Made by a program: the position numbers and the translations under genes. A DNA stretch of 64,000 bases from contig NZ_JAEHJZ010000036.1 of assembly GCF_016469035.1 (NCBI RefSeq), forward strand, positions 10,475 to 74,474, given 5' to 3'. A model generated the notes under the pieces. The model did not search any database. It had not been told where the DNA came from and worked only from the letters and a program-made list of their open reading frames with translations. Positions 1 through 64,000 of the stretch are shown piece after piece. Position 1 is the stretch's first letter; each line of letters opens with the position of its first letter. This DNA is from Gelidibacter salicanalis. Its GTDB lineage: Bacteria > Bacteroidota > Bacteroidia > Flavobacteriales > Flavobacteriaceae.

Positions 1-72
1 TCAACTAACAATTTTTAATTCATTGCCTCGCAACTTTTAAAAATTGAGTTTCACTAATTTAAAAATTGTTCC

Positions 73-297
73 CTAATCCGGCAAAACTTCTGCCTCAAGC
101 CCCTGACACTTTAAAAATTGTAAAATTTTAAATACGTCCAGTCTGCCATTGTTACTTTCCACACGCAAAATCCTATCGCAATCTTCCAAATCAAAATTGA
201 CCTTATAGCGCTCAAAGTTGGAATGAACGGCATCCACAATTTGTTTAGCCTTATTTTTATTAACAACATTGGTTCTAAATATTTCCACCATTTGCAA
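73..297 (-). CDS. Small conserved-type hypothetical protein (74 aa)
   Basis: A 74-residue soluble protein with no signal peptide or membrane segment. An alternation of helix-like and strand-like stretches (KAKQIVDAVHSNF, YKVNFDLEDCDRILRVES, VFKILQFLKCQGLEAEVL) suggests a compact ferredoxin-like or HMA-like alpha/beta fold. Such small proteins occur in flavobacterial genomes, but I know no function. A second ATG two codons in could also be the start. It stands alone, followed by an 85-bp AT-rich gap. Function unknown; probably a real gene because its composition is protein-like. Confidence 0.6.
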   Translation of the reverse strand: MQMVEIFRTNVVNKNKAKQIVDAVHSNFERYKVNFDLEDCDRILRVESNNGRLDVFKILQFLKCQGLEAEVLPD

Positions 298-381
298 GAT
301 TTTTCTACAAATACAGACTATAAAAAGGCATTATTTTACTAAAGTATATAAAAATATTATAAAATACTGTTTTAAAATATC

Positions 382-765
382 CTACTGCATCGAATGAAGT
401 CCGACCATATTACCTTCAGTATCAAAGAATAGGGAGATAAACCCAAACTCGCCAATAGACATTTTTGGTTTAAATATTTTACCTCCCGCTTTTTCTATTC
501 GGCTTTCTTCCGTAGTGCAGTCTTGACTATTAAAATAAACAAGGCTGCTGTTACCACCCGCCTTTACCCCTTCCATTTTAACTAGGCTTCCATTTGCCCC
601 ATATTTTTCCATATCTCCCGGGAAACTTCTCATTTCCATATCGTCACCTGTGGGATTGGGGAGTGCTTCCAACTTCACGTCAAAAACGCTTTCATAAAAC
701 TTTGATGCCCGCTCCATATCGTCCACATAGATTTCAAACCAGACTATTGAATTTGATGTTTTCAT
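382..765 (-). CDS. VOC family (glyoxalase/bleomycin-resistance fold) protein
   Basis: A 127-aa cytoplasmic VOC-superfamily protein. The two beta-alpha-beta-beta-beta modules are visible: WFEIYVDDMERASKFYESVF at the N-terminus, and a C-terminal half with a glycine-rich turn, FGFISLFFDTEGNMVGLHS, where family members place metal ligands (here E near residue 115 and H near 124). VOC proteins include lyases, dioxygenases and resistance proteins, and the substrate cannot be told. It is the last of a minus-strand group of small stress-type genes and lies 21 bp from the SRPBCC gene upstream. Confidence 0.85.
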   Translation of the reverse strand: MKTSNSIVWFEIYVDDMERASKFYESVFDVKLEALPNPTGDDMEMRSFPGDMEKYGANGSLVKMEGVKAGGNSSLVYFNSQDCTTEESRIEKAGGKIFKPKMSIGEFGFISLFFDTEGNMVGLHSMQ

Positions 766-786
766 AATTTACATATTAGATTTATC

Positions 787-1233
787 TTATTTTTCTGATA
801 GTTCCTTCACTATCTGTAATGCTTTAGGAAATGCTTTTTGAAAATATTCTGAATATGCTTCGGTAATATCAACGACTACCTCTAATTCTGTTCGACCGTC
901 TTTTTCCTGCAGGATGTAATTTTCTTGCGCACCTTGTACCGATTTCGCATCTGCACCGGTTACATCCTCTTTGCCATTTTCAATAATGCCCTGATGCTCA
1001 AAGGACATATACTGATTGACTATTTTAGACAGGATTCTACTTACCATCCCGTTATTATTTGAGCCCAAGAAAAGTATCCTGCTTCCTTCCTGCCAATCGG
1101 TTTCAGCACGGGAGCCTTCACAAAAAGGGGCGGTCCATATAGGATAGGTCACATCGCTCCAAAGCACACTCCAAACTTCTTCTTTGGAGGCTTTAATGAC
1201 TGTCTTGAATTTTTTCTGTTTCATAATTGACAC
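787..1233 (-). CDS. SRPBCC (START/AHSA1-like) domain protein
   Basis: A 148-aa protein with the SRPBCC ligand-binding helix-grip pattern: an N-terminal strand plus the KASKEEVWSVLW helix, the YPIWTAPFCEGSRAETDW segment, and a C-terminal amphipathic helix (FQKAFPKALQIVKELSEK). The family binds hydrophobic ligands or acts as a cyclase or Hsp90 co-factor, and no specific ligand can be assigned. It has no signal peptide. It sits between a VOC gene and a broken reductase gene on the same strand, with a 2-bp gap to the latter, so they were probably cotranscribed. Confidence 0.8.
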   Translation of the reverse strand: MSIMKQKKFKTVIKASKEEVWSVLWSDVTYPIWTAPFCEGSRAETDWQEGSRILFLGSNNNGMVSRILSKIVNQYMSFEHQGIIENGKEDVTGADAKSVQGAQENYILQEKDGRTELEVVVDITEAYSEYFQKAFPKALQIVKELSEK

Positions 1234-1235
1234 TA

Positions 1236-1784
1236 TTATTTTTTGAATTTTTTCTCAGGCTTATAAATAAGCAAGGTGTTTCCACAAGTAAATACTTTGA
1301 CCTCTAGTAGTTTCAATTGCAATCGTTTCTTGTCTGGAAACAAGCTTGTACCTTTACCCAACCCAACCGGATTAATAATAAGGCGATATTCATCAATCAA
1401 ATCGTGCATTATAAAAGTAGAGGCCATCCCCGCTCCTGCAAACAGCACCAGATCCTTCCCTTTCTAATTTTTCTCCATGTTAATTTCCTCGACGACGTTT
1501 TTAGACACTAACTTAGAATTCCATGCTACGGTCTCCAATGTTTTGGAGAAAACTATCTTAGGAGTGCTGTTCATCACATCGGCGAACGCTCCAGTTTGGC
1601 CTGGCCAATAGCCTGTCATCAGTTCATAGGATTTTCGGCCATAAATAAAAGTATCGACTGTTTGGAAAAAATCCATCATATAATCTTCCATTTGATCATC
1701 CCAAACGTGCCAGTTTATGTCATTGTTTATTCTTTCAATATATCCGTCAAGGGATACCATCATTGATAAAATTATCTTTCTCAT
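1236..1784 (-). pseudogene. Dihydrofolate-reductase-like (RibD C-terminal) protein split by an in-frame TAG
   Basis: Two reading segments lie in the same frame. The N-terminal one (1464-1784, 106 aa) begins MRKIILSMMVSLDGYIE and carries YGRKSYELMTGYWPG and PKIVFSKTLE. The C-terminal one continues to 1236 with KGKDLVLFAGAGMASTF, LIDEYRLIINPVGLGKG and TLLIYKP. Together they match the roughly 180-aa DHFR-fold family of YyaP/RibD-like reductases. Only a single TAG (1464-1466) interrupts the frame, at a spot where relatives have a polar linker before GKDLVLFAGA, so a CAG-to-TAG change is plausible. Everything else, including the conserved glycines, looks undamaged. It is either a young pseudogene, a sequencing error or a readthrough case. 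Confidence 0.85.
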
Positions 1785-1823
1785 TAAATTAAAGATTAAG
1801 TCTATTTTTAGTTTTCAATTAAT

Positions 1824-2258
1824 TTATTCTTCTGGCATTTTATCCATACCTGCCCGTTCCTCAGGCGGGTCCATATAGAGCATATTCCAGCGGTGGCCAT
1901 CCATATCCATAAAGCCAAATCCATACATCCATCCATCCCTTTCGGCAGGCTCGGCAAAAATTTCCCCTCCTGCATTGCTGACTTTTTCAGCCATTTCGTC
2001 AACTTCCTCCCTGTTTTGGGCATCGATACTCAAAAGTGCCTCCGTTCCTTTTAAAGTATCCGAAACTTCATTGTGCGTAAAGGATTTAAAGGTGTCTTGG
2101 GGGAAAAGCATCATCACAAAATCATTTTCTCCAATAAAGAAACTCGCAAAATGTTCGACTTTTGAATACGTTCGATTTTGGCGAAAGCCAATCATTTTAA
2201 AGAATGTTTTTGATTTTTTAATATTCTTGACGGGAAGATTTATCCAGATTGATTTCAT
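1824..2258 (-). CDS. VOC family (glyoxalase-like) protein
   Basis: A 144-aa VOC-fold protein. The first module is IWINLPVKNIKKSKTFFKMIGF, the second has MAEKVSNAGGEIFAEPAERDG, then GFGFMDMDGHRWNMLYMDP, where the D-G-H-x-W motif is typical of VOC C-terminal strands. It resembles the subgroup that ends in W(N/E)-x-x-Y-MDP, common in Bacteroidetes. It is cytoplasmic and the substrate is unknown. It precedes the broken reductase gene on the same strand with a 39-bp gap, and its divergent neighbour is the GlxA/AraC-type regulator at 2407, which could control it. Confidence 0.85.
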   Translation of the reverse strand: MKSIWINLPVKNIKKSKTFFKMIGFRQNRTYSKVEHFASFFIGENDFVMMLFPQDTFKSFTHNEVSDTLKGTEALLSIDAQNREEVDEMAEKVSNAGGEIFAEPAERDGWMYGFGFMDMDGHRWNMLYMDPPEERAGMDKMPEE

Positions 2259-2406
2259 TACGCTATAGGTTTAAAAGGTTGTGACTAATTCACTTACCCA
2301 AAGATACCTGAGAAAAATCAAATTTCACAGGTGTGTTTACGTCAATCTGACGGGTTGATTGCGACATTATATTTTTATATCTTTCGTCAAGCTAAATAAA
2401 AGACAG

Positions 2407-3390
2407 ATGAAACACGTATCTATTCTAGTTCCCATAGGGAACGTAAGTGTTGTGAATATTGCAGGAACGCATCAAATGCTTTCTTGGGTCAATGAATTTT
2501 TTCAACAATCAGGTAAAGAACCACTATTCACTATCCAATTGGTAGGACTAGAAGAACAACCGGACAGCGGTGGCGGATTGTTTCGTGTTACACCTGAAAC
2601 GGTTATTGATAAAATAAATAAAACGGATTTGATTATCCTTCCCGCCATCCATTCAGATTTTGAGAAAAGTTTAAAAGAGAATAGTGCATTGACACCTTGG
2701 CTTATCAATCAGTATAAGGAAGGTGCAGAAATTGTGAGTTTATGTATTTCCTCCTTTTTTCTGGCATCCACAGGATTATTGGACGGGAAAACGTGTTCTA
2801 CGCATTGGCAATCGGCAAATATGTTCAGGGAACTGTTCCCAAAGGTTATTTTGACCGACGAAAGAATCGTGACTGAAGCAGATGGCATTTATACGAGCGG
2901 TGGTGCTTATGCCTTTACCAATCTGGTCATTTACTTGATTGAAAAATATGCCGGTCGTGAGACGGCAATTATGGCCGCTAAAGGATTTATGATTGATATT
3001 GACCGGAGCAGTCAATCCCCTTTTATGATTTTTTCAGGTCAAAAGTCCCATAAAGATGAAGACGTTTTGAAGGCTCAGAATTACATCGAACAAAACTATA
3101 AGGATAAAATATCGGTTGACGATTTGTGTGAGCATATAGCCTTGAGCCGACGCACCTTAGAACGACGTTTTAAGAAATCGACCTCCAATTCTGTTGTGGA
3201 ATACCTTCAACGGGTAAAAGTGGAAGCTGCCAAAAAGGAACTGGAAAAAGGTCGTAAAACTGTTAATGAGGTAATGTATGACGTTGGATATTCTGACCCC
3301 AAAGCGTTCCGGGATGTTTTTAGGAAGATTACCGATATGACACCTTTGGATTATTTGAATAAATATAGCGCTCTTGTGGTAAGTGGATAA
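2407..3390 (+). CDS. GlxA-family transcriptional regulator (DJ-1/PfpI + AraC HTH)
   Basis: About 327 aa from the ATG at 2407. A TTG 48 bp upstream opens the same frame but adds a non-conserved tail, so 2407 is preferred. The N-terminal half is a class-I glutamine-amidotransferase-like DJ-1/PfpI domain (HVSILVPIGNVSVVNIAGTHQ, and SLCISSFFLASTGLLDG with the nucleophile-elbow Cys). The C-terminal 100 residues are an AraC/XylS HTH pair (DDLCEHIALSRRTLERRFKK and VNEVMYDVGYSDPKAFRDVF). These proteins act as cytoplasmic transcription activators, often sensing small metabolites. It is divergent from the VOC gene at 2258 and convergent with the VOC gene at 3398, only 7 bp away. Confidence 0.9.
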   Translation: MKHVSILVPIGNVSVVNIAGTHQMLSWVNEFFQQSGKEPLFTIQLVGLEEQPDSGGGLFRVTPETVIDKINKTDLIILPAIHSDFEKSLKENSALTPWLINQYKEGAEIVSLCISSFFLASTGLLDGKTCSTHWQSANMFRELFPKVILTDERIVTEADGIYTSGGAYAFTNLVIYLIEKYAGRETAIMAAKGFMIDIDRSSQSPFMIFSGQKSHKDEDVLKAQNYIEQNYKDKISVDDLCEHIALSRRTLERRFKKSTSNSVVEYLQRVKVEAAKKELEKGRKTVNEVMYDVGYSDPKAFRDVFRKITDMTPLDYLNKYSALVVSG

Positions 3391-3397
3391 TGTATCA

Positions 3398-3787
3398 TCA
3401 ACCCTCATATTCATGCAATTCAGTAATTGTCAAATAATATCCATTTGGGTCTCTGAGTGAAAACTCCTCTTTTTTAGAATTTGGGTTTAAATGAATATCT
3501 TCTTCGATTACAGCATTTATATTTTTTGAATTCTGCCATATCAATCTCATATTCTCAGTTCTAAAATAAAGGATTAATCCATTTCCAGGCTTTATTGCCG
3601 GGTTTTTCATAGTAGGGTGCTCGTGTTCTCTCCACTTATGAAGACACAATAAAACTTCATCATTATTATTTACAAGAATATCAAACTCTTTTCCACCGTG
3701 TTTACTTTTGAAACCAAAGAGCGATTGATACCATTTTGAACTAGCTTCAACATCTTTTACTGCTATTATTGGGTCGATTTTTGTCAT
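3398..3787 (-). CDS. VOC family (glyoxalase-like) protein
   Basis: A 129-aa VOC-fold protein with the tandem pattern IIAVKDVEASSKWYQSLFGF at the start and FSLRDPNGYYLTITE at the end, the latter being the usual signature of a VOC C-terminal module. The central LILYFRTENM segment starts the second half. It is soluble, with no signal peptide. Its stop lies 7 bp from that of the convergent regulator. It is the third VOC paralog in 4 kb, which suggests an accessory cluster of small-molecule-modifying or binding proteins. The substrate is unknown. Confidence 0.85.
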   Translation of the reverse strand: MTKIDPIIAVKDVEASSKWYQSLFGFKSKHGGKEFDILVNNNDEVLLCLHKWREHEHPTMKNPAIKPGNGLILYFRTENMRLIWQNSKNINAVIEEDIHLNPNSKKEEFSLRDPNGYYLTITELHEYEG

Positions 3788-3939
3788 TGAATCATTTTTA
3801 AATTTTAAAATATTTATGGTCTATCCCTACCAACAAATCGTTCTTTACCTAATAAAAAGTTGATGGCTCTTTTGATGTTTCTTTCAAGTGCTTTCGAAGC
3901 AGATTTACATACGTTAAAAACCACAGTGCTTTATCTTTT

Positions 3940-4266
3940 CTAACTGGAAATCAATTGTTTATTAAATACCAATGCGAGATTAACCCAATGGTTAAAGTCT
4001 TTTTCGTTCTGTAGATTTTCTTCTTGTACGTGAATGTAGCCTTTATAATTTCGACCTCTCATAACGGCTGTTGCGCATCCATTTCTCTTTACTTCTTGTT
4101 CGTGCAGTTTTGGATCTATTCGGCACATCATTCTTTCTGGCCCGGCGGTCAGACAAATTTTCCCGTTTACCAAAAAGGCAAGACTGCCGAACATTTTTTT
4201 CTCCTCGACGGTTTGATGTTCGACGGCTTTTCTTATTCTCCTCACTAATGCTTCGCTAAAAGCCAT
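3940..4266 (-). CDS. TfoX N-terminal-domain protein
   Basis: About 108 aa from ATG 4266; a longer frame to 4302 would overlap the upstream gene by 32 bp and has no conserved content. It matches the TfoX/Sxy N-terminal domain: FSEALVRRIRKAVEHQTVEEKKMFGSLAFLVNGKI, with the typical K-M-FG-x-x-xF-x-x-G, and later MCRIDP. Stand-alone TfoX-N proteins in Bacteroidetes have no firm role; in gammaproteobacteria the two-domain TfoX controls competence. Here no DNA-uptake context is seen. It is tightly followed (5'-side) by the NTF2-like gene, so the two are probably one transcript. Confidence 0.85.
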   Translation of the reverse strand: MAFSEALVRRIRKAVEHQTVEEKKMFGSLAFLVNGKICLTAGPERMMCRIDPKLHEQEVKRNGCATAVMRGRNYKGYIHVQEENLQNEKDFNHWVNLALVFNKQLISS

Positions 4267-4270
4267 AGGT

Positions 4271-4660
4271 TTAATTGTTTGATTTTGGTGTATTCTTATC
4301 AAATGTCAGCGTGTCAAAGAAAATGGTCAATGACGTTAATTTTCCATTTTTCGCAGTCCAAATTTCCGCTACGTCTCCATTTATTTTTTCGCCATTCGGA
4401 AATTCATAGTTATAATTGCCAATCACGCAAGCATTGTCGCCATCAACAATCATTTTTTTTACCCGCATTTCTTGAAAAATACGTGAAAATCGACTTATGA
4501 CTTCAATGTATCCAGATTTTCCTATTATCGGAACTTGATTATTCATATCTCCTCCAATATATTTGAAGTCATCCGCAATTTCGGTTTCCCATCCTTCTTT
4601 TTTAGCAAAACCTTTATAGTAGGTTTCCAAAAGCTCTTTTGTTGTTTTAGAATTCGCCAT
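4271..4660 (-). CDS. NTF2-like / SnoaL-type protein
   Basis: A 129-aa protein of the nuclear-transport-factor-2-like cone fold: an N-terminal helix (TTKELLETYYKGFAKK), EIADDFKYIGG, a long central helix (YIEVISRFSRIFQEMR), and final strands INGDVAEIWTAKNGKLTSLTIFFDTLTF. The family includes ketosteroid-isomerase-like and polyketide-cyclase-like enzymes as well as non-catalytic binders. No catalytic assignment is possible. It is divergent from the HxlR regulator at 4761, and the 100-bp intergenic region carries a 10-bp direct repeat, so regulation by that protein is likely. Confidence 0.8.
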   Translation of the reverse strand: MANSKTTKELLETYYKGFAKKEGWETEIADDFKYIGGDMNNQVPIIGKSGYIEVISRFSRIFQEMRVKKMIVDGDNACVIGNYNYEFPNGEKINGDVAEIWTAKNGKLTSLTIFFDTLTFDKNTPKSNN

Positions 4661-4682
4661 TTTTTAGAATTTTTAAGTTCAC

Positions 4683-4734
4683 TATATTTGTTATTGCATT
4701 TTACAACAACTATAAATATACAAATGTTATTGCA
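4683..4734. promoter_or_regulatory. Divergent control region with repeated TGTTATTGCA
   Basis: The decamer TGTTATTGCA occurs exactly twice on the plus strand (4689-4698 and 4725-4734), 36 bp apart. The first copy sits in a loose inverted repeat (TTGTT...AACAA, 4688-4708). A TATATTTG box (4683-4690) matches the Bacteroidetes -7 element on the plus strand, though I see no well-spaced TTG upstream of it. The position between the HxlR gene and the NTF2-like gene makes this a candidate HxlR operator. Confidence 0.45.
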
Positions 4735-4760
4735 AAACACAAGTACCTTAAAATTTTGAT

Positions 4761-5168
4761 ATGAAAAAGAATAGGTCGGATTGTCCAATTAGTAGTGCAT
4801 TGGACGTTTTTGGTGACAAATGGTCGTTGTTAATCATCAGGGATATTATGCTCCGTGGGAAATTGTCGTATAGCGAATTTTTAAAATCAGAGGAAAGGAT
4901 CGCAACAAATATTCTTGTAAATCGCTTAAATGTTCTTGAGGCAGAAAATATTTTGTCCAAAAAAGTCTCGTCCGAAAATAAATCAAAATTTGTCTACAGC
5001 TTGACCACGAAAGGAATCGACCTACTTCCTATAGTGATTGAAATAATGGATTGGGGCGCGAGGTACAATAAAAATAGCCCTAGAAGGGAACTTGGAAAAC
5101 AAATCCAAAAGGATAAATCCAAGGTTATTTCTACATACCTTGAAAAACTGAATGATAAATTTGCTTAA
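4761..5168 (+). CDS. HxlR-family winged-helix transcriptional regulator
   Basis: A 135-aa regulator. The HxlR domain fills most of it: the conserved Cys near residue 9 in CPISSALDVFGDKWSLLIIRDI, the recognition-helix area FLKSEERIATNILVNRLNVLE, and the wing around ENILSKKVSSENKSKFVYSLT. HxlR proteins are dimeric cytoplasmic regulators that often respond to reactive electrophiles or oxidants through the conserved Cys. It is divergent from the NTF2-like/TfoX pair and presumably controls that pair and itself. Its 3' end faces the SRPBCC gene 12 bp away. Confidence 0.92.
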   Translation: MKKNRSDCPISSALDVFGDKWSLLIIRDIMLRGKLSYSEFLKSEERIATNILVNRLNVLEAENILSKKVSSENKSKFVYSLTTKGIDLLPIVIEIMDWGARYNKNSPRRELGKQIQKDKSKVISTYLEKLNDKFA

Positions 5169-5179
5169 CCGTCATTTTT

Positions 5180-5671
5180 TTATTTCAATTTCCATTTTTC
5201 CACTATCTCGGCGTTGAAACCCTCTTTATTCTTTGGGTTTGGATGCCCTTTTCCACTAACTATTAAATCAAATAGACTTTTCTTGATGTAATTGCTCCAC
5301 GCATCTTCACAAACCTCATAACATTCGTATTCTGGAACAAGCCCTTTATGTGTGAATTTTATCTTTGTTCTTTCATTTTCTTCCGAAACCTCAAAAATCA
5401 ATTTGGTGTTTATCCACTCATTTTTATCTGAAACGAAGTTGAATTGATTGTCCAGTACTTGATAAATCAATTTCTTATTTGGTTCTATTTCTATGAGTTT
5501 CATTTTGCATAAATGAACGTCTTTGTAATGATAGAAAAACTCCTTGTTAAGTTTGTCCGTCTTGCCTTCTATATCCTCTGACCACCACGCTCGAAAATTC
5601 TTGATCGCTCTAAATGCTGTGGCAGGCGATTGTTTGACCAAAATGGTTGCCGTAAAATCTTGTTGGTCCAT
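5180..5671 (-). CDS. SRPBCC (AHSA1-like) domain protein
   Basis: A 163-aa SRPBCC protein with the helix-grip pattern: FTATILVKQSPATAFRAIKNFRAWWSEDIEG at the N-terminus, central strands KLIYQVLDNQF and NTKLIFEVSEENERTKIKFTHKGL, and a C-terminal helix starting at EDAWSNYIKKSLFDLI. The spelling is typical of AHSA1-type proteins found next to ArsR regulators. It is the last gene of a three-gene unit (SRPBCC, ArsR, SRPBCC) read leftwards from the promoter at 6465-6495, 19 bp after the ArsR gene. The ligand is unknown. Confidence 0.85.
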   Translation of the reverse strand: MDQQDFTATILVKQSPATAFRAIKNFRAWWSEDIEGKTDKLNKEFFYHYKDVHLCKMKLIEIEPNKKLIYQVLDNQFNFVSDKNEWINTKLIFEVSEENERTKIKFTHKGLVPEYECYEVCEDAWSNYIKKSLFDLIVSGKGHPNPKNKEGFNAEIVEKWKLK

Positions 5672-5690
5672 ATTGAAATGCTTTTTGTAA

Positions 5691-6020
5691 TTAAGTTTTG
5701 TTTTTATCGTTTAACACATTGTCCAATTTTTGCAGTTTTCTGCTCCAAAATTCATCAAAATGGCTTATCCAATTTTTGAGTTCGTTAAAACCCTCTTGAT
5801 TTAAAATGCAATGACGCTCCCTCCCAATTTCCTGGATAGTGATAAAGCCCGCCGTCTGCAATATTTTGATATGCTTTGAAACCGCAGGCCGGCTCATATC
5901 AAAATTTTCTGCCAAGGCCTTAATGTTATAAGTATCTTTGGTAAGCATTCCCAATATCTCCCTTCGGCTTGGGTCTGCAATTACCTGAAAGGCATCAAGA
6001 TTTGGTGTTGGCATTATCAT
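5691..6020 (-). CDS. ArsR-family winged-helix regulator
   Basis: A 109-aa regulator with the ArsR HTH: FQVIADPSRREILGML, then LAENFDMSRPAVSKHIKILQTAGFI (recognition helix) and the wing EIGRERHCILN. No metal-binding ELCV-type cysteines are present, so this belongs to the ArsR group that accompanies AHSA1/SRPBCC genes, not to a metal sensor. The start overlaps the 3' end of the preceding SRPBCC gene by 26 bp (ATG at 6014 would also work). It likely represses its own operon through the two palindromes at 6446-6493. Confidence 0.92.
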   Translation of the reverse strand: MIMPTPNLDAFQVIADPSRREILGMLTKDTYNIKALAENFDMSRPAVSKHIKILQTAGFITIQEIGRERHCILNQEGFNELKNWISHFDEFWSRKLQKLDNVLNDKNKT

Positions 6021-6441
6021 CCGTGTTTAAATGTTCAAGCATTTTTTTAATATTTTTGTCCCAACCATCGAACATTGCAGTAAAGATTGAACCATTTTCT
6101 TCTTTAAATCCGCTGTGTAAAAGCGTCAACTCAGTCCCATTTTCTTTCGGTACCAAAGTCCACTCAACAATGGTATCAAGTGTTATTTCGCCACCAGAGC
6201 CACCTTTCCAACTATAAACCAGTTTTTTTAGAGGGATAATTTCAATCACTTTGCAATGGAAGTTTCCATCAAGTCCCATATTGGGTATCGGATTCGTAGT
6301 AAACTTGAATTCGTGTCCTAAGATTGGCTCAAAATCATTGGGCATCAGCCATTTTTCGATTAACTCCGCCTTGGTTAGGTATTCCCAAATTTCTCCTGGA
6401 GTTTGGTTATAAAACCATTGATGTTTAATTTCAGTTTTCAT
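5995..6441 (-). CDS. SRPBCC (AHSA1-like) domain protein
   Basis: A 148-aa SRPBCC protein: IKHQWFYNQTPGEIWEYLTKAELIEKWLMPNDFEPILGHEFKF is the classic AHSA1 opening (two helices then W-L-M), followed by a central L-V-Y-S-W strand, WTLVPKENGTELTLLHSGF, and a closing helix (WDKNIKKMLEHLN). It is the first gene after the double-palindrome promoter and is coupled to the ArsR gene by a 26-bp overlap. These proteins bind a small hydrophobic ligand or a client protein, and a specific one cannot be named. Confidence 0.88.
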   Translation of the reverse strand: MKTEIKHQWFYNQTPGEIWEYLTKAELIEKWLMPNDFEPILGHEFKFTTNPIPNMGLDGNFHCKVIEIIPLKKLVYSWKGGSGGEITLDTIVEWTLVPKENGTELTLLHSGFKEENGSIFTAMFDGWDKNIKKMLEHLNTDDNANTKS

Positions 6442-6445
6442 AAAC

Positions 6446-6495
6446 GTGTAACTTTAAGGTTACACAAATATATGCGTAACTTTGAAGTTACGCAA
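6446..6495 (-). promoter_or_regulatory. ArsR-type promoter/operator with two 20-bp palindromes
   Basis: On the minus strand a TTG (6493-6495) is followed after 20 bp by TATATTTG (6465-6472), the Bacteroidetes promoter consensus. One near-perfect 20-bp palindrome (6474-6493, GCGTAACTT/AAGTTACGC) fills the spacer, and a second (6446-6465, GTGTAAC/GTTACAC) covers the start region. The centres are 28 bp apart. This is a typical repressor-over-promoter layout for the ArsR protein encoded two genes in. Confidence 0.75.
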
Positions 6496-6687
6496 ATTTT
6501 AGTCCCCACAATTTTATTTTATTTTAGAATGTGTTTATGCAAGCCATTACGATTAGGCACTTTTTGGATAGTCCAGCACAAGCAATCGTTCATTCTCCTT
6601 CCTGACTACAGCTTAAAATTATTGAACCTCGTTAATTTTAAGACCACCTTCGATATGGATGGTATTATTTATTGTCCGCTTATTTAC

Positions 6688-7269
6688 TCATTCGTCATTC
6701 AATCCTTTCCCACCGAGAATTTTTGGCGTGTATATTTTGATGCGTGATTCACGGGTTTTGGATTGCTTGGCCTTTGAAAAGTATAATAGATATCCTCTTT
6801 GTCGACCTGGCGTTAATGATTGGAATGCTTTTCTTAAATCCGTGTTTTCTTCTAATGTCTTTTTAAATTCGTCGGGCATATCAAATTCCGAAGTCTTTTT
6901 CCTTTTCACTTCCAAGCCTGATTTTTCTACCTCGATAGCCTCAAAAATGTAAGTTGTCACTGAAGCCTCTAATTCTTTGATTTCTTCAATACTTGTAAAT
7001 CGTATTTGGCGTGCAGATTGAACATTCTTGGTTTGCTGAAATAATATGTCATCTGTGTCTTTCAACAAAACACCTTTATGAAATAGCAGAGCACAATACT
7101 CCTTAAATCCGTGAATGAGGACAATATTGTTGCCTTGGAAGGTATAACAGGGCTTGCCCCATTTGAATTCTTCGCTAAGTCCCATGTCAAGAATTAGCCT
7201 CCTCAAATAAGCATATGCTGCCTGCCACTTTTGGTTTTCTTCAAAAAAGGATTCGATACTTTTCTTCAT
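6688..7269 (-). CDS. YdeI/OmpD-associated family protein (DUF1801 + YdeI C-terminus)
   Basis: A 193-aa cytoplasmic protein. Residues 1-110 form a DUF1801 domain (FEENQKWQAAYAYLRRLIL, EEFKWGKPCYTF, CALLFHKGVLLKD), and the C-terminus carries the YdeI hallmark SLTPGRQRGYLLYFSKAKQS with a basic tail. The YdeI family has been linked to stress tolerance in some bacteria, but its biochemistry is unclear. It is in the same direction as another DUF1801 gene upstream, 36 bp away. The 246-bp gap downstream (6442-6687) holds the ArsR promoter of the next operon and no gene I can support. Confidence 0.88.
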   Translation of the reverse strand: MKKSIESFFEENQKWQAAYAYLRRLILDMGLSEEFKWGKPCYTFQGNNIVLIHGFKEYCALLFHKGVLLKDTDDILFQQTKNVQSARQIRFTSIEEIKELEASVTTYIFEAIEVEKSGLEVKRKKTSEFDMPDEFKKTLEENTDLRKAFQSLTPGRQRGYLLYFSKAKQSKTRESRIKIYTPKILGGKGLNDE

Positions 7270-7305
7270 AAGATTTTATGTTATTATACTACCTGCTGTT
7301 TGGGT

Positions 7306-7671
7306 CTATTTCTTTTTTGCCACATTCATTTTAGCGTGGGATTTAAGAATTTGCTTGATTATACGGGAAGGAACTTCTTGGTCAAATTTAATCTGCACAG
7401 TTCCCTTTCCAGTTTTATAGCCCTTGTCTTCAAACAGTTTACGTTCATCATCACTTAACCCACTTTCACTAAATCCTAAACTGACGTGTTTTGTGTAGGC
7501 GGCAAAACCTGTTAACACTCCGTGTAATTTGTAATTTGGAACATTCCAGGCAATTCTTTCTTCAGCCTCTGGAACGGTGGACGTAATGATATTCCGAAGT
7601 TCTTCCATTATAGATTGAGAGTCTTCAGTCGAATTTGCAATATATTCATCTACATTTTTAGATTTCTTCAT
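7306..7671 (-). CDS. DUF1801 domain protein
   Basis: A 121-aa single-domain DUF1801 protein: VDEYIANSTEDSQSIMEELRNIITSTVPEAEERIAWNVPNYKLHG, then the VSLGF strand and a lysine-rich end with KGTVQIKFDQEVPSRIIKQI. DUF1801 has a frataxin-like alpha/beta fold and an unknown role. Its ATG overlaps the stop of the DoxX-like gene (7668-7671), which indicates translational coupling in the ArsR-led operon that starts at 9325. Confidence 0.9.
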   Translation of the reverse strand: MKKSKNVDEYIANSTEDSQSIMEELRNIITSTVPEAEERIAWNVPNYKLHGVLTGFAAYTKHVSLGFSESGLSDDERKLFEDKGYKTGKGTVQIKFDQEVPSRIIKQILKSHAKMNVAKKK

Positions 7672-8093
7672 AATCGCGCTTTGTTAAAGATTAGCTTTCT
7701 GTCAATGGGTCTGGAATACCACGATAAAATTGTCAAGACCAAAAGTAGCAGTGGCGGTAAAATATTATCTATGGTATTGCCAACCGCAAGATGTGAAATT
7801 ATAGCTCCGGACATCACAAAGAAAAAACCGGCATAAGCCCATTCCTTTAATAGAGGGAATTTGGGTACTAGCACGACTATAACTCCCAAAATTTTCCATA
7901 TGCCGAGTAGGGTCATCAAATAAATCGGGTATCCCAAATTGGTGAAATTCTCAACTTCTTCATTCATTTGAATCAATTGTACAATTCCGGTAGAGACCAT
8001 TCCCAATGCGAGCCAGATGGTAGCAACCCAATAGACGATTTTGCCTGTCCGCCCGGCAGTCGGGTTTCTTTTTGCCATAAAATCAGTTTTCAA
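7668..8093 (-). CDS. DoxX-like membrane protein
   Basis: A 141-aa integral membrane protein with four hydrophobic segments (about residues 20-42, 57-80, 85-105 and 108-127) and the DoxX-like pattern in WLALGMVSTGIVQLIQ and LGIWKILGVIVVLVP (K-I-L-G). DoxX-type proteins sit in the cytoplasmic membrane and are often tied to oxidative or electrophile stress. A second ATG five codons in is an alternative start. It overlaps the DUF1801 gene downstream by 4 bp and directly abuts the NTF2-like gene upstream. Confidence 0.88.
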   Translation of the reverse strand: MKTDFMAKRNPTAGRTGKIVYWVATIWLALGMVSTGIVQLIQMNEEVENFTNLGYPIYLMTLLGIWKILGVIVVLVPKFPLLKEWAYAGFFFVMSGAIISHLAVGNTIDNILPPLLLLVLTILSWYSRPIDRKLIFNKARL

Positions 8094-8465
8094 TTATACC
8101 TTTTCAGTCACAACTGCAAGATTGTTTATTATTTTCCACGCGTTATCTGAATCTAACACCAGCGAATTGTAAGAAATGAAATCATATTTTGAACTTTCAA
8201 TCCGTAATTTTACAGAAGCAATAATTCCGCTTTGGTCGATTTGCTCAATGTTCATCTTTCTTGATACACCGCCAAAATCGCCACTTTTAATCTTTTCTAA
8301 GTACTCTTCCTTATTGATTATGGTAACTCCCTGCGTCCCCATAAATCCGTTATTGGTTACTCTGAAATCCTTATGAAGCACTTGATCTAAAAGTGTAACA
8401 TCACTGGTATCGCCTCCATTTACAAAGTTTGTTATGGCTTGCTTTATTCTTTTGGTCTGGTTCAT
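8094..8465 (-). CDS. NTF2-like (lumazine-binding-type) protein
   Basis: A 123-aa cone-fold protein. It starts RIKQAITNFVNGGDTSDVTLLDQVLHKDFRVTNNGFMG, which is the usual opening of the small NTF2-like group annotated as putative lumazine-binding, and ends SYNSLVLDSDNAWKIINNLAVVTEK. It is cytoplasmic, with no catalytic signature. It overlaps the SRPBCC gene upstream by 4 bp (8462-8465) and is followed at once by DoxX, so it belongs to the second ArsR operon. Ligand unknown. Confidence 0.85.
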   Translation of the reverse strand: MNQTKRIKQAITNFVNGGDTSDVTLLDQVLHKDFRVTNNGFMGTQGVTIINKEEYLEKIKSGDFGGVSRKMNIEQIDQSGIIASVKLRIESSKYDFISYNSLVLDSDNAWKIINNLAVVTEKV

Positions 8466-8953
8466 ACTTTTTTTATTATTTCTTCTAATTTATTATGAGC
8501 CATATTCAAACCTTGTGCAAAAGGCTTTTTTAACAATTCGTTGCGTATTTCGACCGATTTAAAAATGACATGCATTGTCAATTTGCTCGTTTCATCTGTT
8601 AGCGATTTAAAATCCAGAAATTCAAGCTGGGCGGGAAGGGAGAACACATCCATTTCAAAGGTTCGAACAATGGATGTATTCGGAATGAACCCGTGAAATG
8701 TGCCTTTACCGTTAAAGATCACATCTCCTTTTGGGTTACGCTTTTCAAAGTGGTACTTTCCATATTGCTTGAATTCAAACTCAATAAGGTCACTGCCCAT
8801 CCATTGTGCGAATAAATCCTTATCCACAAAAGCATTATAAAGCGATTCAACTGGTAAATCAAAATGTCGAGTAATCTGTATTTCTTGTTTGCCATCTTCT
8901 GCAAACACTTTAGTTTTCTGTTCCATACTATTTCGGTCGGTTTTTTTACTCAC
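8462..8953 (-). CDS. SRPBCC (AHSA1-like) domain protein
   Basis: A 163-aa SRPBCC protein: IQITRHFDLPVESLYNAFVDKDLFAQWMGSDLIEFEF is the AHSA1 opening, a central H-F-E-K-R-N-P strand follows, then the GFIPNTSIVRTFEMD strand and a C-terminal helix (FAQGLNMAHNKLEEIIKKV). An internal ATG at 8926 could be the true start. It directly follows the ArsR gene (12-bp gap), which is the standard ArsR-SRPBCC pairing of this family. The ligand or client is unknown. Confidence 0.87.
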   Translation of the reverse strand: MSKKTDRNSMEQKTKVFAEDGKQEIQITRHFDLPVESLYNAFVDKDLFAQWMGSDLIEFEFKQYGKYHFEKRNPKGDVIFNGKGTFHGFIPNTSIVRTFEMDVFSLPAQLEFLDFKSLTDETSKLTMHVIFKSVEIRNELLKKPFAQGLNMAHNKLEEIIKKV

Positions 8954-8965
8954 TTGGTACTTATT

Positions 8966-9325
8966 TTATTTTTTGTGTTCGTGACCCGAGCCTTTAAGGC
9001 GAACGGATGAAATAATCTTCGATTTCATAATAGATTCCAGGTTATCAAATCTTTTGTCCCATAGTTGTCTAAATGGCTCGATAAAGTCAGCTATGTCTTT
9101 CATTCCGTTTGGATTTAGACGATAGTATATTTCCCTACCTGTTTGTTCCTGTTCGAGAATTTGACACTCTGCGAGGATTTGGATATGCTTGGAAATTGTT
9201 TGCCGAGATGAATCAAAATTTTCAGCTATAGCTGTCGGTGTCATCGCTTGCATAGCGACCAACGTAATAATCGCTCTTCGAGTGGGGTCGGAAATAGCTT
9301 GGAAAACATCTCTTCTTAATTTCAT
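8966..9325 (-). CDS. ArsR-family winged-helix regulator
   Basis: About 119 aa from ATG 9325. A start at 9358 is possible on paper, but it would lie inside the promoter's -7 region, so 9325 is preferred. The HTH reads [17 protein letters not shown] then [25 protein letters not shown], with the wing [13 protein letters not shown]-like stretch (here [13 protein letters not shown]). There are no metal-sensing cysteines in the recognition helix. It leads an operon of SRPBCC, NTF2-like, DoxX and two DUF1801 genes. The palindrome 4 bp upstream of the ATG suggests autorepression. Confidence 0.92.
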
Positions 9326-9328
9326 TTC

Positions 9329-9374
9329 GCAGTTATTTGACTGCAAATATATATGCAATCATTTAACTGCGCAA
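9329..9374 (-). promoter_or_regulatory. ArsR-type promoter/operator with two 16-bp palindromes
   Basis: On the minus strand a TTG (9372-9374) and TATATTTG (9344-9351) are 20 bp apart. One palindrome (9355-9370, GCAATCATTTAACTGC) fills the spacer, and another (9329-9344, GCAGTTATTTGACTGC) covers the start region. The layout is the same in register as that at 6446-6495, but the half-site sequence differs (GCAGTTA instead of GCGTAACTT), so the two ArsR proteins probably do not cross-regulate. Confidence 0.72.
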
Positions 9375-9512
9375 AATTTAGACCTATTTTTTTAAGATTT
9401 GAGCTTTCTTAAATTCAAAAATATTGATTTGATTTCCAAAAAGGACTGAAGTAAAATTTCTTTCAAATTTTGGACAACCTCTATAAACATATCCTTCATA
9501 ATTTCATTTCTA

Positions 9513-10145
9513 TTATTGTAAACCATTAAAAATCGATAACGCAATGGCAACTATATTCTCTTTCACTCCAAGATGCCGTACTTCATCCCAATTACTCAAA
9601 AACCCCAATTCCAAGAGTATAGAGGGACAATAATTAATAGTTTCCCGTAGCACCTGAAAATTCGCAAACTTCACACCTCTACTTTCATATCCCAACTTTT
9701 TATTAAATGCAACCTGGGCCTGGTAAGCAAGCCAAGTAGAATCATCCGAATATTGTGAAGTGGCATTTACCACATACACTTCAACTCCTCTAGCGTTCGG
9801 ATTATTGGAGTGATTGCAATGTAGCGAAACGAACAAATCAGCATTCAAAGCTTTGGCAAGTCTAGTTCTATCCGATAGGGGAATAAGCGTATCGCCGTAC
9901 CTGGTCAAATAAATGTCCATTGGTGTTTCTGAATTTTCGTTAAGGCTCAAAATTTCCTGAGCAATCTCCAATACAGCATCCTTTTCTTGGATGCCATTTA
10001 TTCCGATAGCACCGGAATCTTTTCCACCGTGTCCAACATCAATTACAATTCGTTTTTTGGTTGTCGTTTCCTGCCCAAAAATGATACACATTTTTAAGAG
10101 CAAAATCATAAAACAGACGTTTTTGAGCGCTTTTCTCATTTTCAA
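9513..10145 (-). CDS. N-acetylmuramoyl-L-alanine amidase (Amidase_3), exported
   Basis: A 210-aa peptidoglycan hydrolase that cleaves the amide bond between muramic acid and the stem peptide. It has a signal peptide (residues 1-24, ending FGQ). The zinc-amidase signature is complete: VIDVGHGGKDSGA (His), QEKDAVLEIA (Glu), LFVSLHCNHS (His), and ILLELGFLSN (catalytic Glu). It lies directly next to the tra operon, on the opposite strand. Conjugation systems carry such enzymes to open the wall for the transfer channel, so it may belong to the element. It could also be an ordinary cell-wall amidase that marks its edge. Confidence 0.93.
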   Translation of the reverse strand: MKMRKALKNVCFMILLLKMCIIFGQETTTKKRIVIDVGHGGKDSGAIGINGIQEKDAVLEIAQEILSLNENSETPMDIYLTRYGDTLIPLSDRTRLAKALNADLFVSLHCNHSNNPNARGVEVYVVNATSQYSDDSTWLAYQAQVAFNKKLGYESRGVKFANFQVLRETINYCPSILLELGFLSNWDEVRHLGVKENIVAIALSIFNGLQ

Positions 10146-10328
10146 TTTTCAGGTTATCAACAACTTCCTTGCAAAAATCCATAGCATTTGAGGCAAACTA
10201 ATAGCAAATAAATTCAATTGAATTCAAATAATATTTTATTTACAAATATTTGATTATCAGTTATTTATAAGCAAATATATGTATATTTCCAATAACGAAA
10301 ACAACACAAATTTTTAAACCGTTCCGTT

Positions 10329-10616
10329 ATGAAAAAATCAATCTTTTGCGCAGTATTTCTTTCACACCTCTCAACATCACTTTTTGCCCAGATTGGAGGT
10401 ATTGAAAATTCCGTTAATGATGTTTCCAACACCATCAGAACCATTTTTCCCATCATTTTGGGGGTTATTTTCCTTATAGGTTTCCTATTTAATGCAGGAC
10501 ACTTCTTTGGCGAAAACGCTGACCTTAAAAAAGGGATTACAAGAGTTCTTGTATTCGTTTTAATTGCGGGTGCAGTCGTTGGCATATTTACTTATCTCAT
10601 TGGAATCGTTGTTTAG
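10329..10616 (+). CDS. traE: Conjugation protein TraE-like (DUF4134)
   Basis: A 95-aa protein with a signal-peptide-like start (KKSIFCAVFLSHLSTSLFAQ), IGGIENSVNDVSNTIRTIFP, and two membrane segments (about 37-58 and 70-92). It matches the DUF4134 family that opens the transfer operon of Bacteroides conjugative elements (TraE in CTnDOT naming), a small pilin-like or VirB2-like membrane protein. It starts a compact operon: traF begins 36 bp on. In that gap a short hairpin, CCCTCATCGAGGG (10622-10634), may tune expression between the two. Confidence 0.88.
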   Translation: MKKSIFCAVFLSHLSTSLFAQIGGIENSVNDVSNTIRTIFPIILGVIFLIGFLFNAGHFFGENADLKKGITRVLVFVLIAGAVVGIFTYLIGIVV

Positions 10617-10652
10617 ATGAACCCTCATCGAGGGCTATAGTACCAAAACTGT

Positions 10653-10937
10653 ATGAAGACATTCGAGATCTATAAAAACATCAGGAAACGGGCGGTTATT
10701 TTTGGACTGCCCATTTCCCTGTTTGCACTAATGATGGTGTCCATACTTGCTTCGCTATTGGTCATCATCTTCTCATTCAGCTTCGGGATGATTATAGGGA
10801 TATTGATCTTTAATGCGGCGCTCTACATCACATTGATTCGGATTACGAACCGTCCACAACTTTTTCAGATGGCCAAGGCCTTTCCAAGTATCATCAGTAA
10901 CAAACAAAATTCAGGCCTCGATTATGAACAAGATTAA
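10653..10937 (+). CDS. traF: Conjugation protein TraF-like (DUF4133)
   Basis: A 94-aa membrane protein: IYKNIRKRAVIFGLPISLFALMMVSILASLLVIIFSFSFGMIIG, with two close transmembrane segments (about 16-40 and 40-62) and a cytoplasmic tail ending GLDYEQD. It matches DUF4133 (TraF of Bacteroides elements), a VirB3-like partner of the ATPase TraG. Its 3' end overlaps the traG start by 14 bp, as expected for coupled VirB3/VirB4 proteins. Confidence 0.88.
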   Translation: MKTFEIYKNIRKRAVIFGLPISLFALMMVSILASLLVIIFSFSFGMIIGILIFNAALYITLIRITNRPQLFQMAKAFPSIISNKQNSGLDYEQD

Positions 10938-13326
10938 CCTTTCGGCATATCAACCCATTGCGGATATTCAGGACCATATCGTGTTTGCCAACAATGGCAA
11001 TGTAATTTTGTGCTATGAAGGAAATCTGCCAGAAATCTATTCACTGTCCGAAAAGGACTTTGAGGATATACATGGTGCTTGGTTTCAGGCTATAAAATCA
11101 TTGCCTGTTGCCACTGTGGTTCACAAACAGGATGTCTATCTGAAGAAATCCTATTCATCGGAACAACTTCCGAATACCACCTTTCTGGAAAAAGCCACAC
11201 ACCAACACTTCAAAGATCGTGGCTATATTGAACACAAGTGTTATCTGTTCTTTATTCTGACCAAGAACAAAGCACTCAACAACCCCAAATATGTCAATCC
11301 ATTCCGAAAAACATCAAAGGGAATTGTACTGGAACTGGATGACACCGTTAAAAGTTTTGAAAACGCCGTAAGCGACTCCGTTTCCTTTATTAACAATAGC
11401 CGAAAAATGACGTTCCTTCCCCTTGTAGCGGAAGATATTTTACAGCTTACAAGTGGCTATTTCAATGGCTTTAATATAGATTTTGACACCGATATTTTAC
11501 TGGATAAGAAAAGCGTCACAATTGGTGAAAACCATTTTGATGCCCTGGCCATCAATAGCGAACTGTGCTTTGGCGAAAGTGTACAGAGTAGCAAGACCAA
11601 TGGGAAATTCACTTCTGACGACTTCGTATTTCATCAAGGGTTTATTGATGGTTTAGGGCTTACGCTCAATGAGAACCACATCGTTAACCAGATCCTGTAT
11701 TTGGATGACAAACAAAAATGGCGCACGCTGCTCGATAAGAAAATCGAGGAACTGAACAAAAGTTCCAATTTTGGCTCGCAGAACAAAGTTGTTCTTGGCA
11801 AAATCCAACACATCCTTGACCAGATTAATGCCGATGATAATTCGCGCATTATCCGTGGTCATCTCAATATCATTTATTGGGATAAAAATCCAGAAAATTT
11901 AACTCGGATAGGTTCTAAAATCAAGACTGAATTCAAAGAATTGGATATCATCCCCTACTATCCAAGAGGCGAAGAACGAAAGAACTATATACTGAACAGT
12001 TATTGCTGCTTTTCTTCAAATTTCTCAAATAATGATCTATATGTTACCGATTTAAAACACGCCTTGTGTCTGTTCATCAATAATACCAATTACAAATCGG
12101 ACCCTACAGGAATTATTTTCAACGATAGAGAACACAACATCCCTGTCTTAAAAGATGTTTGGGATGACCGTAAGAAACGCATCAAAGCCCGGAACTTTGC
12201 CATATTCGCTCCGACAGGCGAGGGCAAATCCTTTCTGGCGAATAATATCCTGCGTCAATATTTTGAAAGTGGCGTTCGTCTGGTCATTATCGACTTGGGG
12301 AGCTCATATACGAAATTCGCAAAATTGTATCCTGAACAGTATACGGTACTTCGTTATGAGAGTGGAAAGAATTTGGGCATCAACCCATTCTACATCAGCA
12401 ATCCTGACGACCTTGCACCAGAACGATTAGAAGACCTATCCGTGTTTCTTTTTGAATTGTTTGCCTTGGATTTAAAAGTCACCAAGGCACAATCAGTTTC
12501 CGTCAAAAAAATCCTGCGTCACTATTATGATAGCACTTCAGAAAACCATTCTTTGGAAGGTTTCTACAATTTTATAGAAAGGAATCAGGAAGATCTTCTG
12601 AACACTCTTAAAATCCATCCCGACTATTTTAATGTCACAAGCTTTTTGCATGTGATGTCCGAGTACGTCGGCGATGGCCTCTATAGTTTTCTGTTTGAAG
12701 TTAGCGAAGACCAGACCTATAAAATCGAGGATAAACGTTTGATCGTTTTTGAACTCGATGAAGTCAAGGACAACAAGGAAATTCTGTCCGTAATGTTGAA
12801 GCTGATCAAATCAGCAATCCAACGAACTATATGGAAAAATCGCGCTGAAAAAGGCATCATCCTCTTTGATGAATTTGCCAAACAACTGAAGTTCGAAAAT
12901 GTTCTGGAAAGCGTAGAATTCTATTATCAAGCCATTCGTAAACAAAATGGTGCGATTGGGATTATTCTGCAATCCATCAATCAGCTTCCAAACAATACCA
13001 CATCCGCAAGCATTCTTGAAAACACCCAGGTAATTTATAGTCTGAACAATGAAAAAGGCTATGATGAACTTGTCAAAAGGCTCAACCTCTCCAGTCACGA
13101 TCTCAACCAATTAAAATCCATCAAGAACAATCTTTCCGGTCCACGGAAGTATACCGAGATGTTCATCAAAATTGGAAAGGAAAGCAACATTTTTAGGCTT
13201 GAAGTTCCCAAGGAAGTTTATGCAGCTTATTTGACCGATGGACAGGAAAACGAGGCCATAATGGCAATTTATAAAAAGACCAATAATATGGAATTGGCAA
13301 TTAAAGAATTCACATCTAAATCCTAA
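10924..13326 (+). CDS. traG: Conjugation ATPase TraG (VirB4-like)
   Basis: An 800-aa ATPase that energises the type IV secretion channel on the cytoplasmic side. The N-terminal half (about 1-400) is the CagE/VirB4 domain. Walker A is at residues 429-436 (APTGEGKS) and Walker B at about 643-651 (GIILFDEFA), followed by a sensor stretch around AIGIILQSINQLPNN. The length fits TraG of Bacteroides CTns. It overlaps traF by 14 bp and is 4 bp from traI. No frameshift or internal stop is seen, so the motor of the system looks intact. Confidence 0.94.
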   Translation: MNKINLSAYQPIADIQDHIVFANNGNVILCYEGNLPEIYSLSEKDFEDIHGAWFQAIKSLPVATVVHKQDVYLKKSYSSEQLPNTTFLEKATHQHFKDRGYIEHKCYLFFILTKNKALNNPKYVNPFRKTSKGIVLELDDTVKSFENAVSDSVSFINNSRKMTFLPLVAEDILQLTSGYFNGFNIDFDTDILLDKKSVTIGENHFDALAINSELCFGESVQSSKTNGKFTSDDFVFHQGFIDGLGLTLNENHIVNQILYLDDKQKWRTLLDKKIEELNKSSNFGSQNKVVLGKIQHILDQINADDNSRIIRGHLNIIYWDKNPENLTRIGSKIKTEFKELDIIPYYPRGEERKNYILNSYCCFSSNFSNNDLYVTDLKHALCLFINNTNYKSDPTGIIFNDREHNIPVLKDVWDDRKKRIKARNFAIFAPTGEGKSFLANNILRQYFESGVRLVIIDLGSSYTKFAKLYPEQYTVLRYESGKNLGINPFYISNPDDLAPERLEDLSVFLFELFALDLKVTKAQSVSVKKILRHYYDSTSENHSLEGFYNFIERNQEDLLNTLKIHPDYFNVTSFLHVMSEYVGDGLYSFLFEVSEDQTYKIEDKRLIVFELDEVKDNKEILSVMLKLIKSAIQRTIWKNRAEKGIILFDEFAKQLKFENVLESVEFYYQAIRKQNGAIGIILQSINQLPNNTTSASILENTQVIYSLNNEKGYDELVKRLNLSSHDLNQLKSIKNNLSGPRKYTEMFIKIGKESNIFRLEVPKEVYAAYLTDGQENEAIMAIYKKTNNMELAIKEFTSKS

Positions 13327-13330
13327 TACT

Positions 13331-13963
13331 ATGAAAAACGCAATGAAAATTCAGGAACACTTTAACAATAGAAAGGTTGTGGGTAAAACAAAAACAGCAA
13401 CGCTGATAATTATACTCATTATATCTTTTTTATTGCCTGCACGCGCTGCGTGCCAGGGAATGCCCACGTATGACAACACCAATTTTATCAGCTTGGTAAA
13501 ACAATTGATAGAATCCGGCAAGCAGACCGCAAATATTATCAAGACCGTAGAGTTCTTAAAAACACAAAAGGAAAACATTGAAAAGGTCAATGATGTGGTC
13601 AAGCAATTAAACGCAGTACGTGAAATTGGAAGGAACAACCAACGTCTGATTAGTGTGATGCAAAATGACTTGAGAGACATTTTAGACAGTCCTTTCATAA
13701 AACCTGATGAAGTAGCAAGGGTGTCACAATCATTCACTGTGATCGTTGAAAACTCGTTGGATACCCTGGATTTTATAGACGAAATTCTATCGAGCGATTA
13801 TCTAAAAATGACCGATGCGGAACGTACAGCAATTCTAAAAGAAAAAGAACTGGAATCTAGGGAGATGGTATCCAATATTACCACTAAAACCAAACGCTAC
13901 AGGGATATCATTTCATTTCGGAAAATGCAGGACAAAATCAATAACCGCGAAACCGAATATTGA
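13331..13963 (+). CDS. traI: Conjugation protein TraI-like (DUF4141), exported
   Basis: A 210-aa protein with a signal peptide (about residues 20-42, LIIILIISFLLPARAACQ) and a long helical body (VEFLKTQKENIEKVNDVVKQL...EILSSDYLKMTDAERTAIL). It matches DUF4141, TraI of Bacteroides elements, a periplasmic VirB5-like component. An internal ATG five residues in could be used. It lies 4 bp after traG and overlaps traJ by 4 bp (ATGA-like junction), consistent with coupled translation. Confidence 0.85.
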   Translation: MKNAMKIQEHFNNRKVVGKTKTATLIIILIISFLLPARAACQGMPTYDNTNFISLVKQLIESGKQTANIIKTVEFLKTQKENIEKVNDVVKQLNAVREIGRNNQRLISVMQNDLRDILDSPFIKPDEVARVSQSFTVIVENSLDTLDFIDEILSSDYLKMTDAERTAILKEKELESREMVSNITTKTKRYRDIISFRKMQDKINNRETEY

Positions 13964-14808
13964 AGATGACCGCAACTTTCATTTTAGGAATAGGATTGGA
14001 ATACATCGATACGGTTTTCCAAACGATACAGAACAGCAGCTTCTCGCAGTACACCATTGCGGGAATGAAGACCCTTGCTGTACTATTTTTTCTGGTCAAT
14101 ATCCTCAAAAAATACAATGAAGGTGTTGCCGATAAGGACGGCTATACTTGGGGATTGACTCCAGGAGAACTCGCAAAGAATTTTGCAATAGTAATATTGG
14201 TCATATTCTCAACTCAAGTATTAGGGTTCTTTGATGGTATTCTGGTCGCAATTGAAGGACAATACCGTGCCACCGCTCCTGCTTTACTTCCCTTGCAATT
14301 ACAGGACCTTCCAATAGAAGAAGACATAAATCTTTTTGATGTCGCAAAAAATGCGATGAGTTTACTTTATGAAGCATTGATAACGCCGCTATATGGTTTC
14401 AAGATATTGGCTTTTATAATCAGTCTCTTTCTTTGGATTTTAGACTTATTTATTTACCCGCTGTTTTTAGCCGAGCGCTATTTTCTACTGGGAATTATGC
14501 AAGCGTTTTTTCCATTGGTCATTAGCTTGGCCGTATTTGAAAAATTCCGATCACTTGCCTATTCTTTTTTCAAGTTGTACGCGGCGGTTTATATGCTGGT
14601 ACCAGCCTTCTTTTTGGTCAACATATTTATCAACGCCATCTATACCGAAATCAATACCAATTTTTGGCAAAATCTGTTTGGAACTGATGCAGGACAAGGC
14701 TTTTTTGCTCCTGTGGTGCAACTGGGCTCTGTTTTTTTTATAGTATTTCTGAAGTTCAAATTATACAGTCGTGCCACATCGTTCACGCTCAGATTGTTTA
14801 ATAGCTAA
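13960..14808 (+). CDS. traJ: Conjugation membrane protein TraJ (VirB6-like)
   Basis: A 282-aa polytopic inner-membrane protein with hydrophobic segments around residues 24-42, 65-90, 135-170, 180-200 and 215-235 and near the C-terminus. It matches the Bacteroidetes TraJ family, the VirB6-like core of the channel. It overlaps traI by 4 bp, and traK starts 10 bp downstream. Phrases such as FFDGILVAIEGQYRATAPALLP and IYPLFLAERYFLLGIMQAFFPL fit this family. No defect was noticed. Confidence 0.88.
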   Translation: MKMTATFILGIGLEYIDTVFQTIQNSSFSQYTIAGMKTLAVLFFLVNILKKYNEGVADKDGYTWGLTPGELAKNFAIVILVIFSTQVLGFFDGILVAIEGQYRATAPALLPLQLQDLPIEEDINLFDVAKNAMSLLYEALITPLYGFKILAFIISLFLWILDLFIYPLFLAERYFLLGIMQAFFPLVISLAVFEKFRSLAYSFFKLYAAVYMLVPAFFLVNIFINAIYTEINTNFWQNLFGTDAGQGFFAPVVQLGSVFFIVFLKFKLYSRATSFTLRLFNS

Positions 14809-14818
14809 ATCAATTCAA

Positions 14819-15442
14819 ATGAAAACTCCGTACATAAATATATATAGCGTTCTAAAGTTAAACCGGCTCATAGTTTTAACTGCCATCGTTTGTGCTTTGT
14901 TATCCAGCACCTTTTCACTTTGGATGGCTTTTACGACCAATAAAAATGCGCTCAACAGTGCGTTTGCCATCAATACCGACGGCAGTATCATTCCGCTAAA
15001 ACTCGTTTCCCAAAAGGAAAATTTCACTGTAGAAGCATTGGCACATTTAGAACAGTTCCACAATTATTTCTATAACATTGATGCCAGCAATTATGAACGG
15101 AACTTAAAAAAAGCACTTTGGTTAGGGAATAGTTCCGTGGACAACCTCTATCGTCAGAAAAAAGCGGATGGCGTCTATAATCGATTGTTACAATATTCAT
15201 TGGTTCAAAAAGTCCTCAACATTGATTCCAATCTAAATGAGGAGCATGGAACATATAGTTTCATGACCACAACCATTTTTGAAATCAACAGAGGCGTCAT
15301 AACTGACACCTATGAATTGGTCTCCACAGGAAACCTGATCATGGTTGACCGGAACTTCCCCAACAATCCACACGGATTATTGATTACCGATTACTTCGAA
15401 AACACTTTAAAAAAAATTCAAAATGAAAATAGAAAAAAATAA
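14819..15442 (+). CDS. traK: Conjugation protein TraK (VirB8-like)
   Basis: About 207 aa from the ATG at 14819, after the traJ stop; the longer frame to 14771 would run inside traJ. It has a short cytoplasmic N-terminus, one transmembrane segment (LIVLTAIVCALLSSTFSLWMAFTT, about residues 16-39) and a periplasmic domain (VEALAHLEQFHNYFYNIDASNYERNLKKALWLG), the layout of VirB8. It matches TraK of Bacteroides elements. Its 3' end overlaps traM by 20 bp, so the small traL gene that usually lies between them is absent. Confidence 0.88.
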   Translation: MKTPYINIYSVLKLNRLIVLTAIVCALLSSTFSLWMAFTTNKNALNSAFAINTDGSIIPLKLVSQKENFTVEALAHLEQFHNYFYNIDASNYERNLKKALWLGNSSVDNLYRQKKADGVYNRLLQYSLVQKVLNIDSNLNEEHGTYSFMTTTIFEINRGVITDTYELVSTGNLIMVDRNFPNNPHGLLITDYFENTLKKIQNENRKK

Positions 15443-16352
15443 AATAGTCTTTGCAGCAGTATTGGCTGTGATTTTCATTTTCCTAATTTCCTATTCTATG
15501 ATGATTATGGGAGATGACAAAAGTGAAAATGAGAACCTTAAGCAAACCTTGATCCCAGATTTGAAAGAAAACCAAAAACAGTATGATTCAAAATTGGATG
15601 CCATTAATGATTTGAAGGAAGTGCGGGAAACCAACGCACCGAGCATATACGATGAAAAATTGATTGATTCTTTGGGCTTTTATGACCCAGATTTACCACA
15701 ACGAGAAAAAGAACGCATTGTGGATAGTATTTACAACTCAGGTAAAATCCAATATTCAGAGAAACCATATCAAAACTTCGGGAAAGAGAAAGTGACTCGA
15801 AATGATAAGGAAAAAATTGATTCTGCCGAAATCAGGACAGAACAAAAAATTCAGGCCAAAGAACTTGGTTTGGAACATCAATTGTTTTTTGCCGCTTCGC
15901 CAAAGCCAAATAATAGTGCCACACTCGGCCATACCGATGAGAGCATTTACGTCGTTGTAGATGGCGATCAAACTGTAAAGGCAAATGCCCGATTAAGAAT
16001 GCGTTTGACGAAACCAGCAACAATCAACAATAGACTGATGCCAAAAAATACGCTCGTCTTCGGGTTTATCAGCTTTCAGCCCAATCGCGCTTTAATTAAT
16101 ATTGAGAATATCGATCATCATGCCACAAAACTCAAAGCTTTTGACCTACAAGATGGCAGTGAAGGCATTTATGTCGAAAATAATTTTCGCGCAGACGCCA
16201 CCAATGAAGTTCTGGATGATATCATTGGCGATATCAACATCCCATCGGTTCCGCAAGTCGGTGGAATTACCAAGATACTTAAACGGAACAATCGAAGCGT
16301 AAAAGTTACTGTTCTGAATAATTACAAATTAATTCTAAAACCAAGGCCATAG
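15423..16352 (+). CDS. traM: Conjugation protein TraM (VirB10-like)
   Basis: A 309-aa protein with an N-terminal membrane anchor (KIVFAAVLAVIFIFLISYSMMI, residues 7-28), a charged, helical stalk rich in K, E and D, and a C-terminal beta domain (ANARLRMRLTKPATINNRLMPKNTLVFGFISFQPNRALINIENI). This is the VirB10/TraM layout, spanning the envelope. It is shorter than many TraM proteins of Bacteroides CTns (over 400 aa), mainly in the stalk. It is encoded between traK (20-bp overlap) and traN (29-bp gap). Confidence 0.85.
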   Translation: MKIEKNKIVFAAVLAVIFIFLISYSMMIMGDDKSENENLKQTLIPDLKENQKQYDSKLDAINDLKEVRETNAPSIYDEKLIDSLGFYDPDLPQREKERIVDSIYNSGKIQYSEKPYQNFGKEKVTRNDKEKIDSAEIRTEQKIQAKELGLEHQLFFAASPKPNNSATLGHTDESIYVVVDGDQTVKANARLRMRLTKPATINNRLMPKNTLVFGFISFQPNRALINIENIDHHATKLKAFDLQDGSEGIYVENNFRADATNEVLDDIIGDINIPSVPQVGGITKILKRNNRSVKVTVLNNYKLILKPRP

Positions 16353-16381
16353 CCCTATTAGATATTTAAAATCTGACTCTT

Positions 16382-17236
16382 ATGAAAAATTATATTATTA
16401 TTTCAGCTATTCATATTTGCACATTTTTACCACTACTTTGCTCAGCACAAGACTCAATAAGAACATTCCAAGTTCTGGACACTATTTATGCGAACGACAC
16501 CAAAAACGTTGCGCTATTTTTTCCTGAACCCATCAGACAGGGAATAACTGGGGCAGAGAATTTTGTGTTTACCTACAATCGTGAAAAAGAACAGTATTTT
16601 GGATTGCTCCAGGCAAAACCGGGAAAAGAAAGCAATCTTCTGGTAGTCAATAACGATGGCTCCGTTTTTTCGTATATTATAGGGTATAAAGCAAAACTTT
16701 CAAAGCTCAATTATTTCATTCCAATCTCCAGTAGTATTGGGAATGAAAAGCCAAAAGTGAAGGATTCGATCCCTGTTAAAACCTTTGAAAATAGTGTCGA
16801 TTACGGTACGTATTATTATGAAAAGTTCTGTAGGTATCTTCTGGATAGAAAACAGCGCATCGGTCGGATTAAGAATCAAACTGAAGATATTGTCTTAAGT
16901 GTAGAGACTATTGTTTTTGATAAAGAAGAACTCTACTTTGTTATCCAGATTGAAAATAATTCTACGTTGGATTACGATTTAAATTTTTTAAATCTATTGA
17001 TTGAAACACGGCAAAAGGGAAAAAGAAAATCATTGCAACGGTTGAATCAAGAACCTGTTTTCAAAGAAAATCAGCCAACGAAAATCAGAGAAAACGAAAC
17101 TGTACGATTCGTTTATGTGATGTCTAAGTTTTCATTATCGAATGACCGCAGGGCAATTTTGGAACTGAACGAAAAAGATGGCGAAAGAAATATTGAACTA
17201 AAAATATCGCATAGATATATCAATAATCCAAATTGA
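16382..17236 (+). CDS. traN: Conjugation protein TraN (DUF4138, VirB9-like)
   Basis: A 284-aa exported protein with a signal peptide (about residues 1-22, CTFLPLLCSAQD) and the DUF4138/TraN pattern: LDTIYANDTKNVALFFPEPIRQGITGAENFVFTYNREKEQYFGLLQA, then SKLNYFIPI. It acts as an outer-membrane channel part, VirB9-like. It is the last tra gene seen. Directly after its stop, the opposite-strand SIR2-like fragment begins inside its final 17 bp. That marks a recombination boundary, and traO, traP and traQ are missing. Confidence 0.86.
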   Translation: MKNYIIISAIHICTFLPLLCSAQDSIRTFQVLDTIYANDTKNVALFFPEPIRQGITGAENFVFTYNREKEQYFGLLQAKPGKESNLLVVNNDGSVFSYIIGYKAKLSKLNYFIPISSSIGNEKPKVKDSIPVKTFENSVDYGTYYYEKFCRYLLDRKQRIGRIKNQTEDIVLSVETIVFDKEELYFVIQIENNSTLDYDLNFLNLLIETRQKGKRKSLQRLNQEPVFKENQPTKIRENETVRFVYVMSKFSLSNDRRAILELNEKDGERNIELKISHRYINNPN

Positions 17237-17444
17237 GAATATATAATTTTTCAAAATCCGTAATCAGATTTTCATAGTACTTTGGGATGAATTTATACAA
17301 ATCCAGTTCATCAACTAAAGAATTCATAAGTGGAAGTTTCATCCCATTTCTGTCGCCATTTGGGAAAGAAGCCAAACTCCCACCAGCACCCAAGAGAATC
17401 AAATGTGGCATTCTTTTGTATGGTAAAACACTTTTTTTAGCCAT
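17220..17444 (-). pseudogene. Truncated SIR2-like gene (N-terminal 74 aa only)
   Basis: From ATG 17444, 1 bp after the hipA stop, the frame encodes RMPHLILLGAGGSLASFPNGDRNGMKLPLMNSLVDELDLYKFIPKYYENLITDFEKLY and then runs into a stop just inside the traN 3' end. LLGAGxSLASFPNG at the start resembles the nucleotide-binding opening of SIR2-like domain proteins, which normally have several hundred residues. The rest is missing. It was probably the third gene of the hipB-hipA transcript before a deletion fused it to traN. Family assignment is from the motif alone. Confidence 0.6.
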
Positions 17445-17445
17445 A

Positions 17446-18711
17446 CTAGAGTTCACGTTTTAATATGTTAAATGCCCCAGCCATCAGTTCTATTTCCGAA
17501 TTTTTAATCCCTATTTCTTTTGCTATATTTTTCCAGTTTTTGACAATTGAGAGCACTTCTTCTAGAATGGTCTGCATTTCTTTTTCGCTTAAGCGGAAAT
17601 ATTTACCTACACTTCTGGCTAATTCAAAATCTAATGCATTGTCATCCATATCTACATTTAAGGACAAGCCATCCTTTTCTATTGAAGGGTTTAAATCGTA
17701 AGCTGGGGATAAAATCCAACCTTTATCCGTTAATATAAATCCGTGATTCCGCAAGTGGTCATCCGTATTTGAAATAGCTATGTTAAATACAATACGACGC
17801 CACAGCTGATGTAAGTTTTGATCCACATCAACGCCATAATTCTCTATAAATTCAACAATCTCAAGGTAGCTAGGGGAAGCGTCCTTTATTGAATCTTCTG
17901 TATTACCGGTCATTGTCATTGCAGAGGCAAAATGGATACGTTTTTCATTATGCCTATCAAATCGCTTGGTCAGGAAAGTATGGTGCTGGCCACTTATCTT
18001 TTCTATTTTGGATTCTACCATTTCTATACCCGATGCAATAGCAAGCCGATAAGCCAAAAATTCCCAAGCGGCTTTATCAATGGTATCTGTCTTTGATGGG
18101 AATTTTGCTATCCATAGGTTTTTTTGAGAATCAAAAATATTGGCCTTAGGCCGCGCACCACCCAATGAAGAACCGGGCGCAATTAAAATGGCAACCCATT
18201 TTTGTAGGTCATCATTTTGGTCGTCACTTTCCAATTGTTTTGCCGCTTCCTGTAAATCGACCAATGAAGACCAAGGTGGCGTAGGGGTTTGGGCATCATT
18301 GTCTAAAAAAGGACCTTCCAGATCAGTTTTAAAGCGTAAGGCACCCATCCTGCTTTCATCGAAAACACCAAGCAGATAATCTATTTCATAAAGTGTCTGC
18401 GGCTTTTCATTATTTGCCCTGGCATCTTGTGCGGATCTGCGTTTCATAAGGGTTTTACCCCAAGTGTCGGGCATACTATCCAGAAAGATCCCGAAATTCT
18501 CTTTGTTGGTCGGGAATTGTGGCCCTGAATAAAATTCTATATCTGGGTCTAATAACCGTTGGGCATCGGTTTTTAACCAGTCTTTGTCATACTCAAAGCT
18601 GAACGCCTTTTTACCCTTGGCGAAGTGCGCCGAAAGTGTACCGACCAGCGTTGGTTCTTCTAAGCTTGCCCAATCTGCAAACACATAGATGTCAAACTTT
18701 CCTGTTGCCAT
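17446..18711 (-). CDS. hipA: HipA-family serine/threonine kinase toxin
   Basis: A 421-aa HipA protein; the well-known E. coli HipA phosphorylates glutamyl-tRNA synthetase and arrests growth, while relatives have other targets. The HipA N-terminal domain is at about 1-115. The gly-rich, phosphorylatable loop PGSSLGGARPKA is at 179-190, an IAKFPS kinase strand at 201-206, and the catalytic loop NTDDHLRNHGF at 315-325, with the ligand-binding SPAYDLNPS at 335-343. All look intact. It is encoded 5 bp after hipB. The pair sits as cargo between the tra and mob parts. Confidence 0.93.
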   Translation of the reverse strand: MATGKFDIYVFADWASLEEPTLVGTLSAHFAKGKKAFSFEYDKDWLKTDAQRLLDPDIEFYSGPQFPTNKENFGIFLDSMPDTWGKTLMKRRSAQDARANNEKPQTLYEIDYLLGVFDESRMGALRFKTDLEGPFLDNDAQTPTPPWSSLVDLQEAAKQLESDDQNDDLQKWVAILIAPGSSLGGARPKANIFDSQKNLWIAKFPSKTDTIDKAAWEFLAYRLAIASGIEMVESKIEKISGQHHTFLTKRFDRHNEKRIHFASAMTMTGNTEDSIKDASPSYLEIVEFIENYGVDVDQNLHQLWRRIVFNIAISNTDDHLRNHGFILTDKGWILSPAYDLNPSIEKDGLSLNVDMDDNALDFELARSVGKYFRLSEKEMQTILEEVLSIVKNWKNIAKEIGIKNSEIELMAGAFNILKREL

Positions 18712-18716
18712 AATAT

Positions 18717-19004
18717 TTATAATAAATCAAGGTCTTGTAATTTTCTTCCAAACTCATCATCTTGGGCCAGCTTCAGAAAGTCATCTTGAAGGTTCAGGAC
18801 CCTGAACACATTAAAATACAAACCTATGGAAACTGCAGGGTCGCCTTTCTCGATACGATAAAGCGTAGCTCTATGAATGCCTGCACGCTCGGAAACTTGT
18901 TCCGTAGTTAGCTTTCTTCTCTTACGCGCCAGCTTGATATTTCCCCCTATCTGTTCAAAAATCTTCTGGTATTTTGGTAGAAGAATGGTTTTCTTTGAGT
19001 TCAT
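18717..19004 (-). CDS. hipB: HipB-type HTH antitoxin
   Basis: A 95-aa antitoxin and repressor with an XRE-type HTH: IGGNIKLARKRRKLTTEQVSERAGIHRATLYRIEKGDP. It opens with a basic stretch (NSKKTILLPKYQ). HipB binds the HipA dimer and operator DNA in the promoter, giving autoregulation. Its ATG faces a TTG/TAnnTTTG promoter with an inverted repeat in the spacer. The hipA gene follows with a 5-bp gap. Confidence 0.92.
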   Translation of the reverse strand: MNSKKTILLPKYQKIFEQIGGNIKLARKRRKLTTEQVSERAGIHRATLYRIEKGDPAVSIGLYFNVFRVLNLQDDFLKLAQDDEFGRKLQDLDLL

Positions 19005-19022
19005 AATGTTGCTTATTTAAGA

Positions 19023-19056
19023 CAAATATACAATTTTTGTTGTAAATTAGCGACAA
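19023..19056 (-). promoter_or_regulatory. hipBA promoter with candidate HipB operator
   Basis: The minus strand shows TTG (19054-19056), a 23-bp spacer and TATATTTG (19023-19030), the Bacteroidetes promoter pattern, 18 bp from the hipB ATG. A near-perfect inverted repeat, TTGTTG-N8-CGACAA on the plus strand (19037-19056), fills most of the spacer and is a plausible HipB operator. The same region lies upstream of the DUF2971 gene on the other strand. Confidence 0.6.
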
Positions 19057-19114
19057 TTATAGACTTGAAACTGTGTATAGTATTTTTGACCAAGACCACG
19101 AGCTAACAATAAAA

Positions 19115-19855
19115 ATGGGAATACCTAATGTATTTCGATTCCGTCCACCCAATGTAAATACTTTAAGCGAGCTTCAAGAACATTATATTTGGTTTTCAGA
19201 TAGGGACTCACTTAATGATGAATTAGATTCTAATCCAGAATTTGTGAAATTGTCAACTAACCCTGAAGAACAAAAGCTGCTTTATAATACAATTGCAGAG
19301 AATATTCTAGACCCAAAAACCAAAGCTTATTTTGATAAGAATATGGATGCAGATAGGCTTCAAGAATTTGCTTCAACTAAAATAAACCCATTTGTATCGA
19401 GTTTTGGGATAGCCTGTTTTACAATGTACCCAATGAATGAGAAACTATGGGACATCTATTCAGAAAACAACAAGGGTATCTGCCTTCATTTTGACAGTAG
19501 TGATGACTCTACTTTTTTTCATAATATTCTACCAATTCATTATGTCTCACGTATAAAAGAAAGAGAATACAGCGCAATTTCACAACCCAATCACATCATT
19601 GACTTGTTCTATAAAAAAACGGAAAAATGGTCTTATGAAAAAGAACTTCGTCTTCTCAAGGAAAAAACTGGAAAGATTAAATTTAAGCCTTCATCTTTAC
19701 AAAATGTACTTATTGGCTGTGATGCCGAGCAAGACTTTATAAATACAGTAGTGGATATCGTCAAAGACAATTATAATAAAGTAAATATTTTTCAAGTAAT
19801 TGAGCCAGTTTCGATAGGGAAATTATCTTATAAGCCGTTGTATATTCCTAAATAA
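19115..19855 (+). CDS. DUF2971 domain protein
   Basis: A 246-aa protein from ATG 19115 (GTG 19073 is an alternative that adds 14 residues). It matches DUF2971: VFRFRPPNVNTLSELQEHYIWFSDRDSLNDELDS at the start, GIACFTMYPMNEKLWDIYSENNKGICLHFD in the middle (the family's C-F-x(n)-W-x-x-Y-x-x-x-x-x-G-I-C core), and KKTEKWSYEKELRLLKEK later. Its biochemistry is unknown to me; it occurs often among mobile-element and defence-type cargo. It is divergent from hipBA across a 110-bp region and is therefore part of the island between tra and mob. Confidence 0.85.
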   Translation: MGIPNVFRFRPPNVNTLSELQEHYIWFSDRDSLNDELDSNPEFVKLSTNPEEQKLLYNTIAENILDPKTKAYFDKNMDADRLQEFASTKINPFVSSFGIACFTMYPMNEKLWDIYSENNKGICLHFDSSDDSTFFHNILPIHYVSRIKEREYSAISQPNHIIDLFYKKTEKWSYEKELRLLKEKTGKIKFKPSSLQNVLIGCDAEQDFINTVVDIVKDNYNKVNIFQVIEPVSIGKLSYKPLYIPK

Positions 19856-19866
19856 TAAATAAAATA

Positions 19867-19926
19867 TTTGACCACCAATTTGACCACTCATTTGACTACC
19901 TGTTACACCACCTATTGCACCACCTT
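19867..19926. repeat. Five tandem imperfect 12-bp repeats
   Basis: Five direct 12-bp units lie end to end: TTTGACCACCAA, TTTGACCACTCA, TTTGACTACCTG, TTACACCACCTA, TTGCACCACCTT. On the minus strand, in the same frame as mobC and just after two stop codons, they would read as GG-x-x repeats (GGAI GGVT GSQM SGQI GGQI). The block lies between the DUF2971 stop and the mobC stop. Confidence 0.85.
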
Positions 19927-19930
19927 AATA

Positions 19931-21565
19931 CTAATCAAATATCGAACGCGCCTCCTCATAAACCTTCTCAAAATTAGCCGCCAAATCATCCTGAGAAAAC
20001 TGCTTTGATTCCTTCGGCAACTCTCTTTGGATATTAGCCAACTTAAACTGCACCCTTTTATCTTTCCCATCCGCATACGTTATAAATTCGCCTTGCTTCA
20101 ATCTAAAGAATACATCTGCCCTAATTTTCGGTATTTCCTTTTCCCCGGTAGTCACACGAGTATCAAAGTCTAGATTATAGCCTCGACTCACACTTTTAGT
20201 TGGATCTTTCACAATCTCAAAGAAACGTTCATAATATTTGGCGGTGTCTGGGTCGTTGACCTTGCCAAAAAACTGGTAGGACAGGTTGCTTAAAATTGCC
20301 TTACTCGCTTTATCCCCGTACATCATATCATTTTGAATCTTGTCCTGCATCACATAGACCGTTGAGATGTTATAACCCCGCAATGTCGCGGGAATACGGT
20401 GCATATTCAATAACCGAATGGTCGGTGCTTCTTCCATTAAAAGAAATGAAGGTTTGCTATTGCGAACGCTCATTTGTTTAGTTATGGTGTGGATGATCGT
20501 AGCGACGACTGGCGAATAAGAAGTTTCGAATTTCGGATTGTTTACTACAGAAATGACGGCGGGATTATCCTCACTATTGATATTCAAAGGCACTTCATCA
20601 GCTGACAACGCCATAAAGATGCGCTGTGTACTAATGCGCTTCAGTGCATTGGCCAAGGTGCTTTTTACGCCTGCAGTCTGCCGTTCAGAATCCTTACCAC
20701 TGATAAACGCATCTGCCATGGCCCTTGATGTGGTATTGGTTTCCAAGAACTTGATAAGGCTTTCAGTGTTTAGAAATTGATATACGGCAATCAAATGAGG
20801 AAGTGTACAAAATTCGGGATAGTCCGTTTTTAATTTCCAGATCAATCCACCAATCAATCCCTCCGCAGCATCATTGAAGAATTTAGTGGTTCCTAAAGTT
20901 CCGGATTCCCTTTGCTCCAAAAGATTTTCAATCAGTACCCGAGACACCTCGTTAACGCTCTCCTCATTCTCCAGATAACGTGGCGCAATAGGATTTACCC
21001 TGTGAATGATTTTATCGAAGGAAATGATCTTAAATGGGATGTTGCCATTCTTGAAAAGCGGGTACGCCATTTCTGTTAATTCAAAATCTTTATAATCGTG
21101 AATGATACCACAAAAACCTTCTTTCCGGAAGTGTTTTAGAAAACCATAAACCACGCTCTCAGTTTTGCCGCTTCCCGCAGAACCGATAACTGATGCCCCT
21201 CGCTTGATGTTGTCGAGTTGGAAATTCCCTTTATCCGTGGCAAAGTTGACCTGATATTTTAGGTTCCCGTTATTAGGTTGATCTGTTTTATGTAAAAAAA
21301 CATACATGCCCACGTTAACCAATATGAGCGGACAACCTAAATAGAGCGCTATCAAAATCAATTGAAAATCTTCATTTAGATAAAAGACAAAAGCTCCAAG
21401 GATTAAAAAGTTAATAATAAATGCATATCTACTTATCCTATAGATTCCATAGAAAGCAACACTGGTCAAACCAATAAGGAAAAATATTGCTAAGAGATTG
21501 TTCAGATGCATAGCTCTAAAATTAGATTCCGATGGAACTTGATTTGATAGCGACTTCCGCACCAC
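19931..21565 (-). CDS. mobC: Type IV coupling protein (TraG/VirD4 type; MobC)
   Basis: A 544-aa coupling protein that brings the relaxase-DNA complex to the secretion channel. The N-terminus has several transmembrane segments (about 22-60, 66-90). Walker A is at residues 128-135 (GSAGSGKT), the Walker B-like stretch is PSFLLMEEAPTIRL, and SYQFFGKVNDPDTAKYYERFF is typical of the family. An ATG at 21511 gives a product that does not overlap mobB and may be the true start. The end (EARSIFD) is followed in-frame by TAG and TAA and then the 12-bp repeats. Confidence 0.92.
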   Translation of the reverse strand: MVRKSLSNQVPSESNFRAMHLNNLLAIFFLIGLTSVAFYGIYRISRYAFIINFLILGAFVFYLNEDFQLILIALYLGCPLILVNVGMYVFLHKTDQPNNGNLKYQVNFATDKGNFQLDNIKRGASVIGSAGSGKTESVVYGFLKHFRKEGFCGIIHDYKDFELTEMAYPLFKNGNIPFKIISFDKIIHRVNPIAPRYLENEESVNEVSRVLIENLLEQRESGTLGTTKFFNDAAEGLIGGLIWKLKTDYPEFCTLPHLIAVYQFLNTESLIKFLETNTTSRAMADAFISGKDSERQTAGVKSTLANALKRISTQRIFMALSADEVPLNINSEDNPAVISVVNNPKFETSYSPVVATIIHTITKQMSVRNSKPSFLLMEEAPTIRLLNMHRIPATLRGYNISTVYVMQDKIQNDMMYGDKASKAILSNLSYQFFGKVNDPDTAKYYERFFEIVKDPTKSVSRGYNLDFDTRVTTGEKEIPKIRADVFFRLKQGEFITYADGKDKRVQFKLANIQRELPKESKQFSQDDLAANFEKVYEEARSIFD

Positions 21566-22553
21566 GTCGCAGTCCTTTAAATATTTTCATTGCCAATTGT
21601 CCTTGCGTTACTGGAATACTAGGCATCATCGGAATACCTGCTTTGCCCATAAATTTGAACGCTAATGCTTTTTCATTGGTAGGCAATTTCATCAGCGCTG
21701 CAAAATAGATTTTTGGGTTCTTGATAAAATCCTTTCGCGCTTGGTAGGTCTCGGCAAAGTTTCTTTGGTAGCCGAAGGTCTTGTCAAATGTCTTTTCTGC
21801 CTTCTCGAAAAAACTGTTCCGATCAAAACCACGCTTCACGTTCTTTCCATGCATCTCCGCCTCAGAAGCCTTGTATTTACTCCCTGGCGAAAGACTAACT
21901 TTGTTGGACACATCCTTGCGACTTACTATAATGTGAATATGGCTTTGGTTACCTGACTTTGCCATTCCTTGAACTATACGTTTGCCATCCTGCTGGTGTG
22001 GGGCTTCCCTTTCCAATTTTGCAATTTCTTTTTCTTTTTCAGCTTTATTTCCAGTCATTGTCCCGTTTTCAATTTTTCGAATGTCCGTTTTGAGCTGTAG
22101 TATTTTAGAAGCGTAGGGTTGGTTTTCCTTTATCTGGAAGTCAGTTCCTTTATAGGTTCGTTGATGCTCGATTTTTGCATAATATTTTATGTCGTCGATT
22201 CGAATCGGGCGTCCGTTAATTTCACGATTGAAAGATGCCGCATAATCTTTCATCAGCTCACGGGTGTACCGTTTTAATTCCTCGCTAGAATTCTGTAACC
22301 TACTCAGTTCATATTGGGACGGGCTGACGGTGATGGAATAGAATTTGGGTTCAATTTTTTTGAGTTTTGACGTATTTCCATCAATCTCCTTAATGACTTC
22401 CTTAGCTGAAATCCCATCGCCATACTGATTGAAAAAACACTCCATGTCTTCCTGTTCCAGACCTTGATTTTCTTTCTCCAGATAGCCTACAAAATCCGCT
22501 GAACTTTGCGAGTACGTGCCTCCTAATTTTTGTGGTGTGATAGTGATATACAT
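21522..22553 (-). CDS. mobB: Relaxase / mobilization protein MobB (DUF5712-like)
   Basis: A 343-aa relaxase that nicks DNA at oriT and starts transfer. The metal-binding HxH motif is GNQSHIHIIVSRKD at residues 201-214, and a tyrosine-rich N-terminus (MYITITPQKLGGTYSQSSADFVGYLEKEN) could supply the nucleophile. It resembles the DUF5712-type relaxases of Bacteroidetes elements. It overlaps mobC by 44 bp at most and is 11 bp after mobA. No defect was seen. Confidence 0.88.
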   Translation of the reverse strand: MYITITPQKLGGTYSQSSADFVGYLEKENQGLEQEDMECFFNQYGDGISAKEVIKEIDGNTSKLKKIEPKFYSITVSPSQYELSRLQNSSEELKRYTRELMKDYAASFNREINGRPIRIDDIKYYAKIEHQRTYKGTDFQIKENQPYASKILQLKTDIRKIENGTMTGNKAEKEKEIAKLEREAPHQQDGKRIVQGMAKSGNQSHIHIIVSRKDVSNKVSLSPGSKYKASEAEMHGKNVKRGFDRNSFFEKAEKTFDKTFGYQRNFAETYQARKDFIKNPKIYFAALMKLPTNEKALAFKFMGKAGIPMMPSIPVTQGQLAMKIFKGLRRGAEVAIKSSSIGI

Positions 22554-22564
22554 GGCTCCATATT

Positions 22565-22945
22565 TTAGGGTTCGTTAGTCGTTTTTCGTTTTTCCTCAAA
22601 AAGGACCGTTTTCTTTTCTTCGCTAAATTTTTTCTCCAAGATCAAAGGTTTTGTGGTGGATCCTTCAATTTTAAAAAGTGATTCCAGCATGGCGACTGTC
22701 GGCTTTGTTTGGGTCTTTTCAATATCCCGTTGAATGGCAATAATGGCATTCATCCGTTTCATCAAATTAGCCTCTAAAGTTCGTCCCGTCGGGCCAAATT
22801 TTTCTTTTGGTGAGATCTCATTATAGAAGAAAAAATCGAGCATCGTCGCCATGGCCTCGGTGTGCGATTTGAAGTGCGTTCTTGAAAATTCCTGAAAACG
22901 TTTGGCTGTTTCCTTTTTGAATCTAATTCCAATAAATGAGTCCAT
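22565..22945 (-). CDS. mobA: Accessory mobilization protein (BfmA/BtgA type)
   Basis: A 126-aa protein that matches BfmA/BtgA mobilization proteins: FIGIRFKKETAKRFQEFSRTHFKSHTEAMATMLDFFFYNEISP is a ribbon-helix-helix-like DNA-binding start, followed by a coiled-coil (NAIIAIQRDIEKTQ). It would bind oriT and recruit the relaxase. It heads the mobA-mobB-mobC transcript. The region directly upstream carries repeats that could be its binding sites. Confidence 0.88.
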   Translation of the reverse strand: MDSFIGIRFKKETAKRFQEFSRTHFKSHTEAMATMLDFFFYNEISPKEKFGPTGRTLEANLMKRMNAIIAIQRDIEKTQTKPTVAMLESLFKIEGSTTKPLILEKKFSEEKKTVLFEEKRKTTNEP

Positions 22946-22954
22946 AATTCGCCG

Positions 22955-23018
22955 ATTTGTCGCAAATTCTTCCCTAAAAATGGGCTCTCACAAGGCGTTT
23001 GTCGCAAATCGTTGAGAG
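22955..23018. other. Candidate oriT with repeated TTTGTCGCAAAT
   Basis: The 12-mer TTTGTCGCAAAT occurs twice, at 22956-22967 and 22998-23009, 42 bp apart. Each is itself near-palindromic (ATTTG-TCG-CAAAT). The second copy lies within a larger inverted repeat (CTCTCA 22985-22990 and TGAGAG 23013-23018). The block starts 10 bp upstream of the mobA ATG, which is the usual place of oriT and its accessory-protein sites in small mobilization modules. Confidence 0.5.
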
Positions 23019-23525
23019 TCAAGAAATTAATATATTCATAAACAACTAACTATCAGTTATTTACAAACAAAAAGGAGTACTTAACATCGCGTAGCGTGTT
23101 ATCCTCTTGCTATTCCATTCCTTCATTTCATTTCGGTGCTTCCATACTTTTTATCAAAAGCTAAAAAGCCAAATTTGAATGATTGTAAGCAATTCATTTT
23201 TTAGCAGGATTCATTTCGTGTTTTTAAACTATCCTCAAAAAAATACAATAAAAATTTGCCTCTAAATTTTTGACCTTCATTGAAATAGAACAATAGCTGA
23301 GCCATGTAATTTGGGTTAAAATGCTGGCAATTGGTTGCCAAAATGACATATATCCATATACTTATTATATCCAGAGCGTTTTCCTTTTCAAAGGAACTTG
23401 ATTAAGTGGGATTTTAATGGTATTACTATTTTAAGAACGACCACATTAAAACAATGAACGTGCGATTCATTTAATTCCATTTACTTCCCATAGAGCCGTC
23501 GCGTTACCTTTTCAGCAACCTCTAC

Positions 23526-23601
23526 TAAAATTCAGGATGAGTAAGGACTTATAAAAGGGAGTATGCGACCGATTATGCAGTCCGTCTCGTTCTGAATTTT
23601 A
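23526..23601. other. Large imperfect hairpin (76 nt)
   Basis: A 16-bp outer stem (23526-23541 with 23586-23601; 14 of 16 paired, ends TAAAATTCAG/CTGAATTTTA) is followed by a small internal loop and a 5-bp inner stem (GGACT 23545-23549 / AGTCC 23579-23583), then a 29-nt apical loop. It has no T-run after it. It could be a structured RNA, a protein site or a recombination site. I do not recognise the class. Confidence 0.6.
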
Positions 23602-23984
23602 AAACTTTGTGGATTAAAAGGATGAAGTGATTTGTTTCTGAAGCGGACGCTATTCCAAAGTTGAAACATTTGTGGTTATGACGAGATTTGATCCAATCGT
23701 GATGGTGAATAGAATCTCCTAAAAACTTTGGGATTGTGTCCAAGATTTTTTTGAGTGAAGCGCTTTTCCTGGAATGGAGTTTTTTCAGCGAAATGGAGGG
23801 GAATGGGCTGAACGGTATTTATTATATTTTGCAAACACAACCTTTCAAACGAGGTTTAAATATTTATTAAGTAGGGGTTAATTCAGTGACCTCTTTAAAA
23901 CAACATCTTTTGAATACCATATAATGCTGGAAGGTTAAAAGTTTGATTGTTTTCCTCTCACAATTTTGCTCATCATTCCACAAC

Positions 23985-24019
23985 AAAAACCCTATAAATA
24001 TGTTATTTACAGGGTTTTT
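23985..24019. terminator. Bidirectional terminator-like hairpin
   Basis: Arms AAAAACCCTATAAATA (23985-24000) and TATTTACAGGGTTTTT (24004-24019) pair at 15 of 16 positions with a 3-nt loop, with A- and T-runs at both ends. It lies 6 bp outside the left target duplication of the insertion sequence and therefore belongs to the older sequence. It could stop transcripts from either side. Confidence 0.65.
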
Positions 24020-24025
24020 AATTTT

Positions 24026-24036
24026 AAGTTTATTTG
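24026..24036. repeat. Target-site duplication, left copy (AAGTTTATTTG)
   Basis: This 11-bp sequence is identical to 25244-25254 and directly flanks the insertion sequence. Eleven bases fit the 10-13 bp duplications made by IS4-family elements. Confidence 0.85.
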
Positions 24037-25131
24037 CTAAGTACATGACAAAAAATGAAATACATCTATATTTTTTTGATTTTCAGAGTTTAGCAACACA
24101 TTAGCCAAGAAGTAAAGCCCATATTTAAAGATGCTTTTGGCTTTTCTACCATGTTTTTTTATCGTAATTGGCTTAATCTGGTGCAAATAAATTCCAACTT
24201 TATAGCACCAAACAAAAGCAATCATTACCAGTAATACCAGTTTTTCTATTCTCTGAATATCTTGCAGATGTGTCTTTTCAATATCAAATCCGCTAGATTT
24301 CATTGCTTTAAAACACATCTCTATCTGCCATCGCTGTTTGTAATCTGTTTGTGCCTGTTCAGGTTTGTTAAACGATACGATAATCAGAAAATCTTGTTTC
24401 GCATTTCTGTTGTTGAGCCTGCAACCTGACAGATAGCAGAGTTGTCCATTGACCCGAACAATTTTATTGTAATGTACAAACTCATTGGCCTTGAACCGAT
24501 TGAACAAATGGGATGCTTTTATTTCTTTATTTTTATGTGGCAGGAATACCTTAAAATTATTGCGGATACGTATGTGGTACCTAATCTTGTTCCTGTTTAA
24601 AAACTCTAGCCATCTTTCCCCCACAAACTCTCTATCTGCGACAACAGACCCAATGGCCTCTTTGCCAAAAAGATGGATGAACCTATTGATCAGCTCGATA
24701 CGTTCTTGGCTATTGGAATTCCCTCTCTTGTCCAACATAGTAAACAACAGAGGAAATGCCACCCCTTTATAAACAATGCCGAGCATAAATATATTGATAT
24801 TGGTTTGCCCAAACTTCCAATTGGTTCTGTCAATACTCAATATAAGTTTCTCTTGTGCAGGCAGTAGATTGAAGACAAGACGTGCTATTAGGTCAGGATC
24901 TAAACTATAACTGGCAATAAACCGTTGTATGCGCCTTAGCGAAGACTCCGAATCTGCTTTGGTGTCAAAAGCATTCGATAGTTTTTCAAAAGTCACGGTC
25001 TGTACTTTGCACAAAGCAATAATAAAGTGAGAAATAAGTTTGAGTCGGGCTAAATTGATTTTACCTCGCAAATGAGTGTTTAGAACTAAAGTTAATTCAC
25101 TATTTTTAGTGACTGCATTGGTTTTCTTCAT
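24037..25131 (-). CDS. IS4-family DDE transposase
   Basis: A 364-aa transposase. The first catalytic Asp is in LILSIDRTNWKFG, the second in GSVVADREFVGERW, and the catalytic Glu lies in the IS4 signature Y-x2-R-x3-E-x6-K, here YKQRWQIEMCFKAMK. The N-terminus (SRKL-like helical region) would bind the inverted repeats. The frame is open from end to end, with no stop or frameshift. The protein ends SCT at the inverted repeat. It sits 90-110 bp from the right end, which leaves room for its promoter and the protective hairpin. Confidence 0.93.
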   Translation of the reverse strand: MKKTNAVTKNSELTLVLNTHLRGKINLARLKLISHFIIALCKVQTVTFEKLSNAFDTKADSESSLRRIQRFIASYSLDPDLIARLVFNLLPAQEKLILSIDRTNWKFGQTNINIFMLGIVYKGVAFPLLFTMLDKRGNSNSQERIELINRFIHLFGKEAIGSVVADREFVGERWLEFLNRNKIRYHIRIRNNFKVFLPHKNKEIKASHLFNRFKANEFVHYNKIVRVNGQLCYLSGCRLNNRNAKQDFLIIVSFNKPEQAQTDYKQRWQIEMCFKAMKSSGFDIEKTHLQDIQRIEKLVLLVMIAFVWCYKVGIYLHQIKPITIKKHGRKAKSIFKYGLYFLANVLLNSENQKNIDVFHFLSCT

Positions 25132-25243
25132 TAGACAAATAAGTGGAATTATTCATCTAATATACTGAAAATCAATGCTTTATATTAATTATTTAACCTT
25201 TAATTTATTGATTTTCAGTGAATTAAATTTTTGTCATGTACTA
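24037..25243 (-). mobile_element. IS4-family insertion sequence (1207 bp)
   Basis: The element is bounded by near-perfect terminal inverted repeats (shared core AGTACATGACAAAAA: 24040-24054, and its complement at 25228-25242) and flanked by an 11-bp target duplication. It holds one transposase gene whose final codons run into the left inverted repeat. Near the right end a 12-bp perfect inverted repeat (ACTGAAAATCAA 25164-25175 / TTGATTTTCAGT 25208-25219) lies upstream of the transposase and could block read-through transcription from outside. The perfect duplication and the open frame point to a recent, possibly active insertion. Confidence 0.92.
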
Positions 25244-25254
25244 AAGTTTATTTG
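25244..25254. repeat. Target-site duplication, right copy (AAGTTTATTTG)
   Basis: Identical to 24026-24036; see the left copy. Removing 24037-25254 would restore the sequence before the insertion. Confidence 0.85.
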
Positions 25255-25331
25255 ATGCATTTATTCCTAAGAACAAAATAAAATGCCCTCAACAATATTT
25301 GAAAAAAGAGCCTTTTAAAAACTGGGAATAT

Positions 25332-26336
25332 TTATACTCCAACATTTTTAGCCATAATAATCAAAGAAAGTCCGGCAATAAATAATAAGAACATTAGACC
25401 TATTAATTTGTTTGTTCCTTTAGGAGCATCTTTAAATTCTTTCCATATAAATATTCCCCAAATTGCAGCTACCATAGTCGCTCCTTGGCCTAATCCGTAT
25501 GAAATTGCAAATCCAGCTTCTCCCGCAGCTATCATATTTAAAATAAATCCGAGACACCAAATTACGCCTCCAAAAATTCCTATCAGGTGAAGCTTTGGAG
25601 TACCTAAACTAAAATAATCTTTGTAAGATACTTTTTCACCACTTATTGGCTTGTACATAAAAAAAGTATTGAACACAAAATTAGAAATAAATATTCCTAT
25701 TGAAAATATAAATACCGCTGTATAAGGTGTCAACAGGCCTTCTGTTGGATTAGAAAAATCGACTGACATGGATGCGGCTACAAATCTATAAAAGAACCCC
25801 ATCAACACACCCGCAGCTAAAGAAATAACTATTCCTTTGGTTGTTGCCACTCCCTTTGAAATTCGCTTGTAAACCAAAGCATCCAGAATAATTGCTAAAG
25901 CAACAAGCCCCACGCCCATAAATAACAATAAAGGATCACCCAAAGGTGTTGCTATATAGTTAACTATGACACCCAAAACTAACGCAATTCCTATTCCTAT
26001 AGGAAATGCAATAGCCATACCTGCAATGTCTATTGCCGCGACTAACAATAAATTGGCAATATTAAATACAACCCCTCCTAGAAAGGCATAAAAAATTGCA
26101 TTTAAAGAAGCATCTCCCAAATTTGGTAAAAAAGCCTGTCCACTATCGCCATTGCTCCCTAAAGTTAGTCCAAACACTAATGATAATAATACAACGCCCA
26201 AGGTATAATCCCAGTAAAAGAGTGCGAAACCCCATTCTTGTGAAGCTAATTTTTGCGTATTAGCCCAGGATCCCCAACATAACATTGTTATGACACATAA
26301 AAAAACAGCTAAAAGGTAATTGTCTACTATAAACAT
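25332..26336 (-). CDS. GRP/DMT-superfamily sugar permease
   Basis: A 334-aa inner-membrane protein with about ten transmembrane segments and the GRP-type opening LLAVFLCVITMLCWGSWANTQKLA, plus AIDIAGMAIAFPIGIGIALVLG and YGLGQGATMVAAIWGIFIWKEF near the end. It belongs to the drug/metabolite-transporter clan (glucose/ribose permease and ureide-permease relatives). Because ribokinase and glycohydrolases lie upstream on the same strand, import of ribose is the best guess. It is 86 bp after the YD-repeat-like gene. Other substrates, for example nucleobases, remain possible. Confidence 0.82.
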   Translation of the reverse strand: MFIVDNYLLAVFLCVITMLCWGSWANTQKLASQEWGFALFYWDYTLGVVLLSLVFGLTLGSNGDSGQAFLPNLGDASLNAIFYAFLGGVVFNIANLLLVAAIDIAGMAIAFPIGIGIALVLGVIVNYIATPLGDPLLLFMGVGLVALAIILDALVYKRISKGVATTKGIVISLAAGVLMGFFYRFVAASMSVDFSNPTEGLLTPYTAVFIFSIGIFISNFVFNTFFMYKPISGEKVSYKDYFSLGTPKLHLIGIFGGVIWCLGFILNMIAAGEAGFAISYGLGQGATMVAAIWGIFIWKEFKDAPKGTNKLIGLMFLLFIAGLSLIIMAKNVGV

Positions 26337-26422
26337 GACTCATTTTTTTTTTGGTTAGTATTATTCTTGTTGAACTCACATTGCATTATTTTAACTGGAA
26401 ATAATAAAACAACATTGATATT

Positions 26423-27220
26423 TTATTCTTCGTAATACGTATATGACCAAGATTCAGTGAAACCACCACCACTACCTGTTCCGTTTTTAATTTGAGTGGC
26501 CACTCTATTTTGATCATCAAAAGTATAGTCAAAGGTGGCACCATAATTTGAGTCTGGATCAGATGTTAATTTCCTGAGGTAATTTTTAGCTAACTTTTTA
26601 CTTTGTCTTCCATATAAGCCTCCAACAGTCTTCCATTGAGAATCAACTGTAAATGTTTGATGGATTGAACTTGGATTACTGGCAATAGTATATTCAAACA
26701 CTCTATCTTCCCTTACTGTAACACCATCGTCCTCATACCTAACTCTATTAGTGATATTACTGTTGTTGATTTTATTTTCATATTTTAAATGGTCTGCGCC
26801 ACTGTAATGCTCAAATATTTTTGCAAGAAAACCTTCGCCATCATATTCAAAAGCTGCGTACTCAGTTCCTGAGTCATTCCATAATTCTTTGCTAATGCGG
26901 CCTTCTCCGTCAAGAGTATAATTAGTTAAGTTACCACCTTTATTTATTGACAATTTTCCTGCTTGGGCATAATCATACATAATAACTTCAGGTGTACCTC
27001 CGTCATAAACATTTGAAATACTTGTTACACGATCGTTTCCGTCATAGGTAAATTCCCAACTTTCTATGCCATAACCTCCATCAAAACTTATTTTTTTAAT
27101 TTTGGAATCCGGAACCACTGGAAAATCTGATTCACCACTTATATCATTTGTACAAGATGATAGTAAAATTAAGGTCAAGCAAATAGCAATTGAGTTTAAA
27201 TACTTAATTGAATTTTTCAT
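26423..27220 (-). CDS. YD-repeat-like lipoprotein of unknown function
   Basis: A 265-aa lipoprotein: the lipobox is LILLSSC with Cys near residue 23. The body is a series of beta-rich units of the kind FDGGYGIESWEFTYDGNDRVTSISN, KLSINKGGNLTNYTLDGEGRISKEL, and FDYTFDDQNRVATQIKNGTGS, similar to the YD/RHS-like repeats in Bacteroidetes lipoproteins (DUF4595-like). It may be a surface or periplasmic binder, but a role is not known. It lies 41 bp after the esterase gene and is in the same direction as the sugar-uptake locus. Confidence 0.75.
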   Translation of the reverse strand: MKNSIKYLNSIAICLTLILLSSCTNDISGESDFPVVPDSKIKKISFDGGYGIESWEFTYDGNDRVTSISNVYDGGTPEVIMYDYAQAGKLSINKGGNLTNYTLDGEGRISKELWNDSGTEYAAFEYDGEGFLAKIFEHYSGADHLKYENKINNSNITNRVRYEDDGVTVREDRVFEYTIASNPSSIHQTFTVDSQWKTVGGLYGRQSKKLAKNYLRKLTSDPDSNYGATFDYTFDDQNRVATQIKNGTGSGGGFTESWSYTYYEE

Positions 27221-27261
27221 AATTTATAAGTTTAAATATTAGTTTGTAGTTTATATTCTTT

Positions 27262-28818
27262 TTAATAGTGAATCTTTTTTTGACTGAAATCTAAGGCATC
27301 TGAAAGCTCATTTAGGAACCAATCAACATTCCCTTTGCCTTGACTTACTCTATATTCATGATAAATATCTTTTTCTTTGAATAGTATATGCGTTAACCCA
27401 TTGGATTTATAATTCATGCTTTTGTCAGTTGTAGAAACAAAGAACCAAGTGCGATTTAAAGATTTTATTTGATCCTCTGTAAGCGCTTTCAACGTTTCAA
27501 TGTCAATAGGCGCATCATATACAGCACAAGAAGTAAAATCAGGATTTTTTACTGCATAGTCAAACGCTTTTGCACCCGCTTCTTTAAATCCTATTATAGA
27601 CTGAAAACGACGACCTTCCCTAATACGATAATTCGATTTAGCAATGGACATAATTGAATCAAAAGACATTTCTGACTTTAAATCAATAAAAACAGAAATA
27701 ATAGGTGGAAACTTAACTGCTTTAGTTTGATGCATTAGCATGTTTGCGATAGCCACCTTAGTTGAATTCGCAAATTTACCCACGAAATAAACGACAGGAT
27801 AATAACGAAGAGACGTTGTATAATCCACAGGTAACAAGACGTCAAATCCATCATCATTCATTAGCTTTAAATCTAATTTAGCAGCGTTGACAGTATCAGA
27901 AAAATGCTCCTTTACATCCCCTCGATACGGCTTTTGACTAAATGCATCATCAATAAAATTTAGACCGTTTGTCAATGACCCTCTCCAATATTCAAAATTG
28001 TGCCCACCATTTCTTACTCTAAATTCATGGTCGAAATTCAAATCTCTTAGTAGGATATGTAACTCTTCATTACTCTTGCTTAAGGTTTGCTCATCATCTC
28101 CATTATCAATAAAAATCTTCAAATCTTTAAATCGATTTAAATTGGTCTTATTGAATAGATGAAAAGGAGAGTTATCTTTATAATACTGAGTAATTCGGTC
28201 TTCCCCATATATTCCCACGCCACCAAAAAGTCTTCCCCACTGTTCATCCCATTCAGTTGGATCTTCAGTCATATATTGATCATCAGTTCGAACTGAGATA
28301 CTTAATGGCACACAAACTGAAAATACTTCAGGATGTTTTATCGGAAGAATCAATGCTCCAAAACCTCCCATAGAAAACCCAATAGTTGCTCTATTTTTAT
28401 TGTTAGGCATAGTTCTATAATTAGCATCTATAAAAGGAACTAATTCATTTACAAACATATCCTGATATGAAAATTTTCCATAAAAATCGTTCACATAATA
28501 GGTGCTGTAGCCTTCGGGCATCACATAAATCATGGACTGGATTTCGTTTTTGTTTACCACATCATCAATATGCTGGCCTAACCTGCCATATTCTAACCAA
28601 GAATAATCATTACCACCTAATCCGTGAAGAAGGTAAACCACTGGATACCTTTTTTCGCTTTTAAGATAATCCTTTGGAAGAATGATTGAGTATTTAACCG
28701 TTTGACCAAGTATTTTACTCTCGATCGATTTCCCTTCGTAAGTAACAACCATATCCTGAGCTGACCCCATAGGAGATTGCAAGATAAACAACAAGATTAT
28801 TACGAAAGTTCTCATCAA
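27262..28818 (-). CDS. Secreted double-domain esterase (second domain inactive)
   Basis: A 518-aa exported protein (signal peptide residues 1-20, ending GSAQ). The first esterase domain (about 25-290) resembles D/feruloyl-esterase or S-formylglutathione-hydrolase-like alpha/beta hydrolases: oxyanion loop VVYLLHGLGGND (60-71), nucleophile S149 in IGFSMGGFG, acid in IDNGDDEQ, and His in RNGGHNFEYW. The second half (about 300-518) repeats the fold, but its nucleophile elbow is GFKEAG, with Lys in place of Ser, so it is probably non-catalytic. It is 18 bp from its lipoprotein paralog. Confidence 0.85.
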   Translation of the reverse strand: MMRTFVIILLFILQSPMGSAQDMVVTYEGKSIESKILGQTVKYSIILPKDYLKSEKRYPVVYLLHGLGGNDYSWLEYGRLGQHIDDVVNKNEIQSMIYVMPEGYSTYYVNDFYGKFSYQDMFVNELVPFIDANYRTMPNNKNRATIGFSMGGFGALILPIKHPEVFSVCVPLSISVRTDDQYMTEDPTEWDEQWGRLFGGVGIYGEDRITQYYKDNSPFHLFNKTNLNRFKDLKIFIDNGDDEQTLSKSNEELHILLRDLNFDHEFRVRNGGHNFEYWRGSLTNGLNFIDDAFSQKPYRGDVKEHFSDTVNAAKLDLKLMNDDGFDVLLPVDYTTSLRYYPVVYFVGKFANSTKVAIANMLMHQTKAVKFPPIISVFIDLKSEMSFDSIMSIAKSNYRIREGRRFQSIIGFKEAGAKAFDYAVKNPDFTSCAVYDAPIDIETLKALTEDQIKSLNRTWFFVSTTDKSMNYKSNGLTHILFKEKDIYHEYRVSQGKGNVDWFLNELSDALDFSQKKIHY

Positions 28819-28836
28819 TTATGGTCTATTTTTAAT

Positions 28837-30453
28837 TTATATTTTTTCTTTCAGAATGGAAAGAGAATTACTTAATCCGTTCAAAAACGACTGATAGGTA
28901 TCGTTCCCTTGCCTTACCCTATATTCATAGCCTATATTTTGTTCTCTTATAGACTTATACATAGTGTTATAGCCTTTATATTCCGCACTATCATCAGTTA
29001 TATCGAGATAATAAAAAGTGCCCGCTACCGGTGCTACAGTATTATCAGTTAAATTAGCGTTAAATAAAAAACAGGACTTAAAAAACGACGACTCATTATT
29101 TATAAATTGAGCCGCTTTTAGACCTCCTTTTGAATTGCCTATTAAAACTCTTTTTTCTTTTTGTGCAAGCGTGCGATAATTGGAATCCGTATAAGAAATT
29201 ATTTGCTCCATGGTAGCAAAACTCAAATCATTTGTTAAAGGAATTTCTACAATTATGGAATATGGTATACTTTGATTACTCATTGCATTATAAAGTAGAG
29301 ACAGAGCGGCCAACTTACTTTCAGTCGGCTGATTACCAGTGTCATGAGCCAAATACAAGACTGGAAACCTAGATATATCTGAAACACCGTAGTTTGAATT
29401 TTTTAAGATGTTAACCGATTGTCCGCTGACTGTTTTGGTTTCATAAGCCGTGTTACTAATAGATTCCCCTATAATTGCTGGAGTAGGTTCTGCGCTATAC
29501 CCTATGCCTTGAAAAGCATCACTAATAAACTTTAAAGCTTCCGGATAAGATGCCTTCCAATAATCAAATGAATGTCCGCCACTTCTTACCCGATACTCAT
29601 GTGAGATATTCAAATCTCTAAGCACCGTATGCAATTTATCATTTGTAATTGAAAGTGATTCCTCATCGTCTCCACAATCAATGAGCAGTTTTAGATTAGA
29701 AAAATTAACAGCATTTTGATTTTCAAAGAAGTAAAATGGGCTATATTGCTTAAAATAATCTGTAAATCGACTTTGACCAGTCGCACCTATGCCTCCAAAA
29801 ATAGGACTCCATTGATAATCATAAACGCTTTGCGGTTCAGCCATATATTGATCGTCCGTTCTAAAAGAAATGCTCAAAGGGACTCCCACAGAAAACACAT
29901 CCGGGTTTAAGGCAGGGAGAATTAATGCGCCATAACCTCCCATAGAATAACCCATGGCTGCCCTATGATTCTTGTCATTTTTCGTTCGAAATAATTGATC
30001 AATTTCAGGAACCATTTCTATGGTAAGCATGTTCATATATGGATACATTCCATTATATCTATTTGCATAATAGGTATTATGTGCACTTGGCATCACAAAA
30101 ATCATGGACGTGATCTCTCCTTTATACTGATCAGAATAATATTGTATCATTCCGTGTGTATACCATGCTTTTTCATTATCTCCAAAACCATGAAATAAAT
30201 AGGTTACGGGATAATCTTCAGTAGATGTGTCGTATCCGTCAGGTAACAAAACGGCATAATCAACGTTTTCACCTAAAATTGAACTATAAAATGTCTGATT
30301 GGTAAGCAATCTCTTAAACGACAATTCTCTCTCCCCAGGAAAAGGATTTTGCTCAGAAACATTGTCTTTGCTAGAGCAACTAAAAATGACTAAACAGAAT
30401 ATGAAAAAATAAAATATTTTGTTAAGCTGATATTCTAAATTTTTAGTAGGCAT
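28837..30453 (-). CDS. Double-domain esterase lipoprotein
   Basis: A 538-aa lipoprotein (lipobox VIFSC, Cys26). The first alpha/beta-hydrolase domain has VTYLFHGFGDNE (83-94), nucleophile S170 in AMGYSMGGYG, acid in IDCGDDEESLS and His in RSGGHSFDYW. The second domain has GNSKGG at the elbow, which keeps a Ser, unlike its paralog. Both paralogs are similar over the full length, so they arose by duplication. The natural ester is not known; an acyl group on a ribosyl compound would fit the locus. It is 21 bp after the glycohydrolase gene. Confidence 0.85.
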   Translation of the reverse strand: MPTKNLEYQLNKIFYFFIFCLVIFSCSSKDNVSEQNPFPGERELSFKRLLTNQTFYSSILGENVDYAVLLPDGYDTSTEDYPVTYLFHGFGDNEKAWYTHGMIQYYSDQYKGEITSMIFVMPSAHNTYYANRYNGMYPYMNMLTIEMVPEIDQLFRTKNDKNHRAAMGYSMGGYGALILPALNPDVFSVGVPLSISFRTDDQYMAEPQSVYDYQWSPIFGGIGATGQSRFTDYFKQYSPFYFFENQNAVNFSNLKLLIDCGDDEESLSITNDKLHTVLRDLNISHEYRVRSGGHSFDYWKASYPEALKFISDAFQGIGYSAEPTPAIIGESISNTAYETKTVSGQSVNILKNSNYGVSDISRFPVLYLAHDTGNQPTESKLAALSLLYNAMSNQSIPYSIIVEIPLTNDLSFATMEQIISYTDSNYRTLAQKEKRVLIGNSKGGLKAAQFINNESSFFKSCFLFNANLTDNTVAPVAGTFYYLDITDDSAEYKGYNTMYKSIREQNIGYEYRVRQGNDTYQSFLNGLSNSLSILKEKI

Positions 30454-30474
30454 AACATTTCAGTTTATTATTTT

Positions 30475-32043
30475 TCAAATACTTGGAGAGTCAGCATAAA
30501 TAACAATTGATTTCATATATATACTAAAATCTGGATTTTTATTTACCCATTTAATTTCTACGTGATGATCTTTATTATCCAATAAATATTTATGAAAAAC
30601 ATCATATTTTCGAACTATGTAATCATAAGGCATTTTGACTTGTTCCACTTTTTCACCATCAATATATACATCTAAAAGCGCTACATAATCACTAGTTGGT
30701 ACGCTACAAATGCTATTTACATTTCCAAGAACGACAATGCCATTTCCCTTAAAACCTATATTAATATTTTTATCAGTATAGTGTTGTCTTAAATAGCGCT
30801 CCTCAGATGGAAAGAGTCCAACAAAAGATTCCTCAAATCTTACCGTTTCGGGCTTTTGAATTTTTATTTTAATTTTATCGCCGTTAACTTCCCCTCCATT
30901 TTCCTCAATTAATTGAAGGCTGTGTTTATAAGTTAAATCATAAACTTCGTTTAAGGAAATCTCCATATATGGAAATTTTAAACCTTCAACTTCTTCCAAT
31001 GCAGGCTTCCAATAATCTGGTATGCCATCGTAACCAAACATAACACCTAAAATACCTGCTGCCGTAGCTGGATTACAGTCTGAATCTTGTCCGCATCTTG
31101 TCGAAATATCCATGGTTTTAAAAAAATCTTTTTCTCCATAAAGTAAGCCGACTACAACATAAGCGGCATTTAACCTAGCGTCTATATTGAACGAATTATA
31201 AACACCCTCTGGACATCCTTTGTCTGACGAATGTTTTTTTTCTATCTCAAACCAAGTTTCTTTCCAGTCATCGGGATGTTTTTTATGCCATTCAATGACA
31301 TCGGCAATCGTTTTATAAAAAAGGCTTTCTTTAGGAATTGTGCTTAATGCTTGTGAAATAACATAATCAATATCATCAGAGATATAAGCGACTGTGTACA
31401 TGGCAGAAACGAAAACACCACCATACCATCCATCACCATAATTCATTATATGCCCAATATCATCACAAAACTTTGATGCGGTATTTGTCATTCCTGGAGC
31501 CATCATACCTGCGAAATCGGCTTCTATTTGAAAATCTATATCATCAGCATGGGGATTATTCATCCAGTGGCCAGAAGCAGGAGGCATTATTCCATTTAAG
31601 ATATTGTATCGCGCCGCTTGGTTAGCGTGCCATAATTTATAATCTTCATTGGCAAATTCCAAAGCAAATGCATCTACAGGAGCATTTAGTCCAACTTTTT
31701 CTAAAATATTTACAAATGTGAGATCAAGATACACATCATCATAAAGCCCTGGATCCAATTCAAAAGTCTCCTTTATGTAGTGGTCATGCCATACTATTTT
31801 TTGATAATCTTGGATCATCGTTCCCTTAAATCTAAATTCAGTTGGCCCTCCAAATGTCACACCAATAGTTTGTCCTGCCCATCCGCCCCGTATTTTATCC
31901 TTTAATTCTTTTTTAGAAAACACCTTGAAGGTCTCTACAGGCTTACTGTGCTTTAAAGTTTGAGAATTCATTTGATTACAGCTAACAACTAAAAAACCGG
32001 TGGCCGCTGTGAATAATAAATATTTTAAAAATCTAACTGTCAT
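30475..32043 (-). CDS. ADP-ribosylglycohydrolase-family lipoprotein
   Basis: A 522-aa lipoprotein (VVSC, Cys22). The PF03747-type fold spans about 45-400: GGWAGQTIGVTFGGP near residue 54, an Asp-rich metal site YDDVYLDLTF, NPHADDIDFQIEADF, DGWYGGVFVSAMYTVAY and RCGQDSDCNPATAAG (the C-terminal D-x-D-x-x-x-A/T site). A C-terminal beta-rich domain follows. Family members hydrolyse N- or O-linked ribosyl bonds, using Mg. Its export suggests action on an external ribosyl substrate, not on protein ADP-ribosylation. It forms a tandem with two paralogs. Confidence 0.88.
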   Translation of the reverse strand: MTVRFLKYLLFTAATGFLVVSCNQMNSQTLKHSKPVETFKVFSKKELKDKIRGGWAGQTIGVTFGGPTEFRFKGTMIQDYQKIVWHDHYIKETFELDPGLYDDVYLDLTFVNILEKVGLNAPVDAFALEFANEDYKLWHANQAARYNILNGIMPPASGHWMNNPHADDIDFQIEADFAGMMAPGMTNTASKFCDDIGHIMNYGDGWYGGVFVSAMYTVAYISDDIDYVISQALSTIPKESLFYKTIADVIEWHKKHPDDWKETWFEIEKKHSSDKGCPEGVYNSFNIDARLNAAYVVVGLLYGEKDFFKTMDISTRCGQDSDCNPATAAGILGVMFGYDGIPDYWKPALEEVEGLKFPYMEISLNEVYDLTYKHSLQLIEENGGEVNGDKIKIKIQKPETVRFEESFVGLFPSEERYLRQHYTDKNINIGFKGNGIVVLGNVNSICSVPTSDYVALLDVYIDGEKVEQVKMPYDYIVRKYDVFHKYLLDNKDHHVEIKWVNKNPDFSIYMKSIVIYADSPSI

Positions 32044-32055
32044 ATGAGTGTTGTT

Positions 32056-33720
32056 TTACATGGGTATATTGCTCCCTGGTTTGTTTTCTGAATACACAAT
32101 TAAGTCATTAATCCTGTATTCATACTCAGGTTTGTGATTCAACCATTTTAATTTCAAAGTATGTTTGCCTTCTGGTAAATTATATTTCCATGCTGGTTCT
32201 AATCTTCTTGCTGAATTCATCATAGGCAATTTCACGGTTTCTTCCAATTTATCGTCAATATAAACTTCCATCAAAGCCACATAAGGATCATCTGGTTCCG
32301 CCAATCCAAAGGATTCTGATCCATAAGTTCTTTTAGAGACCCTATCTATATATTTCACATCCACCTTAGATCGTTTGGCCATATTACCATAGAGTAAAAA
32401 ACCATTCCCAGTAAATTCAAAATTGATTTCATCTGTAAAAGATTCGTCTATTTTATTTCGCTCAATAGGATAAGTGTTTTCAAAATTTTGTTCAAAGGCT
32501 ACCGCAATTGGTTCTTTTATAGGAATAGTCAATTGATCTTGTTCTATTTTCCCTCCTTCATCCTTTATAACTTGTAAAGCATGTTTCATACTCAATTCAT
32601 AGGCCATACTCAACGACATATCTGTATTCTCAAAATTGTCGTTTTCTATTTCTTGAAGTGGTTTTAACCAAAATTCTGGAATACCGTCGTATCCTGTCAT
32701 AACTCCCAAAACACCACCTACAGTTGCAGGATTACAATCGGCGTCTTGTCCACATCGCGCCGCAATATCTACAGATTTCGAAAAATTAGCATCTCCATAC
32801 AACAAACCAATGGTTACATAAGCAGAGTTGATTTTAGCTTCGATATTGAACCCCAAGAAAACACCTTTAGGACAGCCAGTATCATTATTCCATTTTTTTT
32901 GTAATTCAAACCAAGTTTGCTTCCAATCATCAGGAAATTCCTTTTTCCACGCTATAACATCACTGATGCATTCATAAAACTGAGTTCCTTTTGGAATTGT
33001 TTTGATAGCGTTCTCAACTATCTGAGTTGGATTATCAAAAATAAATGCTGATGAATACAGCGCAGATGAATAGACACCACCATACCAACCATCCCCACTA
33101 TTCATGACATGACCAACTCTATCAGCTATTTCTGTGGCCTTATTTACCATTCCTGGCGCCATTAGACCAATAAAATCTGCTTCTATTTGAAAATCAATAT
33201 CATCTGCATGGGGATTGTTTTTCCAATTACCCGATGCAGGTGGCATTATCCCGTTCAAAATATTATATCGTGACGCTTGATTAGCATGTGCTAAATGGTA
33301 TGCTGTGTTGGACCAATGCTTTGCTATAGCTTCAGAACTAGCATTAATACCATATTTTTCAAAAGCACTTACAAAATTTAGATCTGTATAAATATCATCA
33401 AACAGTCCTGGTTTTTTATCCCACCAATATTTTACATAATGTTCGTTCCAAGGAATATTCTGATTTTCATTTATTAGAGAGCCATTGTATTTAAACTCCA
33501 CAGGAGCTCCATAAACCACTCCAATGGTTTGTCCTGCCCATCCTCCTTTTATTTTGTTCTGTAATTCTTGCTTTGAAATTACGAATGATTCTTTTGTTGC
33601 TGGTTCATTTACATCCTCTTGAGCATCTGCCGTTTTTGATGTTTTATCTTGACACGATAGCGCACCAAAAATCAAAATAATCATAAATCCTTTTAAAAAA
33701 TTCTGTTTTGTTAAATTCAT
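32056..33720 (-). CDS. ADP-ribosylglycohydrolase-family lipoprotein
   Basis: A 554-aa lipoprotein (ALSC, Cys23), close to its neighbour downstream over the whole length. Motifs: GGWAGQTIGVVYGAP, FDDIYTDLNF, NPHADDIDFQIEADF, DGWYGGVYSSALYSSAF, RCGQDADCNPATVGG. The metal-site residues are kept. The C-terminus (about 410-554) is a beta-domain that ends in PEYEYRINDLIVYSENK. It is 12 bp from the next gene and 2 bp from the previous one, so all three are cotranscribed. A ribosyl-cleaving role in the periplasm is inferred. Confidence 0.88.
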   Translation of the reverse strand: MNLTKQNFLKGFMIILIFGALSCQDKTSKTADAQEDVNEPATKESFVISKQELQNKIKGGWAGQTIGVVYGAPVEFKYNGSLINENQNIPWNEHYVKYWWDKKPGLFDDIYTDLNFVSAFEKYGINASSEAIAKHWSNTAYHLAHANQASRYNILNGIMPPASGNWKNNPHADDIDFQIEADFIGLMAPGMVNKATEIADRVGHVMNSGDGWYGGVYSSALYSSAFIFDNPTQIVENAIKTIPKGTQFYECISDVIAWKKEFPDDWKQTWFELQKKWNNDTGCPKGVFLGFNIEAKINSAYVTIGLLYGDANFSKSVDIAARCGQDADCNPATVGGVLGVMTGYDGIPEFWLKPLQEIENDNFENTDMSLSMAYELSMKHALQVIKDEGGKIEQDQLTIPIKEPIAVAFEQNFENTYPIERNKIDESFTDEINFEFTGNGFLLYGNMAKRSKVDVKYIDRVSKRTYGSESFGLAEPDDPYVALMEVYIDDKLEETVKLPMMNSARRLEPAWKYNLPEGKHTLKLKWLNHKPEYEYRINDLIVYSENKPGSNIPM

Positions 33721-33722
33721 AT

Positions 33723-35741
33723 CTATTTTGATTTTTGCGAATTATGAACACTCAGTTCAGCTATTGATGTAAATCCTGATACATTTTTTGTGTATTTATT
33801 CCAATGATCTTGAATTGCTGCATCTCCAATAATTCGGATTGCATTTGTAGTTACTGGTTTGAAGGTCAAAATGTATTCAGCAAAATGCGGCTGAAAAAAA
33901 ACAATATCAGTTTCAGGTAACTTTGGACTTAAATTTTGTTTTTCAACTGCAACCCATTTACCTTCTTCGTTTTTGTATTGCACGTTTAAGGATGTAAACC
34001 AACCTCCAAACTCTTCCATACCACCTGTAGAAAACACCATCATATCAATAGTTTGGGCCTCATCCCATTCATAACCATAATAATCAACTTTAGGTATTTT
34101 TGCTTTTGCAGCAAGACTATAAAAAACCGAATTAGCCCCATTAAACACGCCATCATTTATAATTGCAGGAGTTTTGGCATACATAGAATGGCCAAAGGTA
34201 GTCCAACAAGAGTCCAAAACCGCTTCATTTAAAATATGAACATTAACAATTATAGAGTCTGCTTTTCTAGCAAGATTCTCATTCTTAACCAATAAGTCAA
34301 ATGTTTTTGATAATACTGTTTTGCCATTATCAAGCTGTATTTTAATAGGAAATATACCTGATAATTGCGGAGTTCCATTGAGACGGCCTTTATCAAACTT
34401 CGTCCCTGGAGGAAGCTGTCCTTCTACTAAAGACCAATTGTACCCTTTGTTGGCATCACTATAAAATGTAAAATCCACAGGTTGATTAATTTCCATTTTT
34501 GCAGGTGGGCCAATGTAAAACTCTATGGGCGCATTAAACTGTGCACTCGTATTGATTTTTACAACTCTCTGGTTTTTACCTTGAGAAACCGAACCACCCT
34601 TTTCCTCAATAAGTTTAAGGGCCATTGCAAGCATTCTATTTATGATATCATCAATACTAGCGTCTGGCAATTCATAGCGTGTAATGTTGATATAGGTATC
34701 ATTAAATGGTTTAGTCCAACCTTCGATAGGTAGGTACAAATCTTTAGGCAATGCTTTAAATCCAGAAATAATACCTAACAAACCAGCAACAGTTGCAGCT
34801 TGATTATCCGCGTCAAATCCCATGGCACAAGATAAATCCAATGTCCGCTGAAAATCTCCCTCTCCATAAAGCATCGCTAAGATTCCACATGCTCCATTTA
34901 AATTAGCATTCCAAATGGTTTTTGTTAAATCAGGCTCATTAACATAATACTTCAATGCCATTTCCTTCCATGCATCTTGCCACTTAGGGTGTTTTTTGTG
35001 CAGCGCAATCATATCTCGGACTGTTTGAGCATATCGACCATTTTCAGGCAGTGCATCTAAACCAATCTGGATTAATTTATTGATGTCTTTTTCAAAAAAT
35101 GCCGCTGAATACATGGCTCCGTAATGTATAGTTGGTTCCGTACCCCAATCATCACTTGTGACACGAGCTGCCCAATCTGATTTTTGAGCGGCATAGTCAA
35201 TCATGCCCGGAGCAGTGTAAGCCCATATTTCATTTATTAACTGAGGGTCAATTTGAAACCAATGAGGATTGATTTCTTTATCCCCTGTAAAAGGTGGCGT
35301 ATAGCCATAATGCATTAGACCTAATGCTGCTCGATTAGCTAACCAAACACGATCTCTTATATGGAACATCCACGCCTCGCGCATTTGCTCATAAGTTGGC
35401 TCTACACCATACTTTTCCATATTTAATAAATACATGTACTCTACATCTGTATCATCATCAGAAAACGCTCCATTATATTGTTTGAGCTTGTCCAAGTTTT
35501 TTGCGTACCCATAAGGCCAATTTTCCTTGCCTGGTGCATCAATATATTTATTCTCATGCGGTAAACCATAGATATTCCCAATCATTTGACCTATCCAAGC
35601 ACCTGCTATCTTATCTCTTAATTCCTCAACAGGTATTGTTTTGTATTTCAATGGCGGATCTACCGCACAATTATCTGTAGCATTAACAAATAGGAAAGGC
35701 GTTAAAACATATATTAAAATTAGAATTTGTTTCTTCATCAT
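33723..35741 (-). CDS. ADP-ribosylglycohydrolase-family protein with Ig-like and C-terminal binding domains
   Basis: A 672-aa exported protein (signal peptide, not a lipobox: LTPFLFVNATDN). The catalytic domain (about 30-390) has GAWIGQMIGNIYGLP, the metal motif SDDDTDVEYM (closer to the canonical TDDT form than its paralogs), and MGFDADNQAATVAGLLG. It is followed by an Ig-like putative domain (EINQPVDFTFYSDANKGYNWSL...GTPQLSGIFP, about 415-490) and a C-terminal beta domain (about 500-670) resembling a carbohydrate-binding or F5/8-like module. It overlaps the SusD stop by 1 bp. Confidence 0.87.
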   Translation of the reverse strand: MMKKQILILIYVLTPFLFVNATDNCAVDPPLKYKTIPVEELRDKIAGAWIGQMIGNIYGLPHENKYIDAPGKENWPYGYAKNLDKLKQYNGAFSDDDTDVEYMYLLNMEKYGVEPTYEQMREAWMFHIRDRVWLANRAALGLMHYGYTPPFTGDKEINPHWFQIDPQLINEIWAYTAPGMIDYAAQKSDWAARVTSDDWGTEPTIHYGAMYSAAFFEKDINKLIQIGLDALPENGRYAQTVRDMIALHKKHPKWQDAWKEMALKYYVNEPDLTKTIWNANLNGACGILAMLYGEGDFQRTLDLSCAMGFDADNQAATVAGLLGIISGFKALPKDLYLPIEGWTKPFNDTYINITRYELPDASIDDIINRMLAMALKLIEEKGGSVSQGKNQRVVKINTSAQFNAPIEFYIGPPAKMEINQPVDFTFYSDANKGYNWSLVEGQLPPGTKFDKGRLNGTPQLSGIFPIKIQLDNGKTVLSKTFDLLVKNENLARKADSIIVNVHILNEAVLDSCWTTFGHSMYAKTPAIINDGVFNGANSVFYSLAAKAKIPKVDYYGYEWDEAQTIDMMVFSTGGMEEFGGWFTSLNVQYKNEEGKWVAVEKQNLSPKLPETDIVFFQPHFAEYILTFKPVTTNAIRIIGDAAIQDHWNKYTKNVSGFTSIAELSVHNSQKSK

Positions 35742-37249
35742 TAATCTGGGTTTTGAGCTAAATTGGGGTTAGTATTTAAAGCTGTTTGAGGGATAGGAAA
35801 CAATTTTTTGTTTGGCCCTGAAGCTGGTTTTTCCCACCACGCATTTCCATAGACACCAAAGCGAATTAAGTCTTGTCTTCGTCTGCCTTCCCAAGCAAAC
35901 TCTCGCCCAAATTCGTCCAACAATTCCGAATCTGATAAATCCCCAACAGTGTAAGGTGCTAACCCAGCTCTGGTTCGTATCTTTTGCAGATCAGAGTTAT
36001 CTATAAATTCACCTGCCCTTCCTAATCTGTAGAGCGCTTCCAATTTCATATAAAGGACATCTGCATATCTAAAAAGAGCAAAATCATTTTCCATATCAGC
36101 GCCATAATTTATATTTTTTTGATATTGGTATTTAGCAATTCTGGCGCCTTCCCATTTTTTACGTGACGTATAATCTTCAATAGTTGGAGTATATATAAAT
36201 GGCTCGCCACCCTCTACAATAGGATTTCCACCACTATTATATTGTTGACCAAACAAGAATGAATTCCTCCTTAAATCATTTTCGGCATATTTAGCAAAGA
36301 AATCTGGTTGAACAACAAATCCATCCCATGGATCTGCAATCATGTCAAACGATGCCTTGCTTGATGGATTTAACGAAAGATAGCCCCAATAAAAACCATC
36401 TCCTGTTAAACTTGGATGAAATGGAATAACAAATATATTCTCGGAAGAGTTTTCATTTTTTACCAAAAAGTTGGAAAAATAATTATTCTCTATTGAATAT
36501 GCCCCTGTTCCTATAACCATGTCACAGGCCGCTACAGCTTCAGAAAATTTATCCTCACCAGTCCATTCTTTAGAATTTAAATACATTTTTGCCAAAAGTG
36601 TGTAAGCCATTCCTTGGGTAACTCTTCCGTAATATTCAGGCGTCGGCAAATCTTGAAGAGCACCTACATTATCATTGATTTCATTAACTATGAAGTCAAA
36701 AATAAATTTACGATTTTGTTGCTGTGGAAGTTCTGTTTCAGCAAAATCAACTGAATACGGCACATTCCCCCAATAGTCTATGGCCCAATAGTAATAATAA
36801 GCTCTTAGAATTTTAATTTCACCCACCACTCTTTCTTTATTATTAAATTCGATAGGTGTAATTACAGATAATATCTCATTACACGCGCTAATCCCTTCAA
36901 AAACGAGGTTCCAAGATTTTGTCAAGATTTTATTATTCGAAGTAGAGCTGCTTAAAGTGTGCTTTTGGATGACTTCCCATCTCCCTTGGTCATACCAATC
37001 TCCATTATCTTTGGCAGGTATCACCAATTCATCAGAAGCATTCTCTCCAAGCGCCCATAAAAACTGTTCGCCAGGATAACTTTGTAATTTGGTATAAGCC
37101 CGTCCCGTATAAGCAATAAGGTCTTTTTCACTGTTAAAGAAATTATTGGCATCTATTTCTGAATAGACTGTTTCAGATAAATCAGTACAAGAAAACACTA
37201 AGCAAATTAGTAATAGTGGTCGTGCGATTTTTAAAAAATACGTTTTCAT
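35741..37249 (-). CDS. susD: SusD/RagB-family nutrient-binding lipoprotein
   Basis: A 502-aa outer-membrane lipoprotein (LVFSC, Cys21) that forms the lid on the SusC barrel. The SusD pattern is visible: the tetratricopeptide-like N-terminus (DLIAYTGRAYTKLQSYPGEQFLWALGENASDELV, EIKILRAYYYYWAIDYWGNVPY), and the C-terminal RTRAGLAPYTVGDLSDSELLDEFGREFAWEGRRRQDLIRFGVYG signature with the final PIPQTALNTNPNLAQNP. It lies 20 bp after susC. The ligand is inferred from the neighbours: a ribosyl compound. Confidence 0.94.
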   Translation of the reverse strand: MKTYFLKIARPLLLICLVFSCTDLSETVYSEIDANNFFNSEKDLIAYTGRAYTKLQSYPGEQFLWALGENASDELVIPAKDNGDWYDQGRWEVIQKHTLSSSTSNNKILTKSWNLVFEGISACNEILSVITPIEFNNKERVVGEIKILRAYYYYWAIDYWGNVPYSVDFAETELPQQQNRKFIFDFIVNEINDNVGALQDLPTPEYYGRVTQGMAYTLLAKMYLNSKEWTGEDKFSEAVAACDMVIGTGAYSIENNYFSNFLVKNENSSENIFVIPFHPSLTGDGFYWGYLSLNPSSKASFDMIADPWDGFVVQPDFFAKYAENDLRRNSFLFGQQYNSGGNPIVEGGEPFIYTPTIEDYTSRKKWEGARIAKYQYQKNINYGADMENDFALFRYADVLYMKLEALYRLGRAGEFIDNSDLQKIRTRAGLAPYTVGDLSDSELLDEFGREFAWEGRRRQDLIRFGVYGNAWWEKPASGPNKKLFPIPQTALNTNPNLAQNPD

Positions 37250-37269
37250 AATAGTTTCTTTTTAAATAA

Positions 37270-40212
37270 TTAAAATTTTACGTTCAATCCAAAAGCTATG
37301 GATGTTGTTCTTGGATAATATGATAAAGCATCTATACCAGGCTCTATACCCCCTAAATTTACTTCAGGATCTATACCGTTATATTTGGTAATGGTAAACA
37401 CATTCTGCGCCGACCCAAAAACACTCAGGCCTGAGATGTATTTTGAGTTAATTTTAAAATCATGGCTTAAAGTAATGTTATCTAATTTTAAGAAAGATGC
37501 ATCTTCTATATATTTTGAAGAATATGTAATGTTTCCTGTAAATTCAGGGTTTTCATATTGCGTGTGTACAACATTTCTTAGTCCAATGCCATTCCAGGAT
37601 TCATAATACAGTCGATAAGCATTTAAAACATCTCCTCCAATACCTGCACGCATGGCAAAACTTAAATTCCAGTTTTTGTAGCTCAAATTGTTGCTCCATC
37701 CAATAATGGCATCAGGATTGGCATTCCCAATTTTCTCCCAATCACTTTTATCTACAACACCAAGAGGGTTTTGATTCTTAAACACATCTACACCATCTTC
37801 ACTTACACCTAACCACACTGGCCCATAAAATGAACCAAGTTCCTGACCTTCTTCTATTCTTTGCGTGAAAACAGTTACAGCCCCTCCTACAAAACCACGC
37901 TCGTAAGATGTTTGAGTAAATTCAGCGTTAGATATTTTATCCAAAGCATTTTTATTGTGACTTGCCGTAATTGTCGTACTCCATTTAAAGTCAGAGTTAT
38001 TGATAATCAATCCATTTAAAGTCGCTTCAACTCCTGTGTTGCTAATCGTGCCCACGTTTGTGAACAACTCATTAAAAAGATAAGGTGGCACCGGCACTTC
38101 GAAGTTCCATAAAAGATCTTCGGTTTTCCGCTTATAATACTCTAAACTCCCGCTAAACCTTTGGTCAAATAGGGAAAAATCCAATCCAACATTATATTCT
38201 TTTTTCTTCTCCCATCTCAAATCTAGATTTGGGTTTTGTCCAGGACCGTATGAATTGATCCATTGTTGATTATAAAACAAACTCCCAACTCTATTTAACA
38301 AAATAAGGGATTGATAGGGAGCAAAATCCTGATTACCAGTAACTCCATATCCAATACGCAATTTTATATTATTTACCCATTTCACGTCATTTAAAAATTG
38401 TTCTTCATTAATTCTCCATCCTACACTAATAGCTGGGAACACTCCCCACTTGTTGTTATCACCGAATTTAGAAGACCCTTCCTTTCTTATAGAAGCTGAC
38501 AACAAGTATTTTTCTTTATAATTATAGGTTGCTCTACCAAAAAACGCAATCAATGTACTCTTACTTTTGTACGAACCCAAACTTGCATTTCCTTCAGGCA
38601 ATCCTAAACCAGCTCCAATATTGTTATATAAAAAAGTATCAGAATCAAATCCTGTGTTACTCAAAAATGAACTATTAAATTTACTTTCTTGAAATGAATA
38701 ACCTCCAATAACTCCTACATTATGATTTCCAAATTTTTGATGAAAATCTAAAACACTCTCAAATTGCACATCGCTGCTTCTACCATTTGCAATTTCCGCT
38801 TCTCCTCCTGCTCCTAAAGCGGTAGGGTAAAAATTAGTTCTATAGGAATTATCTTCCCATTCAGACGTTTGTTCCGATATAAAATTATCCCAGGTTAGAT
38901 AATCTGTAAGCTTTGTTGTAACCCGTAAATTTGCCAATATGTCATTAGTTTTACCATCCCTAGTGCGTTCTTTGAGCAAAGCTACAGGATTGTAGTATTC
39001 TAAGCCTGACACAAATGAGTAACCTCCTGTATCAGGATTAGTATCATCATAAACGGGTTGTGTGGGATTTTGAAAAAATGCCTGTCTGAAGATATCATAA
39101 TTCGCAGGAGAGTATGTTCTACTTCCTCTTGTTAAATTAAAATTCAATTTAATTGCATCATCAAAAAAGCTTTGTATAATATTCGTTTTAATTAACAAAC
39201 GTTTCGATTCATTTCTCTGCAGCAAACCTTCACTTTGATTAAGAGTAACGGAAGACCTATGGGAGAAAACCTCGTCACCACCAGAGAATGAAACTGTGTT
39301 TTGTGAACTGATTGGAATTGATCTTGTAACTTCATCGAACCAATTTGTTTTACTTCCATAAAGACTTCCTGTTCTTGATGGCTGGTAGGTATTAATAGCG
39401 TCTACAAATTCATCGGCAGTCAAGTTTTGTACACCTTTTGGGGACACTTGAACTGATACTTGAGAAGAATATTCAAAGGTGCCTTTACCATTTATAGCCT
39501 GTTTTGTTGTAATAATAATAACCCCATTTGTTCCCCTTGTTCCGTATATTGCTGCTGCAGAACCGTCTTTTAAAACATCAAAGGACTCAACATCTTGGAA
39601 ATTTATATTTTTTAGGTCAGCTCCTATTACTCCATCTATTATTATTAATGGCTGTTGTCCTGATGTTAAGGTATTTGCCCCTCTCAATAAAATTTGATAA
39701 CCTGATAAAGGGTCAGCACCATTTGGCTGGGTAATAGATAAACCTGCTACTTTCCCTTGGATTAGGCCCACGGGGTCACTGTAAAGACCTTGGTTAAATT
39801 CATCTGACTTAATGGATGTTACGGCACCCGTATTTTCCTTTTTTGTCGATTGTCCATAACCAATTAAAACAACTTCATCTAAACCTTCGAGAGATTCTTG
39901 AAGAACAACATTGATAACAGGATTAGCAGCATTTACTCCCACCTCTTGAGGATTATACCCAACATATGAAAAAACAAGAGTGGCAGATGAAGGCACTGTT
40001 AATTGATAATTTCCATCAAAATCTGAAAGGGTTCCAGTTTGTGAATTTTTCACGTAAACATTGACACCTGAAAGAGGTAAACCTTCCTCATTTTTCACTT
40101 GTCCTGTAACGTTAATATCTTGAGAGAACAAATTATTTGTTGTAAAAACGAGCGCCAGTAAGACCATTAGTTTTGTAATACCCCCCAATTTAAAGATAAG
40201 TTTAGTTATCAT
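37270..40212 (-). CDS. susC: SusC/RagA-family TonB-dependent transporter
   Basis: A 980-aa outer-membrane transporter with a signal peptide (ending NLFSQ), a carboxypeptidase-D-regulatory-like domain (DINVTGQVKNEEGLPLSGVNVYVKN, about 33-110), the SusC TonB box and plug (DEVVLIGYGQSTKKENTGAV, then LLRGANTLTSGQQPLIIIDGVIG), a 22-strand barrel and a C-terminal F. No N-terminal extension for an anti-sigma partner was seen. It works with SusD to import the substrate into the periplasm. It lies 27 bp from ribokinase, so all belong to one transcript. Confidence 0.95.
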   Translation of the reverse strand: MITKLIFKLGGITKLMVLLALVFTTNNLFSQDINVTGQVKNEEGLPLSGVNVYVKNSQTGTLSDFDGNYQLTVPSSATLVFSYVGYNPQEVGVNAANPVINVVLQESLEGLDEVVLIGYGQSTKKENTGAVTSIKSDEFNQGLYSDPVGLIQGKVAGLSITQPNGADPLSGYQILLRGANTLTSGQQPLIIIDGVIGADLKNINFQDVESFDVLKDGSAAAIYGTRGTNGVIIITTKQAINGKGTFEYSSQVSVQVSPKGVQNLTADEFVDAINTYQPSRTGSLYGSKTNWFDEVTRSIPISSQNTVSFSGGDEVFSHRSSVTLNQSEGLLQRNESKRLLIKTNIIQSFFDDAIKLNFNLTRGSRTYSPANYDIFRQAFFQNPTQPVYDDTNPDTGGYSFVSGLEYYNPVALLKERTRDGKTNDILANLRVTTKLTDYLTWDNFISEQTSEWEDNSYRTNFYPTALGAGGEAEIANGRSSDVQFESVLDFHQKFGNHNVGVIGGYSFQESKFNSSFLSNTGFDSDTFLYNNIGAGLGLPEGNASLGSYKSKSTLIAFFGRATYNYKEKYLLSASIRKEGSSKFGDNNKWGVFPAISVGWRINEEQFLNDVKWVNNIKLRIGYGVTGNQDFAPYQSLILLNRVGSLFYNQQWINSYGPGQNPNLDLRWEKKKEYNVGLDFSLFDQRFSGSLEYYKRKTEDLLWNFEVPVPPYLFNELFTNVGTISNTGVEATLNGLIINNSDFKWSTTITASHNKNALDKISNAEFTQTSYERGFVGGAVTVFTQRIEEGQELGSFYGPVWLGVSEDGVDVFKNQNPLGVVDKSDWEKIGNANPDAIIGWSNNLSYKNWNLSFAMRAGIGGDVLNAYRLYYESWNGIGLRNVVHTQYENPEFTGNITYSSKYIEDASFLKLDNITLSHDFKINSKYISGLSVFGSAQNVFTITKYNGIDPEVNLGGIEPGIDALSYYPRTTSIAFGLNVKF

Positions 40213-40239
40213 ATTCTTCGATTTTAAAGTTTAGATTAA

Positions 40240-41163
40240 TTAGTTTATTGATTTTGCAGAAGTCAATTCCTTTTTATAAGGAATTGAAGACTGGGCCCCC
40301 ATTTTTTGTACACAAAGTCCAGAAGCCTTTACAGCTAACTTTGCAGATTCAGTAATGGATTTGCCTTCTGAAAGACCAACACACAATGTTCCATTAAAGC
40401 AATCTCCCGCAGCAGTAGTATCTATAGCTTTAACTTCATCTGCAGGTATTACAGAATAATTATTTCCTTCTTTAACAAATGCTCCAAGAGACCCCATAGT
40501 GATTACTACATTTGCAACTCCTTTTCCACTAATAACATCGGCGGCTTCTTTTGCCTTTTCATAATCCTTAACCTTTATTCCCGATAGGATTTCAGCTTCA
40601 GTTTCATTAGGTGTAATAAGAAAAAGACCTTTTAATAATTTTTCAGGCAAGCTCCTTGCAGGTGCTGGATTTAGTATAACTGGTGTTTTTTTTTTTAACG
40701 CCAATTCCGACACGTATTCAACAGTTTCAATAGGTATCTCCAATTGCATTAATATCAAATCAGCATTACCAATCTGAGTTTTAAACTTTTCAATATCCTT
40801 TGGGGTTAAATTGGCATTAGATCCGGATGCTACTGCTATACAATTTTCACCATCAGAATTAACCATAATAAGTGCCACTCCCGAAGGATTTTTAGGATCA
40901 GATAATATTAAATCGGTATTTATACCTTCAGAATTGTAAAGTTCTAAAGACTGTTTACCAAACACATCGTTTCCTGTTTTGGCAACAAACGTAACAAGTC
41001 CACCCTGACGGGCAGCAGCTACTGCCTGATTGGCACCCTTTCCTCCAGGGTTCATCAGAAATGTACCTCCAATAACTGTTTCCCCTGGCGTTGGTAAACG
41101 GTCACTTTTAATAACCATATCTGTATTGCAACTTCCTATAACAAATATTTTCTTCTTATCCAT
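40240..41163 (-). CDS. rbsK: Ribokinase (PfkB family)
   Basis: A 307-aa cytoplasmic kinase that makes ribose 5-phosphate. PfkB signatures: NPGGKGANQAVAAARQGG near residue 38-55, and DTTAAGDCFNGTL near 249-261 with the catalytic Asp; ILNPAPARSLPEKLL and VITMGSLGAFV are typical ribokinase stretches. The D-T-T-A-A-G-D form is common in ribokinases. It is the first gene of the susC-susD-glycohydrolase transcript, so ribose is the likely sugar end product of this locus. The 221-bp gap upstream contains a palindrome, AAAAATCGATTTTT (41294-41307). Confidence 0.93.
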   Translation of the reverse strand: MDKKKIFVIGSCNTDMVIKSDRLPTPGETVIGGTFLMNPGGKGANQAVAAARQGGLVTFVAKTGNDVFGKQSLELYNSEGINTDLILSDPKNPSGVALIMVNSDGENCIAVASGSNANLTPKDIEKFKTQIGNADLILMQLEIPIETVEYVSELALKKKTPVILNPAPARSLPEKLLKGLFLITPNETEAEILSGIKVKDYEKAKEAADVISGKGVANVVITMGSLGAFVKEGNNYSVIPADEVKAIDTTAAGDCFNGTLCVGLSEGKSITESAKLAVKASGLCVQKMGAQSSIPYKKELTSAKSIN

Positions 41164-41293
41164 AAATTATTTTATTATCACAATGAATGTATTATTTAAT
41201 TTAACAAGTTGATAACAATTTTTTTAAAAAAAACATAAGTCTAAATTGATATAAATTTTTATAAAAATCTTATTATAAGCATTTTATGTGTTC

Positions 41294-41307
41294 AAAAATC
41301 GATTTTT
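41294..41307. promoter_or_regulatory. Perfect 14-bp palindrome between rbsK and citF
   Basis: AAAAATCGATTTTT is a perfect palindrome in the AT-rich 221-bp gap between the two gene blocks. It may be an operator for the ribokinase-SusC unit or only a product of AT-rich composition. No other copy was noticed in the window. Confidence 0.3.
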
Positions 41308-41384
41308 AATACATTTTAAAGCTGTTTTTTTAACAAATTATAGTTCAAGAGATAGGTGAATAATGCAACAAATCCTTATCTAAC

Positions 41385-42947
41385 TTATTCAATAACCTTT
41401 CTTACGGAATCTATCACGGTACCATCAACCCATTTAATTATAGCAACAACCTCATCTCCAAATACTGGTTTTTGTGGAACACCACAAATTCTCTCAGCTT
41501 CATCTTTTAATTCATAGATTGACTTAATTGGCAACCCGGATCCTCTAGTTTTCTCGATTAAATCTTTCCGCAAAGGGTTGATAGCAATACCCCTTTCGGT
41601 TATTATAACATCTATCAATTCTCCAGGTCCACAAACAGTTGTCACATGATCTTTAATTACCGGTATTCTATCCCTAAAAAGCGGTATAGGTAAAATTGTG
41701 CATTTTGAAAACAAGCAGTTTTGCCATCCGCCCAATCCATGTAATAAAAGACCGTCTGAATGCGTAACCACATTTCCGTTAAAATTGACATCAACTTCTG
41801 TAGCACCCAAGACAACTACATCTACCAGTTGTGCGAAATTGCCCTTACCATGATAGTTATAACTTGTAAATGGACTGGTATCAACATGATTAGGGTTATG
41901 TCTCATAGAATTCACCCCATCTAAATCAAAAGTTTGTCCATCCAATATAAAATCCAGTAAATTGTCTTTGAGCATATCTACCAAAAACTTATTGCTGCCA
42001 CCTCTTGCAAAGCGCGCCTTGATACCTTTTCTTTTAAGAACTTCGGCAAAATAAAAGCCAACCGCTAAAGATGTTCCGCCCGCTCCTGCCTGAAAGGAAA
42101 ACCCATCTTTTATAATTCCAGCATGTTCACAAAAGCGAGCTGTCAGTTTAGCAAGAAATAAGCGATCAGGACTTTTTGTAATTGCTGTGGTTCCAGACAA
42201 TATATTTTCAGGAATCCCAATCTTATCTACTTTTACCACATAATCCACATAGTTGCCTTGAATTTGCCAAGGTAAACATGGAAAAAGCACAAGATTATCG
42301 GTCACAACAACAACCTTATTTGCATATTGAGAATCTGCCAGTGCAAAACCGAGCAAACCACAAGCCGATGGCCCATTAACGCCATTTGCATTTCCAAAAC
42401 CATCTGCTGTTGGAGCAGCAATAACCGCAATATCTATCTGCACCTCACCATCTTGAACAGCTTGGTAGCGCCCTCCATGAGATCGAAGAACACCCATTCC
42501 TTTCATATTTCCATATGAAACATAACGTCCGAGTGCTCCGTTTAGACTACCTTCTATATGATGGATTGTACCATTATCCATGTATTTAATCAATTCAGAA
42601 TGGCATTCAAATGAAGCTGAAGGAAACCATATTAAATTTTTTACATTTAGTTCCGAAGCAATCTCAAATATTTTATTAGCTATTAGATCCCCATTTCTAA
42701 AATGATGATGCGTGGAAATTGTCATACCATCTCTTAGTCCAGATTTAATTAACGCTTCTTTTAAACCCGAGACTAGCTTATTTCCATCATTTGGAAAGTC
42801 AATGCAAGTAGCAACCTTAGGAGCATATTTAAAACCTTCTGGCCTGTGTTTATCAACACCTTTATAAGGAATTACTTTACTACCATTCACAGTACTGGGC
42901 ACCTCTCTATCAATAGCATTTACAAGCATATTATTTTCTCTTTTCAT
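41385..42947 (-). CDS. citF: Citrate lyase alpha subunit-like (acyl-CoA transferase)
   Basis: A 520-aa protein with the CitF pattern along its full length: KLVSGLKEALIKSGLRDGMTISTHHHFRNGDLIANKIFEIA, VLRSHGGRYQAVQDGEVQIDIAVIAAPTADGFGNANGVNG, AGAGGTSLAVGFYFAEVL, MRHNPNHVDTSPFTSYN, FNGNVVTHSDG, and GVPQKPVFGDEVVAIIKWVDGTVIDSVRKV. CitF moves the acetyl group of the lyase's carrier protein to citrate, forming citryl-ACP. It is 12 bp after the CitD-CitE gene. An alternative acid (for example a methylated or hydroxylated relative of citrate) cannot be excluded. Confidence 0.9.
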   Translation of the reverse strand: MKRENNMLVNAIDREVPSTVNGSKVIPYKGVDKHRPEGFKYAPKVATCIDFPNDGNKLVSGLKEALIKSGLRDGMTISTHHHFRNGDLIANKIFEIASELNVKNLIWFPSASFECHSELIKYMDNGTIHHIEGSLNGALGRYVSYGNMKGMGVLRSHGGRYQAVQDGEVQIDIAVIAAPTADGFGNANGVNGPSACGLLGFALADSQYANKVVVVTDNLVLFPCLPWQIQGNYVDYVVKVDKIGIPENILSGTTAITKSPDRLFLAKLTARFCEHAGIIKDGFSFQAGAGGTSLAVGFYFAEVLKRKGIKARFARGGSNKFLVDMLKDNLLDFILDGQTFDLDGVNSMRHNPNHVDTSPFTSYNYHGKGNFAQLVDVVVLGATEVDVNFNGNVVTHSDGLLLHGLGGWQNCLFSKCTILPIPLFRDRIPVIKDHVTTVCGPGELIDVIITERGIAINPLRKDLIEKTRGSGLPIKSIYELKDEAERICGVPQKPVFGDEVVAIIKWVDGTVIDSVRKVIE

Positions 42948-42959
42948 ACTTTAAAGTTA

Positions 42960-44171
42960 TTAATCGGTCCAGTTTTCATCCAATCTTTGCGATGAAATTG
43001 CTTGCTTAATTATATTTTTTGATTTCTCAACTACTGGAGCATCAATCATCTTAGTCCCAAGCGATATAACGCCCAACCCATTTTTAATGGCATCATTATA
43101 GGCGAAAACAATCGTTTTTGCTTCTTCTATTTCATCATCCGTTGGCGCAAAATGCTTACTGATTATTTCAATTTGTCTTGGATGAATACACCCCATACCT
43201 TCAAAACCAATTGATTTTGATGCAAGCACATTTTCCTTTAGCCCCTCCAAGTTTTCTACATCACTAAAAACTGAGTCTATAGGCTGAATACCAAACGCTT
43301 TACATGTTGTGACAATTTTTGTCCTTGCAAAAAGAGATTCCAGACCCAAAGGGGTTCTTTTTACGCCAAGATCTGCTGTGTAATCTTCCAATCCAATAGC
43401 AATTGCAACAATCATATCTGAGGACTTAGCTATTTCTATAATGTTTAAAATGCCTTTAGCGCTTTCAATTATTGGCATTAACCAAACCGGATTGATAGAT
43501 TCGGATTTTTTCTGAATCTTATCTATATGACTGCTTATTGTCTTTATCTGAACTTCATCTTCGCACTTAGGAATTAATACAAGATTTACATTATGAGGAA
43601 TGATGTAGGGCAAATCTTTTAATCCCTCTGGAAATTGATTTATCCTAACCATTCTCTCCACGCCTAAAAAATTCAAACTTCTGAGAGCATTTCTTACTAA
43701 AAAACGTGCTTCTTGCTTTTTTGAGAATGCGACAGCATCCTCTAAATCCAAGATAACACCGTCAGGCTTATGGATTCCAGAATTGAGCATTAAACTAGGT
43801 GTATTACCCGGCAAATACAACCTTGTAACCCTATGTCTGTTTTTAGTGGTTACCAATTCATTCTCAGGAATAAACTTTAGCAAAAATTCCTTATCTGTAA
43901 TTATCGCCTGCTTTATAACCGCCTCAAGTCTTGCAGCTATAACAAAATCTAAAGCACCACTATCCTCTATGTTTAGAATAGCATGCCTAATTTTAAAATA
44001 ATCAAGGATCTCAAGACACAATAGCCTAATATGCTTGCCATAATTAGATTCAACCTTACTGGACAAACCTATTTCAATGACTCCTTCCTCTTTTAACTCC
44101 AAAGACACAAAACAATCAGACCTTATCTTTTCACCTTTATTTCCAGCACAAAACTCGTTAGTCATTTCCAT
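42960..44171 (-). CDS. Fused citrate lyase gamma (ACP) and beta subunits, CitD-CitE
   Basis: A 403-aa fusion. Residues about 5-92 match the citrate lyase acyl carrier protein CitD: KIRSDCFVSLELKEEGVIEIGL with the prosthetic-group Ser at 18, SSKVESNYGKHIRLLCLEIL and IEDSGALDFVIAARLEAVI. From about 105, RVTRLYLPGNTPSLML...PDGVILDLEDAVAFSKKQEARFLVRNAL, MPIIESAKGILNIIEIA and AIGLEDYTADLGV are CitE (lyase beta), with Asp and Glu metal ligands in place. CitE splits citryl-ACP to acetyl-ACP and oxaloacetate. The usual separate citD gene is absent, so the fusion replaces it. Confidence 0.88.
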   Translation of the reverse strand: MEMTNEFCAGNKGEKIRSDCFVSLELKEEGVIEIGLSSKVESNYGKHIRLLCLEILDYFKIRHAILNIEDSGALDFVIAARLEAVIKQAIITDKEFLLKFIPENELVTTKNRHRVTRLYLPGNTPSLMLNSGIHKPDGVILDLEDAVAFSKKQEARFLVRNALRSLNFLGVERMVRINQFPEGLKDLPYIIPHNVNLVLIPKCEDEVQIKTISSHIDKIQKKSESINPVWLMPIIESAKGILNIIEIAKSSDMIVAIAIGLEDYTADLGVKRTPLGLESLFARTKIVTTCKAFGIQPIDSVFSDVENLEGLKENVLASKSIGFEGMGCIHPRQIEIISKHFAPTDDEIEEAKTIVFAYNDAIKNGLGVISLGTKMIDAPVVEKSKNIIKQAISSQRLDENWTD

Positions 44172-44189
44172 AATTAATTGAATAATTTT

Positions 44190-45695
44190 TTACTCTTGCA
44201 ATGCCCATGCTGGCAATTCCAATTCAATTCCAAGCCATGGAATAATCACAAAATAGAATATTAAAGGTAACATTAACAAAATAATTAAATTCAGCCAAAA
44301 CCCACATTTTATCATCTCTGGAACAGAAACACGATTACTTGCAAAAACCACAGTATTTGGCCCAGTTGCGGCTGGCATCATAAAGGCACACGAACAAACA
44401 ACGGTTGCAGGAATCATGAAAAGCAATGGGTTCATATTTGCCGCTAAAGCCGTACTTGCTAAGATAGGTAGAAGGATATTTGCACTGGCCGTATTTGAAT
44501 TAAACTCTGTAAAAGTCAAAACAAACGCTATAACAACAATAAGAATAGTAAAAAAGGAAAAATTGCTCACAAAAGTGAGTTGACCACCTAACCAATTTGC
44601 CAAACCTGTAGCATCAAATCCATTAGCCACCGCGTAACCCCCACCAACAATAATGACAACACCCCAAGGCACTTGTCTGGCCTCTTCCCAGTTTAACAAC
44701 TTTCTATCTTTATTTGCAGGAATAATAAACAACAGTATTGCCGAAGCCATCGCAATAGTCCCATCATGTATGCGATCCGAAACACCCAAAACTTCAGTCC
44801 AACCATAAATATGAAATTCCCCTATATAAATTGCTTCTTTAAATACCCAGGCAAATACAGTTAAAACAGCAACGTATAACACTCTTTTTTCACCTGACTT
44901 GATTCCACCTAAAGCTTTTAACTCTTCTCTTACAACATTTAAATTATCACTCAATTTGCCATCGATTTTAAAATACTTTACAATAAACAGCCAAAAAATT
45001 GGAAGAAAAATGAATACTACTGGCACGCCTATTTTCAACCATTTAAAGAAATTGAATGTTGGAGCTTCAGGGAAAAGTTTTTCAAATATTCCAATAAAAA
45101 TCATATTGGTTGGAGAACCTATTAAGGTTGCAAGCCCCCCTATTGATGCCGAATAAGCAATGGCAAGCATCAAGGCAGGTGCGAAATTATTTTTCCCACC
45201 CGTTATATTTTCGTCCTTTTCAATAATTGACAGACCAATCGGAAGCATCATTAATGCCGTTGTAATATTAGCAATCCACATAGATATAAAAGCGGTGGCA
45301 ACCATCATGCTCAAAATAATTCTGGAACGACTGGTACCAAAGAAAGTGAGAATTTTTAAAGCTATTCTTTTATGTAGATTTTGAACTTCAATAGCTTTAG
45401 CCAAAAAAAAGATTGCCAAAAACATGAGCACATAGTTATGTCCATAATTTGAAGCGGTTTCTGATGGTGATAAAATATTAAAAAAAGGAAATAAAACGAG
45501 TGGAACGAAGGCAGTCACATAAACCGGTACAGCCTCTGTAACCCACCAAATACTCATGAGCACAACTACGGCAGCGGCACCTTTAGCTTCATAACCCATC
45601 CCTTCTGGCGTTGGTAAAAGCTGAATAATTATAAAAAGCAAAACCCCTAAAACTATTCCTATATTTTTTTTCAAAGCGCCTATATTTATTCTCAA
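44190..45695 (-). CDS. DASS/SLC13-type sodium:carboxylate transporter
   Basis: A 501-aa inner-membrane protein with about eleven to twelve transmembrane segments and the DASS family signatures: the SNT-type helix-breaker ATAFISMWIANITTALMMLPIGLS (near 131-155), ASIGGLATLIGSPTNMIFIGI, and the C-terminal TEFNSNTASANILLPILAS and PATGPNTVVFAS. These transporters import di- and tricarboxylates with Na+. Its position 18 bp upstream of the CitD-CitE gene makes it the probable citrate (or related acid) importer. It is the first gene of the minus-strand cluster. Confidence 0.92.
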   Translation of the reverse strand: MRINIGALKKNIGIVLGVLLFIIIQLLPTPEGMGYEAKGAAAVVVLMSIWWVTEAVPVYVTAFVPLVLFPFFNILSPSETASNYGHNYVLMFLAIFFLAKAIEVQNLHKRIALKILTFFGTSRSRIILSMMVATAFISMWIANITTALMMLPIGLSIIEKDENITGGKNNFAPALMLAIAYSASIGGLATLIGSPTNMIFIGIFEKLFPEAPTFNFFKWLKIGVPVVFIFLPIFWLFIVKYFKIDGKLSDNLNVVREELKALGGIKSGEKRVLYVAVLTVFAWVFKEAIYIGEFHIYGWTEVLGVSDRIHDGTIAMASAILLFIIPANKDRKLLNWEEARQVPWGVVIIVGGGYAVANGFDATGLANWLGGQLTFVSNFSFFTILIVVIAFVLTFTEFNSNTASANILLPILASTALAANMNPLLFMIPATVVCSCAFMMPAATGPNTVVFASNRVSVPEMIKCGFWLNLIILLMLPLIFYFVIIPWLGIELELPAWALQE

Positions 45696-45845
45696 ATTTA
45701 TCAGAAATAAATAATGGTAATAATCAAAAATTAAACTAATTTTATATTTATAAAATGAAAATTAAATACTTAAGACACTAATAAACAGCATTTTAAATTT
45801 AATTTTTGTTTCTAATATTATATATCTAACCTCATTGTTTATAAA

Positions 45846-47378
45846 ATGACTAAATCAGAATCTTTAATATACCTTATAAACTCATTGACAAAAGCTGAAA
45901 AAAAGTCCATAAGCAGTTCTATGATAAACTCAACTTCAAACTTTGAGAATCTTTATCACATTATTCTTAAAAAGAAAAATGCTACCGCCGATTCAGTTCG
46001 AAAAGAATATGACACCGTTTGCAAAGGGACTTCATTTGAAACCTCTGTAATTTATTTGCATAACTTTTTACTGAATTCAATCTTAGATTTAAGAAAAAAC
46101 CAAGATTTGAATTTTTTATTATTTGACAATATATCCAAGGCTCGAATATTATTTGAAAAATCACTTTATAATGAATGTTTTAAATTGTTAAAGAAGACTA
46201 AAAATACAGCTCTAAAACACGAAAATCAGTATGCTTTTCTTTTATCATCTCGTCTTGAATTAGATTATCTTCTCTCTCTAAACTACCCTGATATAGACGA
46301 AAACACCTTACTCAAAAAACAATTTAAACTAAATGAATCCTTGTTGACTATTCAAAAAACAAATCAACTTTCTTCCTTGCTTGAATTATTGAAACATAGA
46401 ATGGTTTATATAGGAAATGCCAGAACAGAATTACAAAAAAACAAGCTCAATGATTTAGTCATGAGTGAAATGAGCATCATAAATTCGTTTACAAAGGAAA
46501 ATGTAGAAATTGATAAGTTACATCAACTTTTTCAGGCAAATTATTTAATTGATGTGGGAGATTTTAAATCCGCTCAACGTTCATTTTACGAACTGAACGC
46601 ACTAATGGAGAAAAACAAACACCTCTGGTCTGAACCTCCAATTTATTACCTATTTACTTTAGAAGGAATTTTAGATACTTTGAGAAGCCAACGAAATTAT
46701 GAAGGCATGGCATATTTTGTGGAACAATTAAAAAAACTTAAAGGATCTCATCAATATTTTAATTTAAGAATACAATGCACCATATTTCTTTATGAATTAA
46801 TACCATTGCTTGATAATGGTGATTTTGTTTCTAGCCACAATAAAATGAAGTTGAGTGCTAAGGATTTACTTAAAAATGAAAACCTGCTGAGCTTATCTCA
46901 AAATGCTGAACTCAAATTGCACATTTCCCTGATTCACTTTGGTTTGGGAGAATACAAAAAAGCTCAGAAAATTTTAAATAAAATTATATTTGCTAGTAGA
47001 GATTACACTCAACTCCCTCTTTACAGAACCATTAGATTAGTTAATTTATTGATATTATATGAGATGAAAGATTTTGAATTTATAAAATATGAATCTCGGA
47101 CTTTAAATAGAGAAATACAAATGGCAAAAAAAAGTTATAAAATAGAAAGAGAGATTATTAAATTTGTAAATAAGCACAATCTACCATACTTAAATTCAAA
47201 ACGATCAAAACTTTGGTCGGAAAAAGAAGAGAAGTTCAAACTTATCTCTAAAGATATTTACGAGAAACAAACCTTAAAGTACTTTGATTTTCTTATTTGG
47301 ATAGAAAGCAAAATAAAGAGAGTTAAATTATCTCATTTGTTATCTGAAAAAAGAAATGCGAACATGACAAGATCATAA
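45846..47378 (+). CDS. Helical-repeat (TPR-like) protein, possible regulator
   Basis: A 510-aa soluble protein made of paired helices, as in TPR solenoids (ARILFEKSLYNECFKLLKKTKNTALKHENQYAFLLSSRLELDYLL, ... AELKLHISLIHFGLGEYKKAQKILNKII). No signal peptide, membrane segment or classical HTH was seen. It is divergent from the citrate/ribose cluster across a 150-bp AT-rich region. In Bacteroides an unassigned gene of regulatory effect (rusR) is next to a ribose-utilization locus; a similar role is my inference here. It could also be unrelated. Confidence 0.65.
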   Translation: MTKSESLIYLINSLTKAEKKSISSSMINSTSNFENLYHIILKKKNATADSVRKEYDTVCKGTSFETSVIYLHNFLLNSILDLRKNQDLNFLLFDNISKARILFEKSLYNECFKLLKKTKNTALKHENQYAFLLSSRLELDYLLSLNYPDIDENTLLKKQFKLNESLLTIQKTNQLSSLLELLKHRMVYIGNARTELQKNKLNDLVMSEMSIINSFTKENVEIDKLHQLFQANYLIDVGDFKSAQRSFYELNALMEKNKHLWSEPPIYYLFTLEGILDTLRSQRNYEGMAYFVEQLKKLKGSHQYFNLRIQCTIFLYELIPLLDNGDFVSSHNKMKLSAKDLLKNENLLSLSQNAELKLHISLIHFGLGEYKKAQKILNKIIFASRDYTQLPLYRTIRLVNLLILYEMKDFEFIKYESRTLNREIQMAKKSYKIEREIIKFVNKHNLPYLNSKRSKLWSEKEEKFKLISKDIYEKQTLKYFDFLIWIESKIKRVKLSHLLSEKRNANMTRS

Positions 47379-47551
47379 TCGGTGATATCATCTATATAGC
47401 GTAATTACATATGATGATAATTGAATATGTTTATAATTTTATGTATTTGTATCTCAGATTTTAATAAACACCCTTAATTACCGAATCAATTTTAAATCAA
47501 TTCGCAATTCACAAATCGAAAAAATAAAATTTGAAATATTTTGGTTCATTT

Positions 47552-47842
47552 TCACATTCTGGAGACAACACAAACGTTAAACTTTGTTAAATCGAGACCA
47601 ATTCGGTGACCTCTAAAAACCACTCCTTTGGGAAGCCCTATAAACACTGTAAAGTTGAAATTATGGTCGTTGTCTCCGAAGAACGGAAAAATCATAAAAT
47701 TGAATACTCTTTCAGGCATCTCTTCAAATTTCTCGAGTAATGTTTTATACGTTACCGATTTAAAAGATGCGCTGGGTCGTTCTTCAACGATACCAATTAA
47801 AAACCTTGTAATACTGGCATCATCTTCAGCCATAGAAAACAC
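47552..47842 (-). CDS. Unrecognised small protein (96 aa), weakly supported
   Basis: A minus-strand frame, EDDASITRFLIGIVEERPSASFKSVTYKTLLEKFEEMPERVFNFMIFPFFGDNDHNFNFTVFIGLPKGVV, has better protein-like composition than the plus-strand frame that overlaps it. Upstream, the frame continues as MTLKKIELLSE followed by an in-frame TGA, so the start may have been lost. I do not recognise a family. It could be a decayed gene. A 173-bp spacer on one side and 147 bp on the other hold nothing obvious. Confidence 0.4.
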   Translation of the reverse strand: MFSMAEDDASITRFLIGIVEERPSASFKSVTYKTLLEKFEEMPERVFNFMIFPFFGDNDHNFNFTVFIGLPKGVVFRGHRIGLDLTKFNVCVVSRM

Positions 47843-47988
47843 AACCAGTCATTCTGATAGTAATTCAATCTTTTTTAAAGTCATTTTTTTCGCATTACTT
47901 AATCGAGCTTAGCAATTAAGAAAACAGGTAAGGTTATATTCAACAAATAATTTACTGTAGAAAGTTGTTTTAGTTATTTTATCAACCT

Positions 47989-48651
47989 TTACACGGCCAT
48001 TAAAATGGCCACATAGTGGCAAACTGCCGCTGCCAATACAAAGAAATGCCAGACGGCATGGTTATAGGGATATTTTTTCCAAAGGTAAAAAATAACACCC
48101 AAAAGATAAAGCAAACTTCCTATAAGGATCATTACCAATACCCCAGTGGGAATTGCATCAAAGAATGTCCGTCCCCCCACAACCATAATACCTCCCATTG
48201 CAATATAAGCGAGCGTAGAAATAATATTCCATTTGCCGGTAAAAAAAATCTTAAAAATAATTCCGATGGCGGTCAGGCTCCAAAGTACAGTTAGCAATGT
48301 AATACCGAAAGTATTGTTCATATAGATCAATAAAAACGGCGTATAAGTGCCAGCTATCAGGAAATAAATACTGATGTGGTCAAGAATCTGTAGAACCCGT
48401 TTTGCCTCGACATGTTGAAAACCATGATAGAGTGTGGAAGACGTAAAAAGTTGTAAAAAGCAAAATCCATAAATTGCTGCGCCGATAATGCCAGGTGTAT
48501 TATCGCTTTTTATGGCTAAGGCTATCAGGATAGGAATCCCTACGATACCAAAAATAATTCCGAAGCCATGTATAATACTATTTACAAGTTCTTGCTGGAT
48601 TTGTAACTTGGAATTTGGAGCTTGCATAAGTATAGATTTTTGGTTAGGCAT
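47989..48651 (-). CDS. Hemolysin III / PAQR-family membrane protein
   Basis: A 220-aa seven-transmembrane protein of the PAQR/HlyIII (YqfA) family: ELVNSIIHGFGIIFGIVGIP, SSTLYHGFQ, LDHISIYFLIAGTYTPF, and HAVWHFFVLAAAVCHYVAIL, which together supply the His, Ser and Asp residues of the family's zinc site. Start choices: ATG 48651 or ATG 8 codons on. Function in bacteria is uncertain; relatives act as hydrolases or membrane homeostasis proteins. It stands alone between AT-rich gaps. Confidence 0.92.
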   Translation of the reverse strand: MPNQKSILMQAPNSKLQIQQELVNSIIHGFGIIFGIVGIPILIALAIKSDNTPGIIGAAIYGFCFLQLFTSSTLYHGFQHVEAKRVLQILDHISIYFLIAGTYTPFLLIYMNNTFGITLLTVLWSLTAIGIIFKIFFTGKWNIISTLAYIAMGGIMVVGGRTFFDAIPTGVLVMILIGSLLYLLGVIFYLWKKYPYNHAVWHFFVLAAAVCHYVAILMAV

Positions 48652-48938
48652 TATGGATTGAAATTTTCATAAAAGTGTAAGCATGGTCATTCCTATAATC
48701 TCTATTTTGATAACTGATTGATTCACAATTTGGAATTTTATGATAATGAATTCATGAATCTTCCGATTTTACAAGAATGGCAATTCCAATAAAAATCTCG
48801 AGGTAGAGCTTTGAGGAATTCTTTTTCAATTAAATGGGATTCAACAATTATTTATAGGTGACAACATCATTATTGTAAAGCGCTGTTAATATTCTTTCTT
48901 TTCCTGGAATGGATCATAAATTTAGTGTTAAAGCTAAT
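48652..48938. other. 287-bp gap with a short repeat
   Basis: No gene is supported. The 13-mer AGGTAGAGCTTTG at 48801-48813 recurs at 54872-54884, with looser similarity around it, which suggests a dispersed element or remnant. Confidence 0.4.
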
Positions 48939-49169
48939 TTATAGCACACATTCATTGAGTTGCTCAGTCGCATATTGCCCTTGTTTCACGAATTGAACCC
49001 TGGCACTTAATTTAATTTCATCACCAACAATTAGGACTCCTGCCGCATTTTTTCCAGCCCAAGTCAACCCAAAATCCCTGCGATTTATTTTTCCGGAAAA
49101 TGATAATTCCACCTTGTTTTGAAAATTTTTACCAATCGTCGTTTTGCCAGAATCGATTGCAAGTATCAT
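48939..49169 (-). pseudogene. YceI-family C-terminal fragment
   Basis: A 76-aa frame with NKVELSFSGKINRRDFGLTWAGKNAAGVLIVGDEIKLSARVQFVKQG, which matches the last third of YceI-like lipocalin proteins (S-G-x-I-N-R-x-D-F-G-L and V-G-D-E-I-K). A complete YceI is about 180-200 aa with a signal peptide, and neither the signal peptide nor the first two thirds is present. It is a remnant. The 292 bp upstream (49170-49461) have no gene I can support. Confidence 0.75.
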
Positions 49170-49461
49170 CTGTTTTTAATGTTTTTAATGATTAAATTCG
49201 CTTGGATTTTCTTTTCGGCTATATTAAAATCTCCTAGAGTATAAAATTGTCCTTTATAAAAAGAAAAATATCTTTTCATTCTTTCAACCACTTCGCACTT
49301 GTCAAATAAGATTTGCCACCCAATAATTTCTCTGCTAAGCTATCAATCCTCCTCTCTTGAAACCATTTCAGCATCAAAAACCATGGTTTGAATATTCGAA
49401 ATGCATTGGACAAGGACGGTCGGTGTTATGGATTTTTTTATTACTCCATAGTGTTCTATAA

Positions 49462-49893
49462 TCAACCAATTAAATATGCCAGTCCATTCCCTACTGGCTC
49501 GCAAAGCACATTAATAGTTTTGGTCTTAAATAATTCTTGAATAATTTCTCTCCCCTTTTTATAGTCATCATGAATGGGGCAAGGGTGTGACGAAGAGCAT
49601 TTGCTCAAACCTAAACCACATTCTTCAAATAGATCCTTTCCATCTATGGTGTCCACAATAGTTATAATAGGCTGCAATTGTTGCTCCTTTGTAATGTAAA
49701 ATCCCCCAGAGGGCCCCTTAATGCTCATAATTATCTTTTGGCGCACTAAATTTTGCAATATTTTGCTCACGGTATGTTCACTGGCATTGATATACTGGGA
49801 AATTTCCTTTACACCCAGCTTTTCTCCAGCTTCTTCTTTGGAAGCGAGATAAATAACAGCTTTTATGGCAGTTTTACATGTATTGCTTAACAT
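49462..49893 (-). CDS. Rrf2-family [2Fe-2S] regulator
   Basis: A 143-aa regulator. The winged-HTH is at the N-terminus (KTAIKAVIYLASKEEAGEKLGVKEISQYINASEHTVSKILQNLVRQKIIMS), and the cluster-binding loop follows with three Cys: EECGLGLSKCSSSHPCPIHDDYKKG. That spacing is typical of NsrR/IscR/RsrR-type proteins, which sense NO, redox or Fe-S status. It is the last gene of the operon that starts with ric, so an NO- or Fe-S-sensing role for the whole operon is likely. Confidence 0.92.
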   Translation of the reverse strand: MLSNTCKTAIKAVIYLASKEEAGEKLGVKEISQYINASEHTVSKILQNLVRQKIIMSIKGPSGGFYITKEQQLQPIITIVDTIDGKDLFEECGLGLSKCSSSHPCPIHDDYKKGREIIQELFKTKTINVLCEPVGNGLAYLIG

Positions 49894-49895
49894 CT

Positions 49896-50219
49896 TTATG
49901 TGTTTAAAAATGATTGACCTGCTTCAGAAATCATACTTTGATCCCAAGGTGGTTCAAAACTTAGTTTTACTTGTATTTTATCTTCAGGAAACGATTGTTG
50001 CATCGCTTGTGTGGCTGATTCTACGATAGATTCACCCATCGGACAAAACCTAGTGGTCAAAGTCATGATGACGATAACGTCATTACTTTCTTCTTTGAAA
50101 TCAGTTTCATATACTAAGCCTAGATCAACTATGTTTAAATCGATCTCAGGGTCCATAACCTCATATAAAGCAGTTATAGCAAGTTCGTTTTTCTCGGGGT
50201 TATTTGTTTTTATATTCAT
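49896..50219 (-). CDS. DUF59/MIP18-type metal-sulfur assembly protein
   Basis: A 107-aa protein of the DUF59 (SufT/PaaD-like) family: LYEVMDPEIDLNIVDLGLVYETDF is the signature, followed by MTLTTRFCPMGESIVESATQAM with the usual Cys, and VKLSFEPPWDQSMISEAG. The family helps Fe-S cluster assembly or transfer. It overlaps the membrane protein gene upstream by 20 bp and is 2 bp from the Rrf2 gene, consistent with a joint role in Fe-S repair. Confidence 0.92.
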   Translation of the reverse strand: MNIKTNNPEKNELAITALYEVMDPEIDLNIVDLGLVYETDFKEESNDVIVIMTLTTRFCPMGESIVESATQAMQQSFPEDKIQVKLSFEPPWDQSMISEAGQSFLNT

Positions 50220-51498
50220 TTAATTTTGCTTTATGAAAGAGAATTTTAAATACATTAAAGTTATACAGTACCGCAGTAATTAAAAGAAATACGGCACCAA
50301 TGTTTAAAAGTAAAACATTTGTTAGAACAATCCCCAATCCGAAGATTATAAAACCAACCAGATAGACCACGCCATTCATAATAAAAATTTTATTGTTAAA
50401 AAGTTCTTTAGGATTTGGAGTTTTTCCTAATCCCGCGATTCTGCTATAAACTCTATTCCAAACAATAAAAGGCAAGGTCTTAAAGGTCATTCCCAATATT
50501 ATGGTTGTGATCCAACCGAAAAAAATGGTGAATCCATACAACATTACCAACTGAGAACTGCTAACTGTTGCGAACATGATAATGATGGCAATCAATACAA
50601 TTACTGGAACAATGGTTAAAGCGACTGATAGTATAGAAATCTTTACTTGTTCATCCACCTTTTTGCGAATACGCTTGGTATAAGACCAGTAGATATGATT
50701 TCCGAAGAGTATAACACTTAATCCAATTAACACAATCGGAATAAAATACAACTCTACTTTTACAGATAAGAAAAACATAATGATAAAACTGATCAGTCCC
50801 AGATTAATAAGTACATAAACCAGCCATAACCGTTTTTGATTTTCATATTTTGAAATGAGGAACATGGGTATCAACCGCGATCCTACACCAATAATCATCA
50901 GTAAGAACCAGCCAATGATTCCTAAATGGGCATGGAGTGAGAGAAAATCAATAGAACTTTGTGATAGGACATTGGTAGAAAAATTCCAAACCAATAAAAG
51001 CCCCAGCAAAGTAGTCATAAATAGATACAAAACCGACGTAAACGCAAATACAGCGTGTACATTTCGGCTTTTACTATGGTATATGCTTAACCACAAATTG
51101 GCCAAATAACTGATAACCGAAAGATTGATAAGTATAGCGCCTATCATGGCCACTACGCCCATATTAAACTCATAAAATGCAAAAACCAATAATGGGATAC
51201 CAATAGCCGCAAAGACAAACGACAAGTAAGCCAATAGGTTGCTGTGCAACTTTCCTTCTATCATTACAGGAAACAATTGGTGACTTGCACCCAAAATAAT
51301 CATAGTTCCCCATCCAAGAGCCATGGTATGCGTAATGGCCAAGGTAGGCGGATTAAAATAATGTTGGGTAAATGCGGTAGTATTGGTTAGTATTAAAATA
51401 GTGGCAATTAGAAAAGAAAGTGCAGCATAGCCATAAAAAGGTAACACTACTTTATAGGAAGTGTTTTTAATAGCGCTATTAGTTCCGGCGACAATCAT
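50200..51498 (-). CDS. Multi-pass membrane protein related to heme-copper oxidase subunit I / NnrS-like
   Basis: A 432-aa inner-membrane protein with about twelve hydrophobic segments. Conserved His occur in helix-loop motifs: ITHTMALGWGTMIILGASHQLFPVM and FLSLHAHLGIIGWFLLMIIGVGSRLIPMF, the kind that bind heme in oxidase-like or NnrS-like proteins. I cannot tell whether it reduces NO. It is 1 bp from the DUF2249 gene and overlaps DUF59, so it is part of the same NO/Fe-S operon. Confidence 0.75.
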   Translation of the reverse strand: MIVAGTNSAIKNTSYKVVLPFYGYAALSFLIATILILTNTTAFTQHYFNPPTLAITHTMALGWGTMIILGASHQLFPVMIEGKLHSNLLAYLSFVFAAIGIPLLVFAFYEFNMGVVAMIGAILINLSVISYLANLWLSIYHSKSRNVHAVFAFTSVLYLFMTTLLGLLLVWNFSTNVLSQSSIDFLSLHAHLGIIGWFLLMIIGVGSRLIPMFLISKYENQKRLWLVYVLINLGLISFIIMFFLSVKVELYFIPIVLIGLSVILFGNHIYWSYTKRIRKKVDEQVKISILSVALTIVPVIVLIAIIIMFATVSSSQLVMLYGFTIFFGWITTIILGMTFKTLPFIVWNRVYSRIAGLGKTPNPKELFNNKIFIMNGVVYLVGFIIFGLGIVLTNVLLLNIGAVFLLITAVLYNFNVFKILFHKAKLNEYKNK

Positions 51499-51499
51499 C

Positions 51500-52309
51500 T
51501 TAGCTTTTAAAAATTAAAAGACGAACCTCTCCTTCGCTGATTTCCTTTATACGATAGTCAAACTTTCTGTCTGACAATTCAGGAAGTAAGAACACTGGGA
51601 TGCGTTTATGGTATACATAAAGTGCTTCGTCAACTGGTAGTTTATCAAGTTCTGCCAAGATGGTAAGCATAGGCTGGGGCATTTCCAATTCCCGCACATC
51701 TACAGTAACCAACTTGTCAATAAAACGCTGCATAACACTATCCCACCCACTGTCTGCACCATCTTTTGGTTTAACTTCAACAGGAGTGTTATCGGATCTC
51801 TTATAGAAATAGGTTTCTACCAACTCATTACTTATGATATCCGCATAAACATCAAATCCTTGTTTCTCCAACATTTTTATTAAAGGCACCGGTTCAAAAG
51901 TATTGATAACCTTTAAGGCCTCCCCTGCTTGAATAGATTTCATCTTATCTAAAATTAAAGTCAAGGGGTCTTTACCAGATGCCAATAATTCACGTACATC
52001 AAAATCAATTATCTGATTTTTGGTTAGTGTCGTGATAAATGCAGGTAATTCCTTTTTGTCTTCAACAACGGCTACGGTCTCAGTATCAATTTCAAAACCT
52101 AAGGGTTTGAGTTTGCTAAAGAAATCATCTACCTGACAGCCGGCCATCTTAGATGCCATAGCAATACTGGTTCTGCCGGCAAGCAGTTTCCGGAGCAGTG
52201 GATTTCTTAGTTTATCAAACTTTTGGTCGATGCTAATTATCGCCTCCATGGCATCTGGATGTGCTTTAAGCAGGTGCGCAATTTTTGTATTTGCATTAAT
52301 GGGTTTCAT
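51500..52309 (-). CDS. DUF1858/DUF2249 domain protein
   Basis: A 269-aa soluble protein. Its N-terminus is a DUF1858-like helical domain (ANTKIAHLLKAHPDAMEAIISIDQKFDKLRNPLLRKLLAGRTSIAMASKMAGCQVDDFFSKL), the hallmark that often precedes hybrid-cluster or Fe-S repair modules. The rest contains two DUF2249-like units (VRELLASGKDPLTLILDKM... and VRELEMPQPMLTILAELDKLPVDEALYVYHKRIPVFLLPEL). It overlaps ric by 14 bp. It is probably a SirA/TusA-like redox or sulfur-handling partner of Ric. Confidence 0.82.
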   Translation of the reverse strand: MKPINANTKIAHLLKAHPDAMEAIISIDQKFDKLRNPLLRKLLAGRTSIAMASKMAGCQVDDFFSKLKPLGFEIDTETVAVVEDKKELPAFITTLTKNQIIDFDVRELLASGKDPLTLILDKMKSIQAGEALKVINTFEPVPLIKMLEKQGFDVYADIISNELVETYFYKRSDNTPVEVKPKDGADSGWDSVMQRFIDKLVTVDVRELEMPQPMLTILAELDKLPVDEALYVYHKRIPVFLLPELSDRKFDYRIKEISEGEVRLLIFKS

Positions 52310-53270
52310 CGCTTTGTTGTAATTGAATTTCTAATTTTATGGCTTTAGGAAAAAGGATGTTATTTTCTAAATGAATGTGTAAATGAAGATCTTCTTCAAA
52401 CTCATCCAACAAACGATATAGTAAAGTGTAACTGGCACAAGCGTCTTCGGGTAAGGTATAATTGTTGGTCAGTTTTCTAATGTCATCCATTTCATTTCCA
52501 ACGGACAGATGTTCTGCTTCGTGATGTGTTATAAAATTTTGAAATTCTTTAGAACTTAGAGTTTTTTGTGAAGGAGTTTCTTTACTTCCCTTTATCATGG
52601 AGTTAATTAAAGGAAACAATCTTTGTTCTTCTTTTTCCATGTGCGCCAGCATATCTGCACCTACATCTTTTACCAGATTCTTTATTTCAACCAATTCCGG
52701 ATGGCGTTCCCCATGAACCTCCATGACCTTTTCAGCATACGCTGTAAGATCGGGTAAATTTTTTCTCACGTAACGGTGATGGACATTCACAATATAATCT
52801 GAAAGGAAATCTAATTCCCATTCATCATAAGGCATTGGGCGCGATGAAGGCACCTTATCAATCTGTTGTAGTTCTTGCTCTACTTTGGTTAGATCCAGAC
52901 CTTTTTCAGCACAAGCTTCTTGTACTGTTTTTTTACCACCACAACAAAAATCCAAACCATACTTTTTGAACACTTCTGCTTTACGTAAATCTTTTGCAGC
53001 CAAAGCTCCAAGTGTTTCTTCATTCTCGCCAGAAACGCGTTTTCTGATTCTTATTTTCCACCATGCCGGACCTTCTTCCAAATACTCCCAAGTAAATATA
53101 TTTCCTTTTTGTCCCAATAACTGATAGTAAAGTGGTTTTGGATCATGATCATTGTGTATGATCAGACTCTCTCCTTCTTTTAATTCATTAAAACGGTTAA
53201 ATATGGTGGGGTGTTTTTGTTGTGGTTCTAGTAAAGTAACATTTAGGATATTCTCAAGTGTTGTTTCCAT
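52296..53270 (-). CDS. ric: Iron-sulfur cluster repair di-iron protein with N-terminal DUF2249 domain
   Basis: A 324-aa protein: DUF2249-like domain at about 20-95 (GESLIIHNDHDPKPLYYQL), then the ScdA N-terminal domain FKKYGLDFCCGGKKTVQEACAEKGLD (about 105-140), and a hemerythrin-like C-terminal domain with His ligands (IVNVHHRYVRKNLPDL, MLAHMEKEEQRLFPLI, FITHHEAEHLSVG, LHIHLENNILFPKA). Ric/YtfE/ScdA proteins repair NO- or oxidant-damaged Fe-S clusters. It is the first gene of the operon. The N-terminal fusion is an extra compared with E. coli YtfE. Confidence 0.92.
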   Translation of the reverse strand: METTLENILNVTLLEPQQKHPTIFNRFNELKEGESLIIHNDHDPKPLYYQLLGQKGNIFTWEYLEEGPAWWKIRIRKRVSGENEETLGALAAKDLRKAEVFKKYGLDFCCGGKKTVQEACAEKGLDLTKVEQELQQIDKVPSSRPMPYDEWELDFLSDYIVNVHHRYVRKNLPDLTAYAEKVMEVHGERHPELVEIKNLVKDVGADMLAHMEKEEQRLFPLINSMIKGSKETPSQKTLSSKEFQNFITHHEAEHLSVGNEMDDIRKLTNNYTLPEDACASYTLLYRLLDEFEEDLHLHIHLENNILFPKAIKLEIQLQQSDETH

Positions 53271-53481
53271 TTTTTATAGGGATTTTAAAGATCCGGCAGT
53301 TTTTTAAACCGGCCAGGAGTAATATTTGTTAATAAATTTTAGTCAAAATTAAAAATAAATTTGCAATAAAAGTATTAAAGTACTTTTTTTCTTTAATAAA
53401 AGGTTTTTAGTTTAATTTTCTCAAAATAAAGCCTTAAAATTGCCCTTTATTAATAACAACATCTTTATATCTTAAACTACT

Positions 53482-54234
53482 ATGGATACTAAAACCCAAA
53501 CAGAAGCGCTAGACATGCGCGTACATATTCCTATAGAACGGCATAGAAAGCTAATTCAACTCTTCAAAGAATTGCCTGTAGAGGAGAGTTTTATTTTTAT
53601 CAATGATCATGATCCGATTCCGCTGTATTATGAATTTCGTTCTATATATGGCGATGTGGTTGGATGGGAATATCTAAATCGTGGCGGACGGGAATGGAAG
53701 GTAAAAGTGACCCGCACCGAAGCTTCTCAGGGCAGAGAGTTTACGGAAATATCAACCTTACTCGATCTTCGAAAAGCTGAAGAAAAAGAATGGAAACAAA
53801 TTGTATTTCATCGTTATGGGATGATGGAACAAGGAGATGTCATGGAACTTATTGCCGCGGAAGACCCTAAGGAAATTCATGCCATATTCGTGAATAAATT
53901 TGAAGGACAACATTCTTGGATATACAAAAAGCAAGCGCACAATGAAGTTGTAGTACACATCATTAAAGAAGTCAAAAGTGGTCTAGGAGTTGATGGATTT
54001 TCCGTAGTAAATGAGTTTGATTTGCGACCTTTCCCTCCAACAGAACGCCACGAAATGTTTTATAAAGGCTTTGCCGATATAAAACCTGGAGAAGCTTTTG
54101 AGTTTATTAACGATCATGATCCTTTGCCTCTTTACTATCAAATGGAAGCAGAAAGCAAAGATCCGTTTAAATGGGAATATATTATTAAAGGTCCCGAAGA
54201 GTGGAAAGTAAGGGTGATCAAGACCAAAAACTAA
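53482..54234 (+). CDS. Double DUF2249 domain protein
   Basis: A 250-aa soluble protein with two DUF2249 modules: one at about 15-85 (ELPVEESFIFINDHDPIPLYYEF) and one at about 180-250 (DIKPGEAFEFINDHDPLPLYYQM), plus a central region with HRYGMMEQGDVMELIAAEDPKEIHAIFVN. The FxNDHDPxPLYY motif is also found at the N-terminus of Ric. The gene is divergent from ric across a 211-bp spacer and is followed by a strong terminator, so it is a single-gene unit. Its likely role is in the same NO/Fe-S response. Confidence 0.85.
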   Translation: MDTKTQTEALDMRVHIPIERHRKLIQLFKELPVEESFIFINDHDPIPLYYEFRSIYGDVVGWEYLNRGGREWKVKVTRTEASQGREFTEISTLLDLRKAEEKEWKQIVFHRYGMMEQGDVMELIAAEDPKEIHAIFVNKFEGQHSWIYKKQAHNEVVVHIIKEVKSGLGVDGFSVVNEFDLRPFPPTERHEMFYKGFADIKPGEAFEFINDHDPLPLYYQMEAESKDPFKWEYIIKGPEEWKVRVIKTKN

Positions 54235-54242
54235 TCTTTTCC

Positions 54243-54272
54243 AGGGAGTCACATACGGCTCCCTATTTTTTT
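54243..54272 (+). terminator. Rho-independent terminator
   Basis: The stem AGGGAG (54243-54248) / CTCCCT (54259-54264), 10-nt loop, followed by a T-run (ATTTTTTTT). It lies 9 bp after the double DUF2249 gene and ends that transcript. Confidence 0.8.
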
Positions 54273-54295
54273 ACACCATAGAATGGGTCAATCTA

Positions 54296-54814
54296 TTATT
54301 TATGAGTGAGGCGAACAATTTCATCAAAATCATAACCTGCTCTTGCTAATGCTCTTTTGGCCGCTGCTATAGCAATCGGTGCAGGATTTGGAGGTTGCAC
54401 GGGAACTTCTTTTGTAGCTTTAAGTTCGTCTAGAAGTTCTTGGGTTTGTCCCTGAGTCAATGCTTCACAAATATCATATAATCCTCCTGGCTCCTCTTCA
54501 TCCCTATTATGCTTTTCTAAGATATACCTAATCACTTTTATTAGAGATACCGTAGGCGGAGGCACCATTAATGCAGTAATTGCGCCATGTTCGAGTCGAT
54601 ATTGTGGAATGACTTTCTTTATTACTTCAGGGTCTACTTTTTTAGCTGCCGGAAAAAGTGTTTTCTCTTCCATTTTAATGTGTCGCAATAATCGGGTTCG
54701 AAATTGATGGTAATACTTCATTTCAATGTCGTTTGGTTGCTCAATTGCCTTATTCAAGAATATATCAATCTGGCGATGATCGTTTTCGAAGAATTGATGT
54801 AAAGGTTTGTTCAT
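54296..54814 (-). CDS. Hemerythrin-domain protein
   Basis: A 172-aa hemerythrin-like protein with His/Glu motifs typical of a di-iron four-helix bundle: LHQFFENDHRQIDIFLNKAIE, YYHQFRTRLLRHIKMEEKTLFPAAKK, YRLEHGAITALM, and LEKHNRDEEEPGGLYDICEALTQ. It is cytoplasmic. Roles in the family include oxygen or NO binding and iron or redox sensing. It is convergent with the double DUF2249 gene, adjacent to the NO/Fe-S group, and may function with it. Confidence 0.88.
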   Translation of the reverse strand: MNKPLHQFFENDHRQIDIFLNKAIEQPNDIEMKYYHQFRTRLLRHIKMEEKTLFPAAKKVDPEVIKKVIPQYRLEHGAITALMVPPPTVSLIKVIRYILEKHNRDEEEPGGLYDICEALTQGQTQELLDELKATKEVPVQPPNPAPIAIAAAKRALARAGYDFDEIVRLTHK

Positions 54815-55128
54815 AGATTTTTGAGTGTTGATTTTAAGCTAAAAATGTAACCATTGGAACCATAAAACACAAGGTAGAGCTTTGGAGGTATCCAACGGAA
54901 GATAGTATTAATATCTTCAAAAAACCATTTGTTTTCAAACTTTTCTCTAATCCCACTGATACAGAACATCGAGGAATTCTAATGATTATAAGGTATTGAG
55001 AGATTTTAGTTTCATGTTTATTTGTATGGCCCGTTTTTTAAATACTTTCAACTGAAGATTTCCAAAAAATTTCTACCGTTAAGAGGCGTCTTTTTTTATC
55101 TGTACAGTAATTGACTGAAAATATAAAT
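54815..55128. other. 314-bp non-coding gap
   Basis: No gene is supported. It holds the second copy of AGGTAGAGCTTTG (54872-54884), also present at 48801-48813; 'cgaggaattct' occurs near both. The rest is AT-rich. Confidence 0.4.
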
Positions 55129-55602
55129 TTAAACAACTAGAATTTTTGTGATATAAACAGTCAATAAAAAACAAATACCGATTATGCCCAAATTAACTAC
55201 GGCACGAATAATCCATATATGTTTCGAATAATTCTGTTTTAAAAATTGAGTTATTAAAACAGCAATTGCCATTATCAAAAACCAAATTGTAAAGAACAAT
55301 GATATTTTTCCACGATATAATGTGGTAACAGCATCATGTAACAATCCGCAAAAAATGAAGGTTAGAACTAACGCAACCGCATTCGGAAAAACGTTCTTAA
55401 GGGGTTTAAACACATATATTCCCAAATAGTATCCAAAAATCGGGTTCCAATAGTTCCAGAACGTAGAAAAGTTTTTAGCTCCCAATGAACGATGGAGATT
55501 ATTTCTCAATGATTTTGGACTTCCTAAAGATACGCCATTTCTTTTCTTGATGTATTCGGTCAACGTTATATTCATCCAAGGGCCTTCTTTAGGTTTTGAC
55601 AA
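55129..55602 (-). CDS. Short MBOAT-like acyltransferase membrane protein
   Basis: A 157-aa membrane protein with four or more hydrophobic segments. WMNITLTEYIKKRNGVSLGSPKSLRNNLHRSLGAKNFSTFWNYWNPIFGYYLGIYVFKPLKN and FIFCGLLHDAVTTLY resemble the conserved MBOAT core: the WN(x)TL opening and the family's histidine in C-G-x-x-H-D. Its size is a third of full MBOAT enzymes, but short family members exist in Bacteroidetes, and there is no sign of a frameshift. The substrate is unknown. Confidence 0.7.
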   Translation of the reverse strand: MSKPKEGPWMNITLTEYIKKRNGVSLGSPKSLRNNLHRSLGAKNFSTFWNYWNPIFGYYLGIYVFKPLKNVFPNAVALVLTFIFCGLLHDAVTTLYRGKISLFFTIWFLIMAIAVLITQFLKQNYSKHIWIIRAVVNLGIIGICFLLTVYITKILVV

Positions 55603-55620
55603 ACATTATCAAAAAAGTCT

Positions 55621-55809
55621 TCAATTTCGCACTAAATTCAAGACCAACTCTTCATTTATCAGACCTAATGTATCAATTTGCTTTCTAAATCGATTAGTCA
55701 AACCCAGTTTTCTTTTCTGATCCAAATATGAGCACCATTCAGGAATCGCATAGGCCACATCCTTTTCAACCCTGATCCATATAATTATTGGTGGTTTTCT
55801 TGCTGTCAC
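55621..55809 (-). CDS. Small hypothetical protein (62 aa)
   Basis: The sequence (PIIIWIRVEKDVAYAIPEWCSYLDQKRKLGLTNRFRKQIDTLGL) looks protein-like but matches no family I know. It is in the same direction as the MBOAT-like gene, 18 bp upstream of it. It could be a remnant of a longer gene. Low certainty. Confidence 0.35.
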   Translation of the reverse strand: MTARKPPIIIWIRVEKDVAYAIPEWCSYLDQKRKLGLTNRFRKQIDTLGLINEELVLNLVRN

Positions 55810-56053
55810 GCTTACTGGCTTTCCCTCACTTTAACGGTAATGCTATACAGCAACTAATGTCTTTTAAAAGCCAAAAAGTCTGTCCATCGTAAAAATTGAT
55901 AGAATCGTTGGATAAAGGTTTATATCACTAAATGCCTATTTGCGGTTTTTTCCACCGACTTTGTCAACACAATATGCAGCTCTTGTCTATCAGCGAGCCG
56001 AATTCTTAGTAATTGTACCACGTTATTTTTTAGCTATTTTGTATACTTCTTTA

Positions 56054-56263
56054 TTATTTTCCTCTTTTTTTCGCCATCTGTTTTCTGACAAATTTCACCC
56101 TCAAACTCCATTTACTAGATATTTGGTTTTCTAAAAAATTGTTTTCAAGTTTATCAAATCCATCTTCAATTAATGCATTGTGTAAAGACCGTACAGCAAA
56201 CGTCCAAATTAAGATCCCTTTGCCTTTTGCATTCATCTCAAGTGTGTGCTTCACCTCAGTGAT
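56054..56263 (-). pseudogene. SRPBCC-family C-terminal fragment
   Basis: On the minus strand, ITEVKHTLEMNAKGKGILIWTFAVRSLHNALIEDGFDKLENNF resembles the final strand and long C-terminal helix of an SRPBCC (START-like) protein. Its 5' part is missing and is replaced by the ribonucleotide reductase remnant read in the other direction. The frame extends to 56341 only by chance. It is a remnant. Confidence 0.45.
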
Positions 56264-56318
56264 ATTTTTTGTATGTGTTCTGTCGTCGGTTAACCTATTG
56301 CATTTTGATACATGGAAA

Positions 56319-56718
56319 GATACTGCAATTGCTCCAACCACATCCTCAGGTTTTATTTTAGGTCAGGTTTCACAAGGCATAGAACCAATATGGTCCAATG
56401 TGTATGTAAAAGATATTGCCAAGATAAAAACAACCATAAAAAACTCGTATTTAGAACAGTTGCTGGAAGAAAAAGGAAAAAACACTCCTGAGGTTTGGCG
56501 AGATATTCGTGACAATGATGGGTCAGTACAGCATCTTGAGTTCTTGACAGAAAACGAAAGAGACGTATTTAAAACCTATTCCGAAATTGATCAATTAGAT
56601 CAATAAAATTCACGTTACCGCTTGGAAACTCTGATTAAAATCTCTCTATTACCAACATAGTATGAATGCTGCCGAAAAGTTTGCTCAGAAAAAAGACCGT
56701 GCAAGTTGTGAAGCATAG
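56319..56718 (+). pseudogene. Ribonucleotide reductase large subunit, decayed C-terminal remnant
   Basis: On the plus strand, DTAIAPTTSSGFILGQVSQGIEPIWSNVYVKDIAKIKTTIKN, LLEEKGKNTPEVWRDIRDNDGSVQHLEFL, and VFKTYSEIDQL match the last quarter of the RNR alpha chain. After a stop at 56604 and a missing stretch, the frame resumes as HVTAWKL, an in-frame TGA where the family has Gly, then LKSLYYQHSMNAAEKFAQKKDRASCEA and a TAG (56716-56718). The terminal Cys pair is damaged (one Cys is Arg). No upstream part of the gene is in the window. Confidence 0.85.
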
Positions 56719-56762
56719 TAGTTATTGTGAAATAGGCACATAATAAGTTACCAAATACATTT

Positions 56763-56802
56763 AAGAACAGGTCAAAGCAAATTTGCACCTGTTCTTTTTT
56801 TT
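56763..56802 (+). terminator. Strong rho-independent terminator
   Basis: A perfect 10-bp stem, AAGAACAGGT (56763-56772) / ACCTGTTCTT (56787-56796), encloses GCAAATTTGC and is followed by a run of T. It lies 45 bp after the RNR remnant's final stop, so it is probably the original terminator of that gene. It also separates it from thiF, read in the opposite direction. Confidence 0.85.
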
Positions 56803-56850
56803 ATGGCAATTAAAGTCGCTGCAATAGAACAGATTTTCTGTTTTCTATAG

Positions 56851-57918
56851 TCATGAGCTTCGACTTTTTAATCCGTCTTTTAAATTCACAAGTGCTCTCC
56901 CAAATCTCTTTTCTTTTAGTATTCCAATCGCTAATTTGCTGCGGATTCCAGATTGACAACATACCAACAAGTTCTTATTATCAGGTATTTCATGGCATCT
57001 TTCGGACAATTCATCCAACGGAATATGAATGCTGTTAATGTAATATGCATCTCGCTCCGTTTGTGTTCTCACATCGAGTAGATTAAAACTTGATATGTGT
57101 TCTTCATATTTCTGATAACTGATTTCTTCGATATCTTTGGGAATGCCACAAAATGCTTGGTAATCATCTTCCAAAGTTGTGATGTTAATCGATATATTCT
57201 TTTCAACAGAAAACAGCGTCTGCTTTAAGGACAGCGCGTCAAAAGTCAATAGTTGCCCTGACAGTATTTTTCCTAGACCTAAGATTATTTTTAGGACTTC
57301 ATTGGCTTGTAAACTCCCGATAATGCCAGGTAAGACACCTAATACTCCAATTTCTGAGCAATTAGGAACTTCGTTATCTTTTGGTGGTGTTGGATATAAG
57401 CAGCGGTAGGTTGCCCCATTTCTAAAGTTAAAAACGGATACTTGTCCTTCAAATTTATGAATAGATCCAAAGACTACTGGTTTGCCAAGTAATACAGCGG
57501 CATCATTAATTAGGTAACGTGTAGGAAAGTTGTCCGTTCCGTCAACAATAATATCGTAGTCTGCGAATAATTCAAGAGCATTGTCTTTTGTTAATCTTGT
57601 TTGATAAGCATTATATTGGATATACGGATTCAACATTTGCAAGCGTTCAACAGCCGATTTTACCTTATACCTGCCAAGATCTTTATGAGTGTAGAGTATT
57701 TGCCGCTGGAGATTGGAATGCTCAATAATGTCATCGTCTACAATGCCAATCGTACCCACGCCCGCTGCTGACAAATATTGTAGCACAGGACAACTCAGTC
57801 CGCCGGCGCCAATGACCAACACCTTTGCTTGCTTTAATTTTAATTGCCCAGCTATTCCGACCTCATCAAGACGTAAATGTCTGCTGTATTGTTCCTGTTC
57901 TTCTGCGGATAAATTCAT
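56851..57918 (-). CDS. thiF: ThiF/MoeB-type adenylyltransferase with rhodanese domain
   Basis: About 355 aa from ATG 57918, 1 bp after the thiH stop; the longer frame to 57969 would overlap thiH. The E1-like domain spans about 1-250: EQYSRHLRLDEVGIAGQLKLKQAKVLVIGAGGLSCPVLQYLSAAGVGTIGIVDDD (nucleotide-binding GAGGLS). A C-terminal rhodanese domain (about 265-355) has the active Cys in LLVCCQSGIRSKLA. It activates the ThiS C-terminus for sulfur transfer. The fused rhodanese may supply the sulfur. It ends the thiamine operon. Confidence 0.92.
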   Translation of the reverse strand: MNLSAEEQEQYSRHLRLDEVGIAGQLKLKQAKVLVIGAGGLSCPVLQYLSAAGVGTIGIVDDDIIEHSNLQRQILYTHKDLGRYKVKSAVERLQMLNPYIQYNAYQTRLTKDNALELFADYDIIVDGTDNFPTRYLINDAAVLLGKPVVFGSIHKFEGQVSVFNFRNGATYRCLYPTPPKDNEVPNCSEIGVLGVLPGIIGSLQANEVLKIILGLGKILSGQLLTFDALSLKQTLFSVEKNISINITTLEDDYQAFCGIPKDIEEISYQKYEEHISSFNLLDVRTQTERDAYYINSIHIPLDELSERCHEIPDNKNLLVCCQSGIRSKLAIGILKEKRFGRALVNLKDGLKSRSS

Positions 57919-57919
57919 T

Positions 57920-59041
57920 TTAAACTGATTTTGAAAATGTTTCATCCCAATCCTTCCAAACAACTTCATAACCTTGGAATTGTATCATTTGTTTGATTTC
58001 CTCAGTACTGCGTGCATCGCAAATCTCAAACTGTTCCAATGATTCTGGAGCAACAGCGTAACCACCAGGGTTGGTTTTAGACTCCGCACTTATTGATGTA
58101 ATCCCTAAATTGATGATATTGTTTCTAAAGTTGGCGCTTTCGCGTGTGGACATGGACAATTCTACATCTTCATCTAACAATCTGTAAGCACAAATTAATT
58201 GCACCAAATCGGCATCTGTCATTTCAACTTTAGGTTCCACATTGCCCTCGTGCGGACGAAGTCTTGGAAATGAGATGGAATATTTTGTCTTCCAATAGGT
58301 TTTCTGTAAATATTTTAAATGTAATGCGGTATAAAAACTATCAACTCTCCAGTCTTCCAAACCAAACAGCGCTCCTATTCCAATTTTATGGACTCCAGCT
58401 TTCCCTAAGCGATCAGGAGTGTCCATCCTATAATCAAAATTTGATTTTTTCCCTTTCGGGTGATGTGTTTTGTAAGTGGCTTTGTGATATGTTTCCTGAT
58501 ATACCAATACGCCGTACAGACCTTCTTCGATAAGAGATTCATAGTCGTCTTGATCTAAAGGTTGTACTTCAATACTAATGTTGGAAAAATGTGCTCTAAT
58601 TAAACAAATGGCATTTTTTAAATATGAAACACCAACTGTACTGTTAGCTTCTCCCGTAACTAAAAGTATATGATCATAACCCAAGCGTTTAATGTGGGCT
58701 ACTTCCTTAAGAATTTCTTTATCAGAAAGTGTTTTTCTCCTTATTTTATTTGTCATACTAAATCCACAGTAGGTACAAATATTTTGACATTCGTTAGAAA
58801 GATACATAGGGAGATACATTTGGATGGTATTTCCAAAACGCTTTTTTGTGAGCGCTTGACTACGCTGTGCCATTTGTTCAATAAATGGTTTAGCGGCCGG
58901 AGAAATCAACACTTTAAAATCTTCCAATGTGATCTTCTCTTTTCCTAATACGCGCTGAACATCATTTGAAGAAATATTATAAATGTCTTGTTCTAGGGTA
59001 TCCCAATCGTATAAATCGAAAGTATTTTTAAAACTACGCAT
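57920..59041 (-). CDS. thiH: 2-iminoacetate synthase (radical SAM)
   Basis: A 373-aa radical-SAM enzyme that makes dehydroglycine from tyrosine, for the thiazole ring. The cluster motif is [14 protein letters not shown] (C-x3-C-x2-C), and the rest fits Thi[106 protein letters not shown]. It overlaps thiG by 8 bp. Use of ThiH, not the oxidase ThiO, suggests that thiazole synthesis can run without O2. Confidence 0.95.
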
Positions 59042-59807
59042 TCAAAAAGGATGTTAAAGGACTGCTTGCTTCTGCATATTGTTTTTTAGAGGCCAGTTTT
59101 GCTTTGTAAGCCATTCTACCTGCTTGTACAGCTAATTTAAAAGCGATAGCCATTTGAATGGGATTTTGACTGACGGCAATAGCGGTATTAACCAAAACTG
59201 CATCTGCACCTAATTCCATAGCGTACGCTGCATGCGATGGTGCTCCAATGCCAGCATCTATTATTACAGGGACATTACTTTGCTCTATAATAATTTCTAA
59301 AAAATCGCTGGTCATGATCCCTTTATTACTGCCTATTGGAGCTCCTAAAGGCATAACACATTGTGCTCCCACATCTTCTAAACGCTTGCACAACACAGGA
59401 TCTGCATGAACATAAGGCATGACAACAAAACCTAACTTGACCAACTCTTCGGCTGCTTTTAATGTTTCAATCGGATCTGGCAATAAATATTTAGGATCTG
59501 GATGAATTTCTAATTTTATCCAATGTGTTCCTAAGGCTTCTCTGGCCAATAGCGCAGCAAAGACAGCTTCTTTGGCTGTTCTTACTCCGGATGTATTTGG
59601 CAACACATTCATGTGTTTTTCTTTGAGGTGCACCAATATATTGTCAGACTCGTTATCCAATTCTACTCTTTTTAAGGCCACCGTAACTAATTCGCTTTCA
59701 GAAGCAACAATAGCCTCTTGCATTACTTGCGAACTACTGAATTTACCCGTCCCAGTAAATAATCTGGAATTGAAGGTTTTATCGGCTATTTTTAGCACAT
59801 CTTTCAT
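59034..59807 (-). CDS. thiG: Thiazole synthase
   Basis: About 257 aa from ATG 59807. This start overlaps the thiE stop as ATGA; an upstream ATG at 59831 lies inside thiE and is less likely. ThiG is a TIM-barrel enzyme that joins ThiS-thiocarboxylate, iminoacetate and DXP. The pattern is clear: [35 protein letters not shown] (Lys forming the imine), [45 protein letters not shown] and [31 protein letters not shown]. Confidence 0.95.
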
Positions 59808-60457
59808 ATTGAATTTTGATTTGTATTCCATAGGTCTTCTTGTAGTTTTGAAATTCCTAGAAGCTTCTGGAATGATTTAATTTGGTTGAAATCTTGGGTG
59901 ATTTCTTGAGATACCGCAATACCATAAACACCGGTTTTTATAATTACAGAAACATCATTTAGGGTTATTCCTCCTATTGCTATAATGGGAATTTCGATCC
60001 TAAGAGATTGCAGTAAGTTTATATAGCCATTCAAGCCTAAAATAGGACTTAAGTTATGTTTGGTATTCGTAAATCTAAAAGGTCCCAATCCTATATAATC
60101 TACGTCTTTACCTATAAGCTTCTTGCAATCTTGACTGGTATTTGCTGTTCCTCCAACGAGTTGCCAACTGTATAAGTGCTTTCTGGCCTCTATAGGGCAC
60201 GCATCTGTTTTTCCCAAATGAACGCCGTCAGCATTTACTACTTTGGCTATTTTATAGTGGTCGTTTAGAATGAATCGGGCTTGATAATGATTGGTGATTT
60301 CTCTTGCTTTTTCTGCTGTTTTTAGAAGCGTTTCATACTCCAAATTTTTTAGACGCAACTGCACCCAGTCGGCACCTGATCTACATGCATTTGTAATATT
60401 ATCCAAATGGTCTTTTGGACTATCGCCCTGTGATATATACTGTAATTTTGATATCAT
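59804..60457 (-). CDS. thiE: Thiamine-phosphate synthase
   Basis: A 217-aa TIM-barrel enzyme that joins HMP-diphosphate and thiazole phosphate. Pattern: [111 protein letters not shown]. It overlaps thiD by 4 bp and thiG by an ATGA junction. A second ThiE/TenI-like gene lies two genes upstream (61215-61799). Confidence 0.93.
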
Positions 60458-61218
60458 GTTAATACTGTTTTATGGTGTATCCCTAGTAGCGAAGTGTGAG
60501 AATTCAAAAATTGTTCTGTATAAAGTTTAGCATTTCTACAAGCATCCTCCAATTCAATTTCTAAAGTAATATTGCTGGCCAAAGCGGAGGAAAAGACGCA
60601 ACCGCTTCCATGTTTTTCAAAAACCTCAGCTGTATTAGGCGGAATATTGACAACCACAATACTACTATGGTACAGTTCATCCCATCCTTTTTTATCCGCC
60701 CTATGCCCACCTTTTAGATAGACATTTGTCAAATTACTGATGTGGTTAAGTGTTTCTTCAATGGTCATTTCAGGATATAAATTCTGAATTTCATTATAAT
60801 TAGGCGTTATTATATAGCAAAGTTGCCAAATATTATCCAGCACACTCTGTTCTTCATTGGAATGAAAATCGAATCCCGCACTTGCTGTAAGAATGGGATC
60901 TAAAACGACTTTTATTTCAGGGTTTAGGGCATGAAGTTTTTCTAAAATAAGCAGTAAAGTTTGCCAAGATTCGATAATTCCGATTTTTACAACATGGATT
61001 TCAAATTGCTCAAAGAGGATGTCAATTTGAGCCATAACAGTATCAGTAGTCACCCAGCTACAAGATTTAAATTTAATATCGTTTTGAACGGTGATCGCGG
61101 TACATACTGACAGACCATAAAGCCCATGAGCTTCAAAGGCTTTTATATCTGAAGTAATCCCTGCACCGCTGCTAGGATCATGCCCGGCAATGGTTAGTAT
61201 GAATTTGTGTTTGCTCAA
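60454..61218 (-). CDS. thiD: Hydroxymethylpyrimidine (phosphate) kinase
   Basis: A 254-aa kinase for HMP and HMP-P. The ribokinase-like fold starts ILTIAGHDPSSGAGITSDIKAFEAHGLYGLSVCTAITVQND, later VKIGIIES, VLDPILTASAGFDF, ITPNYNEIQNLYP, VYLKGGHR, and the catalytic motif HGSGCVFSSALASNI. It is in the thiamine operon between two TIM-barrel genes, overlapping thiE and the TenI-like gene by 4 bp each. Confidence 0.94.
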   Translation of the reverse strand: MSKHKFILTIAGHDPSSGAGITSDIKAFEAHGLYGLSVCTAITVQNDIKFKSCSWVTTDTVMAQIDILFEQFEIHVVKIGIIESWQTLLLILEKLHALNPEIKVVLDPILTASAGFDFHSNEEQSVLDNIWQLCYIITPNYNEIQNLYPEMTIEETLNHISNLTNVYLKGGHRADKKGWDELYHSSIVVVNIPPNTAEVFEKHGSGCVFSSALASNITLEIELEDACRNAKLYTEQFLNSHTSLLGIHHKTVLT

Positions 61219-61799
61219 AATAGTTTTTTTATGTCTTTAAAAGCCTCCACAGGATGAGCGCTGTTCCAGACCCCTCCTAAAACACCCACACCTTTATAAC
61301 CTAAAGTTTTAAAAGATTCGATGTTTCCTGAACTTACACCGCCCATTCCGATGATGGTTTTATCAATATGATTCACATCAAAGCCACGACCTTTATAACC
61401 TTGTTTGGATAGCGATGAAAATACGGGGCTTAATAGATGGTAATCAAACTCGAAATAGCAATCTTCTATAGCTTCCGGTTCATGAAAGGAGGAGCTAATA
61501 GTTTTACCATACATTTCCAAGTTTTTAAAATACCGTCCTGGATTGTCTATATTATCTATTCTCATTTGTTCCTGAAAATGAATGCCCTTTAAATTGAAGG
61601 CATTTATTAATTCATGAAAACTGTGCACGACAATTCGGTTATGGTATTTCTTATCTATTTTATTTAAATACGACACATGCTCATCGAAATTTTTAAACGG
61701 TTTTCTAAGATGGTACCATTCCAATCCCTCTTCAAATAATTGGTGTAGAATTTCTATTTCGTGAGCGGTATCCTTTTCTGGAGCTATTAGAATTATCAT
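61215..61799 (-). CDS. Second thiamine-phosphate-synthase-like protein (ThiE/TenI)
   Basis: A 194-aa TIM-barrel protein, shorter and more divergent than the neighbouring ThiE: LIAPEKDTAHEIEILHQLFEEGLEWYHLRKPFKNFDEHVSYLNKI, RIVVHSFHELINAFNLKGIHFQEQ, KTISSSFHEPEAIEDCYFEFDYHLLSPVFSSLSKQGYKGRGFDVNHI, and IGMGGVSSGNIESFKTLGYKGVGVLGGVW. The L-R-K-P and S-P-V-F motifs are typical of the ThiE/TenI group. TenI in Bacilli is a thiazole tautomerase, so that role is possible here. It is 4 bp overlapped with thiD and preceded by a 156-bp gap with a hairpin (61881-61901). Confidence 0.85.
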   Translation of the reverse strand: MIILIAPEKDTAHEIEILHQLFEEGLEWYHLRKPFKNFDEHVSYLNKIDKKYHNRIVVHSFHELINAFNLKGIHFQEQMRIDNIDNPGRYFKNLEMYGKTISSSFHEPEAIEDCYFEFDYHLLSPVFSSLSKQGYKGRGFDVNHIDKTIIGMGGVSSGNIESFKTLGYKGVGVLGGVWNSAHPVEAFKDIKKLF

Positions 61800-61880
61800 A
61801 ATAGATTATTGTTTTTTATAAAAGTTACTGAAATATGTCTGATATTATGCCTCTTCTGTGTTAGGGGTTGAAGTGGCAAC

Positions 61881-61901
61881 CTTTTGCTTTTTCTGCAAAA
61901 G
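61881..61901. other. Small hairpin in the thiC-thiE/tenI gap
   Basis: A 7-bp perfect stem, CTTTTGC (61881-61887) / GCAAAAG (61895-61901), with a 7-nt loop in the only long gap (156 bp) of an otherwise compact operon. Neither side has a clean T-run on the minus strand. It may slow transcription or mark RNA processing. No TPP riboswitch elements were recognised here. Confidence 0.35.
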
Positions 61902-61955
61902 ATTTTAAAGAAACGCCGACCTTAACTAGTTTTAAGCGTGGGAACTTCCAAATCA

Positions 61956-63827
<1,872 letters not shown>

Positions 63828-63859
63828 TTAAGTGAATCTGTTTGTATTGAATGAAGGTA

Positions 63860-64000
63860 TTACCCACCTTGAGTAGCTTGAATTATCAAAACAGTGTCAT
63901 TTTCTAACAATGTTTTAGATTCCCATGAATTTTTTACAACAATGGTATTATTAACTGCGACGGCAATACCATCTTGAGGTGAGTTTATTTGATTAAGTAA
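63860..64000 (-). CDS. thiS: ThiS sulfur-carrier protein (partial, runs off the window)
   Basis: A minus-strand frame from the window edge to a TAA at 63860-63862 encodes the last 46 residues of ThiS: DGIAVAVNNTIVVKNSWESKTLLENDTVLIIQATQGG. The end Q-G-G is the double-glycine tail that ThiF adenylylates and that becomes the thiocarboxylate for ThiG. A complete ThiS is 65-70 aa, so about 20 residues lie outside. It is the first thiamine gene seen and probably leads the operon; a TPP riboswitch would be expected upstream. Confidence 0.9.
   Translation of the reverse strand, partial: LLNQINSPQDGIAVAVNNTIVVKNSWESKTLLENDTVLIIQATQGG

Follow-up and report, generated by a model that had tools for sequence, protein, structure and literature searches.

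The window, the whole 64,000-nucleotide stretch of Gelidibacter salicanalis DNA analyzed here, carries a ribose utilization (rus) type locus that may degrade acylated alpha-ribofuranosides and yield both ribose and citrate, a reading to which, taken whole, we give an even chance. The rus-type part on its own is very probably right. Known loci for ribose use have been linked to free ribose and to nucleosides, and the locus described here would be a variant in which three exported glycohydrolases and two esterases replace the nucleoside hydrolase and ribose is coupled to citrate. If true, this would give a role to exported proteins of the ADP-ribosylglycohydrolase family and allow a gene neighborhood to predict the chemistry of a natural substrate. 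In our proposal, SusC/SusD would import an acylated alpha-ribofuranoside, two CE1-like esterases would strip its acyl groups, and the exported ADP-ribosylglycohydrolase-family proteins ADPRGH-A, ADPRGH-B, and ADPRGH-C (hereafter A, B, and C), presumably each for different linkages, would free ribose for uptake by the permease and phosphorylation by the ribokinase. A DASS transporter together with CitDE/CitF would import and cleave citrate derived either from this compound or from a shared food source, and a RusR-type protein would regulate the locus.

The initial annotation of this DNA described ten genes at 25332-41163, among them a SusC/SusD pair, a ribokinase, a permease, and three tandem PF03747 genes, all of which score over their cut-offs. 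All ten are where it placed them, in a tight run that also holds two esterases and a lipoprotein, with intergenic distances calculated from the coordinates that range, from ribokinase to permease, between a 1-bp overlap and 86 bp. The conserved locus is larger, running from 25332 to 47378, and adds the citrate genes and a regulator (Table 1); because the boundary had been drawn at the ribokinase, the citrate transporter and citrate-lyase genes were missed. Only one full copy besides that of the window's genome was seen in a family sample of 299 genomes, the window's own included. It belongs to another genus (G047) and has an identical gene order, including the DASS transporter, CitD-CitE, CitF, and the divergent regulator, with 51-85% protein identity, and this preservation of order across genera suggests more than chance. 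Export signals and some neighbor-gene identities were judged by eye. In this way we recognized lipoboxes in A, B, EST2, SusD, and the small lipoprotein and type I signals in C and EST1, in agreement with the earlier claim that all three PF03747 proteins are exported.

Table 1. Genes of the conserved locus, with positions in the window
Feature	Position	Strand	Evidence
Transporter of the GRP/ureide-permease type in a RusT-like position, presumed to carry ribose	25332..26336	-	PF07168, PF06800
Small lipoprotein	26423..27220	-	Lipobox by eye; no Pfam/NCBIfam family
CE1-like esterase EST1	27262..28818	-	PF00756 136.1 bits; by eye, first half predicted active, second half degenerate
CE1-like esterase EST2, lipoprotein by eye	28837..30453	-	PF00756 102 bits
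ADPRGH-A, export signal by eye, DD-x-Y-x-D motif	30475..32043	-	PF03747 125.7 bits
ADPRGH-B, export signal by eye, paralogue of A	32056..33720	-	PF03747 120.1 bits
ADPRGH-C, export signal by eye, S-DDD-T-D motif, long C-terminal half	33723..35741	-	PF03747 102.5 bits
SusD	35741..37249	-	PF07980 92.5 bits, PF14322 53.8 bits
SusC	37270..40212	-	Profile match and identity to rus-type SusCs
Ribokinase	40240..41163	-	TIGR02152 357.4 bits (cut-off 299.65)
CitF-like citrate lyase alpha subunit	41385..42947	-	PF04223 452.1 bits; TIGR01584 494.7 bits, just below cut-off 501.45
Fused CitD-CitE (acyl carrier and citryl lyase)	42960..44171	-	PF03328 167.7 bits, PF06857 54.4 bits
Anion symporter of the DASS family, presumed to carry citrate	44190..45695	-	TIGR00785 261.2 bits (cut-off 198.6), PF00939 229.5 bits, PF03600 184.6 bits
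RusR/BT2802-type regulator, divergent	45846..47378	+	NF058569 633.9 bits (cut-off 550); no Pfam family

The divergent regulator, which lies outside the coordinates first given, scores above the threshold of the NCBIfam model NF058569 ("BT2802 family ribose utilization protein"), as do its homologues in G047, L050, and L063. The label "rus-like" was therefore right, and the parallel drawn in the initial annotation is strengthened. Regulator, ribokinase, SusC/SusD pair, and RusT-type permease make up the rus-type core and are shared with the rus locus of Bacteroides thetaiotaomicron, which carries an ADP-ribosylglycohydrolase and has two ribokinases where the window locus has one. Unlike that locus, the window locus has no nucleoside hydrolase, and it carries three glycohydrolases, two esterases, a citrate transporter, and CitDE/CitF. 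An excerpt of PMC12596196 places the B. thetaiotaomicron locus at BT2803-2809 under RusR. A minimal rus-type locus of Parabacteroides distasonis (L050) shares with the window locus a regulator homologue, the ribokinase (58% identity), A (56%), and the permease (57%). The fetched stretch of L050 differs in encoding a nucleoside hydrolase and in lacking SusC/SusD, B, C, esterases, and citrate genes. The comparison behind the RusT-type assignment was with L050, whose permease gene is annotated as a "GRP family sugar transporter" and stands beside the ribokinase. The best match of the window's permease is to Ureide_permease PF07168 (75.1 bits, cut-off 27), and its score barely passes the cut-off of the GRP-type model PF06800 (26.6 bits, cut-off 26.3). 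SusC is 43-44% identical to the SusC of four loci with a regulator-type or ribokinase/A/GRP context (L090, L091, L098, and L101), and the closest solved chains to the ribokinase are ribokinases.

The three glycohydrolases are the only PF03747 matches in the genome and lie far above that family's cut-off of 26.2 bits. As first noted, they fall into two motif subtypes: A and B, which are about 48% identical, carry the metal motif Y/F-DD-x-Y-x-D, and C carries S-DDD-T-D. Residues E69, D103, D107, D320, and D322 of A are invariant in 60 sequences and D102 is nearly so, and the Glu and Asp positions of a putative two-metal site are kept, with the first motif altered in A and B. Among 20 relatives, 9 were informative for the motif (11 were dropped for wrong orientation or frame), with DDDT in five, DDDS in one, TDDDV in two, and an unreadable residue in one. 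The Ig-like and C-terminal modules once ascribed to C were not confirmed; Pfam gives residues 539-613 only a sub-cut-off DoxA match (19.8 bits, cut-off 27). Against NF041672, the equivalog model for the ADP-ribosylarginine hydrolase Tri1, A and B scored 18 and 25.7 bits, far below the cut-off of 490. The locus proteins share with ARH1, ARH3, and DraG the PF03747 fold family and the Glu and Asp positions, but they are predicted to be exported, the first metal motif is changed in A and B, and the solved members are only remotely similar to them in sequence. ARH1 and ARH3 are described in an excerpt of PMC6309922 as cleaving only alpha-linked ADP-ribose. In our proposal, A, B, and C would act on alpha-linked ribofuranose.

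PF03747 includes ADP-ribosyl hydrolases, which favors a locus that scavenges extracellular ADP-ribose, NAD, or nucleosides, as does the pairing of the same A-type enzyme and permease with a nucleoside hydrolase in the minimal rus loci of Parabacteroides. These substrates had been put forward in the initial annotation, which had also reported that no nucleoside hydrolase was seen. That observation extends to the whole genome, in which PF01156, the family that a nucleoside-using rus subtype would require, has no match, and the nucleoside or NAD reading is thereby disfavored. Pfam moreover places none of the ten locus proteins scanned in a phosphatase, nucleotidase, or Nudix family. In the ORF table, a B-type match never lies within 10 kb of a nucleoside hydrolase (0 of 19 loci, versus 14 of 57 others); the sole exception, from the tblastn table, is the expanded locus L135, in which a nucleoside hydrolase match (37%) lies beyond a second SusC/SusD pair. 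We regard scavenging of these compounds as improbable, and ribofuranose-bearing glycans, also named at the outset, are still the preferred substrate direction.

The ester bond of the proposed substrate would be the target of EST1 and EST2, which both combine a PF00756 match with the Ser-Asp-His triad of CE1-like esterases. In EST1, Ser149, Asp241, and His273 are invariant in 22 homologues, the Asp being assigned by conservation alone, and the same triad is invariant in EST2. The small lipoprotein of the window has no Pfam or NCBIfam family; its positional relative in L073 is a DUF4595 protein (PF15283, 41.2 bits, cut-off 34.2).

The citrate genes are the most unusual part of the locus. CitDE and CitF adjoin five loci (the window, G047, L073, L084, and L089), and citrate genes sit between regulator and ribokinase in the window and G047 and downstream elsewhere. 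Like the classical citrate lyase CitDEF, the window locus encodes CitF, CitE, and a carrier domain with a carrier Ser motif (RSDC in CitD). It differs from the classical system in the fusion of CitD to CitE, in the lack of any match in the genome to CitG (PF01874) or citrate lyase ligase (PF08218), and in scores below the NCBIfam equivalog cut-offs, not only for CitF (Table 1) but also for CitE (251.9 bits, cut-off 443.4, TIGR01588) and CitD (50.7 bits, cut-off 63.5, which CitD of L073 passes with 65.4). Since CitG and the ligase were not found, the enzyme could be an atypical lyase or have a different acid as its substrate. DASS family proteins carry other anions too.

Long antisense ORFs masked some genuine genes in the ORF calls (for example, A in L081, L095, L099, and L111), and the component table was therefore repeated with tblastn. 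The 25 expanded loci form two clades, and carriers include Flavobacteriaceae (the window and G047), Ferruginibacter (L073, strain HRS2-29), and Bacteroidales. A citrate-type transporter adjoins 13 of the 15 assessable loci in the window's clade, DASS in eight and CitMHS in five, with CitMHS assigned by Pfam only in L075 and by blastp only in L084/L219; L083, L089, and L074 score 527.6, 538.9, and 543.5 bits on TIGR00784 (cut-off 259.7). With the locus tree rooted by choice on the second clade, the two transporter families appear to have been exchanged twice. No citrate-type transporter adjoins any of five assessable loci in the second clade, and within the window's clade L078 and L086 likewise lack citrate genes (the L086 sequence ends 1.3 kb past the permease), so the core system does not depend on citrate. 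CitF was found in 14 of 24 locus-bearing genomes versus 4 of 394 other genomes of the class. Fisher tests, which treat related genomes as independent and draw on two sources that include some MAGs, gave p = 1.6e-15 for CitF in 13 of 23 locus-bearing genomes against the class sample and p = 1.0e-4 for its link to the transporter (CitF in 12 of 13 genomes that have one and in 0 of 7 that lack it), L087 being the genome with a transporter and no CitF match.

Two broader accounts of citrate lyase were considered. A housekeeping role in the class was rejected, as just 5 of 395 genomes of the class, the window's genome among them, have CitF. A general tie of citrate to A-type rus loci was not seen; close A/B-type matches occur in 8 of 395 class genomes (a sample that appears to be the one used for CitF), and by identifier none of the seven other genomes with such a match is among those bearing CitF.

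The citrate genes could be unrelated neighbors that share descent from one chance insertion, as most transporter-bearing loci belong to one related clade, neighboring genes are co-inherited, the locus is rare, and transposase and conjugation genes lie near it in the window. However, the position of the citrate genes varies between loci, the transporter families appear to have been swapped, and CitF genes located on other contigs also go with the presence of a transporter at the locus, and we consider a single insertion very improbable. Alternatively, within a genuine rus-type locus, the citrate genes may serve a co-occurring nutrient (e.g., in exudates), with no covalent link between ribose and citrate and with esterases that remove acetyl groups or aromatic acids. 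Consistent with this, loci of the second clade have no citrate genes yet keep A, B, C, and an esterase, ferulic acid esterases are the nearest solved relatives of the two esterases (for EST2, by profile comparison), and our literature searches returned nothing relevant on a ribose-citrate compound, nor on a PUL that combines citrate lyase with a ribokinase. Yet close linkage that recurs in two arrangements and with two transporter families would exceed what is expected for most co-occurring nutrients, and we consider this explanation rather unlikely. Among the papers listed by further literature searches, none was on the present locus, and an earlier description may exist.

Our proposal of a locus for acylated ribofuranosides has a narrower form, which we consider unlikely: the locus would be a dedicated degrader of a novel natural compound or polymer of citrate-bearing ribofuranose, with A, B, and C as alpha-ribofuranosidases for separate linkages and one of the esterases as a citroyl esterase. 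Esterases also occur without citrate genes, which counts against the acylated-ribofuranoside reading.

In scans for regulatory signals, a candidate shared operator motif, a 10-mer present in 7 of 21 intergenic regions versus at most 6 in 20 shuffles, was rejected; it is absent from both window regions. The Bacteroidetes-type promoter pattern gave 4 matches versus 5.2 expected, and sigma-70-type sites numbered 83 versus 81.1 in shuffles. Terminator-like sites numbered 14 versus 11.2 in shuffles, with none between citF and rbsK. A wider sample of the phylum comprised 395 genomes, of which 40 had a CitF match above the cut-off. For five of these examples (L222-L226), the recognized locus genes were CitDE/CitF only, plus a weak SusC-like match in L222. 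In L223 and L224, genes judged by eye to be isocitrate-dehydrogenase-like and aconitase-like adjoin CitDE/CitF.

The ten genes that the initial annotation had grouped around three glycohydrolases were confirmed by profile searches, all on the minus strand and of the expected families, and these three predicted-exported proteins of the ADP-ribosylglycohydrolase family (A, B and C) were the only PF03747 matches in a search of the whole genome. Since neighbouring genes from ribokinase to permease overlap by 1 bp at the tightest and lie 86 bp apart at the widest, these genes are probably one operon; a scan of the 221-bp citF-rbsK spacer for terminator-like sites returned none. The conserved locus extends beyond the ten genes. 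In G047, a genome from another genus of the family, locus genes occur in identical order (contig pieces L053 and L054) at 51-85% identity, the shared order being permease, lipoprotein, esterases, A, B, C, SusD, SusC, ribokinase, CitF, CitD-CitE, a DASS transporter and a divergent gene of 507 aa (length from G047). A stretch that stops 200 bp short of the locus combines a DDE transposase and a HipA-like gene with genes of the conjugative-element type (TraG ATPase, TraM, mobilisation DUF5712, coupling protein).

Features of the locus, its surroundings and related loci (window positions unless a contig piece is named)
Feature	Position	Match
Ten genes, permease to ribokinase	25332-41163	
Fused CitD-CitE gene	42960-44171	
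Divergent regulator gene	45846-47378	NCBIfam 'BT2802 family ribose utilization protein', 633.9 bits, cut-off 550
Conjugative-element, HipA-like and transposase genes	10924-25131	
DUF2249, ScdA/hemerythrin, COX1-like cluster	50200-54814	
Thiamine biosynthesis operon	56851-63815	
LacI-type regulator, second clade	L100:570-1589	
LacI-type regulator, second clade	L111:2-766	
LacI-type regulator, second clade	L146:3-893	
GH106-like gene	L219:11503-13458	
C-type enzyme, ribokinase, GRP permease	L052:9983-13860	

A contig scan for related loci gave at least 576 matches, of which the best 80 were used. Among these best 80, 76 loci have a called A-type gene, and 55 of the 76 have a ribokinase or GRP permease within 10 kb of it, 14 have a nucleoside hydrolase at this distance, and 19 a B-type match (that of L105 being weak, 24%). 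No locus in the called-gene table for these 76 combined a B-type match with a nucleoside hydrolase; the exception, seen in the tblastn table, is L135, where a nucleoside hydrolase match (37%) lies past a second SusC/SusD pair. Expanded loci numbered 25 by tblastn; besides the window and G047, 23 come from those best 80 matches among at least 576. In a tree built from A, B, C and SusD, with the root placed by our choice on the second clade, the window's clade comprises 17 loci (the window, G047, Ferruginibacter L073 and Bacteroidota MAGs titled mostly Bacteroidales) and the second clade eight (Alistipes, Bacteroides and other MAGs). At L112, L136 and L152, A-type enzymes lacking a nearby ribokinase or permease adjoin GH3 genes, joined at L152 by GH97 and GH123, a hint that A-type enzymes are perhaps used on other glycans. 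Plasmid p1 of Flammeovirga kamogawensis pairs a C-type enzyme with a ribokinase and GRP permease, the retrieved sequence containing neither A nor B.

The divergent gene matched no family in a Pfam scan and was recognized by an NCBIfam model named for BT2802, which is RusR's locus tag. The G047, L050 and L063 homologues of the divergent gene also exceed the model's cut-off, and that of L067 falls below it (267.6 bits versus 550). A regulator homologue adjoins eight of the 17 loci in the window's clade (window, G047, L074, L076, L081, L082, L086 and L087), the other nine offering at most 530 bp of visible upstream sequence; in three expanded loci of the second clade, a LacI-type regulator replaces the RusR-type protein. 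A published account gives BT2803-2809 as the Rus PUL, controlled by RusR, and names RusT the putative transporter of ribose (PMC12596196). Judged from sequence, the locus is rus-type by its regulator, kinase, SusC/SusD pair and permease, and is outside the nucleoside hydrolase subtype of rus. Citrate coupling, together with B, C and the esterase set, would make it a new variant by gene content.

Flanks were long enough to judge a transporter in 15 of the 17 loci of the window's clade (L080 and L085 excluded), and a citrate-type transporter adjoins or lies within the run in 13 of them. Eight carry DASS (window, G047, L073, L076, L079, L081, L082 and L087) and five carry CitMHS (L074, L075, L083, L084 and L089), three of the latter scoring 543.5 (L074), 527.6 (L083) and 538.9 bits (L089) against TIGR00784 (cut-off 259.7); the transporter is missing from L078 and from L086, whose flank past the permease is only 1.3 kb. 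None of the five assessable second-clade loci (L100, L106, L130, L135 and L146) has one. Because L074, L075, L083 and L084 form one group nested among DASS-bearing loci in the tree and L089 stands apart, the transporter family was probably swapped twice. Five loci have CitDE and CitF next to them (window, G047, L073, L084 and L089). In the Prolixibacteraceae MAG of L084, a GH106-like gene sits between the lipoprotein and CitDE.

We searched for CitF in 24 genomes, namely the window's, G047 and 22 reached via loci (second-clade L095 and L099 were left out, and L077 was kept though its contig holds only part of the locus). Full-length CitF above the cut-off occurs in 14, nine of which carry it on a different contig from the locus, and in none of the six second-clade genomes searched, bearing in mind that its lack in a MAG may reflect incompleteness. 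Among 20 genomes with a judgeable flank, CitF accompanies 12 of 13 with a transporter (that of L087 being the exception) versus none of seven without (Fisher p 1.0e-4, relatedness ignored). A class sample of 395 genomes includes five with CitF, the window's among them; the comparison of 13/23 locus-bearing with 4/394 other class genomes gives p 1.6e-15, again ignoring relatedness.

Neither CitG nor citrate lyase ligase was matched in the window's genome, and a search of 20 genomes with CitF left 18 without a CitG match, the other two having theirs next to a second, more distant CitF copy. The carrier-domain (R/K)SDC motif is nonetheless retained in all 21 aligned CitD-CitE fusions, two further CitE-like rows without a carrier domain being outside this count. 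The putative lyase may act on a related acid such as citramalate instead of citrate. Fused CitD-CitE lies beside CitF in Bacteroidota in the window, L222-L228 and L230.

An alignment of 60 sequences shows no variation at residues E69, D103, D107, D320 and D322 (numbering of A) and almost none at D102. The first metal motif sets A and B apart from C and from the nine informative relatives. According to two studies of the family, its two-metal site has a Glu flap and a bridging Asp, the metals contact the ribose 2''-OH, and ARH1 and ARH3 hydrolyse only alpha-linked ADP-ribose (PMC7050489, PMC6309922). From the retained catalytic residues and these family properties, we infer that A, B and C would act on alpha-ribofuranosides. 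The esterases retain Ser149, Asp241 and His273 in 22 homologues, and their second halves appear degenerate by eye. Both esterases are present in all 13 transporter-bearing loci and also in L078 and L086, which lack the transporter, and most second-clade loci have one; on gene content, an esterase-citrate link is only suggestive.

In the simplest account, SusC/SusD would bring the compound in, deacylation would follow, and ribose would be set free outside the inner membrane, carried in by the permease and phosphorylated by ribokinase. Citrate, which may or may not be bound to ribose, would be taken up and cleaved. Elsewhere in the window, a gene cluster encoding DUF2249, ScdA/hemerythrin and a protein with weak resemblance to COX1 suggests a response to NO or oxygen, and a thiamine operon encodes ThiC, ThiE-like, ThiG, radical SAM and ThiF proteins.
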